Assembly (NCBI GenBank): GCA_963995525.1
Contig: OZ023213.1
Coordinates: 37,637,071-37,701,070 of the forward strand
Source of the DNA: Escarpia spicata
Lineage: Eukaryota; Annelida; Polychaeta; Sabellida; Siboglinidae
Direction: 5' to 3'
Length of the DNA stretch: 64,000 nucleotides
Shown piece after piece: positions 1-64,000 of the stretch. Within the stretch, counting starts at the first letter, position 1. Every line of letters begins with the position of its first letter. The notes under the pieces were generated by a model that saw nothing but the letters and a program-made list of their open reading frames with translations, searched no databases and was not told the origin of the DNA. The translations under genes and the position numbers were made by a program.

Positions 1-169
1 AAAGTTATATTATTAAAGGATAATTTTATTGCTATTTTAAATTACAACAGAGGACAAGTTTTAATGCAATCTTCATAAAAAAATAACATTTCAATAATAA
101 TTATTACTAATTAGTTTTTATAACATAAATGAAGAATGAGGATTTCAGTGATAGTTTGTAATAATCTGT

Positions 170-2464
170 GTGCTGTTAAATATCTAAATCAAACACAGCT
201 GTAGTGTAGACCGCATGGACATTCACCTTTGTCTCTGATGATGGCATCAGCCTGATGTCATCACGCTTGTAGCCAGGTACTCGTCCTGGTAGAACCAATG
301 CATGATCATCAGCATAGTTCGAGATGAATGCAACCGTTCTCTTTTTGTCTTCAAAGCTGTATGCTCTGGCATTGTTGTGGCATCTACCATTCCGCTTCTC
401 CTTGGGCTGCAGCCCGTTGTCCTGGTACCACTTCTTGGGCTGCAGCCCATTGTCCCGGTACTACTTCTCCTTGGGCTGCAGCCCATTGTCCCGGTACCAA
501 TTCTCCTTGAGCTGCAGCCCGTTGTTCTGGTACCACTTCAGCCAAGCTGTGAATCGGTCATTGCTGATGCTGTAAACATGCAATAATAAATAATCTTTTA
601 TGATTGTTGATGTAAGTATATTACAGAAATCATGTTCACAAACAAATGACATGCATTGTATTGACATGCATTGTATTAATTTAAACACTGATGACAGTAG
701 CACATTAGTCTGCTAACAACCACCATGTTATCATCCATATTTTGATGACTGTGCTGAAATTGACATAATTATATTCCCTCGATGGAAAAATAACAATTTG
801 GCCAATACACATGGTGTATAACCACAAATCGGATCTCATAAAAATATTAGTACAATCGTAAAGACATATTCTGTTTACCTGGGTAGGCAATTGCTAATGA
901 AACAAATGTACAACACAAACATGAAAACAATGACTTACGCACGCAGGAACTTGAATGTGCTGACACATATGTGGCGACTCTCGACCATGTAGTTTGTTCT
1001 TGGCCGCACTCGCTTCTTCTGAGATGCTTCGGATCGATGACTGGAGCGTGTTTTTTTCAAATAGATTCATCCCGCATGATAGCTTGCCGAGAAGGACCAG
1101 CATGTGATCGCCTAATAATGCATAAAGTAAAACAAATGTAGCATAATCACCACTTTTTTATTATTATTTTACAATATAATATAATAGTGAACAGTCATGA
1201 CATTATTGATGAAAAAAAAGTGCCCAACTAGATTTTTTGGCCACACAATTTTATAATTCAGACATACTCAAACTAAATCAAACTCCATACAGACATAAAC
1301 ATTACTGTTGTGCAAGTCTAAGATGTACAGTGTACTTCCTTAAAAGTGAAAGAACAGTGCTCCAGCTTTAATGCTTACTCTTGACGAATATGCTTGTGTT
1401 CACGTTTTCATCCCACTACACATTCATAAACCAAGTCAATTGTTAATGGTAACATGACCTTTCCTTATCATCAGAGCCTATACGTTGACACTTACGTGGA
1501 GTCAGTGCTATCGTGTCCAGCCGTTTTGACACCATTTCTTCCAGTGGAAACTGGGAATAGCATGGGTTGCCACCATTTAACGCATCCACACCTGCAATTG
1601 AATAAGAAGACAGCATTAATTCATTACAAAACATAAAAACCACATAAATCAAAACGAAATACGACTGTGTATGTCTGCATCAGTTATATCTGTTAGCAGA
1701 TAAAGATAACATTTTACAAACCAGTATGTAAATTATGATGTCTTCGGTAAAGTATTTGCGTTATAAACTGAACAAAATAGCAAACAATTCATTTAACTAA
1801 CTGAAAAATAGCTATTATAATAGTCCAATTTATTATCCCCAACCCAAACTTATTTGTGAATGACGGTATCAGATGTCAGTGTCATAATTATAACAAATAT
1901 AAATTATTTAACAAAACATGATAAGAATCTCAAACATTTTAATACTTATGTGGCTAAACTGGAATGAAGGCTAAGTCTGCCCTAAGGCTGTCGTAATGAA
2001 TGAATGAAACATTATTTCAACAACAACAACAGACAAGTAGAAGTAGCTAATAATTAAATAATTTTAGATTATATACAATTGTCGAAAAAGGGGAAGAAGT
2101 GTACTATTTTATAAAAAATAAGAGTCAGAGATGGACTCATAAGAAACCTAAATGCAGTAGCTTTGAGGATGTCCTTATGCTCCTGTAACACGTGTTCGGG
2201 TAACGCCACTGCCCGTTCAATAGCGACGTCCATGTCGCTTGTCAACATATTGAACTCATCGCCGTCAGCTTCAGTATCTGCTCCCTCCGTGTCAACCTCA
2301 GCCCCAGGCCTAGGGGCATCATCCTCGACTTCGATCGACTCGCTGTCAGTATCACTGTCGCTCGACTCGTCGACATACGGCAGCATGTACACTTCCCACA
2401 GCCGTGCTAATGCACTTTCGTCATCGATGGGTGCGTTAAGTACGCGTAGGATTTCATCGGACAT
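170..2464 (-). pseudogene. spliced gene of an uncharacterised transposon-like family, broken
   Basis: I assemble four minus-strand exons: 2464-about 2148 (acidic first exon, ATG at 2464, weak donor), 1591-1496, 1111-939 and 569 to about 170. The last three have good AG/GT borders and matching phases. Readable pieces are CYSQFPLEEM, VLLGKLS, HICVSTFKFLR, WLKWYQNNGL, FISNYADDHA and LPGRVPGYKRDDIR. I recall this order from repetitive uncharacterised invertebrate proteins that resemble transposon genes, but I cannot name the family. Exon 3 changes frame at a seven-A run (plus-strand T run 1051-1057). Exon 4 holds a tandem repeat with one in-frame TAG. The product would be broken unless these are assembly errors. 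The catalytic half is not visible and may lie left of the window. The exon order is better supported than the function. Confidence 0.5.
400..545 (-). repeat. 36-bp tandem repeat inside exon 4 of the 0.2-2.5 kb gene
   Basis: About four units of near 36 bp share the core GGGCTGCAGCCCA and a KpnI-like GGTACC. On the minus strand each unit reads roughly WYRDNGLQPKEK. One unit is 3 bp shorter and one carries a TAG. Related proteins, as I recall them, have this NGL.P stretch only once, so the array is probably a local expansion. Confidence 0.75.
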
Positions 2465-2715
2465 TGTTTAACTCGACTTAACACAACTTTTAATGCAGAA
2501 TTCTCCGGTAAACAACACTGACCTACTATCTGACAGCTCGAAGAACGCTTGTTTGTTATGATTTGAACTGCGGAACTGCACAGAACCAATCATCCAATCA
2601 CACCCGTAGAGCTCGACCCGTGGCAACCGCCGATGCTCATTAGTATGCAACATTCGTAAATAGGTGGCTGGCTATTGGTTGTATTTGAGCTATTTATGTC
2701 CACAGTGCGTGGAGA

Positions 2716-3490
2716 GGTATCTATAATAATAATAATACATTTATTCGTACTAAAATTGTACAATTCAACTAAATCAATGTATATAAGTTACTGTGTACAT
2801 AAAACAGTAAGCAATGAGCGCAGCTCGTCAATGGCTAAAAAAGAAGAGCTACCCACATTATTTATATTATGTAATACATCTTTTGCAAATGAGACTCTAC
2901 ATACTAGTTCATCATCCAGCCCCTCCTGGTAGTGGTCTTGAATCATACCATAAAACTGATTAGACTTCATTCGAAAGAATGTCATGGCATCAAGTTTGAA
3001 TTTGGACATGATATAGTTAAAACTTTTATACATATATGACCCACTACCTTGAAAGGCTAGATGAGAGAGCATTTTCAAACTGGAGTTACTGCATTTCAAG
3101 CAACTCTGCATAAATCGTACCATTCGATTCATAATTTGAATTTGAATCGGTAAACAGTCTGCTAAAAGTGGCACCATATTACAATGCGTGGAAACTGGTA
3201 GATTAAACAGTTTTCTGATACCTTTGCGCCACGTAGTATAAAACATATCAAGATGTTTGTTTTGCAAGTTCCACAGACATACACCATAGAAAGATGTACA
3301 GTACGACATATATAATTGACGTTTTATGTTTATATTACAAAACCCAAAATTAGCAGATAATGCATTTACACGCCATATAAAATCATGACACATCTTTTAC
3401 CATAGCCTGGTGAGCGTCAGGACCAATAACGTGGCCTAAATGCATATGAAGCATGAAGTCATGGCCTTTCCAGTGATACCCGACAAGACG
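2716..3490 (-). mobile_element. 5'-truncated non-LTR retrotransposon (RT C-terminal part)
   Basis: The open stretch 3393-2788 reads YMSYCTSFYGVCLW, then FYTTWRKGIRKLFNLP and THCNMVPLL. This is the pattern that follows the palm domain in LINE reverse transcriptases. Upstream, about 3487-3400, the phrases GYHWKGHDFM and HLGHVIG lie in another frame and end at a TGA, so at least one frameshift separates the two. The palm with its YADD/FADD box is absent. On the plus strand the left end carries an (ATA)n run at 2725-2742, which fits the 3' tail of a minus-strand LINE. Non-functional relic. Confidence 0.75.
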
Positions 3491-3893
3491 GAAGAAAGTC
3501 AACTAAATTCCTTTTGTTTCAGTAATTTTATGGCAAATGATCGACAGGGCTCATTGTAAATAGCATTAAAAGACACCTTTTTTTAATAAGTATCACGTAG
3601 GATGCCTATACATTGTTAGATAAGACGCTAAAAATTGCATTTCTTAAACAAAACAAAAATCACTATTGACGCTATATTTAGCCTTCGAACGGCTCTCACG
3701 CCAAATCGCAAATCCCGACTTATCACCGATTTGGTCTGCCGGGGTCACATATAAAATATATATACTACTAGTAAGTCATTATAGCTAAACTTGTAAATCA
3801 CCTTACGTACGAATTTTGCACACGTAACTAGTGACACGATGGTGCCACCTGGCGAATATACTGCTAGCTATATAGTAAGGGAGCGATTAGTAT

Positions 3894-4440
3894 TTATTCT
3901 CTTGCAATAGACAGTTTCGTTGTGGCTGAGCCGAGCAATCGAGTGTTAGAAAAATATTGTCTTGATTGAATAAAAATAACTGGGATAATACAAACACAAT
4001 ACATTGATAAACGGTCACGTAGTACCTGCACCATCAAGTGTATGTCGTGAATCATCTTCTCCGATGCCGCCACCCGTCGTTCCATATCCCGCTCCCACGC
4101 AGATTTTGGTCCGACTAACCCTGATGTCCTAGCAGATAGCATGTTCTTTGTTTCGACAATAGTTTTCTGAGTATACGGCAGACTTGCTCGCAGGTCCGCG
4201 ACCACTTTTGCTGTCTTCCTCACCAATACATCGATGCGCTTGTTGGACGCCTCCATAAATGACTGGAGGCAGGCTTGGAATGAGTTCTGCTGGGTTTTCA
4301 TCGTCTTTTCGAAAATGTCTTCCTGCCTACCCAGCGCATCGTTGACAACGGCTTCAGCATCTAAGTCCCCATTATTCGAGTATCAAGGCAAGAGTCGCAC
4401 CTCTCCGCCGTGTCCGTGTTCAACATGGGCCGATGGAAGT
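3894..4440 (-). mobile_element. LINE ORF1-like coiled-coil fragment
   Basis: The minus frame reads VNDALGRQEDIFEKTM, then QACLQSFMEASNKRID and SLPYTQKTIVETK. It is a charged helical protein resembling the ORF1 products that precede reverse transcriptases in invertebrate LINEs. The resemblance is by pattern only. The frame from about 4040 to 3894 (VFIQSRQYFS and beyond) looks like flanking sequence. No RT follows directly. Confidence 0.45.
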
Positions 4441-5215
4441 CTATGATCACCGATACGTTTTTCCTCCGTTAAATTGATGTCTTATGAATGTGTTCTTCTC
4501 GTGAGCCACCCATTCTAGCCATTCAAGTGCCATCTTACCATAAATACGTGTCCAACAGCAATGTGTTGAATTTCGCTCTACATGCAACAGATCAGACTGA
4601 GGGCCGACGGGTCATTTGGTCGGAGTCGACAGAGAAGACATCCGGTCACACAGACAACTTAGCTCCACCTGAAGCATATGCATGTAATCAAGTGGAAATA
4701 CAGATATCATATTCTTTGCAAGATTACAAAATCGGGAGTTTGAAATCATGAGTACAGCTCAACATGTTCCTTGACCACGAGTCGATCGTACGACAGGTGG
4801 GCAATCTTGCCCTTCGCTCTCACATCTCTTACCTCCGGGAGCACTTGTTGGATGCCTCCATAAATGACTGGAGGCAGGCTTCGAATGAGTTCTGCTGGGT
4901 TTCCATCATCTTTTAGAAAATGTCTTCCTGTCTAGCCAGCGCGTCGTTGACAACTGCTTCACTGTCTAAGTCCTCGAGATGCGATGCCGATCGCGTTGTC
5001 TTCCCCATTGTTCGAGTGTCAAGGCAAGAGTTGCACCTCTCCGCCGTGACAGTGTTCAACAGCTATGTGCGACAGATCAGACTGGGAGCCGACAGGCCAT
5101 CTGGTTGGAGTCAACAGAAAAGACACCTGGTCACACAGACAACTTAGCTCCGACTGAACCATATGCATGTAATCAAGTGGATATTTCTGTTGTCATACTG
5201 CATTCCATATTGTAA
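4236..5215. repeat. imperfect direct duplication of an ORF1 fragment and its flank
   Basis: Two diverged copies lie in the same orientation, about 4236-4725 and 4853-5205. Matching landmarks are GACTGGAGGCAGGCTT (4261 and 4868), the AAAATGTCTTCCTG box, and CACACAGACAACTTAGCTCC followed by GCATGTAATCAAGTGGA. The second copy has a stop (TTTTAG) in the antisense frame that the first lacks. Identity is roughly 85% by eye. Confidence 0.75.
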
Positions 5216-5520
5216 ATGTTCACGTAAATCTTAAATGGTATCATGAAGAAATTCCAAGCTGCTTGGCTTACTGTCACAAGAAGTCAGCGCAAATGGAAAA
5301 ACTATCGCTGGTTTCAAATGAATTGCACACAGAATAGACCACGCTGATTTTTAAATGCTTTTAAAAATCGGTAGGCCATCAATATTAAGAGAAATTCAGT
5401 GGTGTTGATATCGCTCGCTACATCTGTTGGGTTTCTGCAAAGGCATGTTGTTATCCACTAGTTACGTTGTAATATGTGTGGACGTGCTAATTAAGAGATG
5501 GTGTGCATATTAAATTATTT
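5216..5520. other. intergenic, no gene seen
   Basis: AT-rich sequence between the duplicated ORF1 fragment and the first piggyBac copy. I see no coding signal or clear repeat. Confidence 0.5.
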
Positions 5521-6430
5521 CAGGATGACATACTCATTGATCATTAATGAAAAGTTGAAAAAGAGGTGATCGAGTAGTGGAAATAAAAACATTCAAAATC
5601 TATTTATAGCTTGGGCTGCAAACAAAGAAGTGAAACAGTCAACAAAATAATATACACTGTTAGACATCTAGAATCTAATTCAAATATAAACATAAACAAG
5701 GATGCTAGCATCTCGTACAGGCTATTGTGTCGAAGTAACGAACAAAGTAATTATAACGGACGAACAAATAATTAAATGTCCTATCAGGTGAAGCACAATA
5801 CTGGGCCATAAAAGGGGGACTGGTCACCAAAAACAAGTGTAAAAAACAAAAAGTGCTTAAAATAAATGAAAAACTGTCTTAGATGGTAGCCAAGATAGAT
5901 CTACACCTAAAATTAAAGAAGAAGATAAGATCTCTACTCACTGTTAGGTGGTTCAATGCCAAGGGAAGTTCATGATGTAAGTTACATGGTGTCTTAACTA
6001 AAATATGAGAATGTGAAACCCTTCAGAAATCAAACAAATATGCTTGACTGATGTATGCTAGTACCTCATCAGAATCCAACCAAAAGACTACTAAAATGTT
6101 AAGAATGATCAGAGCACTCTGGACCTGGAACGGTGGACACTGTAACTTACATTATCTACCTCGTCAACAACCACAATTTTGTTCAAACAATAAACAGGCA
6201 GGATGTGTTTTTTGTGTCTTCTTTCTTCATGGGCCTAAGATACAGCACCAATGTTATCAACAGGAACTGTCCACAAAGAAACTGGTTATGGAGTAAATAT
6301 AGCGTGTAGAATCCCGTTTGCTTGATCTTGTCTGCTCCCCATCCAAGCTTGAACAGGTCATCCGGGTTTACAAGCTTCACTTTCTTCTCATAGCTGTTCA
6401 TTATCACCACACAGTGAATGTGGCCGAAAC
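5521..6430 (-). mobile_element. piggyBac-family fragment, copy 1 (3' part)
   Basis: Nearly identical over long stretches to 11249-12300, and over its left part to 9510-9868. The minus frame near 6430-6345 reads GHIHCVVIMNSYEKK followed by LVNP. This is the counterpart of GRIHCVAVLSGHEKKG in the larger copy, so the right part is the end of a piggyBac-type transposase reading frame. The rest is its 3' noncoding sequence. The N-terminal and catalytic parts are missing. Confidence 0.65.
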
Positions 6431-6668
6431 GCGTGAATGCATATTTCACCGACTCGTCATTCTTTACTTGCGAATATCTCTGCCGCTGGATACGTTAGTG
6501 TTTTTCGCTAAAGGTGCCGTCACACGATGCAAGTAAGTCGCTGCAACCATTGCATGTTACTTACAATTTTAAAACGGCGAAATAGCGTTCAAATGTTCCA
6601 TGTTGTATTATTAATCATATATAGTTTACCAACTTGATTATTCAGAGCTCTTGCTTAATTATAATTGT
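6431..6668. other. spacer between piggyBac copy 1 and the Harbinger gene
   Basis: AT-rich, with no coding match. It may hold the missing 5' end of the Harbinger transposase, but I could not recognise it. Confidence 0.4.
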
Positions 6669-8237
6669 GACAGCTATCAATCATTGGAGTATCTTTATCG
6701 CGTGGCAAGAAACACACTCAGCGAGATGATACCAGAAACATGTGAAGCCATATATGCTGTTCTTCGCCAGGAGTTTCTCAAGGTAAATGAGGATACAAAG
6801 AATGAAAAGTGAAAGGTTGCTCCTGCGACAAAGATAATTAATCTTTGCTGAGAAAATTATAATACAGCTGTGCAAAACAGCTATAGCAGGTTTTGTCTGG
6901 TTGTAGATGAACACTTGTAATACAACAGGGACTACTGATTGGATTTTAACAGTACTGTAAGATAACTTTACATCTTTATTAGTTGGAGAACCACTGTCAA
7001 AACTTGAATGGTCCAGTGGATGATTGAATTAAATACTAACATAATTAAATACTAACATTCATGAACTGACACACTACACACGAGAAGAAAGAACCCATAA
7101 ATGTCAGAACAATTAACCTTATTTGCATAACCATATTCAACTTTGCTATCCTGAGATACTTCCTTACCTCTACCTCTAACTAATCCCAATCCCTCTCATT
7201 CCCTCTCAACCCACCCTCACACAAAGCATCCTCCTCCTCCAGGACTTCATACAGCATCTTGAGCATGTCAAGCTCTACCTTTCTTCTGAGATAAGTTGTT
7301 TTTATCTGCACTAAGTAACTGGCCATTAAGCGGGCAAAAGAAGCTGCACCAGCATCATTATCTGTATCTATCTTGGCCTTCTTATGAGTGACATAGTCCT
7401 TTATGGCGCCTAATGCTTCACAGGCAGATTCGCTGACTTGGTCGCTCTTCTTCTTTTTGTTTGCACTGGTTGGAGTATCTCTGGTAGATGTTGAAGGAGT
7501 AGGTGCTACCTCTTGGTTTATGTCGTCTTCTATGTCCTCGTTGTCTGCCTGTTGACCTGGGCTGTCAGGAGTATGTTCTGCCATCTCCGCGTCAGATTGA
7601 GCATCAGGTGTTAGTGACTCCTCGAACAAAACGTCATTGTCTGGATCATCCTGAAATTATACCATCGAAATGATAACAATAGTTAAATGCCAGATTAATT
7701 AAAAAATACACATTGCAGGCCTCAAGTAAAAAGGTATTATTCTGAGATAATTATTTGTTGTGTTTTATAATAAGATGTAATGCGATTAAGTACCCGGGGG
7801 GTATTTCCTTTTCTCTCAACAGGTACCATCAACACATGAAGAATGGGAAGCCATCGCTCAAGAATTCATGAACAAATGGAACTTCCCGAATCTCAAATTT
7901 TTAGTATAGTTCTGATGGCTGTTGTCGATGCCAATTACAGATTTCTGCTGCTGGATGTTAGTGCTAATGGCCGAGCGAGTGACGCGGGCGTCTATGCTGC
8001 ATCATCTCTATCACATGCTTTGGAAATGAATACGTTAAATATTCCACCAGCCAAATCACTGCCAGGGAGACAGAAAGAAGTGCCATACGTTGTGGTGGGT
8101 GATGAAGCTTTTGGCCTGAAAGAGCACTTCATGAGGCCTTTTCCACACAGGAACTTGAATGAGACACAGAAGATCTTTAATTATCGCCTGTCCAGAGCAA
8201 GGAGAGTCGTAGAAAATGCCTTTGGCATCCTTGAGTG
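6669..8237 (+). pseudogene. PIF/Harbinger transposase (HARBI1-like), internally deleted
   Basis: A two-exon plus-strand gene. Exon 6669-6782 reads DSYQSLEYLYRVARNTLSE, then PETCEAIYAVLRQEFLK, and stops at a GTAAAT donor. The next exon starts after CTCTCAACAG at 7823 and reads VPSTHEEWEAIAQEFMNKW. This continues the protein exactly as HARBI1-like nucleases do. At 7892-7899 the sequence jumps, out of frame, to FSIVLMAVVDANYRF. About 25 codons are gone, including the segment that in this family carries the first catalytic Asp (DGKH). The second Asp (GRASDAGVY) and the Glu (RRVVENAFG) remain. A TGA at 8235 cuts off the usual C-terminal tail. Such an enzyme should be inactive. The start of the gene is not visible. 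Confidence 0.85.
7180..7650 (-). CDS. Harbinger accessory protein (MADF/Myb-BESS type), last exon
   Basis: The minus-strand exon begins after TAATTTCAG at 7650 and is open to a stop at 7180. It has an acidic Ser/Thr-rich part, a basic KKKK patch, then ALGAIKDYVTHKKAKID and SFARLMASYLVQI, with an amphipathic acidic end (MLKMLYEVLEEEDA). Harbinger elements carry a second gene for a DNA-binding partner of the transposase, and this looks like the C-terminal half of such a protein. The N-terminal MADF/Myb part was not found. It lies antisense inside the transposase intron 6783-7822, so the two genes are nested. Confidence 0.6.
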   Translation of the reverse strand, partial: DDPDNDVLFEESLTPDAQSDAEMAEHTPDSPGQQADNEDIEDDINQEVAPTPSTSTRDTPTSANKKKKSDQVSESACEALGAIKDYVTHKKAKIDTDNDAGAASFARLMASYLVQIKTTYLRRKVELDMLKMLYEVLEEEDALCEGGLRGNERDWD

Positions 8238-8805
8238 AACATTTATATTGGACAATACTGTGAAAAAATTAAATTGTCTGCTTACTGTATGCATGCATAA
8301 ATCTCCATAAGTTGTTTTATGCTGTGTTCGTACACTTATGCCAGGTTGGTAAACGGATAACTTATCTATTTTACATTTAATGTCTATCAAGTCAGCTGAA
8401 TCAACATGTGTCATGTGATCAGTCATGTGACCAGTTGAGTTGTCCTCCCTTTCACACTCCGTTCCATTGTTGTTTGAACATCTTGTGAGCTGTGATGAGT
8501 GGATGAGTGTGTGTATACAAAGTGCCGGGGATATGTACATGTGTAAAAACACAAGCACCCAACCTTACAACATGGACATTAATTAATTGTATGCTGGTGA
8601 ATTAAAGTTCTAAATATTGCAATAAAACTCAACAAATATTGTACAAAGTAGCTTTTATTACCATAAAACAAGTGTTGTTGCAAGCCATTAAGTATAGTAT
8701 GTAAATTCAACGATAAGTCCTTCCATATTATGTGTATTCATGCACATTGTATTCAAACAATTACAGTATAGCAGCCATGGCTTCAAATCACTGCAATATT
8801 ACAGG
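8238..8805. other. intergenic, Harbinger 3' flank
   Basis: AT-rich. TCATGTGATC and TCATGTGACC lie close together at 8411-8432. No gene is seen and terminal inverted repeats of the Harbinger element could not be fixed. Confidence 0.4.
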
Positions 8806-9110
8806 GTGCTTGGATCTCTGGTGGAGGGCCAGACTCTGAGATGTGGAGTAAGCCACCCCACAGAGTTCACATACCATCAACTTGTGTCCAGGCGTTTCCG
8901 CCACACCACTTACTTCGTGAACCGGGCCTATGTGAGTGTTTGACGGGGCAGCGGCCCGTCTATGTTTATGTCCGACATTTAGGCGAACGAATACTTTCTA
9001 ACACATGCGCACATACAACACTTTTGTCCCAACGGTGAGGGACAAAACTTTTAGTTACCGGACCAGCACCCAGGTTGGACCGCGTGGAGGTAGTTCTGCC
9101 ATCCCAACCC
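8806..9110 (-). repeat. dispersed repeat coding a C2H2 zinc finger, copy 1
   Basis: Shares its architecture with 20238-20569. Both, read on minus, begin with GGGATGGCAGAA and CTCCACG, pass an AACCTGG/GGTTGGA stretch, and end in a single C2H2 finger. Here the finger (8872-8806) reads VCELCGVAYSTSQSLALHQ followed by RSKH. The finger is better conserved between the copies than the rest. I do not recognise the parent element. Confidence 0.65.
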
Positions 9111-9509
9111 GCAGATAGATATCTCTTTTATTTTGCAATATTAATTGGTTATGGACATTTTTTGAAAAACGGTCTTCAATATGATCAATCCAAAGTTGCA
9201 TATGCCATGGTTAATGAGACAAGTGTTAATAATAATGCAACTAAATGTACTACTGATTACAAGTGTCTTACCTCCAAACAAATGCTGATCGCTTCGGTTG
9301 AGTCTTGTAGATGGCTTCGGCAAGAGTGCAATTTCTAGGGTTATGTTTTGTCTGTTGCAAATGGGTGTATTGTTGAATCTTGCTTGTGAGAAGTGTTGTA
9401 ACCTGCAAACACAGTGTTGAATTATGACATTTTAGAAAGTGTCGTCAGTTTACTGGATGAACCTTGTTATAATATACATGCGATGTCTGAGTAAGAATAA
9501 AAATTATTG

Positions 9510-9868
9510 CAGGATGACATACTCATTGATCATTAATGAAAAGTTGAAAAAGAGGCGATCGAGTAGTGGAAGTAAAAACATTACAAATCTATTTATAGCT
9601 TGGGCTACAAACAAAGGAGTGAAACAGTCAACAAAATAATATACACTGTCAGACATCTAGAATCTAATTCAAATATAAACATAAACAAGGATGCTAGCAT
9701 CTCATACAGGCTAATGTGTTGAAGTAACGAATGAAGTAATTATAACGGACGAACAAATAATTAAATGTCATATCAGGTGAAGCACAATACTGGGCTAAAA
9801 AAGGGGGACTGGTCACCAAAAACAAAAAGTGCTTAAAATAAATGAAAAACTGTCTTAGATGGTAGATG
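9510..9868 (-). mobile_element. piggyBac-family fragment, copy 2 (3' noncoding part)
   Basis: Matches 5521-5890 and 11249-11545 almost base for base, including CATCTAGAATCTAATTCAAA and AAGGGGGACTGGTCACCAAA. It stops inside the repeat at about 9868. No coding part is present. The orientation is given by the larger copy. Confidence 0.7.
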
Positions 9869-11248
9869 GTTTCTCTGGTATTAGGGACAACATTTTCCCC
9901 TTGAATAACTGGTTGCTTCCTACAAAATGTTATTGTTCAGTTGCCCTGCAATCATAAAACATTCAGTGACATGATATTGTGCAACATTATACGATGTTAG
10001 CACAGGATGTTGGACTCGATACGATTGCGTATCGATACGATTGCGTACAACTACTGTGCAGTTTCTCTCAATGCATGCTGAATGGTTGAGTTATGTGAAT
10101 GAATAGCTTTTGTGCAGAATGTGTAATGTTTCCCTGAAAAACTGACGTACTGTTAGGATATCCAAGAACACACTCGGCTACATTATAGGAACATAACTTT
10201 AAGCACCAGTTGGCTCTTTCACAGATGGATACCGCATGGACAGAAGATTTCCAACTTTGATTTGGTATATATATATATATATACATATACATGTTTTCTA
10301 AAAAGTAAATTAAGACTTGCAGAACACAATCAGCCATAGTGTCAGTATGGCCTATTATATACAATAATTATAAGCAGTTGTTAAATATTACCTTTCCATT
10401 AAATGAACTGTAAAGGGGTTTATGTATAGGCCTACATATATTATTTAAATATTATGTACGACTCGTATTGATAGAACTCCATTTCAATAATGGCAAAATA
10501 CACTATTTCATAGGCTATTTTATATTTCATTTGGTGGCTATGCTATGGCTATGTCTGTGACACTAGTCAGTAGTCTGTTGCACTATTCAATGTTAAGCCT
10601 ATCAATACTATTACATCTGGCATGCCTGATCTGTTGAGATGTTGTAGCATAACATCTTAAATAAATTAACGCTGCCCAATAGAATGAATTATCGCTCACA
10701 GTACCAACCTACCTGACAATCAATTCGCGTTTTCTGCCAGACTGCTTGGCACTTAATTTCTTCAGTTGATCTCCGAGTTCTTTTACATTCCAAGTTTGAT
10801 AAGACAGCTCATAACGTGGGTGAAAAATGCTCGAAATAAGTATTCTGTACACTGCGTTGTGACGCTAGTGATGGACAGCACAAACAAATAAACAAACAAT
10901 AAAGACGTGGTAGTTAATTTATTGTGAAACATCCTAAAAAATCTTCACATGCAACAGGCCAAATCATTGCTTTGATAATAATGTATTATTCGTAGGCCGA
11001 AACGTTCGACACCGCACAGCGACTTTTGGTGAAGTGGGCCGAACACGGCGTGGGCTGAACCCTTCCATCATGCTATTGACGTATTTGTGCGATTATTATT
11101 TTTATATATATATAGTATATTGCAGTAATGTGTGAATAGTCTGATGCAACGTATCGCACGTGTCCCATTGCTGAGAGATTAGTTCCGTGCGACATCTTAG
11201 AGATGGGTGCAATTGGAAGTTTTTTGGATCCTCAAGTATCCAAGTGTT
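9869..11248. other. intergenic, no gene seen
   Basis: AT-rich sequence with (TA)n runs at 10267-10281 and 11102-11116. A short direct duplication (CGATACGATTGCGTA) lies at about 10017-10047. No coding exon or transposon domain is recognised. Confidence 0.5.
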
Positions 11249-13220
11249 GGAATCTATTTGTAGCTTGGGCTACACACAAAGAAGTGAAACAGTCAACAAA
11301 ATAATATACACTGTTAGACATCTAGAATCTAATTCAAATATAAACATAAACACGGATGCTAGCATCTTGTACAGGCTAATGTGTCGAAGTAACGAAGGAA
11401 GTAATTATAACGGACGAACAAATAATTAAATGTCCTATCAGGTGAAGCACAATACTGGGCCATAAAAGGGGGACTGGTCACCAAAAACGAAAGTGCAAAA
11501 AACAAAAAGTGCTTAAAATAAATGAAAAACTGTCTTAGATGGTAGCCAAGATAGATCTACACCTAAAATTAAAGAAGAAGATAAGATCTCTACTCACTGT
11601 TAGGTGGTTCAATGCCAAGGGAAGTTCATGATGTAAGTTACATGGTGTCTTAACTAAAATATGAGAATGTGAAACCCTTCAGAAATATAAATATGCTTGA
11701 CTGATGTATCCTAGTACCTCATCAGAATCCAACCAAAAGACTTTAAATGTTGAGAATGATCAGAGCTCTCTGGACCTGAAATGATGGACACTAACTTACA
11801 TTATCCACCACATTGTCCACAACCACAATTTTTTTCAAACAACAATAAACAGGCTGGATGTGTCTTTTTGTTCCTCTTCTTTCTTCGTGGGCCTGAGATA
11901 CAGCACAAATGTTATCAACAGGAACTATCCACAAAGAAGCTGGTTATGGAGTAAATATAGCGTAAGTAACAGGACACCAATTTGGCGCAGTATTGTGCGA
12001 CTCCACATTATGCAAATATTAGTATTATGTATTCCAACTTCACCATGGTCATCATAATTTTTCAATCTTGTATTAAAATGTAAACTGCGGTTGCCATTTA
12101 TGTTATATTGTAGGTAATTACATATTCTACATATTTCTGTTAAGCCAATTATATAAAGTTTGAGGCCATTTGAAGATAAATTAAAAAGTAGTTCTTGCAC
12201 AGAATCCTTCTAAACTGCAACAGTTCAAACAGAACCGGGTTTGCAAGCGTCCCTTTCTTCTCGTGGCCGCTCAGTACCGCCACACAGTGAATGCGGCCGT
12301 CATAAATCATAATCTTGGGGCCACTGACATCTTTCATCATTTTTGATTTCATCACGCTGATTTTTGTTTCACGTCGCATGAATTTAGCGACTATGGCTTT
12401 GGTCCGCCCAGGTGGTCGGTGGGGTATGCAGTCGGCAGGTTCTTGCGGTTGGCCCGGACAGTGTACACCCATACACCTGCTGGGCATGCAGGTATGTTAG
12501 CAGGTCGGGACTGGTATAAAAGTTGTCAAAGTACGCCTGTGTGTACTGCCCGTACAGATGGTCGACAAGGTCTGTCACAACAAACCAGCGAATCTTGACA
12601 AGTTTGTCCCCTTCGGCACCTGGAGCGTCGTTGTCGGCCAGGTGTAGGTAGCGTCAAATCAAGTTGAACCTGTCCCTGGCCATCACACTGCCAAAGTTCG
12701 CTTTCAGCAGCCAGTTGCTCACACGCCAGTAATCATTCCTGGATGGCAGACGCAACACACCCATTGCAAAACACAAGCCAACGAACGCCCTCATCTCGTT
12801 GGTGGCGACTGGTGTCCAAATGGGGGGTGGCGGATTCCGTTGCCTCTCTTGGTCGGCGTACCGATTCATCTCATCCATCAGTTGCATCCACATTTTGCCG
12901 GTCCAGAACTGGTCGAAGTACATTCCGGGGTTCGCTTCTGGTGGATGTAGAACGGACGCTCCACCAATTCCACGAAAACCCATCGTCACACGTTGGGCAA
13001 AGTCGCGCTCCTTCCAGGCGCCCTGGAAGCCGCCGAAGTCAGAGTCGTCCGAGTCATCTTCAACAAACAGATTCCGGACCCATTGCTCTTCAACGGCACG
13101 TCGTTCATCTGCAACGCTTTCAGTGGAAATACTACTCGAAGTACTGCCCGTACTACTGCCGTTTTCACTGTCTTCCATGTCGATATCGCTTCCATCACTA
13201 ACTGCACCATCATCCGCCAT
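11249..13220 (-). pseudogene. piggyBac-type transposase, deleted and frameshifted
   Basis: The frame opens at 13220 with an acidic Ser/Asp-rich leader typical of piggyBac proteins. It continues with GMYFDQFWTGKMWMQL, EMNRYADQ, EMRAFVGLCFAMGVL, DYWRVS and VMARDRFNLI. A TGA at 12652-12654 interrupts what would be RRYLHLADN. After DKLVKIRWF the sequence jumps to VVTDLVDHLYGQY and DNFYTSPDLL. The stretch that in this family holds the first two catalytic Asp residues is therefore deleted. A one-base shift at about 12465 moves VRANRKNLPTA into another frame. Further downstream comes GRIHCVAVLSGHEKKG, then 3' noncoding sequence shared with copies 1 and 2, interrupted by about 240 bp of foreign sequence near 11957-12195. 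The element cannot encode an active enzyme. Confidence 0.85.
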
Positions 13221-13417
13221 TTTTAAATGTCCAAAATCTCCAAAATATTGAACTCAAATTCACTCCAAACTTGCAGATAAACATGCGGTTGAAAATTTGC
13301 AAATGGCTTCCAAACCAGTAGTATGGTCCTATTGCATCATGGGAAAAATGGCAAAAGCTTGATACGATGCACACAGTTTCTATAAATACCCGATAAGAAC
13401 GTCACGTGCGTTGACTA

Positions 13418-13451
13418 CGCCTGCAGGCATATCCCGAATGAAATGGGTTAA
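13418..13451 (-). mobile_element. candidate piggyBac 5' terminus at a TTAA site
   Basis: TTAA lies at 13448-13451. Read on minus it is followed by CCCATTTCATTCGGGATATG, located 230 bp upstream of the transposase start. PiggyBac elements insert at TTAA and begin with CCC, so this is a good candidate for the 5' end. I could not find a matching inverted end on the other side. Confidence 0.5.
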
Positions 13452-14430
13452 GTTCCTCCACTAGAATTGTTGTAGTTTCTAAATGAGCCGCATTCACCGC
13501 CAAAGTCAAACTTGGCTTGTTACGAGGCCCGTTGTGGCTCCTGGAGTGTTCATGTCGTTGCCTGGATGTATGACGTCTGCCCGTCAGAGTTAATCTGTCA
13601 CTCCGAGTGTTGGTGTTTTTTTTTAAAGTTTTCTTAACGTTCCGAGAACGTTACAGATAACGTTAGCAGAATGTTTTTGCCTAACGTTAACAGAACGATA
13701 AAACAATAATAAATGGATCTTCATTACTTTTATTTTTACACATAGTAGTTACATGGTAGTTACAAAAGTCAATCTTCCTCGTCATCATCTTCAACCTGGT
13801 GGATCTGGGTGACTGCCGGCATCTGTTGAATATAAAAATGTATTCGAAATAGCAGTATGAATTAAACACTATTTATTTTGGGGAATGTAAAGGCCTTTTG
13901 TAAAGAATATGTTTGATGACGTATTCTTGAACAACTAGCTGAGTAACCGATGTTGCCTGGGGAAAAAATGATGTTGCTTGCACTGAAATTGTGACTACCC
14001 GAGACCCTACTGCCCTAGACGAATTTTGAAAAAATCTAAATGTACAATCGAACCACCCGAATGGACTTGCTACACTAGATTGTACACAAAATTTCAGTCC
14101 CATACATGCAAAACTGATGGAAATAAGTGCCATTTTAAAATAGTGATCTCAAGATCCCCACCATCCAGAAGAATTTGTTTTAATCTAAATCTACAAACCA
14201 CCCCAATGGGTCTGCTAGATCACACACATGTCAACCCCATACATGCACACGGTGATAACGGTGTACAGACAGACATGTCACAGGCAGACAGACAGATAGA
14301 CACAGAGAACTATATTGTTTTACAATATAGATTTCTTGCACCAAAAAATGCACAATGTATTTGTATGTATTTGTTGCAATAACCTGAATCTAGTTATTAT
14401 TTTGCATCAGTGACAGGTGTTATTTTACAT
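13452..14430. other. intergenic with AACGTT-rich patch
   Basis: At 13630-13695 AACGTT-like words repeat (about five within 65 bp). A (CAGA)n patch lies at 14266-14300. I see no gene here. Confidence 0.4.
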
Positions 14431-14538
14431 AAGAAAAGAACAAAGTGAATTAATGTGAAGAAAAGAACAAAGTGAATTAATGTGAAGAAAAGAACAAAGT
14501 GAATTAATGTGAAGAAAAGAACAAAGTGAATTAATGTG
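14431..14538. repeat. 27-bp minisatellite, four copies
   Basis: Four head-to-tail copies of a 27-bp unit (AAGAAAAGAACAAAGTGAAT plus TAATGTG) are almost identical. The array lies 110 bp beyond the stop of the DUF4806 gene, in its 3' flank. Confidence 0.9.
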
Positions 14539-15657
14539 GCTTTCTCCAGCATCATTGATCGTGTATTAATTATAACCACTAGGAGAGAGTCATACTTGAT
14601 TTTATAGGAATCCAAAAATTTATATCTATGGCCAACCACAGGATGGCAAATTCAATAGAATCTATATCCTATGCCATCAAGGCCAGGGGGCATTTCAATT
14701 AGGAAAGAAATTACTAAGAGCGAGTCATGGTCAAATACCTTGTTGGCCTTTCTCCCTCCTCTGTGAGACGCAAACTTCAACATTTCTGCGATCAGTTCTT
14801 CAATTTCATCAACTTTTGAAATTTTGTGAATGCGTGTACACGCTTCTGAAAAAAATGAGAAAAACGAACTGAGGTAACACATTTCAGACTAAAATATCTT
14901 GAAAGGAAACAAAAGGCACGTTTTTGTGGTTAGGCACCTAAAAACTTAATACAAGCTAACCACTTGCAACTACAGTCAACATCTTCACATCAGTGGTTAA
15001 CTTGAAATGCGGTCTCAAAGTGGAAGATTCTAATAAAGTGTCCGATATCAAGGAAACCGGTATCTTGCCCATGGCACAGTAAATTACCAGTGGAGGAATA
15101 ATGGATAAAATTAAAGAAAAAAGAAACATACTGATCACAAGTTGGCAGATGGACAACTCCACGTACTTTCACTTCAGTTTGTTCCCCTTGAGGCTGTATT
15201 GTCCAAGAATATCATTCGTTGCCACCTTCCGCAGCATGTGACGAATATTGTCGCCAGTATTCACTCCTCTCTAGGAGCTCAAGTAGAGAATAAATCAAGA
15301 GAAATAATTAAAGTCATGTTTCAAAACAACTTGATATGAACACCTTGAGAAAATGTATATCCACTGATATATTGCATATCAACACTTTGTATTGATACAA
15401 TTGGCTTTTGTTGATTGTTGCAAAAATACACTTTTTTACATTTATCTTTAAACATACATGTAGCACCGAGGTGTCAACCTGGGACAACTCATATCTGTAA
15501 GATCATGAGAAAAAATCCATAAGATCTGCAAAAAATCCTTAGAAATTTTCAGTGCAAACATAAACACATTTTTTTCCTATATAGGGCATTATAGGCACTG
15601 CCATAACACATCCATATACAATAATAACGAAATACAACTCGTTCTGACACAGATCAT

Positions 15658-16324
15658 TTATTTCACACCAGCTCCTTGTTGTAAGCGACGGTAGCATACT
15701 TCGCTTCGCGCAGCATTGCTGGCGTCGAAGTTGATCTTGCACTGCAAGAATGCTGTGATGGTGTCCGCATTCAGCGATTTCCGGCATTCTGTGTCCACCT
15801 TGCGCACCATCGAGTACGCCCTCTCACAGTCAGCGTTGCTGTGAGGCAAACTGAGCACCGCTGCCATCAAGGCAAACCTAAGCACGCCCAGTGGCGTCGA
15901 GACGGCGTCGAGACTGGCCATCCACCTCGAGGCTGATCATGTCATCCTCCATCAGTTGGAGGTCTTCAATCAAATTCATCTTTCAGCGTCTCCTCATTGA
16001 CATCTAGGACAAACTGCGCAGCGAGACGAAGAACTGAAAAATACAACCATTCTGTAAACTAAGGTGTCAATAAGTCTATGACTTCAGCCATGTCCTTTCA
16101 ACAGCAGCAGCACACCACATTGTGCATGTATTACATCGTTGTTGTTGAATAAACTTTCATTCATTCATGTTACTCCACATTAAAACGTACTTGGTGCATA
16201 TGTGAGGTCTGTGAATGCTTGTTTAGTGAGGTCCATCACCACCAGATCCTTCAGTACTTCACTGTCAAAGAGGAACTTCGCCACCATCTTTCCAATCACT
16301 GAAGAGTAGAAGGCTCGCACTTCT
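15658..16324 (-). pseudogene. hAT-like transposase C-terminal relic in a DUF4806 intron
   Basis: Two minus-strand exons. 16324-16191 reads VRAFYSSVIGKMVAKF then LKDLVVMDL. 16033-15658 reads VLRLAAQFVLDVNEETLKDE, then after a frameshift near 15978 LQLMEDDMISLE, and after another VLSLPHSNADCERAYSMVRK with TITAFLQCKIN. LPHSNADCERAFS followed by a K/R-rich stretch is the dimerisation region found at the C-terminus of hAT-type transposases. The donor at 16190 (GTACGT) is strong. It has the host gene's orientation and lies between its fifth and sixth exons. At least two frameshifts make it dead. Confidence 0.7.
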
Positions 16325-16524
16325 CTGAAAACAATTATTCTTATGAAAAATGTGACTGGAATAACCAAGTACATGCCAGAAATCCAGCCGGACCAACATG
16401 GAAAAAAAATTATTAGAAAGGGATTCACCTACATTGTAGCAATATGCCTGATTCACTAAGGGCTTTTCCATTTAAACAGTTGGGGGGAGGGGCCATGAAC
16501 TTGTTATGGCCCCACTACTCACAC

Positions 16525-16760
16525 ATATTGAAGTAATTAAACACCCCCTACCCGTACATCTGAATATAATTTCTGATACATACATTTACCTTGAGAAAAT
16601 GCCCCCCTCCTGCATTTGAATTACTTCCCAAATACCTACGCCTTATATTTACCCCCACCCACAAAAAATTAATTGATATCCCCACCCACACAATTTGAAT
16701 GTTATTTTTATTTTACCTGGTAACACATTTAAAAAACTGAGGCCCCCACACTAAAATGTG
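16525..16760. other. C-rich intron stretch
   Basis: Intron sequence rich in CCCCC and CCCACAC words with no coding signal, just downstream of the 17010-16802 exon. Confidence 0.4.
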
Positions 16761-17639
16761 TTAATGGAAACCCATAATTATAATAGAAAACCCCTCCTTA
16801 CAGTTTTCTTCTGGAAGTCCTTGTCCTCAAGTTTCTGGCAAAGACCTTCGAGCTCTGCGATGGTGCTGCAGGGCCTGACGAGCATCTCATCCACCTCCTC
16901 CTCAGCTACACTTGTCCCCACATTGAGGAGAAGCCTTCGCTGGAGAGCCAGCAACTCACCCTGTTTCTCCAGAATAGCATCTAACTTTCGGAGGACAGAT
17001 ACCTGAAAGTCTGAATCAAAATAGTTGTGTGGAGTAAGTTATTAACTCTACTACTCTCCTTTAGTATCTCACATATAAATACATTATCCATCTCAGTTCC
17101 ATTTGTTACACACGTACTGTTTCAATCAATAATTGATCAACTTGGGAGATTATTGGTTGTTAAAATTACTTGTTAATAATACTCAGTATAATAAAGTTAA
17201 TTGATATTTTTAAATTTAATTAAATCAATTCCAGAAAATTTACTAAATTATTTTTTAGAAAGTTAATTAATTTAATTAAAATAATTGATTTACCTGAATT
17301 AACAATTTAAATAAACCCATGCATGTTTGCTACTATATATATATATATATCACTGGCATTTAATATTATATTACTCGATAATTTATGCAAAACTACCGGT
17401 CACCTGATCCAGCCAGTGGAGTAATAAATGACTTGCAGATATAATTGTTCATATTTTGCGCCATTTGATCTTAAAACCAACTATCTCCGCAAATTACATT
17501 TATAAGATCTGTCTATAAATACAAGGTAACATCTTACTATTGGTGATGACGACACGTTCCCTTGACACTGAAGTGGTCTTGCATGTTGCTGGAGCTTGAA
17601 ATAAAATTAACTGTCACATCAGAAATAAATCATGTTAAC

Positions 17640-17885
17640 ATTCAACAAGTAATAAATTTCATAAGAGGCACACCCAACTCTGTTTGGTTAGTCCCAAGGG
17701 ACCTTTTGGCTGACAATCACTATAGACAATGACCAACAACACCTGTCATTTATCTATACCATCAGACAGGTGTCAGTAACATGGGCATATTTCATACCCA
17801 ATTGGCATGAATGGTGTTCAAACTCACAACCTTGCAGTAGTGAGGCTAGGGTATGTACTAGCTGCCACTAAGCTATTCATCCCTC
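17640..17885 (-). mobile_element. candidate tRNA-derived SINE
   Basis: On minus, 17875-17815 starts TAGCTTAGTGGCAGCTAG (A-box-like) and reaches GTTGTGAGTTTGAACACC (B-box-like). The spacing is that of a tRNA-related head, followed by a body of about 170 bp containing ACAGGTGTTGTTGGTC. It sits in the DUF4806 intron between exons 3 and 4. The head is too degenerate for a functional tRNA. Confidence 0.5.
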
Positions 17886-18774
17886 ATAGTTTTATCTGTG
17901 CATACATTAAGTTCAATGGTGCCACCATGAAGCAATTGAACTAACACCTTCCAACCTTATTGCCATGTTAGCCAAGATCTGCTCTCATTTTTGTAAGCAT
18001 CGAAATCTACATTGCTTGCTGCATGGTATTTTCCATCACCAGCGTCTTCACTGCTGCTTTCAAAACAAAGTGGTTTCTTCAGAGCCTTCTGTCTTGGTGC
18101 CGTCCCGTTGTTGGTGTCCACATTAGAAGAAACTTGCACTAGATTTGCCTTCTGGGATGCCTTGAAATAATCATCTGGAGAACAGATATTTAACACAGGT
18201 TTTGTTGTAATAGTAATCGCACAGTGTACTTGTATACTTACTTGACTCTGTGAAAAACGTCTGGCGGATGGCATACTTTGACCATTTTGTCAAGTCCGGC
18301 TCTTCGGCTTTTCTGGCCCATGCAGCACAATTGTACTTGGGCCAATAGCAGTACAATCCCTGGTGAATGAGCACAGACAGATTAGATGTGTCCTAAGATG
18401 CCGTCTTTGATAGTCACATATTCTGAAAATACAAATTAAAATGTTTTAACAGAGACAGGAGGGGACGAGAAACATTTATTGATATGATATATAAGTTTGA
18501 AAGGCCTAATGGTTTCATGACATATAGTGTGTGTAATCATAAATGCATCTATACAATAGTAGCCTATACTAAAAGTAATATGGAGCCCTTCATGACAGTT
18601 GAATACAATATGAGCAGCATTTTTAAGATATTGACTTGATAAGATGATACGGAAACAAACATATATGGATATTTACATCATCATATTACTTCACCCAGGG
18701 TCTTGGAACGACTTCTACAGCTTGCTCTTCCACAAACTCCACTACAACGTACGTTTCCGGGACAACATCTAATA

Positions 18775-18989
18775 CTGAAACAGTCTACAATATGAAATAT
18801 AATTTTAGATATACATGTCATTTGTAATTCAGGTAGAGATTAATATAATCATTAAACTAACAAAATAATAAACATTAAGAAATTTGGTTACATAGTTACT
18901 ATTGCTGATATTAGTGTCCACATAAATCCTACATAATACTATAATACACTGTGTATATTATAGAGACAAGTCTGTGTATGTATATATAT
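18775..18989. other. 5' flank of the DUF4806 gene
   Basis: AT-rich. The missing first exon and promoter of the gene should lie here or further right, but no ATG-bearing exon with a donor was found. Confidence 0.35.
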
Positions 18990-19061
18990 AGAGAGAGAGA
19001 GAGAGGGGGGAAAGAGAGAGAGAGAGTGAGAGAGGATGAGTGAGAGATAGAGAGAGAGGGG

Positions 19062-19145
<84 letters not shown>

Positions 19146-19147
19146 CA
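18990..19147. repeat. compound microsatellite (GA)n then (GGCA)n
   Basis: Interrupted GA repeats at 18990-19060 run into about 21 perfect GGCA units at 19062-19147. The minus-strand Leu-Pro-Ala-Cys frame over it is a repeat artefact. Confidence 0.95.
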
Positions 19148-19599
19148 TCACCTTTTACTTACACATTAATTCCCATTGTTTCGTGAACTGAGAAATTCAA
19201 TAAAAACTGTTTTTGTACTTTTGTTTAAAATTTCCACAAAAATGTGTGGATCAGTAAGTAAAAATACATCTAAAGATGAACATATGCTGGTATTAAGAAA
19301 ATATCAGTTACATTGTCTTACTTCAAGAGAGTTTTGAATTTTGGAATACATTTTTGTTTAATCTTGTTGTGTGTGAAAAAAATTGAAATAACTTGATTTG
19401 GATGAAAACAAATGTTTGACATTTATTGTTTCCATTGCAAATCTTGATCATGCAATACGCCAAGAAGGTACAGCCTGCCAACTCATAGATAGAAACTAAT
19501 GCTAGTTGTGCATTGCAATGTCCATTACATTGCCACCTACATGTGTGCGCCAATGTCAGCATCCCCACAGACGCTTTCTGTTCATGGCAACAATGTCAT

Positions 19600-21620
19600 G
19601 TCTTCCTCATCATGAAGGCTGTGAGTTGGGAGGGTTCAACACATGCTGATGTCCTCCGTGAGTCTCCATTGGTCACCAAATCTTGCCTGCAAAAGGTTGT
19701 GGATGTCCTTTTTCTTGGCACTTGCGACCGATTGTGTGGATGGGATTCAAGGTGGGTTTCTTATTCTGCTAGGTCTGCCGCGCTTTAGCAATATCACTCC
19801 GTCCTCGTCTAGGTCAGAATGAAAGCTAGTCTCATTTCTCACCACAACTTTGTTGCCCCGTTTTGTCATGATGATACGTTTGACCAACTGAATGTCTTTA
19901 AGTGGATTGATGTTGATCTGTTGCGGACTCTTCCAATCATGAACATTCTAGTCATTGTCCAGTTGCTTGACACTCTCGCAGTGTTTGTTAAACACATCAT
20001 GGAACACAGTTGGGGAGGTGACTGTTTCAATTACTTTGATCTCCTTCTCAATACACCCAAAGAGACGGTCACATGGCAAAAACAAATATCCCCACATGTG
20101 AAATATCATTTCCAGAGTTTTAATTTGTTTGGGTGAGCGGCCCAACCAGATCATTACCATACTCAGAACAATGCTATTCTTATTTTGGTCACCACAACCG
20201 TCACTGAAGAACACATTCCTCATGTGACCAACTCATGCAAACAACCCTCGGTACGTTGTTGGCATGGTAGAAATCACGGTGTCTGCTCCTCTGGTGAAGC
20301 GCCAGACTCCTCGATGTAGAGTACGGCACTCCACACAGTTCGCATACCATCAAACCATGACTCGGCGGTCCCACCACATTAACCTCGCCGCCAGCTTGAT
20401 CTACATTTGCGCCTTCAATAATGCCCAATATCTGCTGAACGAAAGAAAACTCAACACATGCGCAGATCCAACTTCACAGGAAGATCACCCAACAAAGAAG
20501 GGCAGAATTGTTAACTACCGGTGAGAGACCGGCATCCAGGTTGAACCACGTGGAGGTGATTCTGCCATCCCAACTCATGTGTTTATAGTTAGCATCAAGG
20601 GGCATTACACCAGTAAGATAGTCATGAACACAACTCGCTATTTCGATTGGACCCCTTCCTGACTGATGCTCCATCCAAGTGTAACTGTGGTGTTTTACCG
20701 AGTTTAGATGACAAATACCAAAGTTATATATTGCTAGCTTGCAGGAATAGTAAGGTTCTTGAATTGTCAGTCTAGGCAATGAATGAATCTGCTCCATATC
20801 AAAGGCAATACACATTGGGTTGTCCTTCACAAAGCATTGCATAGAATGCCTTTGCCCTCAACTTGTGTATATGGAGCCGATAAACATTGTGAGAGTTAAA
20901 GAAAGGTGGAGAAAATGTGAGTTCACTGGTGATTCGATCACAGGTTGTGCACATGTCTGCCTTAGCTGATAAGAATCCAATGTTAAATTCACGTATGAAG
21001 ATTCGCTAAAACATTATGTAACTTTGTCGTTTTCTACAACAAAAGCATTGTACATCTTGTGCAAATTTCTGACACGTAGAATCTAACACTTGTTTCGACC
21101 ATAATGGCTTTTACTTCTGCATAGATTACCAATGAAATACCGTACTTTAACTTTCTTGGCTTCACTACGTTTAGAACGCCGGTCACCGCCGCGTCCCTCT
21201 TTTGCCTTTACACCTGTAGCCTGATACCGTCTGAATACACCATCCACGTGGTTCTTCCCGATAGGGCGGATCACTTTGATAAAGGTTTCACGGCACACTC
21301 AAGATTTCACCATCAACACAGCGCACTTTGATTATCTTGGAATGAGTCTGTTGCCTCCGAGAGATTGGGGTCCATCTACGTATCACAGGCTGGGTGGTAA
21401 TATGCAATAACAAGTGGTTGTCTTGCACTCGCTTATCGGCCGTTTTAAAGAGTTTCAACCGAAATGATTTAATGTCATTTGTCATCAATTTATCACAAAA
21501 GAATGTTTTGTTGTTGTCATGTTTGCATGGCTTCTCCCATGGAATCTCATCGTTGACATGAGGATCTGAAGACCTAAAAAAAAAATGCGTACGACACATC
21601 AACATAATTATGATGGACAT
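19600..21620 (-). pseudogene. DUF7869-type transposon-like gene, decayed
   Basis: Minus-strand pieces in the expected order: 21480-21290 (LKLFKTADKRVQDN), 21298-21083 (ETFIKVIRPIGKNHVDGVF, RGGDRRS, FIGNLCRSKSHYGRNK), 21005-20850 (FNIGFLSAKADMCTTCDR, LHIHKLRAKAFYAMLCEG), 20842-20585 (NPMCIAFDMEQIHSLPRL, YNFGICHL, GPIEIASCVHDYL), 20217-19948 (FFSDGCGDQNKNSIVL, FLPCDRLFGCIEKEIK), and near 19700 KDIHNLLQARFGDQW. SDGCGGQNKN-type motifs and PxDRxFG.xEK are hallmarks of the DUF7869 domain in repetitive invertebrate genes. Frameshifts near 21293 and 20848, a shift near 20220 and an inserted repeat break it. Its biochemical role is not established. Confidence 0.75.
20238..20569 (-). mobile_element. 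zinc-finger-coding repeat inserted in the DUF7869 gene, copy 2
   Basis: Interrupts the DUF7869 frame between ASCVHDYL and FSDGCGDQN. It is flanked by the direct repeat CCAACTCATG at 20228-20237 and 20570-20579, consistent with a target-site duplication of about 8-10 bp. The minus frame encodes MVCELCGVPYSTSRSLALHQ plus RSRH, a C2H2 finger. The second copy is at 8806-9110. No transposase is present, so it is probably non-autonomous or a fragment. Confidence 0.65.
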
Positions 21621-22604
21621 TATATAAACAGTATTTGTATTAGACCATCTATTCGTTGGGTCCTACATCTAAAATAGTACACAATCATACTAACAACCCC
21701 TCCACCACTTGCACAGTTTATGAAAGCCCCCTTCCCAACTTCTGACAACCACATTGATGGTGTATTCAGCTGACAGATCATTTTGTTTATTTTTTTTGCT
21801 CCCAGAAGAACTACGTTTGAACATGGAAATGGTCGTACATGAGGAATGCTAGTTACCCTGGTCAGAGACAGAGGTATACAATTCTGGTGGCTGACAGGCA
21901 GCATGTGAACATGTCAAGTGACTGAAGAATCCCCTGCGTATGTAGAAAAAATCTCCCATGTTGATTTTATTGAAAACAACATTCTAGGATTTGTCGAAAA
22001 CTCTGCAGTGATGACACGCAAAAAAGTGTTTTACTGTGATAACATTAAAATTGTTATTTAGTTTACAGGACAAGTAAAGATTAATGGTAGATGGTCGCCT
22101 ATGAAAAAAACAAATACTGATCTGTCAAACACAATACACATGCAGATACACCATTGCATAATGAGTGTTTTCTATTATATTTGTTAGCATATAGATGCAT
22201 GACACATGGCTGGGAAAATGCACTAAGCGAATGGTAGGATAGGTAACTCTTTTTTTAAATGGATATACAGGCTGTAGCTGGTTTTGAAAGTCAACTCTTC
22301 ATATATTCAAGAGCGCATTGAATTTCTCTTGAGAATTGGTAACTCTCTTTTCTATGTCTGCCATGGAATCTCCTGATGGTGTCATCAGGCTGCCGAGATA
22401 GTCAAAGTTGTATACATTTTTGAATTGTACTTCTTTGTTTGCCAAATGGGGCTCCTATGTTAGGGATATGCAATGTTTTGACCTTCTTATTATGTTAATT
22501 ATTTAAATTTGTACATTTATGGTCAGAATAAATACGTCTGTCTGTATGTATATATATGTCTGCCTGTCTCTCTGTTGTTCCGTCTGTCGTCCGTCCATCC
22601 GTCC

Positions 22605-22635
<31 letters not shown>

Positions 22636-22937
22636 AGCGTGCTATGTGAATTTTCATTCCACGCGTGTTTAGGAATATCCAGCTGCAATTGGGGTATTTA
22701 TATTTCAGTTGTAGGTCTTTTACTTCTGCTTCAGTTGTTTCTGAGACTCACCTCTTTGTGTACCTTTTTGATTTTGTTTTGTTATGACAGATATAACCTT
22801 TAGTGGTTACATCTGTCATACCGTTTATACATGAAGACAAACGTACACATCAGTAGTGTGTTATGTGTGTCCATCACAAGTCATGTTATCCTTGTAATAA
22901 CACATTCTGTAATGATACATGCTGTTTGTTTCTCCAG
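21621..22937. other. gap upstream of the first RUSF1 exon found
   Basis: No coding exon is recognised on plus, although the RUSF1 N-terminal exons should lie upstream. A GTCT/GTCC microsatellite sits at 22530-22632. The rest is AT-rich. Confidence 0.45.
22530..22632. repeat. (GTCT)n/(GTCC)n microsatellite
   Basis: Irregular GTCTGT and CCGTCCGTC units end in about seven perfect GTCT units at 22605-22632. Confidence 0.9.
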
Positions 22938-25900
22938 ATGGAACAAGTATGGTTGGAAGAATTGCATTTGCCTGGATGCAAGGGTATGTCACCGTTCTCA
23001 TTCAAGTGCAGGCATCAACACGAGCATGTGGGTTTTCTCACTCTGCTGTTTATGTGAAATGTTCTTTTGCCAAAGGATGTATGTAAATTGTTAGCTTATG
23101 CATGCAGTTTGACTTGGTGTAAGATGAGATTCTTCCAAAACTGTTGATCACAGCTAAACTGGGATGCAAAAACAATATTTTATATGCACAAACCTGCAGG
23201 CATTTTATGATAAAATCTTGTTATGACATAAACTGTAGGGTAAACTATAATAATATATTATTCTAGATTTAAGATGTCCAGACACATTTTAGTATTGTGC
23301 CCCTAAAACGTGATTTCTAATCTAATAAAGCGCTGTCTGTGCGCACTCTACACTGACTTTGAGGTCAGCTGCATTGTAGTTGGAATTTAAATGCCAGATC
23401 CAGAATTTTTTGGAACTGGTGTTGAGTTTTCAAAAGTAACTGGAATTAGTCAAATTTGTTCTGTAGCTTTTCATTTACTCAGTTCCATTGCGTAACGTTT
23501 TTAGCTTTTATATCTTATTTTTTTCTTTAAAATGTACACTAATTGGGGAATATTTTTGGAAGTTGTTCTATTCGCCTATTGTTATTTCGTCATGGAATTT
23601 ATATAAACAATTAGAATTGACTTGTTTGAATTGGAATGCAATGATTGATATGAAATTATAATTGATACAGTATAATTCACCTCAAGTCTGTGTTGTAGTA
23701 ATTATGAACAATTTTGAACAAAGCATTTGTTTGTTGACAGGCGATACCTTGACAGCGACTGCAAGAGATGGCGGTGAGTTAGAAGACAACTTAGACATAC
23801 CAAGTTGTCATTCACCGGACTGCTTCTAACTGTTGAAGTGACCTTTCACGACATAACCATCATCAGTAACATTTATTTGATATTTATTTATTCATACATG
23901 GTACAGCCAGCGTATCCTAACGGATTCCCTCCCTCCCTCCCTCCCCCCTCCCTCCCTCCCTCCCTCCCTCTCTCCCTTCCTTTTTTTCTGCCTCCCTCCC
24001 TCCCTCCCTCCCTCCTTCCCCTGCCTCCCTCCTTCCCTCCCTCCCTCCCTCCCTCCCTCCCTCCCTCCCTCTCTCCCTCCCTCCCTCACTCCCTCTCTCC
24101 CTCCCTGCCTCCCTCTCTCCCTCCCTGCCTCCCTCCCTCTCTCCCTCCCTCCCTCCCTCCCTCCCTCCCTCCCTCCCTCCCTCTCTCCCTCCCTCCCTCC
24201 CTCCCTCCCTCTCCCCTTCCATCCGTTCCTTCCTCCCCCATCCATCCGTCCCCTCCCTCCCTCCTCTCCTCATTCCTCCCCTTCCATATGTCCCCTCCCT
24301 CCTTTGCCCCTTCCATCCGTCCCCTCCCTCCCTCCTCCCCTTCCATCCATCCCCTCCCTCCCCTTCCATCCGTCCCTTCCCTCCCTCCTCCCCATCCATC
24401 CATCCCCTCCCTCCTCCCCATCCATCTTCTTCCCTCCCTCCCTCTCTCCTCCCCTCCTTCCTCCCCTTCCATCTGTCCCCTCCCTCCCTTCTCTCTCCCT
24501 CCCTCCTCCCCTTCCATCCGTCCCCTGCCTACCTCCTCCCCTTCCATCTGCCCCCCTCCTCCCCTTCCATCCGTCCCCTCCCTCCCTCCATTCTCCCCTT
24601 CCATCCCTCCCTCCTCCCCTTCTATCCATCCTCTCCATCCCTTCTCCCCTTGCATCCATCCTCCCCTTCCATCCATCCCCTCCCTCCCTCCCTCCTCCCC
24701 TTCCATCTGTCCCCTCCTTCTCTCCCTCCCTGCTTCCCTCCTCCACTTCCTTCCGTTCCCTTCCTCCCCTTCCATCTGTCCACTCCCTCCCTCCTCCCCT
24801 TCCATCCGTCCCCTCCCTCCCATCATCCCTCCTCTCCTTCCATCCATCCCCTCCCTCTCTCCTCCCCTTCCATCCTTCCCTCCTCTCCTTCCATCCGTCC
24901 CCTCCCTCCCTCCTCCCCCTTCAATCCGTCCCCTCCCTCCTCCCCTTCCATCTGTCCCCTCCCTTCCTCCCTCCCTCCCTCCTCCCCTTCCATCCTTCCC
25001 TCCCTCCTCTCCTTCCATCTGTCCCCTCCCTCCTCCCCCTTCCGTCCGTCCCCTCCCTCCTCCCCCTACCATCTGTCCCCTCCCTTCCTCCCTCCCTCCC
25101 TCCTCCCCTTCCGTCCTTCCCTCCCTCCTCTACTTCCATCCGTCCCCTCCCTCCCTCCCTCCTCCCCCTTCCATCCTTCCCTCCCTCCTCCTCCTTCCAT
25201 CCGTCCCCTCCCTCCCTCCTCCCCCTTCCAACCGTCCCCTCCCTCCCTCCCTCCCTCCCTCTCTCCCTCCCTCCCTCCTCCCCCTTCCATCCTTCCCTCC
25301 CTCCTCCCCCTTCCATCCGTCCCCTCCCTCCCTCCTCCCCCTTCCATCTATCCCTTCCCTCCCTTTTTATGATCCAGAATGGTTATCAGCATTAATCATA
25401 TATTTATCTTGTTTGGTGGTGCCACTGTATCAACTTATTTACCCCCCCCCCATGTATACATGTAATACTAAACATACTTTGTGACCCCCCCCCATGTATA
25501 CATGTAATACTAAACATACTTTGTGACCCCCCCCCCATGTATACATGTAATACTAAACATACTTTGTGACCCCCCCATGTATACATGTAATACTAAACAT
25601 ACTTTGTGACCCCCCCATGTATACATGTAATACTAAACATACTTTGTGACCCCCCCCATGTATACATGTAATACTAAACATACTTTGTGACTTTGTAAAC
25701 TGATGCAGCATTGGTTTGTTTCAGGTTTTTGGCCGACATTCTCAATGATGTGGCGATATTCCTGGAGATCTTGGCTCCCTACTTCACGTTCTACTTCACC
25801 TTCATTGTTTGTGTGGCGGGGTTGTGCAAGGTAAACAGACATCACATTATCGTTCTGCACCAGTGAATTGTTCCAATCCTTGTCAGGACGTTGTTAGACT

Positions 25901-28900
25901 TGAATAAAATGGCAGACATCCACAGTTTTGACACAAAGTTAGAACAAACTACACCATAAGTTTCCATGTATAATACACTTCTGTGTATAATACGCACCCC
26001 AAGATTTGCTAAATTCTGACAGAATTCGTATATTATCATGTAGATTATGCATCCCAACTTTTGGCATCAACCCCTCATTTCCATTGCTAGAAGGGCGACT
26101 CAGGGTTGGCCACTGTCATTTCATCAATCTTCGTTCGTGTGATGACCCTTGAATCCATACCAGAATCGTAAAATGTCCCTTACGCAAGTTACAGCATTGC
26201 CACCGGCACATCACATGCGACGATGTCACCTCGTGAGTCGAATCTAAGCAGTCATTCTTCCACCTGGTGGATACTTGTATGCCTATGAATTACCCCATGT
26301 GGATGTTTGTAGAACTACTCGGAAGCCAAAGCGGACAGTCATAGGTTGTTTCTGCCGTGATGTACGCGCCAAACTGCATTACCGCAAAACTGTCTTTTAT
26401 GAAATGCGCGTCTAAGACACTTATTGTTGTATAAAATGAGTGGTGATGTTTTCTATGCTTTGCCTATAAAGCTACATGTCACAGAGCATGTATTTCTGGC
26501 TTATATCCAGTCAGAGAACATTTTATTTAGCACTAGCACCATGTATAATATGCATCCGGAATATTTAGTAAAAAATGAAGGAGAAAATGCATATTATACA
26601 CGGAAATGTATGGTAAATAAACAAGGGATCATCTCAGAATGTCGATGTCTGATTCTCGGACGAAAGTGTGTAAACATTGATATGATGATGTCAATATATT
26701 AACAGTATCGGTCAGAAACGTAAAATATCAGTGTCCAACACCAGACGAAACTGCCTCTGACCCCCTCCCCAGACATAAGTAATTTTGTCTGACATCGGAC
26801 ATTGATGTTCTTAAATGATCCCTAAGCATAAGCCCATAAATAGCCACTCCTGGTACCTATACCAACCATTTGTTTAAATCCTTTCTCAAAGTACCTGGAA
26901 GAAAAAAAAACTTAATGCCACTGAAAAATATATAGGACAGTAGGACATACGAAATACGTAGGACACAACATTTTCTTGTAGTCAGTACTATTATTTTGTA
27001 TACCTAACCTTTGTCTGACAGTTCATTGGGTAAGTTCTACTGATTTGATGTTTGCTATGACTTTAGTCCCTGGTTGGTGTAGCTGGGGGAGCCACCAGAG
27101 CCTCGCTGACGCAACACCAGACTCGCAGGAATAACATGGCTGACGTATCAGCAAAAGACGGAAGCCAGGTGAGGCTACTAGGTGGCAGCACTGTATTACA
27201 AACACAAAAATAATATAACATTTATTTTACCTTTATAATTAGATCATAGTTTTATTCTTGCTCAACTTTTTTCATTTATTTTATTGATAATTTTAAAAAT
27301 TAAATGTGTTTGCACTGAGTAATTGTGTATACTTAATTAGCTTACAGTCAGATTAATTGTATACGATTTATTGTTTGCACAGTTTGTGTGTGTTTTATTT
27401 CCAATGTATGTTACTGGATGCTGTTTTGCAGGAGACGTTGGTGAATTTGGCAGCTCTACTGTGCAACTTGGCGCTGATTCCCATGGTTACAGGCAAACCT
27501 GTGTAAGTGTTCCTTACTGTGTGCACAGATGCAGTGATAATTTGTATGTAATCATTGACTTTTTAGTACTCATACTTAATAGACAATATACACAAAACAT
27601 ACGGCATCTGGTGACGCAAAGTTGAAGTGTACACAGACATGCTATCATATGAGAACGCTGCACTTCAGTGGCAGAGCATGTGGTGAAACTACTAGTACTG
27701 GCACCAAACATATCACATATGACTAGACATTGACAGAATCTATCATAATTTGTCTACTTTGGCATGTTCTGGCCTTGCACTATTGCGTTTCCACGATTTC
27801 TACAAATAGTCACCACAATGTTATATGATATTCACATATATGACATCTAGTGACTAATAGTAGAACTACGGTTGTTGGACGATTTCCATGCATCACGAAT
27901 ATTGTAATGTAATACATTACCATGGTAATCATAATTACAATCATGATTACCATTTTCTTGAACGTATTTATGTTTCCCTAGTCTTGACTAAAGACAACCA
28001 GTCAGATGTGGGTCAATTACAGCTGAAATTATAAATTCAAAGAGAAGCTATGAACATAAATTAGTTTGTAATATAAAACATGACAGCAAGAGTTTTTATG
28101 CGTATGTTCGAAGCAAACAGAAAGTTCAGGATAAGGTCGGTCCTCTAGAAGATAGTGCTGGAAATATAATAACAGAAGGATTCTTAATGGCAGAAGACCT
28201 GAATGAGTATTTTAGTTCAGTGTTTACCAGAGAAGACACTAGTTCACTGCCAGTACCAGAGGCTAAGTTCAAGGGGGCAGAATCAGACTATTTAAGACAG
28301 TTAATTGTAACCCCAGAAATGGTAGCTAAGAAAATTAGGGCTATGAAGGATAATAAATCACCTGGAGTGGATGGTATTCCACCCAAACTACTATTGGAAA
28401 TTGTAGAACAAATTAGCATACCGCTTGCAACAGCTTTCAACTTGTCATTAGAAGAGGGAGTGGTTCCTTTAGAATGGAAAGAAGCAAACATTATACCGTT
28501 ATTTAAAAAAGGTTTGAGAAACAAGTCAAATAATTATAGACCAGTTAGTTTAACATCAGTGATTTGTAAATTATTAGAAAGACTAATTAAAGATCACATG
28601 GTGGATTTTCTTGTTAAACATAACTTGATAAACCCATCTCAACATGGGTTTCTAAAAGCGAGATCATGCTTAACAAATATGTTATGTTTTTTGGAAGATA
28701 TCACTAAGTGGGTAGATGATGGATCACCAGTAGATATCATCTACTTAGATTTTCAAAAAGCTTTTGACAAAGTGCCACATCAAAGATTACTGCTTAAACG
28801 AAAGGCCCATGGCTTAGGAAATGGTTTAATTAACTGGATAGAAAAATGGCTGATTGACAGAAGACAACGGGTAGTTGTTGATGGGGAGGCTTCAAACTGG

Positions 28901-30672
28901 AAATCAGTTTTGAGTGGGGTTCCACAGGGATCAGTACTGGGACCTATATTATTCTTAATATATATAAACGATTTGGACGATGATATAGCTAGCAAGGTGT
29001 TGAAATTTGCAGATGATACAAAAGTGTTTAGAAGGATTAAAAGTGATGGAGATAGACAGCATTTACAAGATGGTCTTGACAGGTTGATCAAATGGTCTGA
29101 AAAGTGGCAAATGTTGTTCAATTTTGGGAAATGTAAATGCCTTCACACAGGACATGGGAATGAATATGTAGAATATACAATGGGGGGAACTGTAGTAAGT
29201 ACTACTGTAAAAGAAAACCACTTAGGGCTGACAATTAGTGCTGACATGCAGGTTTCAGAGCAGTGTGGAATTGCAGCTTCAAAAGGAAATCAAATCCTTG
29301 GATTGATTAGGCGAAATATAGCATATAAAGAAAAGGAACTAATAATACCACTGTACAAAACAATAGTTAGGCCTCATTTAGAATATTGTATACAAGCGTG
29401 GAGGCCATACCGCAAGAAGGACATAGATATGCTAGAAAGAGTACAGAGGAGAGCGACTAAAATGATACAAAATCTGAGGGATCTTAGTTATGAAAGGCGC
29501 CTAAAAGAATGTGGTTTAACAACACTAGAGACCAGGAGATTGAGAGGAGATCAGATAGAAGTGTTTAAAATATTGAATGGTTATGAAAATATTGATAGAA
29601 ATATGTTTTTTTCAGTTAAGAAAGATAGAAAGGCTAGAGGACATGAAGTTACATTAGTAAAGGAGCAGTGTAGATTAGACGTAAGAAAGTTCTCATTTTC
29701 ACAAAGGACTGTGAACGAATGGAACAGATTATCTGATGATTGTGTGGGTGCTAGTAGTGTGAGAAGGGCTGGATATATGTAGATAAAAGGGTTGGACTCT
29801 CGATAAGCCAAAGGGCTTCCTTGTCCACCTGCCATCTAGAGTTAATTCTCTGGATGGCAATCTTGTTAAATCTTGTTAAATTACATTAAAATTCAGTTTT
29901 TATTGCATCAGGTTGAGCTGTTATGATATCATGTATCTTGTAACAGACAGGAAGTTGTAAACAGTGTACACAATAGCTACACTGTAATGTAATCATGGTT
30001 ATAAACCAAAGTACATGCAAAAGTTATTGTAATTGATTGCACTAATTTTCTAAGAAACCATATGCATACATTTTTACAGTAATTGCCCCATTTCTGCTAG
30101 CATGTATACTCTGGAGTCATATGTGGTATGGTTGTCTTTCTCACAACTTTATGTTCCTAAAACTATGTTGTCTCTGTACCAAGCCGAAAATGTAGTCACC
30201 ACACTTCAGCAAAAAACTGAACACATATTTATTTGAAATTGTAAAATCTTTGTTTGCAGAGTGATATGGACCCTGTTCTGCATCTTCACCATTCTACATC
30301 TGTATGCAAACTACAGAGCTGTGTCGGCTGTTACCATGGAAACCTTCAACCCAACACGTCTACATATCGTTCTGCAGCGGTACCTGTCATCTGGGTTTGA
30401 ACTTTTGACCTCTGTGAGGTCAGCCAATCGACTAGAGCCGATTTTATTGAGTGCGTGAACTGCCTTGTATTCCATGTAATATACCAGTAATTGAAAATGT
30501 TTTGAGTTTCTAACACATGTATACTTTAATTTTGCTCACTGCTGGGATCCTATGTAAGCATACATTGTTAGTGTAATGAATTTCAATCAGTTATGCATTT
30601 TAACTTAAGATGTAACAAAATGAAGAATGTATAGAATTAAACTCACACACACCACAAATGCACGCACGCACG

Positions 30673-30703
<31 letters not shown>

Positions 30704-33700
30704 ACACACACACACCCACACACCACACACACCACACACACCACACACACCACCACACACACCACACACACCACACACCACACCACACACACCACACACA
30801 CCACACACACCACCACCACACACACCACCACACACACCACACACCACACCACACACACCACACACACCACACACACCACACACACCACACACACCACACA
30901 CACCACCACACACACCACACACAACACACACTCACATGCACACACACACACACACACACACACCCAACACACCACACACTCACACAATCACACACGCACA
31001 CACAAAAGTATATCTTAAAATAAAACTCTAATTCCATAGACTTGTGATTTTAAAGCATCACATTTGAACATTTATATTGGGTAATTTAATTGTTACTAGT
31101 CCTGTCCGTTTTCTTTCTACAAATCCTAAAGAAATTTATTTGATTTCCTTGTTTCTAATGTATGTACTGCATAATACAAACTACTCTTTTATGTAATTAT
31201 CTATTTTTAACAGTAATATGCTTACCTGCATATTTATGATTTAAACTGCGAATTCTTCAGAAGGTAACAAATTGTGACCCATCTTAACAAAATGAGTCGG
31301 ATGTCGGCAAATCTGATTTTCTGTGAATGCCGTTTATGTGAACAAATCGCGAATCCATCGATTTTGATATTTCCCTGAAAATTATTCTTTGGTATTCGTT
31401 TTATCAATTGCTACTCTAGCTACCCACTAATTAACTCTGTTTTGTGTATTTTAAAGCGATTTTTGTAGACCTGTGTGAAGTGTTCCGCTCGATTTCCTTA
31501 AAATAATGCCGAAAAATGCCAGTAATTGCGCGTGTTTGCAACTGCTAATTTTGGGATGCTCCTAACATGGGATATCACCACGAAGCTTGATGCATCATCT
31601 TCCCATATATGGGCATACATATGCTAATAACTGCATTCTGTGACCTCCAGAGAGCTTAGAAGACGGTAACTAAGGTACATTTCATGAAACATAACGAATA
31701 ATTTGCATCAACTTTGACGGCCGTTTTCTGGGTTTGAAGGTTTCTACCCCACATGTGTTTGTTAAGCCATAACTTCAGTTAGAATTAAGGTATCTTCTTA
31801 GATGATACACCATGTGAAAGCAGAGATTCTGCTCTTTCCAATGCTACTAATAACTCAATATTACAAATTTCTGACATGCGACTCATTTTGTTAAGATGGG
31901 TCACAATTAGATATCTATTGTCACATTTATTATGAATCAATAATGTTTATTTTAACAAAAACACACCAGAATCATAGCCATTTGCTAGTTGGTTAACAGT
32001 GTTCTTGAAGTTGTCTTTCACTGTGTCATGCCAGGAACAAGAAGACAGTTCACTGTGAATCTTGGCACTTCTGTCAGTGATGTCGCAAGGAACTTTGGTC
32101 AGCTGAAGACACTGGTGACATTGTACAAAGACTGCAATTATCTGCTTTCGGTGGACCTTCGCAAAGGTGAGAGGTCATTGCATATGTTCGCAAATTCGCC
32201 AAAGCATACAGTGGAACCTCACTATTTAGGTCATCAAATTTTGAACCTCACTATTAAGGTCATCAAATTTTTGTTTTGTATACTTTATCATTGTGGACAT
32301 AATTTGGGACGGTTGACCTTAATTGCAAGGTGGCTGTATGGCCTAGTTGACTATAATGTGAGGTTCGCCTGTATTTGGTTGTCACCACATCTCCCAGGGG
32401 AAGTAAATTGCTACACTGCTGCCACCTATTGAGTGGAACTTATATTAATGCACATATTATGGTTATCAGAACCATGTAGTGTGGTGGGTTATGGTGACTA
32501 TGTCATATCAGTTGAATACAATAGATAATGAATGTGGTTTTGAAAGCTGTTCTTATCGATCAAAATCTGAAATCCCACAACATATTGATGTGGGTGGGTG
32601 GTCATTTGGACCCATACGAATATGAAATACACCTCATATGAAGACCACACATGTAGTCTCTGACATTGGCTGGGTATTCCAATACCCAGCCAATGTCAGT
32701 CAGATATTCTAGTTTCGAGGCAGCATTCAAGAAGACATCTCATCCAAACATTTTGTTCTGGAACGAATATTGTTGTCAGAGCAACTAACATTTTTAGGAT
32801 TATCTTTAGCATTGTATGTGCTTATTCTTGACATAGTTCATTTCAGTTTAATTTGTAACAGTTTATGTGATTAATAATTCAATTTACACAGAGTTAGGTT
32901 TTATTTTTAATTACGTATAAGTTTATTTTAAATTTATTTTTTTAGCACAGTTGGGGTGTTTTTACTTTTTATGTATATATTTTATATAAATAACTCGGAA
33001 CTAGCAAGGAAATAAAAATTGATTGTTACCATAATGACTACCGGTATATGAATTCAGACACCTAAAAGTAATTTAATTTTTAACTTCCCGAAAACATACA
33101 TGTGGTACTAATGTTGTGTTCACAGCCCCCATCAGTATCGCCAAAAATAGATAAGCAAGCGAAAAATGAAGAACTCGGGACATGTCCAAAATCACTCAAT
33201 TCAGTGGTCGCTAGCAAACTTACGCTTCATCCGATCCCAAAAATCTTGGTACCGTTTGAAAGATTACCTTTTCACCTACGTAGTAAATAGCACGGTTGAT
33301 CATGTTAAAGTATATTTTCACGATTATGTTGATCTGAAATATGGTTGTTTTCATCCGCTTGAACTCGGCGAACGATGTTAGCGTCGGGTATTCTTCGCCG
33401 TCTGTCGGCGAAACTGCACATTTCCTGTCAATCACCACTGCGTTACTATGGCATCGCACATGGCCGATCTGAGCAGTTGATGTTTACATGTTAAGCTCCG
33501 CCCATTTTTGCATGTCAAAGAAGATTAAGTTTCACCAAATGTTGGCATTACATTAATTAGCGATCGCCGGATGCTGCCAGACAGTTTGTTTTTTACTTGT
33601 GTTTACGTCGTTTGGAAAATGGGTGGAGATTTTTGGGATCGGATGAACCGTAAGTTTGTTTGCGACCGCTGAATTGAGTGATTTTGAACAAGTCCCGAGT

Positions 33701-36700
33701 TGTTCATTTTTCGCTCGCTCAGATCTGCCTACCATTCTGGATTGTCCGGAATCATTCCGGAAAGTCACCTCAAATTACGGTGAGGGATGAAAATATTACG
33801 GACTGTGACCATGTTGGGCAATCACTGAAATTTAGGTTCCACTATATTCAACAGGTGGCAGCATATGTATGCAGCATGTTGTGACATGGTTTTTCATTCG
33901 CTGAGTCTGGTCGTAATGTAACCAATAGGAAACAGCGTTATGACAAATTCGCATTTCCGCGATCAAACAAAACGAAGTAACGCGTCACGAAACGATGGCT
34001 GACAGCGAAACGACGCCACTGCCAACCCAAAAGAAATGTGTAATGCAAAAATGTAGTGAGTGTTGTACTTGTAGTGTTAGGCCAACTGACTGTACTAAGA
34101 CAAAGTTAGTGTATTTATTGAGGAGTTTAGTGTATCATTTACAGCCTATCATACAGTCACTAGAGTCTAGGCGATGTCAATGACAATGTAATGGTTTTGG
34201 TCCATCGCTACCCCCCCCCCCCCCCCCCCCCCCCCGTCTATAATTTATCATACTAGAGTTGAGTAGGCTAGAGTGTAGGTGATGTTGATGACAGAGTAAC
34301 TAATGGGTTTGACCTGTCGCTCCCCCCCCCCCCCCCCCCCAGTGACAATATCTGAGACATGGTGGTTCTGCATTACTGACAAGAAGCGTATATTCCTGAA
34401 AATCAGTGTAAATGGGAAGATGGATTACTGACAGGAAGTTTTTGGGGTAGGCAAGTCTGCTCGCTTATCTATTTTTGGTATCGCCCTACACGAATACATG
34501 CATGTGGTACTAATGTTGTGTTCACAGCCTCCATCTGTATCGCCCTACATGAATACATGCATGTGGTACTAATGTTGTGTTCACAGCCACCATCAGTATT
34601 GCCCTACATGAAGACAGCGATGTGCGGGATGAGTTGATGTCAGTCTTCCAGGCAGAGGTCATTGAGTATGCAAGCAGGCACAAGGACCTCACTTACAGGG
34701 TGAGTAGAACCTCACCTATAGGGTTAGTAGGACCTCACCAACAGGATGTGTAGGACCTCACCAACAGGATGTGTAGGACCTCACCTACAGGGTGAGTAGA
34801 ACCTCACCTACAGGGTGAGTAGGACCTCATCTAAAGGGTGAGTAGGACCTCACCTACAGGGTGAGTAGGACCTCATCCACAGGTGAGTAGGACCTCATTC
34901 ACAGGTGAGTATGACATCATCCACAGGGTGAGTAGGACCTCACCCACAGGGTGAATAGGACCTCACCAACAGGGTGAGTAGGACCTCACCAACAGGTTGA
35001 GTAGGACCTCACCCACAGGGTGAGTAGGACCTCACCCACAGGGTGAGTAGGACCTCACCTGCAGTGTGGCTAGGACCTCACCAACAGGATGTGTAGAACC
35101 TCGCCTACATGGTGAGTAGGACCTTACCTACAAGGTGAGTAGGAACTCACCTACAGGATGACCTCATCCACAGGTGAGTAGGACCTCATCCACAGGTGAG
35201 TAGGACCTCACCCACAGGTTGAGTAGGACCTTACCAACAGGTTGAGTAGGACCTCACCCACAGGGTGAGTAGGACCTCACCTGCAGTGTGGCTAAGACCT
35301 CACCAACAGGATGTGTAGAACCTCGTAGGAACTGAGTAGGAACTCACCTACAGGATGACCTCATCCACAGGTGAGTAGGACCTCACCAACAGGATGTGTA
35401 GGACCTCACCTACAGGGTGAGTAGGACCTCACCCACAGGGTGAGTAGGACCTCACCAACAGGATGTGTAGGACCTCACCTACAGGGTGAGTAGGATCTCA
35501 CCAACAGGGTGAGTAGGACCTCACCAACAGGATGTGTAGGACCTCACCTGCAGGTGTGAATAAGACTTCACCAACACAGTGAGTAGGACCTCACCTACAA
35601 GGTGATTAGAACCTCACCTACGGGGTGAGTAGGACCTCACCAACAGGATGAGTATGATCTCACCTAATGGGTGAGTGCATACACATGTAATCAAACAAAT
35701 GTATTCCATAAAAATATGTATATATATATATATATATGAAATGTTTCGGAGCAAAATGCAATATATCCATTTTCTTCATTTTGACAAAAAAGTTACTTTT
35801 GTGCTTCATCCTCAACGTTTAAATAACAACTTGTAAATTAAGTTGATATATACTTAGAATCCAAAATAATAGAGAGTGGTGGCAAATTCTGAAATATTTG
35901 TTGCACATTTGTTATGCAAAATGTGATTTTAAATAAATTTGTTATTGCATTTTCAAAACAAACACATCATTTCATGGGAATTTATTGCATTTTTTGATCA
36001 GTTAGATAGTATCCTAGCTCAACATGTACAAATGTTTAGTCCTGATTTGGGTGAAATTTCAAAAACGTTTATCGCGTTTTGCTCTAAAACCCATCATATA
36101 TATAATATTGATTAATAAATAAATAAAATATATAATAAATTTAATATTAGTAATATTAAATAGCTATACTGTGTATTAAAATTTTAAATATATATAAATA
36201 AAATATGTGTTCATAACTTGTCCGAACGCACAGTTCCTCAGTAGAAGTAATCCAACTTTACTTATTGTGTTTTAAGGAGTCTTGAACCTAGCCAGTGTGG
36301 CTACATGTTTTGTGTTCTGGATATTCAAATAACTAATAATTACAGATTCACAATATACCAGTGGCAGTTGTAATACAATGTTTTATTGATACATCCGACT
36401 TCGTTTTTTCGGTAAGTTTTTCACTTAGTCTTAGTTATTATCAACGTTACTACTGACAACCCAGTGAGCCAATGTGTGAGATGCAGACAGTGATTTTGAG
36501 GGGTTTTAAACCTGATCAAGCTGGACCTATCTGATCATAGTGATGAACTGGAATCCACATGTTAGCTCAGCCTCTGGTGATGTATGATCGCGTTGCATCA
36601 CTGCATGCTCTTTAATGTTTTATTGATTTGATACAGCCGACTTCGTTTTTCTTTGATATTTACATCGTCATTGCCATACCGTTCTATTCGCTAGTACCAA

Positions 36701-39160
36701 CAACTCAGCCAGCGACCTGATATTAATTTTTTCGGCAAAATACTGTATTTAAAGCCGCACCCCAACTTTGACATTTCCTTCCCGATTTCAGTGACACAAT
36801 ATTGCAATTGAAGCCGCGGTTATAAATACAGAATTTTCGGTAGTTGACACCTGAAACAACCAAATGTCAACCATTAGAAGAGTTGACATAGTTCCGCTAT
36901 ACACAAGCAAGAAATCTGTATTTTATTGAATCATTCTAATGTCATCAGCATATAGTAGAACATACATTTTCTACATCATCATCACTAAGGTTGTTGTAAA
37001 TTTAACCAGCTGCCATGTCAAGTCCGTTATAATTGTGACTAACAGTGTTCAAAATGATTCAGGTAAATAGCAAATAACACAGGACACAAGTTTTCTCCTT
37101 GCCATACCTCTACACATGAGAAGAAGGCTGACACAGCCTGGCCCTGATTTATACATGATTTAGCATTTTTGTACATGTTGTATACAACTTTCAACACAAT
37201 ACCATTAATACCGCATGAAATTATCTCAGACCACAGGGAGGACCGGTCTACTAAATCAAATGCTTTCTTATAATCGATGAAGGCCCAATAAAGCCTTTTG
37301 CGTCAAGACAAATACAATTCAACAAATACCCCTATTTGAACACTGCCTGTTCTTCACCTATTACATTCGCTTTGTTTAGGTATTTGGTCAGTCTGGTGTT
37401 CTGAACAATCACTAAGGATTAATGAACACTTGTGCAGAATGTCACCCACATGGCAGGTTTAATTGATCTATTCAGCAATGAGGACACTGCTTATGCCTCA
37501 CTCTGGACACAGTCACTCACAGTGTTGTGTATTGTCTTAGTTGGTGCATTGAGCTAATCTACTTGACCATGAATCAGGGTTGGCTCTGGTTGTGTATTAC
37601 ACCCAGCTGTGGAGATAAGATTCTCTGCCTGCTATTGTTTGATGGAAACTGTGACTAATGGGTAATTGGTCACTGGCAGTAGCTTGAGTCAACAGACAGC
37701 ATTAAGCCACTAGACCCCTGTTAAACTGGACAGTTGCCTGTAGGTTTTAAACTGTGTCAAACAGTGAGTCTACCTTTTGCTCTCAGATAATCTGTCCTCT
37801 TAGTTTTACACATGAAGACATAATCTGGCATAACTTGATAAGTCTTTGTAGCAGCACATTTGTACTTCCAGTGTATCATTGCAACACAACATACATATTA
37901 CATACTGTGTGCCACATTTGAGTGTTGTGCATGTAATATTTCCATGCAATCCATTTGCATATATAATGTAAAACTTCAACAGCCGTTTTCTTCGTTTTCA
38001 CTTTTTGACCCCTACCATGTTCAATGCTCCATAACTTTGCCAATTTTTGTAGCAGTCATATTTTTTGAAACCGTGTAAAGCACCCTACCAAACCTTTACA
38101 AGGATATAAGAAAACAATGTTACAATTTTTCCGACTTATCACTCATTTGGTCAGCCGGGGTCACATATAGACGTATTAGTCCAAAGGACCTCGGGGTCAC
38201 TTGGCCCATTTTTTTTGTCAAAATATAGTTTTTGTCAGTCTGTCTGTTCAGTAATGTGTGTGTTGTGTTGATGTGTTTTGTGTGTAGGCATGAGTGTAGG
38301 CATGAGTGTATTCTAATATTTACACTCATGAGTGTAAATATTCGAAATGAAATGTTGTATTGTACTGTTATAAAATGTGATACACTAATTCATGATTTGT
38401 TTTGAGCAACAGAATATTGTGTGATTAAATTGTTGTACTTTTGCAGAGACCGATGGAAATGTCGCTTCTTCAGAAAGTCATAGACGCAGCTCGAAACAGT
38501 GAGTAATTATATTTAGTTCTTAATTTATAGCTTTCATAGACGATTGGTGATATATCTCCATGTAAAAACACAAAGAACTCCTTCAAAACATACCCTTTTC
38601 CTTCACCGACACTGAAAACTTGTGCTAATAGTAATTGTTTGTGTGGTGCAATAGTAGATTATATTTGATGTTGCGTGATGAATCTTTGGACATATTTATA
38701 ATGGTGACATTGAAAAGTTTTTCTCAACCATTTTAAAAATAATTGCTGAATTCAACTGACGTTACATGGTTGCGAAAACATTACCAGCCAGGCTCTGATA
38801 TCCACAGTCACGTCAGTGTGTATTAATATCTGTTCGACTTGATAGGTGACGCCACCATTGCTATTTCTTCGCCTGACTAAACCATCACCCACATCTACGC
38901 TATATATTTCTGTAGACTGTGAACCTAAACATCCATCCCTTAAACATGCCAAGTTCCTAAGAATTCCTGATTTTTTGTGAATTTCAGATGACGTCATCGG
39001 TATACTCGCTCTCTCCCGCCAACTAACTCTAGAAACATTCCCGCACTTTGTGAAGCTTGCCGAGAACGAGGGCTGGCTCACACAGGTGTCGCTACTGTGT
39101 GCTGACGAGTGGCGATCTCGCTGGGATGTCCGAGAACAAGAGTGGAGTTCTCTGTCATAG
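22938..39160 (+). CDS. RUSF1: RUS family member 1 (DUF647), ten exons, 5' end missing
   Basis: Exons: 22938-22983, 23741-23773, 25725-25830, 27067-27168, 27432-27502, 30260-30450, 32035-32166, 34587-34699, 38447-38498, 38988-39160. All borders are AG/GT, phases match, and the 1019 nt give 338 codons plus TAG. Order of motifs: [51 protein letters not shown] with [49 protein letters not shown], and C-terminal [10 protein letters not shown]. This is the RUS/DUF647 membrane-protein family: hydrophobic segments lie in exons 3, 5 and 6. Plant members act in UV-B sensing and vitamin B6 balance; the animal function is poorly known. The N-terminal exons were not found between 13 and 22.9 kb. Introns hold a CR1 LINE, several MITE-like elements and large tandem arrays. 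ATTAAA at 39183 is a candidate polyadenylation signal. Confidence 0.93.
23925..25355. repeat. 1.4-kb polypyrimidine array (CCCT/CCTT-rich) in RUSF1 intron
   Basis: The plus strand is almost pure C and T. The left third is simple (CCCT)n. The right part is a degenerate minisatellite around CCCCTTCCATCCGTCCCCTC. It fills the intron between the exons ending 23773 and starting 25725. The long Ser/Pro-Leu frame on plus and the Gly/Glu/Arg-rich frames on minus are products of the repeat, not genes. Confidence 0.95.
25443..25690. repeat. six ~42-bp units with a palindromic core
   Basis: Each unit is a C run of 6-10, then the self-complementary CATGTATACATG, then TAATACTAAACATACTTTGTG. Cores start near 25451, 25493, 25537, 25576, 25616 and 25658, so unit length varies mainly through the C run. 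The array ends 35 bp before the acceptor of the exon at 25725. Confidence 0.9.
25962..26613. mobile_element. MITE-like element with GTGTATAATA ends
   Basis: The left end has TTTCCATGTATAATACAC (25966) and the right end, inverted, TTTCCGTGTATAATATGC (about 26609). GTATAATACGCACCCC lies just inside the left end. About 650 bp, no transposase. The exact ends and target duplication are not settled. Confidence 0.45.
28021..29878 (+). mobile_element. CR1-like LINE copy A, 5'-truncated, open reverse transcriptase
   Basis: Lies in the RUSF1 intron 27503-30259, same strand. AATTAC is duplicated at 28015-28020 and 29879-29884, fitting a target-site duplication. An uninterrupted 531-codon frame (28187-29782) contains the [62 protein letters not shown] and the catalytic KFADDTKVF, then thumb and C-terminal sequence. 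The endonuclease and ORF1 are absent. Compared with copy C, 12 codons (NMFKNKIDTYLR) are missing in frame near the end. The 3' tail consists of AATCTTGTTA repeats. Copies B and C share the same end. Relatively young by the open frame, but it cannot move on its own without the endonuclease. Confidence 0.9.
29885..30259. other. intron remainder, no element seen
   Basis: Ordinary AT-rich intron sequence leading to the acceptor TTTGTTTGCAG of the exon at 30260. Confidence 0.5.
30648..31003. repeat. (CA)n / (CACACC)n compound microsatellite
   Basis: CA repeats are interrupted by many CCACACAC units in the RUSF1 intron after 30450. The long Thr-His and Cys-Val frames over it are artefacts. Confidence 0.95.
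31270..31908. mobile_element. 639-bp MITE with 34-bp terminal inverted repeats
   Basis: The left end TTGTGACCCATCTTAACAAA (continuing ATGAGTCGGATGTC) is repeated in inverted form at the right end with one mismatch in 34 bases. AATT flanks both ends but is palindromic, so the target duplication is ambiguous. No coding capacity. It is in the intron between RUSF1 exons 6 and 7, ending about 125 bp before the exon at 32035. Confidence 0.85.
32207..32373. mobile_element. short MITE, TACAGTGGAACCTC end, copy 1
   Basis: Starts TACAGTGGAACCTCACTATT and ends with the imperfect inverse GAGGTTCGCCTGTA. The middle, AATTTGGGAC...GACCTTAATTGC.AGGTGGCTGTAT, recurs at 42362-42550. TA borders suggest the Tc1/mariner/pogo kind. 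It begins 41 bp after the donor of the RUSF1 exon 32035-32166. Confidence 0.6.
32660..32699. repeat. perfect 19-bp inverted repeat, 2-bp spacer
   Basis: CTGACATTGGCTGGGTATT at 32660-32678 is followed by CC and its exact reverse complement at 32681-32699. It can form a hairpin or cruciform in the intron before the exon at 34587. Confidence 0.95.
33080..34600 (+). repeat. 59-bp tandem triplication of a 3' splice site
   Basis: The segment GTGGTACTAATGTTGTGTTC with ACAGCC, which forms the branch/pyrimidine region, AG and first exon bases of the exon at 34587, occurs at 33102, 34504 and 34563. Copies two and three are 59 bp apart. Copies one and two are also 59 bp apart once the inserted transposon and its 7-bp target duplication (1343 bp) are subtracted. 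Potential acceptors end at 33125, 34527 and 34586; only the last leads into the full open exon. Confidence 0.9.
33142..34477. mobile_element. 1336-bp TIR transposon with 7-bp target duplication
   Basis: The ends are CAAAAATAGATAAGC(A/G)AGC in inverted orientation (19 bp, one mismatch). GTATCGC is duplicated at 33135-33141 and 34478-34484. Inside, 33163-33265 and 33610-33716 form a second, longer inverted repeat containing TTGAGTGATTTT. Two C homopolymers (34211-34236, 34321-34340) are present. A small frame at 33995 ([15 protein letters not shown]) starts well but is short and unrecognised. No transposase domain was seen. Non-autonomous. Confidence 0.8.
34684..35675 (+). repeat. ~43-unit, 23-bp minisatellite made from a 5' splice site
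   Basis: The unit is GGACCTCACCTACAG followed by GGTGAGTA. The first unit overlaps the true exon end: exon bases GGACCTCACTTACAGG and the intron start GTGAGTA. By hand I count about 43 units, of which about 24 keep a perfect GTGAGT. Others read ATGTGT, TTGAGT or GTGGCT, or are shortened to 15-22 bp. The array runs without break into the RUSF1 intron. Confidence 0.95.
35690..36875. other. AT-rich intron with a diverged short duplication
   Basis: (TA)n at 35718-35736 and near 36097 and 36190. TTTTATTGATAC..CCGACTTCGTTTTT occurs at 36379 and again at 36617 as TTTTATTGATTTGATACAGC. No exon is seen. Confidence 0.45.
36875..37310 (-). mobile_element. LINE reverse-transcriptase relic in RUSF1 intron
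   Basis: The minus translation gives [55 protein letters not shown] and, further on, [12 protein letters not shown] in shifted frames. These are RT palm motifs A to C in order. Both ends are truncated, with stops between the motifs. It is a different LINE family from the CR1 copies. Confidence 0.8.
37311..38446. other. intron, no exon seen
   Basis: Holds a 39-bp motif shared with 3715-3753 (at 38131-38169) and two nearby GGCATGAGTGTA copies at 38288-38310. Otherwise featureless. Confidence 0.45.
38131..38169. repeat. 39-bp motif shared with 3715-3753
   Basis: CCGACTTATCACTCATTTGG, then TCAGCCGGGGTCACATATA, is the same in 36 of 39 positions at 3715-3753, same orientation. GGTCACATATA would suit a transposon end, but no partner end was located. 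Confidence 0.6.
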
Positions 39161-39384
39161 AACTCTCACACAATATGTTGTAATTAAAGGGAAGTTGTCC
39201 GTTTTATTATAATGGTAATTTTTATCATAAAAACATGTATAAACTACATCTGTCATAAGAAATTGACTGCTCAACTGTGTTTTAATGAACCATTTGTTGT
39301 TGTTAAAATGTAAGTGTTTCGGGAGGAAACAGTTTGTTTATATGGCTATGTGCTGCTTTGGAAAGAGTCGCCTCACGGCTGATT

Positions 39385-41935
39385 ACTGATGAGATGGATA
39401 TCATGTAACACATCACCAAGACCAAGTCAGGTCACAAACTGATTACTAATGAGATGGATATCATGTAACACATCACCAAGACCAAGTCAGGTCACAAACT
39501 GATTACTAATGAGATGGATATCATGTAACACATCACCAAGACCAAGTCAGGTCACAAACTGATTACTAATGAGATGGATATCATGTAACACATCACCAAA
39601 ACCAAGACAGGTCACAAACTGATTAATAATGAGATGGATATCTTGTAACACATCACCAAGACCAAGACAGGTCACAAACTGATTACTAATGAGATGGATA
39701 TCATGTAACACATCACCAAGACAGGTCACAAACTGATTACTGATGAGATGGATATCATGTAACACATCACCAAGACCAAGACAGGTCACAAACTGATTAC
39801 TAATGAGATGGATATCATGTAACACATCACCAAGACCAAGAAAGGTCACAAACTGATTACTGATGAGATGGATATAATGTAACACATCACCAAGACAGGT
39901 CACAAACTGATTACTAATGAGATGGATATCATGTAACATATCACCAAGACCAAGACAGGTCACAAACTGATTACTGATGAGATGGATATCATATAACACA
40001 TCACCAAGACCAAGACAGGTCACAAACTGATTACTAATGAGATGGATATCATGTAACACATCACCAAGACAGGTCACAAACTGATTTCTAATTAGATGGA
40101 TATCATGTAACACAAGACCAAGACAGGTCACAAACTGATTACTAATGAGATGGATATCATGTAACATATCACCAAGACCAAGACAGGTCACAAACTGATT
40201 ACTAATGAGATGGATATCATGTAACACATCACCAAGACAGGTCACAAACTGATTTCTAATTAGATGGATATCATGTAACACAAGACCAAGACAGGTCACA
40301 AACTGATTACTAATGAGATGGATATCATGTAACACATCACCAAGACCAAGACAGGTCACAAACTGATTACTAATGAGATGGATATCATGTAACACATCAC
40401 CAAGACCAAGTCAGGTCACAAACTGATTACTAATGAGATGGATATCATGTAACACATCACCAAGACAGGTCACAAACTGATTTCTAATGAGATGGATATC
40501 ATGTAACACAAGACCAAGACCAAGACAGGTCACAAACTGATTACTAATGAGATGGATATCATGTAACACATCACCAAGACCAAGACAGGTCACAAACTGA
40601 TTACTAATGAGATGGATATCATGTAACACATCACCAAGACCAAGTCAGGTCACAAACTGATTACTAATGAGATGGATATCATGTAACACATCACCAAGAC
40701 CAAGTCAGGTCACAAACTGATTACTAATGAGATGGATATCATGTAACACATCACCAAGACAGGTCACAAACTGATTTCTAATGAGATGGATATCATGTAA
40801 CACATCACCAAGACCAAGACAGGTCACAAACTGATTACTAATGAGATGGATATCATGTAACACCTCACCAAGACCAAGACAGGTCACTAACTGATTACTA
40901 GTTAGATGGATATCATGTAACACATCACCAAGACCAAGACAGGTCACAAACTGATTACTAATTAGATGGATATCATGTAACACATCACCAAGACCAAGAC
41001 AGGTCACAAACTGATTACTAATTAGATGGATATCATGTAACACATCACCAAGACCAAGACAGGTCACAAACTGATTACTAATGAGATGGATACCATGTAA
41101 CACAAGACCAAGACAGGTCACAAACTAATTACTAATGAGATGGAAATCATGTAACATATCACCAAAACAGGTCACTAACTGATTACTAAAGAGATGGATA
41201 TAATGTAACACAAGACCAAGTCATGTCACTAACTGATTACTAATGAGATGGATATCATGTAACACAAGACCAAGACAGGTCATAAACTGATTACTAATGA
41301 GATGGATATCATGTAACACATCACCAAGACCAAGACAGGTCACAAACTGATTACTAATGAGATGGATATCATGTAACACATCACCAAAACCAAGTCAGGT
41401 CATAAACTGATTACTAATGAGATGGATATCATGTAACACATCACCAAGACCAAGACCGGTCACAAACTGATTACTAATGAGATGGATACCATGTAACACA
41501 TCACCAAGACCAAGACAGGTCACAAACTAATTACTAATGAGATGGATATCATGTAACACAAGACCAAGTCAGGTCACTAACTGATTACTAATGAGATGGC
41601 TATCATGTAACACATCACCAAGACCAAGACAGGTCACAAACTGATTACTAATGAGATGGATATCATGTAACACATCACCAAGACCAAGACAGGTCACAAA
41701 CTGATTACTAATGAGATGGATATCATGTAACACATCACCAAAACCAAGTTAGGTCATAAACTGATTACTAATGAGATGGATATCATGTAACACATCACCA
41801 AGACCAAGTCAGGTCACAAACTGATTACTAATGAGATGGATATCATGTAACACATCACCAAGACCAAGTCAGGTCACAAACTGATTACTAATGAGATGAA
41901 TATCATGTAACACATCACCATGACCAGGTCAGGTC
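39385..41935. repeat. 60/54-bp minisatellite, ~44 units, downstream of RUSF1
   Basis: The unit is built from GAGATGGATATCATGTAACAC, ATCACCAAGACCAAGACAGG and TCACAAACTGATTACTAAT. The common unit is 60 bp. A variant lacks 6 bp around CACCAAGACC or ATCACC. Because lengths change by multiples of three, the minus frame stays open over long spans (39547-40395, 40411-40629, 40705-41121), giving LGLGDVLHDIHLISNQFVTC repeats of 20 or 18 residues. It begins about 225 bp after the RUSF1 stop. Confidence 0.95.
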
Positions 41936-43886
41936 AATATTTCTCAGAATTATTCACACTCTATTCAGTGATTTGAGTGACAGACAACTCAGTGACTTTT
42001 GTAAACATTAAACTGTTGAATCCAAAAGTTGTTTCTGCTTCGTTAAAACATATTTTATATATATTTGGAAGGTGAGTAATTTAGAATACGTTATAGTTCA
42101 TACTTTGTAACGCAATTTTAGATTAAAAAGTGAACAGACAACATCCCATTAAACTCTGTATTTTAGTTCTTGTAATGTGTATAAAGCCATAGAAATGCAT
42201 TAAGAAATGTGCCATTGGTCAACCAGGCTATATAGTGTTATTATAGACAATATTCACAACATGTACATTCAAACTACAATTGTAAACCGGTTTCCCGCAA
42301 GCAGATGCACTTTCACATGAAAGTAATGCACTTCAGCATGAGAGCGCAACGTAACTCTGAAATGGAATCTCACTATTAATGCAACCCTCGGGTCTGAGCA
42401 AAAGTTGCTTGAATACCGAGGTAATCTTATTAATGGAGACTAACTTCCTATACTTTACTGTTACAAAAATAATTTGGGACTGTCCCAAGGTGACCTTAAT
42501 TGCGAGGTGGCTGTATTATCGAAGTGACCATAAAGCGAGGTAATACTGTACTAGTATTGGCATTAAACATATCATCTGTGGCTACACATACTGACTCTAA
42601 TTTGTGCATTATAATGCATGTTACATTCCCAGTATAATCATGGTTATAATCACTATTAGTTTTCTTGTGCATGTTATGTTGCACGTACAGTGTCTAACTA
42701 TAAATGTACGTTATCACCACTGGTTCATTTCAAAATCTGTATAATGTGGTATATTTGATCTCGGTCCTGGTACTTTCTTGTGTTTACATGACGCACATGT
42801 CCAAATCTGGTCTTTCACAGATTTTTAAAGGAGGACGTCTGTTTCAAGTTTCTCATTTATTAATTAATATATTGTTCTATGTTGAAGGTATACTGCCTGC
42901 CAAATTGTGTTTGACAAGCCCGTAACAAAGGTCACAATTTGAAAGTACGACCACGGGAACATGTTCAAACGGTAAACAAAGCATCCAGTTACAAAACAAG
43001 CTTTGTTGGCAATGTGGCCGAGTTGAGCTGAGTTAACTGCTTTACCCTTTGATGTTCAACTTTGCCCGCCAGTTCTGGGTAGACGAACAGACTGGGTCCT
43101 TTTAAGAAACATATTTTATTAAACATTCCATTGGCAGTTGAATTTACGTAGTGTATTGGAGTGGGGAAGATGTAATTGTACCATTATGCGTTAATAATAT
43201 TTACTTGTACACATATAGTATCTACTCTTGACAGAGTAATACCTTGTACATAAATGATGACACAAGTGTTGTTGAAATAAAATGTTCTGTTCGAAAAGCA
43301 GTTCATGTCTTGATGCTTATTAATCTGGGAAGCATTCAGCCACACAGCACTTACTGTGTGAAATCTATTCGTACACAAATGTCCGCCATTTCTATAGCAA
43401 GGTACGCATTCATACAGCTGAGTGAACTGGAGCAACATAGAGTGAACAAACTTGCCCAAGGTTCGACATAACAGCACAAAATTCGAAAATGTGGGTTCTC
43501 TCAATTGAGAGTCCGATCCTATAGCTACCGTGTTGTACATGATGACGGTGTTTACTTTGAGGCTGTATGGTAGAGTCTCCTCTCACTCAATGTTTACTCG
43601 CCTCTTTCTGCATTCAGTCATTTCCTGGAACCACATTCCTCCAATCTACCAATTGTCGATGTATTAAAAAACACGGTAGTTAATTGGAGTTTGTTACTTA
43701 CGTGTACCTCATATGACTTTCTACCTGTCAGAGAAACATGGAAACAGATAAATGAATTGAGTGGTGAGGATGCCACTGGCCAGATACTAAATACTGCCTA
43801 CTTGGCATGCCGTAATTAGCGAGAGCAGAAATTAAATGGTCTGTGAAAACAAGTTTTAAGATCAAAAGTGTTAATGGAGATAACTG
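41936..43886. other. intergenic between the minisatellite and LINE debris
   Basis: Apart from a MITE at 42362-42550 I see nothing here. Small open frames lack codon or domain support. Confidence 0.5.
42362..42550. mobile_element. short MITE, copy 2 of the 32207 family
   Basis: Contains ATGGAATCTCACTATTAATG at the left, AATTTGGGAC and GACCTTAATTGCGAGGTGG in the middle, and GAGGTAATACTGTA at the right. The left terminus is decayed. Confidence 0.5.
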
Positions 43887-44034
43887 ATGTGCTTCGATTC
43901 TTGCTCCATTAATGTGTGCAAGTTATTAGTACACTGGATTCGGATTAATTCCTTCCGAGTCCTTCCTTCTGTTTTACCGTTTGCACTTCATATTGAATCC
44001 AAATTAACAAAACAATTTTCAGATCCAACCACTA

Positions 44035-44165
44035 TTCCCATTGTCTTCTTGTTCACTGCTTCCACCTTCCTGTTTCTGGTACTTCCGTCTATCTCTGTTT
44101 TGCTATCATCGTCTCCTTGTGGACCGTGTCATAAACCTTCTCCGGGTCCACCAAGCACATTGGCA
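44035..44165 (-). mobile_element. small LINE reverse-transcriptase relic
   Basis: The minus frame near 44160-44090 reads GMPMCLVDPEKVYDTVHK followed by ETMIAK. It resembles RT motif A (DFEKAYD) with changes and stops nearby. Only this fragment is recognisable. Confidence 0.45.
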
Positions 44166-44448
44166 TACCGACTTGCACCTGAAACCTATCCTCTACTAAC
44201 TAAGGTACATTTGTATATTTACAAGACAACATTTGTAATTCTACACGAGCATGCCGGACCATTGATCGCACCAGTTACATGAAAGCGCTGCCGACCTCTG
44301 ACCATTCACTGGTAGATAAAATCGGGCGTTTCCACCAGGAGACAACACTGCAGTCGACGCTACTAGGTGGATATGTACTTCAGAACACAAATACTAGTAT
44401 ATATTACTGGGGAATGAGTATTGACGCGAATCTCTTGGGTGTGGCAAA

Positions 44449-44980
44449 GTGAGACTCTTACGTACTATTAAGGTAACAGTGCCACAAATCATCACAATGC
44501 CTGCAAACCACAAAAACAGCTCTCAATATATGGACTCGGATCAATTCAAACTGATTTTTGTTGAAATGCTCGGTGACAACGAGGCTCTAAAGGCATTAAA
44601 AGGGACAATATTCCCTCAAGAAATTACAAACAAACTCGACTCACTAACAAAAAAACCTGAACAATTGAAACAACTTGTTGAGGAAAAGGACACAAAAATC
44701 AAACAACTCAAAACAAGAATTGCATCTCTAGAAACGGAAATTGATAACACAAAACAGTACACCACAAGGGCAAACCTCCGGTTTCAGGGAATTTCCGAGC
44801 CACTAGAAGGGTACGACAAAACACCATCGTGAACATTGTAAACGAACAAATGAAACTCAGGCGTGTGAGATCGAAAGAGCAAGGAATAGGAAAACGTATC
44901 ACCGAAGGTCGGCCAAGCTCAAAGCGCGCAACGCAGACTCGGTGCCTAGAGACCGAGTTTACATCAACGAAGACTTAACC
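44449..44980 (+). mobile_element. L1-type ORF1 fragment (coiled coil, RRM-like end)
   Basis: The 127-codon frame from 44449 has a coiled coil (QLVEEKDTKIKQLKTRIAS, LETEIDN), then YTTRANLRFQGISEPLEGYD, the start of the L1 ORF1p RNA-binding domain. After a frameshift and an internal deletion near 44840, IERARNRKTYH and VYINEDLT appear, which belong to its C-terminal domain. No ORF2 follows; the CR1 at 45285 is another family. Confidence 0.7.
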
Positions 44981-45493
44981 AATACCCCACCCAACGAATT
45001 TTGGTTGATTTCATGAGTAATCTCCATTCCAAATTTTAAGCAGAGAATACTCACATGCATGTCTCACTGTCTGTGTTCAAATCATGTAGACCGAAAAAAC
45101 ATCCTTTTCATGAAATTTCTCTCTCTGTCGCCAAACATCGACATCGTAACTAGGTAAGGCACGGTGTGTCACTGTGTGTTAACAAATATAACTAACTATA
45201 ACCTAAACAATCTGGTGTAAATTGTACACAGAAAAGTCTTTTCAAAGACTTTATAAAAACTATTTTGAACATAAATAAATTCTGATATGGCACCTTGCAA
45301 GCGGCAACTCAGGGCAAAACGACAATTAGTTTGCAACGACTGCCACGCTGGGTGGATTTTGTGTTGTCTGGCTGTCCAAAATCATGGGCAGAGACCAAAG
45401 ATGACGGATTCACCTTTCGGTGTATGGGGTGTTTGAGGGTGGAATGTCTGATGAAGTTGATGGATAGAAGAAAGGAGACTGAGAGGAGGGAAG

Positions 45494-46495
45494 GTGACCG
45501 GTGTGAAGGAACAAGACATTGAGAAAACAGAGGGACGGAGGAAAAGTGTTCGGCAGAGGAAAAGAAAACGGGTCAGTGGGGATAGATCAATAGGTAGTCA
45601 GACTGTAGAGAACGAGGAGAGACGCGACAGCGATACAGGTGGTGAAGAGGTAGATACCACAGAGGCAGTTGGTAAGACTGTGAGACAGAAGACTGATGGA
45701 ATAAGACAGAGTGTTCAGCAAAACAACAGAAAACATGACAGGCGTGAAGGTGACAGGAGAGAAAGTGATCATAGTGAAGGAGGTAGCCGGGGAAAAGGGA
45801 CGGGAGAGGAGAGAAGAAAATGTGATGGGAGGAAAGAAGGGACGAAAGGAAGTGAGAGTAAATGTGCTAGAAGAGAAGATGACAGGAGGAAAGGGGACAA
45901 GAGAAAACGCGACAGGAAAGAAGGGAATGGAAGAGAATGTGACAGGAGAGAAGACGGCAGCTACTCCGAGGCAGTTATTGAGGGGGCAAGGAGAAAAGAG
46001 AGAGTGTTTATGGGCGATTCAATTCTGAGAAAAACAGACAGGACTATATGCGAGGGGAAGGACGTTGTTGTATGTCTACCGGGGGCTAGAATAGAGCATG
46101 TGACCGAAAGGGTAGAGAAGGTATTAGGATATGGCAAGGGAGGGTCTGTACTAGTACACGTAGGGACAAACAATGCCGGAACAACTGGGATAGTTCAGAA
46201 GTACAGACATCTAGTGAGGAAGCTAAAGAAGACAAGAGTGGAACAGGTTATTCTCTCAGGAATTTTGCCAGTAATGGGAGGAATGGGGGCAAGATACAGA
46301 AATTGTAAGAGGATGGCGATCAACCCACTAGTTGAGCAGATGTGTGAGGAAGAGGGCATGGGATTCATAGATTCATGGGGGTACTTTGTTGGGAGAGAAG
46401 ATATGTACATGAGAGATGGCCTACATCTAAGTGTAAATGGGGCAGCAGTATTCTCAGAGAATCTGCTGCGATCTGTTGACAGTGGGACAGATTGA
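45494..46495 (+). CDS. CR1 ORF1 protein with SGNH esterase domain
   Basis: An open 333-codon frame. Residues 1-170 are highly charged Arg/Glu/Asp/Lys repeats (DRREGDRRE-type). Residues 170-330 form an SGNH hydrolase: the Ser block VFMGDSILRKTD, the Asn block LVHVGTNNAGTTG, LSGILPVMGG, and the Asp/His block YMRDGLHLS. All catalytic positions of the family are visible. Some CR1 elements carry an esterase in ORF1, thought to act on membranes or lipids; its need for transposition is not certain. The ATG at 45494 is only the first in this frame. The true N-terminus lies upstream in another frame (cysteine-rich stretch). Confidence 0.8.
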   Translation: MTGVKEQDIEKTEGRRKSVRQRKRKRVSGDRSIGSQTVENEERRDSDTGGEEVDTTEAVGKTVRQKTDGIRQSVQQNNRKHDRREGDRRESDHSEGGSRGKGTGEERRKCDGRKEGTKGSESKCARREDDRRKGDKRKRDRKEGNGRECDRREDGSYSEAVIEGARRKERVFMGDSILRKTDRTICEGKDVVVCLPGARIEHVTERVEKVLGYGKGGSVLVHVGTNNAGTTGIVQKYRHLVRKLKKTRVEQVILSGILPVMGGMGARYRNCKRMAINPLVEQMCEEEGMGFIDSWGYFVGREDMYMRDGLHLSVNGAAVFSENLLRSVDSGTD

Positions 46496-47809
46496 ATATA
46501 TTTAAACTAAATTCGCAGGAGGGACTCGCAGAGAAGCCTGAAACTGGAGGCATAGATAAAGACAACAAAAATAATTCAGCAAAGAACAGTCTGGAAAACT
46601 GTTCTGAAGCTGGGTATAAATGTGTTTGTTTAAATGCAAGGAGTATAGTAAACAAAAGAAATGAACTAAACATTATGGTAGAAGATATTGACCCTCACAT
46701 AATAGGTATAATCGAATCATGGGCAACCACCGATATATCAGATGCCGAATTGGGACTGACAGGATATGTAATGTTTAGGAAAGATAGAATAGGAAGAAGG
46801 GGAGGTGGAGTTATTTTATATATTAAAGAATCTATTCAGGCTTATGAAATAAAATTAGACAGAGAAACAGATTGCGAAGAAGCTGTTTGGTGTAACATAG
46901 TTACAGGAACCTCAACGTTAACGGTTGGATTAGTTTATCGAAGTCCAAACATAAGCATAGAAGAGAATAAAAAAATACAAAACGCTATAAGGGAAGTGAG
47001 CAAACGGGACTGTGTTATTATGGGGGGATTTTAACCATAGGCATATAAAATGGAAATCTCTACAAAGTATGGGTAGTGAGGACCACAAGTTTTTTGTTTT
47101 AGTACAAGATAGTTTCCTTTCTCAACATGTGCTAGAACCAACCAGGGGAGAGAATGTGTTAGACTTAGTTTTGTCCTCACAGAATGAATTAGTTGACAAT
47201 GTTAAATTATGTGAGCCTCTGGGAAGTAGTGACCACAACCAGATACATTTTACCATCAAAATAAAATCAGAAAGAAATAATAAAAAACAGTTCAGGAGAA
47301 ATTTCCACAAAGGAAAATATAAGGAAATGAGGAAATATTTAGCAAAGATAGACTGGAATAACACACTGAAGAATAAGACAGCAACAGAATGCTGGAATAT
47401 CTTAAAGAATGAAATAGAGTGCATCGTAGATAAATTTGTTCCCTTCCAAAAACAAGGGAAACGGACCAGAAAGAAATACTTATCGAAAGAAGCCATTAAA
47501 AAAATTAAGTATAAACAAATGATGTGGAAGTCATATAGACGTACTGGAAATGACGAAGACTACAACATTTATAAAGAAGCACTAAACCAAGCTACAGCTG
47601 AAATTAGAAATTCAAAGAGAAGCTATGAACATCAATTAGCTTGTAATATAAAACATGACAGCAAGAGTTGTTATGCGTATGTTCGAAGCAAACAGAAAGT
47701 TCAGGATAAGGTCGGTCCTCTAGAAGATAGTGCTAGAAATATAATAATAGAAAGATTCTTAATGGCAGAAGATCTGAATAAGTATTTTAGTTCAGTGTTT
47801 ACCAGATAA
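46492..47809 (+). pseudogene. CR1 ORF2 endonuclease and linker, frameshifted
   Basis: Overlaps the end of ORF1 by 4 bp (ATGA), a common ORF1/ORF2 junction. An APE-type endonuclease: CLNARSIVNKRNEL, IGIIESWATT, GGGVILYIKE and LVYRSP, then a frameshift at about 47030 within MGGDFNHRHIKW. It continues with VLDLVLSSQNELVDN and LGSSDHNQIHF, so the catalytic Glu, Asp-Asn and Asp-His are present. The linker [17 protein letters not shown] leads towards the RT, reached after a TAG at 47806. Confidence 0.85.
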
Positions 47810-48690
47810 GACACTAGTTCACTGCCAGTACCAAAGGCTAAGTTCAAGGGGGCAGAATCAGAATATTTAAGACAGTTAATTGTAACCCCAGAAATGGTAG
47901 CTAAGAAAATAAGGGCTATGAAGGATAATAAATCACCTGGAGTGGATGGTATTCCACCCAAACTACTATTGGAAATTGTAGAACAAATTAGCATACCGCT
48001 TGCAACAGTTTTCAACTTGTCATTAGAAGAGGGAGTGGTTCCTTTAAAATGGAAAGAAGCAAACATTATACCGTTATTTAAAAAAGGTTCGAGAAACAAG
48101 TTAAATAATTATTGACCAGTTAGTTTAACATCGGTGATTTGTAAATTATTAGAAAGACTAATTAAAGATCATATGGTGGATTTTCTTGTTAAACATAACT
48201 TGATAAACCCCTCTGAACATGGTACAGAGGAGAGCGACTAAAATGATACAACAACTGAGGGATCTTAGTTATGAAAAACGCCTAAAAGAATGTGGTTTAA
48301 CAACACTAGAGACCAGGAGATTGAGAGGAGATCAGATAGAAGTGTTTAAAATATTGAATGGTTATGAAAATATTGATAGAAATATGTTTTTTTTTCAGTT
48401 AAGAAAGATAGAAAGACTAGAGGACATGAAGTTACATTAGTAAAGGAGCAGTGTAGATTAGACGTAAGAAAGTTCTCATTTTCACAAAGGACTGTGAATG
48501 AATGGAACAGATTATCTGATGATTGTGTGGGTGCTAGTAGTGTGAATATGTTTTAAAATAAAATCGACACATACCTCAGAAGGGCTGGATATATGTAGAT
48601 AAAAGGGTTGGACTCTCGATAAGCCAAAGGGCTTCCTTGTCCACCTGCCATATACAGTTAATTCTCTGGATGGCAATCTTGTTAAATCTT

Positions 48691-49560
48691 GTATAAGACA
48701 TATCAGAACATTGCCCTCATATGTCGAGCGCTGAGACGTGATGTTCTTCCTCGAGCTTCAGCTGTGACTGACGTCTTCATCAAGGAGACAAGTGATGCGC
48801 AAATAGAAGAAGCATTGAAGACGTTGCCTGATCAGATACTGCTTCATCGATGGGAGAAGGTAAACGTGACATGCAGGAACAAAGACAAAGTGAAAGAGAT
48901 CAAGGAAATGAAACTTGTAGACAAGTGTATGCTTAAGGATGACTTTGCAGAGCTTGTCAGGTCTGATGTAAAAGAGTTCAGAGGTCATGCTGATCGAGTC
49001 ACTGCACAGTACAACGCGAGAGAAAACTCAAAGATAGGATGGGGAATGGCCATGCAACCTGCCAGATAGACGTTGCAGAAAATTACACGTGCAATGAGAT
49101 GGAAGAAATTCAATCGGCTTATTACTCGAAGAATCAGGTCACTCTCCACCCTGCAGTTATCCACTTCAGAAACAAAAGAGGAGCTAGAATGTCGATAATT
49201 TGTATATACAAGTGATGTCCTTCATCACAACTTCTGCCTGGTGTATGCAATCCTGAAGAGAATCGTGGAGAAAACGGTTCGAGGGTTAGCATGTCTACAC
49301 TAGTTGAGTGACTTGCCATTTACACAATATCGTAACGGTCATATGTTTAGAATTGTAGCCGAACATAGCACTCTCGGTGTTTCATGCACATCGATTTCAA
49401 CCACGCTGTTGTGAGTGTCGGGGAGGGGAACATCGCTTGTCATCAAACCAGTTGCTTCTGTGAGATGTGCTTCGAAGGCCCTTGCATGCGACCAAGCCTA
49501 CAATGTGATGGTTGGAGGAAGTTTAACACGCACATCAAACTAAGGGATCCGACACAGAAA
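48691..49560 (+). pseudogene. fragment of an uncharacterised transposon-like gene
   Basis: Begins right after the CR1 tail. The open part 48689-49069 has ALKTLPDQILLHRWEKV, KCMLKDDFAELVRSDVKEF and RGHADRVTAQYNA. Further on, in other frames, come EIQSAYYSKNQVTLHPAVI, LHHNFCLVYAILKRI, LPFTQYRNGHMF and HQTSCFCEMCF. This series (HxxRxxxQY, QSAYxxxxQVTLHP, a degenerate DGPxxQYRN, CFCExC) I recall from a large set of repetitive invertebrate proteins of unknown role. Deletions and shifts show that it is dead. Confidence 0.6.
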
Positions 49561-50289
49561 TAACAGGAGGGAGAAACTAAAACATAATTTCATATTGATG
49601 CATAAAATAGTGCAGAGAACAATACGTACGGCAGTAACGACTATCAGATCTGTTATAGTTAACAACAGTAGTTAAGATCTGGTTCACTATTGATCTAATC
49701 GAGGATATAATTTTCGTTGAAGGTATCAGAGTGGGCACACATAAGGTGGGATGTATATTTCCATTAAAGAGAACAACCCGATCTTTCACAATTTAAATGT
49801 AGGCACTGGTAATCGCCATCCCGTTTTAATGTTTAATTACATACAATCATGCATGTATAGGTATCCCCTCTCGTCTAGTGTAATTAAATACAGTACTAGT
49901 ACATGTAACTGTGTATGACTTGGTTTTAATATAATTACACACTTGAGGATGAATATGGTTGTGAATTATCTGATATATCACAACACGTAAAATGTCTTAG
50001 TATCTATCAATTTAAAGAAAATTACCTTAAAATACCCTCACTTCACACTATCGACATGCATACAATTACATATCAAAATCACTTCATCCTTCATTATCGG
50101 ACTCATCGAAATGACCAATTATGACTTTAAATCAGTCATTAAAATGAACAGTCTTATGTCATCCTTTTCGTCGCCATTGGCCGCGTCAATAATCGGCAGA
50201 ATGTATACTTCAGACGTTCTTGTTTGGTGGCCGCATACTTTTTGGTAATTCCATCTACCAAAACGTTATGGAAAATCAGTGTTTTTTTT
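49561..50289. other. intergenic, no gene seen
   Basis: AT-rich, no domain recognised. Confidence 0.5.
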
Positions 50290-50785
50290 ATAGATGACGT
50301 CGACGCATACTGAAGCAATCTGATTGTCTTGAATCTGGGTGATTCTGGTTGAAATTGCTTGTGTAATCTCTGCTACCTCTTCTTAAATTTTGCCGTTTCA
50401 CGTAACTGAAATGCCAACCTGTCCTAAAGCTGTGATAATTTTTTTTCTTGTTCTTATTTCTCCTTCTTCGGCCAGTATTTCTTTGCACAGAGACTGGTGG
50501 TTGTGCTTCGTCTGCAGCAGGAGAAATTGTTGATGTGACAAGGCCGTCAAGATTTAGTTTCAGTTCCTTCTCTCCTATTGTTTGCCTTTCTCAATCTCCA
50601 GATTCGTCTAACTTTCTTCACTTCGCGTTCACCTACCTCTGATACTGGCTTGAATGCACCAGTCACCTTTTTACGGTGCCATCTTTGTCTTTCTTTTTGC
50701 AGATATTGCACTCTTCTCTCAGGATCAGCATCCTCGATATCTTTGTTGCTTTTCAGCTGCAGTGAGTGCCATGTCTGAAACATAA
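50290..50785 (-). pseudogene. N-terminal fragment of the same uncharacterised family
   Basis: The minus frame 50783-50547 reads DADPERRVQYLQKERQRWHR, then KKVTGAFKPVSEVGEREVKK and RRIWRLRKANNRR. A second frame, 50488-50288, is Arg/Lys/Asn-rich. Proteins of the kind seen at 48.7-49.5 kb start with such an RxxYLxKERxRW...EREKRKxRxxWR region. It is on the opposite strand to that fragment, so the two are separate pieces. Confidence 0.55.
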
Positions 50786-52143
50786 TAATGTGTTACGTCA
50801 AGTTGGTGATGTGAACATCATGTCTTGACATTTAAACTATTCAGTGTCTTGTCTATGTCTAAATTAATACTAATGTACAATTGTGTTGTTTAGATGATAT
50901 TCCTAATATACAGAATAATTCAGATAAAAATATATATTTATAAAATATACCAAGTGTAAACATTTGTAAAATCCTGTGTTATGTGTATGGAAATAACATG
51001 ATGATCAACATTTCCAATCGGTGATTGATCGTGATCGATCATGAGATAATATTTATGTGCACATCACTAATGATGGAGTTTAACATTACACATATTTTAA
51101 ATACTTCAAAATCTCAAGGATAAGCGGCAAATGTTTCTTGTTCTAACAATGTAGAGACCGCGCCTGTCCGCTCATACATGTTCCTGTGCCCACACACGCA
51201 GGCACTCACCAACGCACGCATGTGTACACATGCACGCATCCAAATACGCGCGCACACACACACACACACACACATACGCACGCACACAAAAACACACAGT
51301 TTATCCCCTGCCCTATTATCATATATATCCCCTCTGTTGCCCAAACTATCATAACGGATGGACTGTGTCTCCTCTGTTACCATTGTTATTGTAACAGGGG
51401 GCCGGTAACAAGGGGGACAAACGATGCTCTATATTAAAATATGCTTGTTTTTGAGGTTCCAATTACCACTCAATCACCTTAGATGCCCACAGTTGAAGTT
51501 TTGGCTATCTTTGCTATGCACTTCTGCATTCTATGGGTAATAATGGCAACAGCGGGGACATTTTTTGTTTGCGAAATCATACTTACCAGATGAAATCATA
51601 GAAAATATCTGTCAGCATTCACTACTGTTTGATTTTGCCGCCATTTCTGAAAACAAGCATATTCTGCCAACTGGTGATTACAACAAAGTTGATATTGGGG
51701 AAGTATCAGTTTTCACACTAAATAGTGCTGTCACTTAACAGGAGGGCAGAATTCACGGGACACGTGTTTGAATGGACTTTTTATCGCTAAACATTGGCAA
51801 CTATTGCGCGTAAACATATTTTTATTTAAACAGTATACAAATTATTTAAGGAATACTTGAAAATATATTAAAGTAAAGCTTAATGTATCAGAGATGATGA
51901 CAAACACAAGTGATTCATAGTCGGGACAATACTTTTTACCAGAGTGAGACATACATTTGTGATGCGACCACTTACAAATCCACCTGAAATATTTATGTTG
52001 TCTTTATTTGATGTGTAGAGATGCTAACCCATATTATACATTAAAAACATGCACAACATATATAAGGAAACTACTTAAAAAACAGTTAGATCTGTTCTCA
52101 ATCTAAAGAATGTTAATGAAGAAATTGTAAGGAAAACAATAAT
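50786..52143. other. intergenic with microsatellite and inverted repeat
   Basis: (CA)n-rich stretch at 51180-51297. AATATGCTTGTTTT at 51438 is matched in inverse by GAAAACAAGCATATT at 51648, possibly a 230-bp MITE. No gene. Confidence 0.5.
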
Positions 52144-52900
52144 TCATCTCCTTATCAAAAACAGTCGAGGATTTGCCATTAAAGCTGTAATATCAATCCT
52201 GTGAATGGCTCTGTAAGACACATTGTGTTTCGACTCTAATGAGGTAATAGAAACGTTAGCATTAGCAATGACAGCATAGTGGTCTGGTAACCCATCTAAA
52301 ACAGTAGGTGTTTGGATATTATTAGAAGTTGAACGGGTTATCAAGAGGTCGAGCCAAATGCCATGTATATGTGTCGAAAAGGTAACATGTTGTTTCAAAT
52401 CAAAGGATGCCAGAATAACTTCAAACGTAGTTTTAAAAGGTATATACAAATGAAGATTAAAATCACCAAGAATGTAAAATTCTGATTGAATGGTTGCCAG
52501 ATTTTCTAACAGATCCTGAGTCTTCAAAGAAATTAGCTGGGTGTCCTGGAGGGCGATAGATACAGTGTGTGGGGAAAAAGAAGAATCTGAAAAACTCAGC
52601 ACAGATGAACTAAAAACTGGAGTATTCAGGGTTGGAATGTAATTTAACTTTGAACTGCTGTGATACTAGAAAGCCTACACCACCTCTACGGCCGACTAAG
52701 CGTGGTCGATGATAAAAGGTGTAACCAGATGAAAAAACGTCAGCAATGCATGCAGGTGTATCATGTGGTCTGAGCCAGGTCTCAGTTACAGCAAGGATGT
52801 ATATTTTCTTTGAAATTAATCAATCACGAAGTGATGCTGTCTTAGATCGAACGTTGTAGTGGCCACCCGAATGTTTCGTCTAACAGCTGGCCCAGGATTC
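52144..52900 (-). mobile_element. non-LTR endonuclease domain, truncated
   Basis: The minus strand from about 52880: RSKTASLRD, KIYILAVTETWLRPHDTP, GYTFYHRPRLVGRRGGVGF, then the open part with FYILGDFNLHL, DLKQHVTFSTHIHGIWLDLL and LPDHYAVIANA. This is an APE-type LINE endonuclease. The active-site Glu (TETW) and Asp-Asn (GDFN) are kept. The SDH box reads PDH. A stop near 52843 and frameshifts near 52630 break it, and the RT part is missing. It resembles the fragment at 63323-64000. Confidence 0.75.
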
Positions 52901-53239
52901 CAACTTACATTACCTGCTTGTAATAAAAATATTGCTAATTTCAATGTTAGCGTAGAGCGGGGGATGGCAATAAATTTATGTTATGACACACATGAAGACA
53001 GGGCAAGCTAGGCAAAATTGAGACAGACTGGTGTACTCTAGTGCAATTAGGAAAAAGCACATTAAAATGATTATACGTCAATGGTTTGCATAAAACAAAA
53101 TCGTTATTCCTTACGGCAACAGAGCAGGACAAGCAGAAAACACCCAGTAAGAATAATGGTGACATAATTTTGTCAGACTATTATCATATTCAGTAAAAAT
53201 TAATAAAACAAAACATGTAGGCACAATACATAAATACAA
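52901..53239. other. spacer between LINE fragments
   Basis: No coding match. Probably 3' untranslated LINE sequence of the minus-strand RT fragment at 53240. Confidence 0.35.
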
Positions 53240-53787
53240 AAGCGTAGCCATATTGGTAATAGTTTTGTCTTCAGTTCAGCATATCTCTGCGAGATGTAGC
53301 TGCCCGGATGATCCCACGATACGATGCTCTGTCTACCGTTCGCCTCCCTGCTCTCACGATGTTGTCTTCCAACCAATCGCCGATGTCCTGCTCCCATCGT
53401 CTCCTTGGTCTTCCCCTTCCTCTCTTTCCATCCACTTTGCCTTCTCAGATGGTTTTCTCTAAGGAATCGTGTTTTTTATGTGGCCTAAATAACTCAGTTT
53501 TAGTCCTGTTATTCTATTCACTAGTTGGCAGTTCTTTATGTCTATTTTTCAGGATCTCTGCGTTGGTTGTTCTTGTTAACCATGGCACTCTTAGGACTTT
53601 TCTGTAACATTTCATCTCAAACGCTTGTATTCTTTGTTCAGTGTCCACGTTTCGCTCCCGTATAGAGCTGTTGGGAAAACGCAAGTTTTTAACATTCTTA
53701 TTTTTGTTGGTATGTTTTGGCCTTTCCATACATTTTTCAGTTTATTTAGTTTCTGCGTTGCTATGGCTATTCTTCTTCTGATCTCCA
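53240..53787 (-). mobile_element. LINE RT C-terminal fragment, family X
   Basis: Minus strand: EIRRRIAIATQKLNKLKNVW, IRMLKTCVFPTALYGSETWT, then in the next frame RIQAFEMKCYRKVLRVPWL, and lastly DGKRGRGRPRRRWEQDIGDW. This is the usual C-terminal end of RTE/jockey-like RTs found across animals. It is cut at 53787, where a different LINE begins in the opposite direction. Confidence 0.8.
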
Positions 53788-54785
53788 TGGTTACTCCTTC
53801 GGACAGCGTCAGGAATCTCGGTGTTATTTTTGACGAGAACATTTCCATGGATAAACATATCGGCGCTGTATCCAGTGCCGTCTGTCTGTCAATTCGAAAT
53901 ATTGGCCCGATTCGTAAGCACATCAATCAGCCTGTTGCGGAACTACTTACACACGCTCTCATTACTTCTAGACTGGACATGGGTAATGCTCTGCTTCACG
54001 GCCTCAACAAATCACAATAACAACGTGAACGACTCCAGCGAATACAAAATACTTCTACCAGACTGGTCACGCTCTCCAGGAAATTCACACGCATTACACC
54101 TATCCACAAACAACTACACTGGCTGCCAATCGAACAGAGGGTCATCTACAAAATCTCCACGCTTGTATTCAAGACAATCCAACGTGTCTCTCCTACCTAT
54201 TTGTGCAACCTCGTCAAACAATATGTGCAATCCCGTGAAAATATGCGCTCTGCAAACAAGTTACTCCTAGTAGAACATAAAAACCGAAAAACTCGTGGGG
54301 AGCACGATCGTTTATAGTATCCGCAGCAAAGATCTGGAATGCCTTTCCAAACAATGTTAGAGCTACTGCAACAATCAACACCTTCAAAACAACCCCGAAA
54401 AACCCACCTCTTTAAAGTATGCTTAGGATAAGTCATGATGTGGACATGTGGACATTTCCTGGACATTGTATAATACTCATATTATACTATTTATGAATAT
54501 AATTTTATTGTATTTATTATATTACTTATAATATCAAACAGTTATTATGTATACAAGAGTCTACATTACATTGATAACGATAATGTTTATTGATTTTATG
54601 ATTTATAATTAATTATACTCATTTTACATTTTTTAGAACATTGCTCTTATTATATTTTAGAATAGTGTATTTACAATTCTTAAAATTACTGCTATAAAAT
54701 CATCAATGTTCAAATTCTGTGCAAGCGCCATGAGCGCCTCTACGGCGGATACCAGCGCTATATAAGATTTCATTATTATTACCAT
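53788..54785 (+). mobile_element. LINE RT C-terminal fragment, family Y, with 3' end
   Basis: Plus strand: VTPSDSVRNLGVIFDENISM, AELLTHALITSRLDMGNALL, HGLNKSQ then TAA, LQRIQNTSTRLVTLSRKF, LHWLPIEQRVIYKISTLVFK. The 3' region AGCGCTATATAAGATTTCAT is followed by (ATT)n at 54772-54797, a typical LINE tail. Several stops. The clade resembles that of the endonuclease fragments at 52.1 and 63.3 kb, but no direct link can be shown. Confidence 0.8.
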
Positions 54786-54789
54786 TATT

Positions 54790-55468
54790 ATTATTGACAG
54801 AACAGTCAGAATAAGTATAAACTAGTGGTCACAAGACTGCACCATGATTCCGTTTTAAATACCGTTTTATTGTAATAATATACAAGGACAATAATAATCT
54901 AAAGGGTCAATAGAAAAAAACCAACAGACAGCATGTTTTATAACTTAATAATTTAACAGTGTAATTGGTGCAAAGGACAACATTTTGAAAACTAAACATG
55001 GCGTCTGGCGAAACTGAGCGGTAGTTATTGATATATTGGCTAAGGGTTTTTAAATTGAAAGTGAAAGGGCCAAAACTTATTGAAATATGCTTATCGTTTA
55101 AATATACATAGCTTATGGTTGAATTCTTGGTTTTGTAGCGCTTTGCATGTTACATAATATTAAAAATAATCTATTCAAAATAATTACTATGCTATAATTA
55201 AACATTAGACGAAAGGTAAATTTTGAAAGTAAACATTATACCCCCCCCCCCCCAGCGACCAACCCCATTTGATGATGACAAAAAAACTAGTCCTACGAGT
55301 ATTTTGTATCGTATCTTTATACCTCACCCTATTGTAAAGTATTCGAGAAACCATTTTGCATTGACTTGTCCTAGAAGTCACGCACCAAACCAGGACTTCG
55401 GTTATTATTGACTGTGTTTATGACACATAGGATGTGCTTTGCGTGAGACACGTAATCCTAATACACGT
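54790..55468. other. 3' flank of GGT, no gene seen
   Basis: AT-rich, with an 11-12 base C run at 55242-55253. Small frames are not supported. Confidence 0.45.
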
Positions 55469-62059
<6,591 letters not shown>

Positions 62060-62530
62060 CTACAACATACACATTGTATGTTGATGTTATTTTAGTACTG
62101 GGAATACACGGTTGATGCGCCGCAGTGTGGCTGCTCCGGGAATCTGCGTGTAAAGTAGTCAAATATGTCATGGTTTTTAATTTTATAAAGTGTTCGTGTT
62201 TTATATACTGAATTGTGAATATCCAAGGAATATATGCGGGACATTTGCAAATCTTTCGTGTCGTGGATCTTCAGTTTTTATCGACTTTTATATTGACTTT
62301 TATTCTTGAGGCGTGGTAGCTGTGATTAACCAAGCTTGACGGGAACCGGTTTCCAACCTGCATTACCTGGACGTCTACGTCCAGCCTGTCAGCGACCGGC
62401 GAAGCATGTCTTTGTCCAGGACGTTCTTCTCGGCCTACGACACTGCCGTCATCCGCCTAACCAACCGTGGACAACAACAATACGAACGCTGAACTTGTGC
62501 CGACCACCGATCAGGCGCGGACATCAGCCG

Positions 62531-63317
62531 AAACAAGATTTAACAAGATTGCCACCCAGAGAATTAACTCTAGGTAGCAGGTGGACAAGGAAGCCCTTGG
62601 CTTTTCGAGAGTCCGACCTTTTTATTTATGTGTATCCCGCCCGTCTGAGGTATGTGTCGATTTTATTTTTAAACATATTCACGCTACTAGCACCCACACA
62701 ATCAGCAGGTAATCTGTTCCATTCATTTACAGTCCTTTGTGAAAATGAAAACTTTCTTATATCCAATCTACTCTGCTCCTTTGCTAATGCAAGATCATGT
62801 CCTCTAGTCCTTCTATCTTTCTTAACTGAGAAAAACATATTTCTATCAATATTTTCATAACCCTTCAATATTTTAAACACTTCTATCTGATCTCCTCTCA
62901 ATCTCCTGGTCTCTAGTGTTGTTAAACCGCATTTTTTTAGGCGTATTTCATAACTAAGATCCCTCAGATTTTGTATCATTTTAGTTGCTCTCCTCTGCAC
63001 TCTTTCTAGCATATCTATGTCCTTCCTGCGATATGGCCTCCACGTTTGAATACAATATTCTAAATGAGGCCTAACTATTGTTTTGTACAGCGGTATTATT
63101 AGCTCTTTTTCCTTATACGTTATGTTTCGCCTAATTAATCCAAGGATTTGATTTCCCTTTGAAGCTGCAATTCCGCACTGCTCTGAAATCTTCATATCAG
63201 CACTAACGGTTAACCCTAAGTCCTTTTCTTTTACAGTAGTACTTAGTACAATACCCCCCATTGTATATTCTACCTCTTCGTTCCCATGTCCTATGTGGAG
63301 GCATTTACATTTCCCAA
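62531..63317 (-). mobile_element. CR1-like LINE copy C, 3' fragment
   Basis: The minus frame 63261-62626 is open for 211 codons: [54 protein letters not shown] and NMFKNKIDTYLRRAGYT. Same family as copies A and B. It ends with the AATCTTGTTAAATCTTG tail at 62531 and is cut off 5' at about 63317. It lies in the upstream intron or flank of GGT. It keeps the 12 codons missing from copy A. Confidence 0.9.
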
Positions 63318-63322
63318 TGTAA

Positions 63323-64000
63323 ATGGGGCGTTATAGGCCAATAACCACGCTTGGGTCGTTGAATGTGAGACCTGGTATATGTAAACAGCGAGGTGTCAAC
63401 AAAGCAAATCTTACCCAAGTAACACTTGAAAACTGCAGAACGAAATCCATCGCCAGTCATTATACTCCAAATGTGGCTCTGGTTAACGCTAGATCCCCAC
63501 GCAATAAAACGATATATGGGGTGTGCTGGCAATCACAGAAACGTGGCATAAGAAGAACGGAGACGATGGGATAACAGCCGAAGTAACCACGCCCGGATAC
63601 ACACACCAACATGTCGCTCGTGCTTCTGGTCGTGGCGGCGGAGTGGCAATTGTGCATCGCGCTACATACACAACAAAATTACAACCAAAGTTATCTTTGA
63701 CAACCATTGAACTACTTTGTTCGCAGTTCTTTAACCCGCATTGTGCGACATTCAACGTGTGGGTTGTCTACCACCCCCCGGTATCACGTACGACATCCGG
63801 GTTAACATTGGACTTTTATATCGAACTCGAACACTTATTCATCGAAGCGTCTATATCTGCCGTACCCACCATCATTGTTGGGGATTTCAATATCCACTTT
63901 GATAGCGAAACTAAATCTGAACCTCTACGTGATCTTCTTGAGTCGTTCAACCTAACTCAACACGTACTTTCACCTACGCACACTAGTGGATATATCCTGG
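63323..64000 (+). mobile_element. LINE endonuclease, runs off the window
   Basis: The first frame reads HYTPNVALVNARSPRNKT. After a one-base shift near 63520 it continues LAITETWHKKNGDDGITAEV, GYTHQHVARASGRGGGVAIV, VWVVYHPPVS, TIIVGDFNIHFDSE and FNLTQHVLSPTHTSGYIL. It is an APE-type endonuclease with Glu (TETW) and Asp-Asn (GDFN) present. The RT would follow beyond 64,000. It starts almost exactly where CR1 copy C breaks off. Confidence 0.85.

Follow-up and report, generated by a model that had tools for sequence, protein, structure and literature searches.

RUSF1 exon structure

The window analysed here is a 64,000-nucleotide stretch of DNA from the tubeworm Escarpia spicata, located within contig C10 of a 1.06-Gb assembly (C numbers denote contigs and L numbers loci). 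RUSF1 lies on the forward strand, and its domain PF04884 is found at one genomic locus only (5 matches), with exons extending from C10:37551378 into the window. The exon of interest, 34587-34699 (Table 1), is preceded by an acceptor AG at 34585-34586 and follows an exon that ends at 32166 in phase 1 (CGCAAAG|). It contains a weak match to PF24160 (E 0.007, 17.2 bits against a cut-off of 20.7). Joining the exon that ends at 32166, the exon 34587-34699, and the exon that starts at 38447 gives an open frame with no stop.

Searching with a 393-residue composite of the RUSF1 exons gave 1396 homologues with E <= 1e-30, led by P0001 (91% in the alignment) and those of Lamellibrachia satsuma and Ridgeia piscesae, a similarity that points to a vestimentiferan tubeworm or close kin. 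The P0001 contig is presumably spliced, since its 1562 bases encode 447 uninterrupted residues. It reads HKDLTYR-RPMEM across the junction, and array-derived residues are absent. We placed the exon-intron junction at 34699/34700 because the frame continues on both sides and the spliced relative agrees. A 595-residue ORF that matches the reverse transcriptase family RVT_1 at 1.6e-33 resides inside a RUSF1 intron at window positions 27992-29776, and a 60-bp repeat of 44 copies (window 39379-41936) is found just 3' of the last RUSF1 exon, whose stop lies near 39157.

Table 1. Features of the RUSF1 region (window coordinates) and family matches at array loci elsewhere in the genome.
Feature	Position	Strand	Evidence or remark
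Upstream RUSF1 exon stretch	30261..30431	+	PF04884, E 5.1e-12
Outermost of three acceptor copies, its acceptor ending at 33125, split by insert	33077..33142, left limit approximate	+	
Transposon-like insert, inside outermost RUSF1 acceptor copy	33143..34477	+	ends by eye, +-2 bp
59-bp tandem repeat, 2.5 copies, TACTAAT...TTCACAG|CC	34478..34624	+	TRF; acceptors end 34527, 34586
RUSF1 exon, 113 nt, phase 1 in, phase 0 out, codes (A)+37 residues	34587..34699	+	frame continuity, spliced relative P0001
Minisatellite, 23-bp unit, 44 units, first unit = exon-intron junction	34683..35676	+	TRF, wrap-around alignment
Authentic 5' splice site AGG|GTGAGT	34700..34705	+	modelled U1 pairing -11.7 kcal/mol
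Five CAG|GTGAGT decoys	34883 (34883..34888), 34905, 35174, 35196, 35371	+	modelled U1 pairing -14.3 to -14.6, better than authentic
Two slightly better decoys	35135, 35625	+	modelled U1 pairing -12.3, -12.0
Internal higher-order duplication: units 17-22 (35049-35179) again as 27-31 (35271-35376)	35049..35376	+	unit alignment, by eye
Following RUSF1 exon, 17 residues, starts phase 0	38447..38497, right end approximate	+	
L014, MutS_V			Pfam 0.0058, below cut-off; two joined exons vs MutS 9e-18
L051, UvrD-helicase			Pfam 8.8e-6, above cut-off
L057, HRDC			Pfam 8.3e-5, below cut-off
L059, SH2			Pfam 1.4e-6, above cut-off
L062, DUF2838			Pfam 8.6e-11, above cut-off
L063, ERCC5			3.3e-6
L064, AGFG (there named nucleoporin-like protein RIP)			7.9e-13
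L066, HCO3_cotransp			Pfam 3e-5, below cut-off
L069, DAGK_acc			Pfam 7.6e-6, below cut-off
L093, GalP_UDP_transf			3.1e-9
L094, ion-channel-like exon, unit spans 3' splice site		other strand	Ion_trans, 7.3e-9
L095, Pkinase			7.6e-6, below cut-off
L097, PI3/PI4-kinase-like exon, unit spans 3' splice site		other strand	PI3_PI4_kinase, 6.3e-4, below cut-off
L101, Fry_C			4.2e-10

A minisatellite built from the 5' splice site

The RUSF1 exon ends within the first unit of a tandem array. TRF reports a period of 23, 44.0 copies, 81% matches, and a score of 1153, and the alignment agrees on 44 units, close to the 43 or so copies counted in an earlier sequence-only reading of this DNA. Unit 1 consists of 17 exon bases (34683-34699) and 6 intron bases (34700-34705), and the repeat unit spans the exon-intron boundary. 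That reading had described an array starting without a gap at the real junction, and unit 1 is indeed the junction itself; the register of 16 exon and 7 intron bases given there is a rotation of the one found here. Its proposal that the array grew from RUSF1's own 5' splice site is also supported, the first unit coinciding with the junction and the later ones following 3' of it.

The hexamer GTGAGT is kept in 24 of the 44 units, the real donor counted. About 24 sites had earlier been described as CAG or AGG followed by GTGAGT; the total holds for the hexamer, but these two contexts account for only 19 units (5 CAG|GTGAGT and 14 AGG|GTGAGT), the remaining five sites being of the AAG, GGG, TGG, ATG, and ACA types. 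The three units right after the real donor have weakened or lost donors. When U1 pairing was modelled for the 23 other GTRAG sites, 7 paired better than the true donor, 13 equally, and 3 worse, so the silence of these decoys is not obvious from their strength. None of the 32 alternative donor-like sites tested avoids a stop codon, and an in-frame, stop-free extension is given by 0 of the 23 GTRAG decoys. Units 17-22 recur as units 27-31, and the array therefore grew by segments too.

Duplication on the acceptor side

The acceptor of the same exon is also duplicated, a feature beyond those noted earlier. The 59-bp repeat includes TACTAAT, a motif resembling a branch point. The authentic acceptor is the last copy, ending at 34586. 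The insert that splits the most upstream copy has a terminal inverted repeat of ~18-20 bp, whose ends agree at 19 of 20 aligned bases (two of these belonging to the flanking copy), and is flanked on both sides by GTATCGCC, an 8-bp duplication. Either upstream acceptor (33125 or 34527), if used, gives a stop. Spare splice sites are present on both sides of the exon, and an open frame was found for the innermost pair only.

Donor arrays at other genes

We searched the genome for three occurrences of the donor word CAGGTGAGT with gaps of 3-33, and for the reversed word TGAGTGGAC likewise. The first 100 of the 451 CAGGTGAGT matches listed contain 23 distinct arrays, 21 of which are in C1-C4. Twenty-two arrays were examined, at loci L014 and L050-L069, with L054 holding two and one C5 array left out. 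Seventeen of the 22 start where an open frame runs up to a donor, here called an exon-like end (16 of the 21 C1-C4 arrays among the listed matches, the other 5 not). That donor amplification is peculiar to RUSF1 finds no support in this result. At the other loci examined, the arrays are built from exon ends of their own, and the RUSF1 repeat was not seen among them. Unit 1 holds 11-39 exon bases in the 17 arrays measured (RUSF1 and 16 others, without the second L054 array).

Support from Pfam or from the sequences of solved structures is available for 9 of the 17 exon-end arrays (L014 to L069 in Table 1). We take several array loci to represent narrower gene identities, such as MSH5, FBH1, STAT, WRN/BLM, GALT, STK32, and similar. 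At L014, two exons joined give unbroken similarity to MutS (E 9e-18, residues 1-92 of 93). The remaining eight (L052, L053, L055, L058, L065, L068, and the two arrays of L054) were assigned by their open frame. At least one acceptor-like site was found for 6 of the 7 tested among them, and none for L058. No Pfam match was obtained for the 7 of these eight that were sent, the L065 query sequence being approximate and its empty result of little weight, and no structure-sequence match at a convincing E-value for the 3 sent. At L054 (C1:32876500-32881500, reverse strand), two neighbouring exons of a single gene both lead into a donor array of their own sequence, with units of 33 and 38 bp; the frame continues past the first array into the second exon. 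The five arrays outside the 17 include four with no recognisable exon end (L050, L056, L061, and L067, 4 of the 22) and L060, an ambiguous case whose peptide is without any match.

The word CAGGTAAGT gave 165 genome matches, against 138 for its reversed word, and the first 100 listed, which reach into C13, hold 19 distinct arrays. As a side observation, CAGGTGAGT arrays outnumber CAGGTAAGT arrays although CAGGTAAGT is expected more often by chance (8218 against 5433). The 21:1 ratio in C1-C4 becomes a milder ~3:1 once the listed stretches are scaled, these being, as rough sums, ~312 Mb with 23 CAGGTGAGT arrays and ~840 Mb with 19 CAGGTAAGT arrays. Reading the flanks of 17 CAGGTAAGT arrays by eye placed 6 clearly at a donor (L088, L093, L095, L096, L099, and L101) and L100 probably so. 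Two span the acceptor of a gene on the opposite strand (L094 and L097), two adjoin such an acceptor without spanning it (L087 and L092), and no exon was seen by eye at the other six (L085, L086, L089, L090, L091, and L098). Family matches for this set are given in Table 1; L088 and L099 have none, L100 has weak unrelated matches only, and L096 weak transmembrane-type matches only. The two 9-mers together yield at least 23 or 24 donor arrays outside RUSF1, with 7 to 138 copies where measured.

Two control words were used for comparison. The shuffled word CATGGAGTG has 290 matches and 8 distinct loci among the matches listed, which cover nearly all of C1-C4; these loci enter the comparison as counts. 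The reversed word TGAGTGGAC has 421 matches and 16 distinct loci among the matches listed, from C1 to mid-C4, not far under the 21 of CAGGTGAGT. Thirteen of the 16 were fetched, and 0 of 13 show a recognisable exon end at the array start; 9 of the 13 belong, as judged by eye, to one dispersed transposon-like family. TGAGTGGAC is a weak control because the word itself cannot serve as a donor core and GAG|GTGAGT occurs in several of its arrays. The dispersed family itself (L073, L075-L081, and L083) contains an internal minisatellite, by eye often with GAG|GTGAGTGGAC.

Sequence variation of the decoy donors

Departure from the unit consensus was analysed in 17 arrays, namely RUSF1 and 16 others, with the second L054 array left out and L064 represented by its first 2500 bases. 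In RUSF1, the donor hexamer departs from the consensus at a rate of 0.117, compared with 0.116 in the rest of the unit. Over the 17 arrays, the mean departure is 0.059 for the hexamer, 0.062 elsewhere, and 0.058 for GT alone. The hexamer has a lower rate than the other positions in 8 of 17 arrays, and GT alone in 11 of 17. The consensus hexamer is other than GTGAGT in four arrays (L057, L063, L064, and L066). No selection on the decoys was seen across the 17 arrays, even with a sample biased towards conservation, as 16 of the 17 had been found through intact donor words.

The reading frame was followed past the decoys in the same arrays. In 15 of the 17, no GTRAG decoy gives an in-frame, stop-free extension. 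The exceptions are L059, with 3 such decoys, and the AGFG-like locus L064, with 77. In the latter (C3:11687000-11695400, array 1824-7190), a 39-bp unit is repeated 137.6 times, and the frame of the exon meets no stop for 1037 codons; judged from its sequence, this array could encode 13-residue repeats if read.

From these comparisons of sequence, we read the decoys as near-neutral duplications that would leave the first donor intact, because variation in the donor hexamer matches that elsewhere in the unit and the RUSF1 decoys all meet a stop. The sequence-only reading had offered two prospects for the spare donors. That they have an effect, through use of wrong donors, trapping of U1, or slowed splicing, is unsupported. 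Compared with the other unit positions, the decoy hexamer shows no sign of conservation or of purging, and this uniform variation fits the other prospect, neutrality if the first donor always wins.

Origin of the array and alternative explanations

We consider it probable, at about 0.78, that the RUSF1 feature is a minisatellite of the 'mirage' type, in which a duplicated junction grew inside the intron while the first donor continued to define the exon. The origin that we infer begins with a tandem duplication of the last 17 exon bases together with the first 6 intron bases, after which slippage or unequal exchange would have produced the 44 units, all within the intron. Exon and first donor alike stay whole in this scheme, with the nearest acceptor-donor pair (34586 with 34700) defining the exon. 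The extra donors downstream and the extra acceptors upstream would be passed over and left to drift. The first donor is presumably the one used in Escarpia spicata.

The number of genes and the sizes of the arrays hint that junctions may be birthplaces of minisatellites in this genome. In its full form, this proposal holds that exon-intron junctions, above all GTGAGT donors, give rise to arrays in dozens of genes or more, each gene's own 5' splice site being duplicated and grown by some mechanism linked either to the splice-site sequence or to co-transcriptional splicing, with introns lengthening from the 5' end and splicing retained; we put it forward tentatively, as less likely than not, given the milder ~3:1 contrast between the donor words and the lack of a CAGGTAAGT excess over a shuffled word in C1-C4. 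A simpler account is that the genome is rich in minisatellites, that chance overlaps with exon ends are tolerated, and that array birth is unlinked to splice sites. Consistent with this account, there are 32 TRF rows within the 64 kb of the window, and the raw match counts of the donor and reversed words (451 and 421) reveal no enrichment. Likewise, the reversed word reached 16 distinct loci among its listed matches, and CAGGTAAGT has only 1 distinct array listed in C1-C4, fewer than the 8 of the shuffled word. The opposing evidence is that over nearly the same stretch CAGGTGAGT has 21 C1-C4 arrays, 16 of them at exon-like ends, against the 8 of CATGGAGTG, and that most of the reversed-word arrays fetched come from a single dispersed family. 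In addition, finding 17 of 22 arrays at exon-like ends has P = 6e-6, 4e-4, or 0.008 if the true-donor share of CAGGTGAGT is assumed to be 30%, 40%, or 50%. Enrichment of arrays at junctions is likely but not proven, as P rests on this assumed share and the control words are few and give mixed results, and pure coincidence seems to us unlikely, if still worth serious consideration.

A functional explanation for the RUSF1 array is that it works as a splice regulator. Donors within the array would sometimes be used, giving a stopped and decayed mRNA, or would hold U1 on the intron, and array length would tune RUSF1 output. The 24 GTGAGT sites, the seven of 23 GTRAG decoys modelled as stronger than the real donor, and the stop met from all 32 alternative sites speak for this explanation, as does the reported use of two downstream units of the human IFI6 minisatellite as donors (PMC4526556). 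We nonetheless find this explanation doubtful, given that the decoys depart from the consensus at the same pace as the other unit positions (0.117 versus 0.116), that the first three units past the real donor are those with weakened or lost donors, and that the family-supported arrays sit in functionally unrelated genes. Array growth driven by a hairpin is very improbable. CTCACC in the RUSF1 unit can pair with GGTGAG across TACAG, a 6-bp inverted repeat with a shuffle P of about 0.02, but unit 1 itself has P 0.08, and 2 of 17 arrays fall below 0.05. With a median P of 0.46 over the 17 arrays, hairpin-driven expansion was rejected as a general cause. Tandem arrays are also prone to misassembly; an assembly artefact is scarcely credible here, the units being diverged and ordered (81% matches) with a segment duplicated internally, and arrays being found at many genes.

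Relation to known boundary duplications

Mirages were described in lancelets as exon-intron boundaries duplicated in tandem in the manner of a minisatellite, with cases in Adh3, the globins BflGb6 and BflGb9, TnC, and PGBD5; those of Adh3, TnC, and the globins are reported to leave splicing undisturbed (PMC3087553, PMC3902484). The same reports describe somatic instability and units of 10-72 bp for the Adh3 mirage, splice signals kept in many mirage units, and two BflGb6 haplotypes with 6 and 3 copies (PMC3087553, PMC3902484). The structural definition is common to the lancelet mirages and to RUSF1. The RUSF1 repeat unit spans the exon-intron boundary, a donor array and an acceptor repeat occur at one exon, and the authentic exon remains intact beside the duplicates, as indicated by frame continuity and the spliced relative. 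The RUSF1 and AGFG arrays, with 44 and ~138 copies, are larger than those of the two lancelet BflGb6 haplotypes, with 6 and 3, and the tubeworm arrays affect many genes in one genome, compared with the few genes reported for the lancelet.

The human IFI6 (6-16) minisatellite reportedly provides multiple splice donor sites, as Turri et al. are said to have described in 1995. As in RUSF1, one exon receives several donor sites from a minisatellite. In IFI6, however, two downstream units are reportedly used as donors, giving three mRNAs (PMC4526556; the reference also appears in PMC2915984), whereas the RUSF1 decoys meet stops. An open frame after decoy use, as the IFI6 isoforms suggest for that gene, was found for 0 of the 23 GTRAG sites of RUSF1. 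A form of intron gain in which AG/GT sites are tandemly duplicated (Rogers 1989; Gao and Lynch 2009; both as cited in PMC3087553) shares its first step with the RUSF1 array, namely a duplication across a splice signal. It differs in its outcome, as RUSF1 has no new exon or intron boundary and its intron is only longer.

The mirage is therefore a kind of structure already known, and what is new is its presence in an annelid lineage, the array sizes, which reach 138 copies, and the large number of genes involved. A narrow literature search, reaching few subscription papers, found no report of mirages genome-wide or in tubeworms. If mirages occur at many annelid exon ends, they would offer introns a general way of lengthening at the 5' end and would be a general source of spare splice sites. 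Natural rows of up to 138 donors provide material for studying how the spliceosome picks the first among equal or stronger ones, and the arrays also offer a test of a possible inherent tendency of splice-site DNA towards tandem duplication. At three related loci in C11 (L016, L017, and L018), a single duplication has placed a second donor 23 bp from that of an exon-like end, which may show the array-forming process at an early point.
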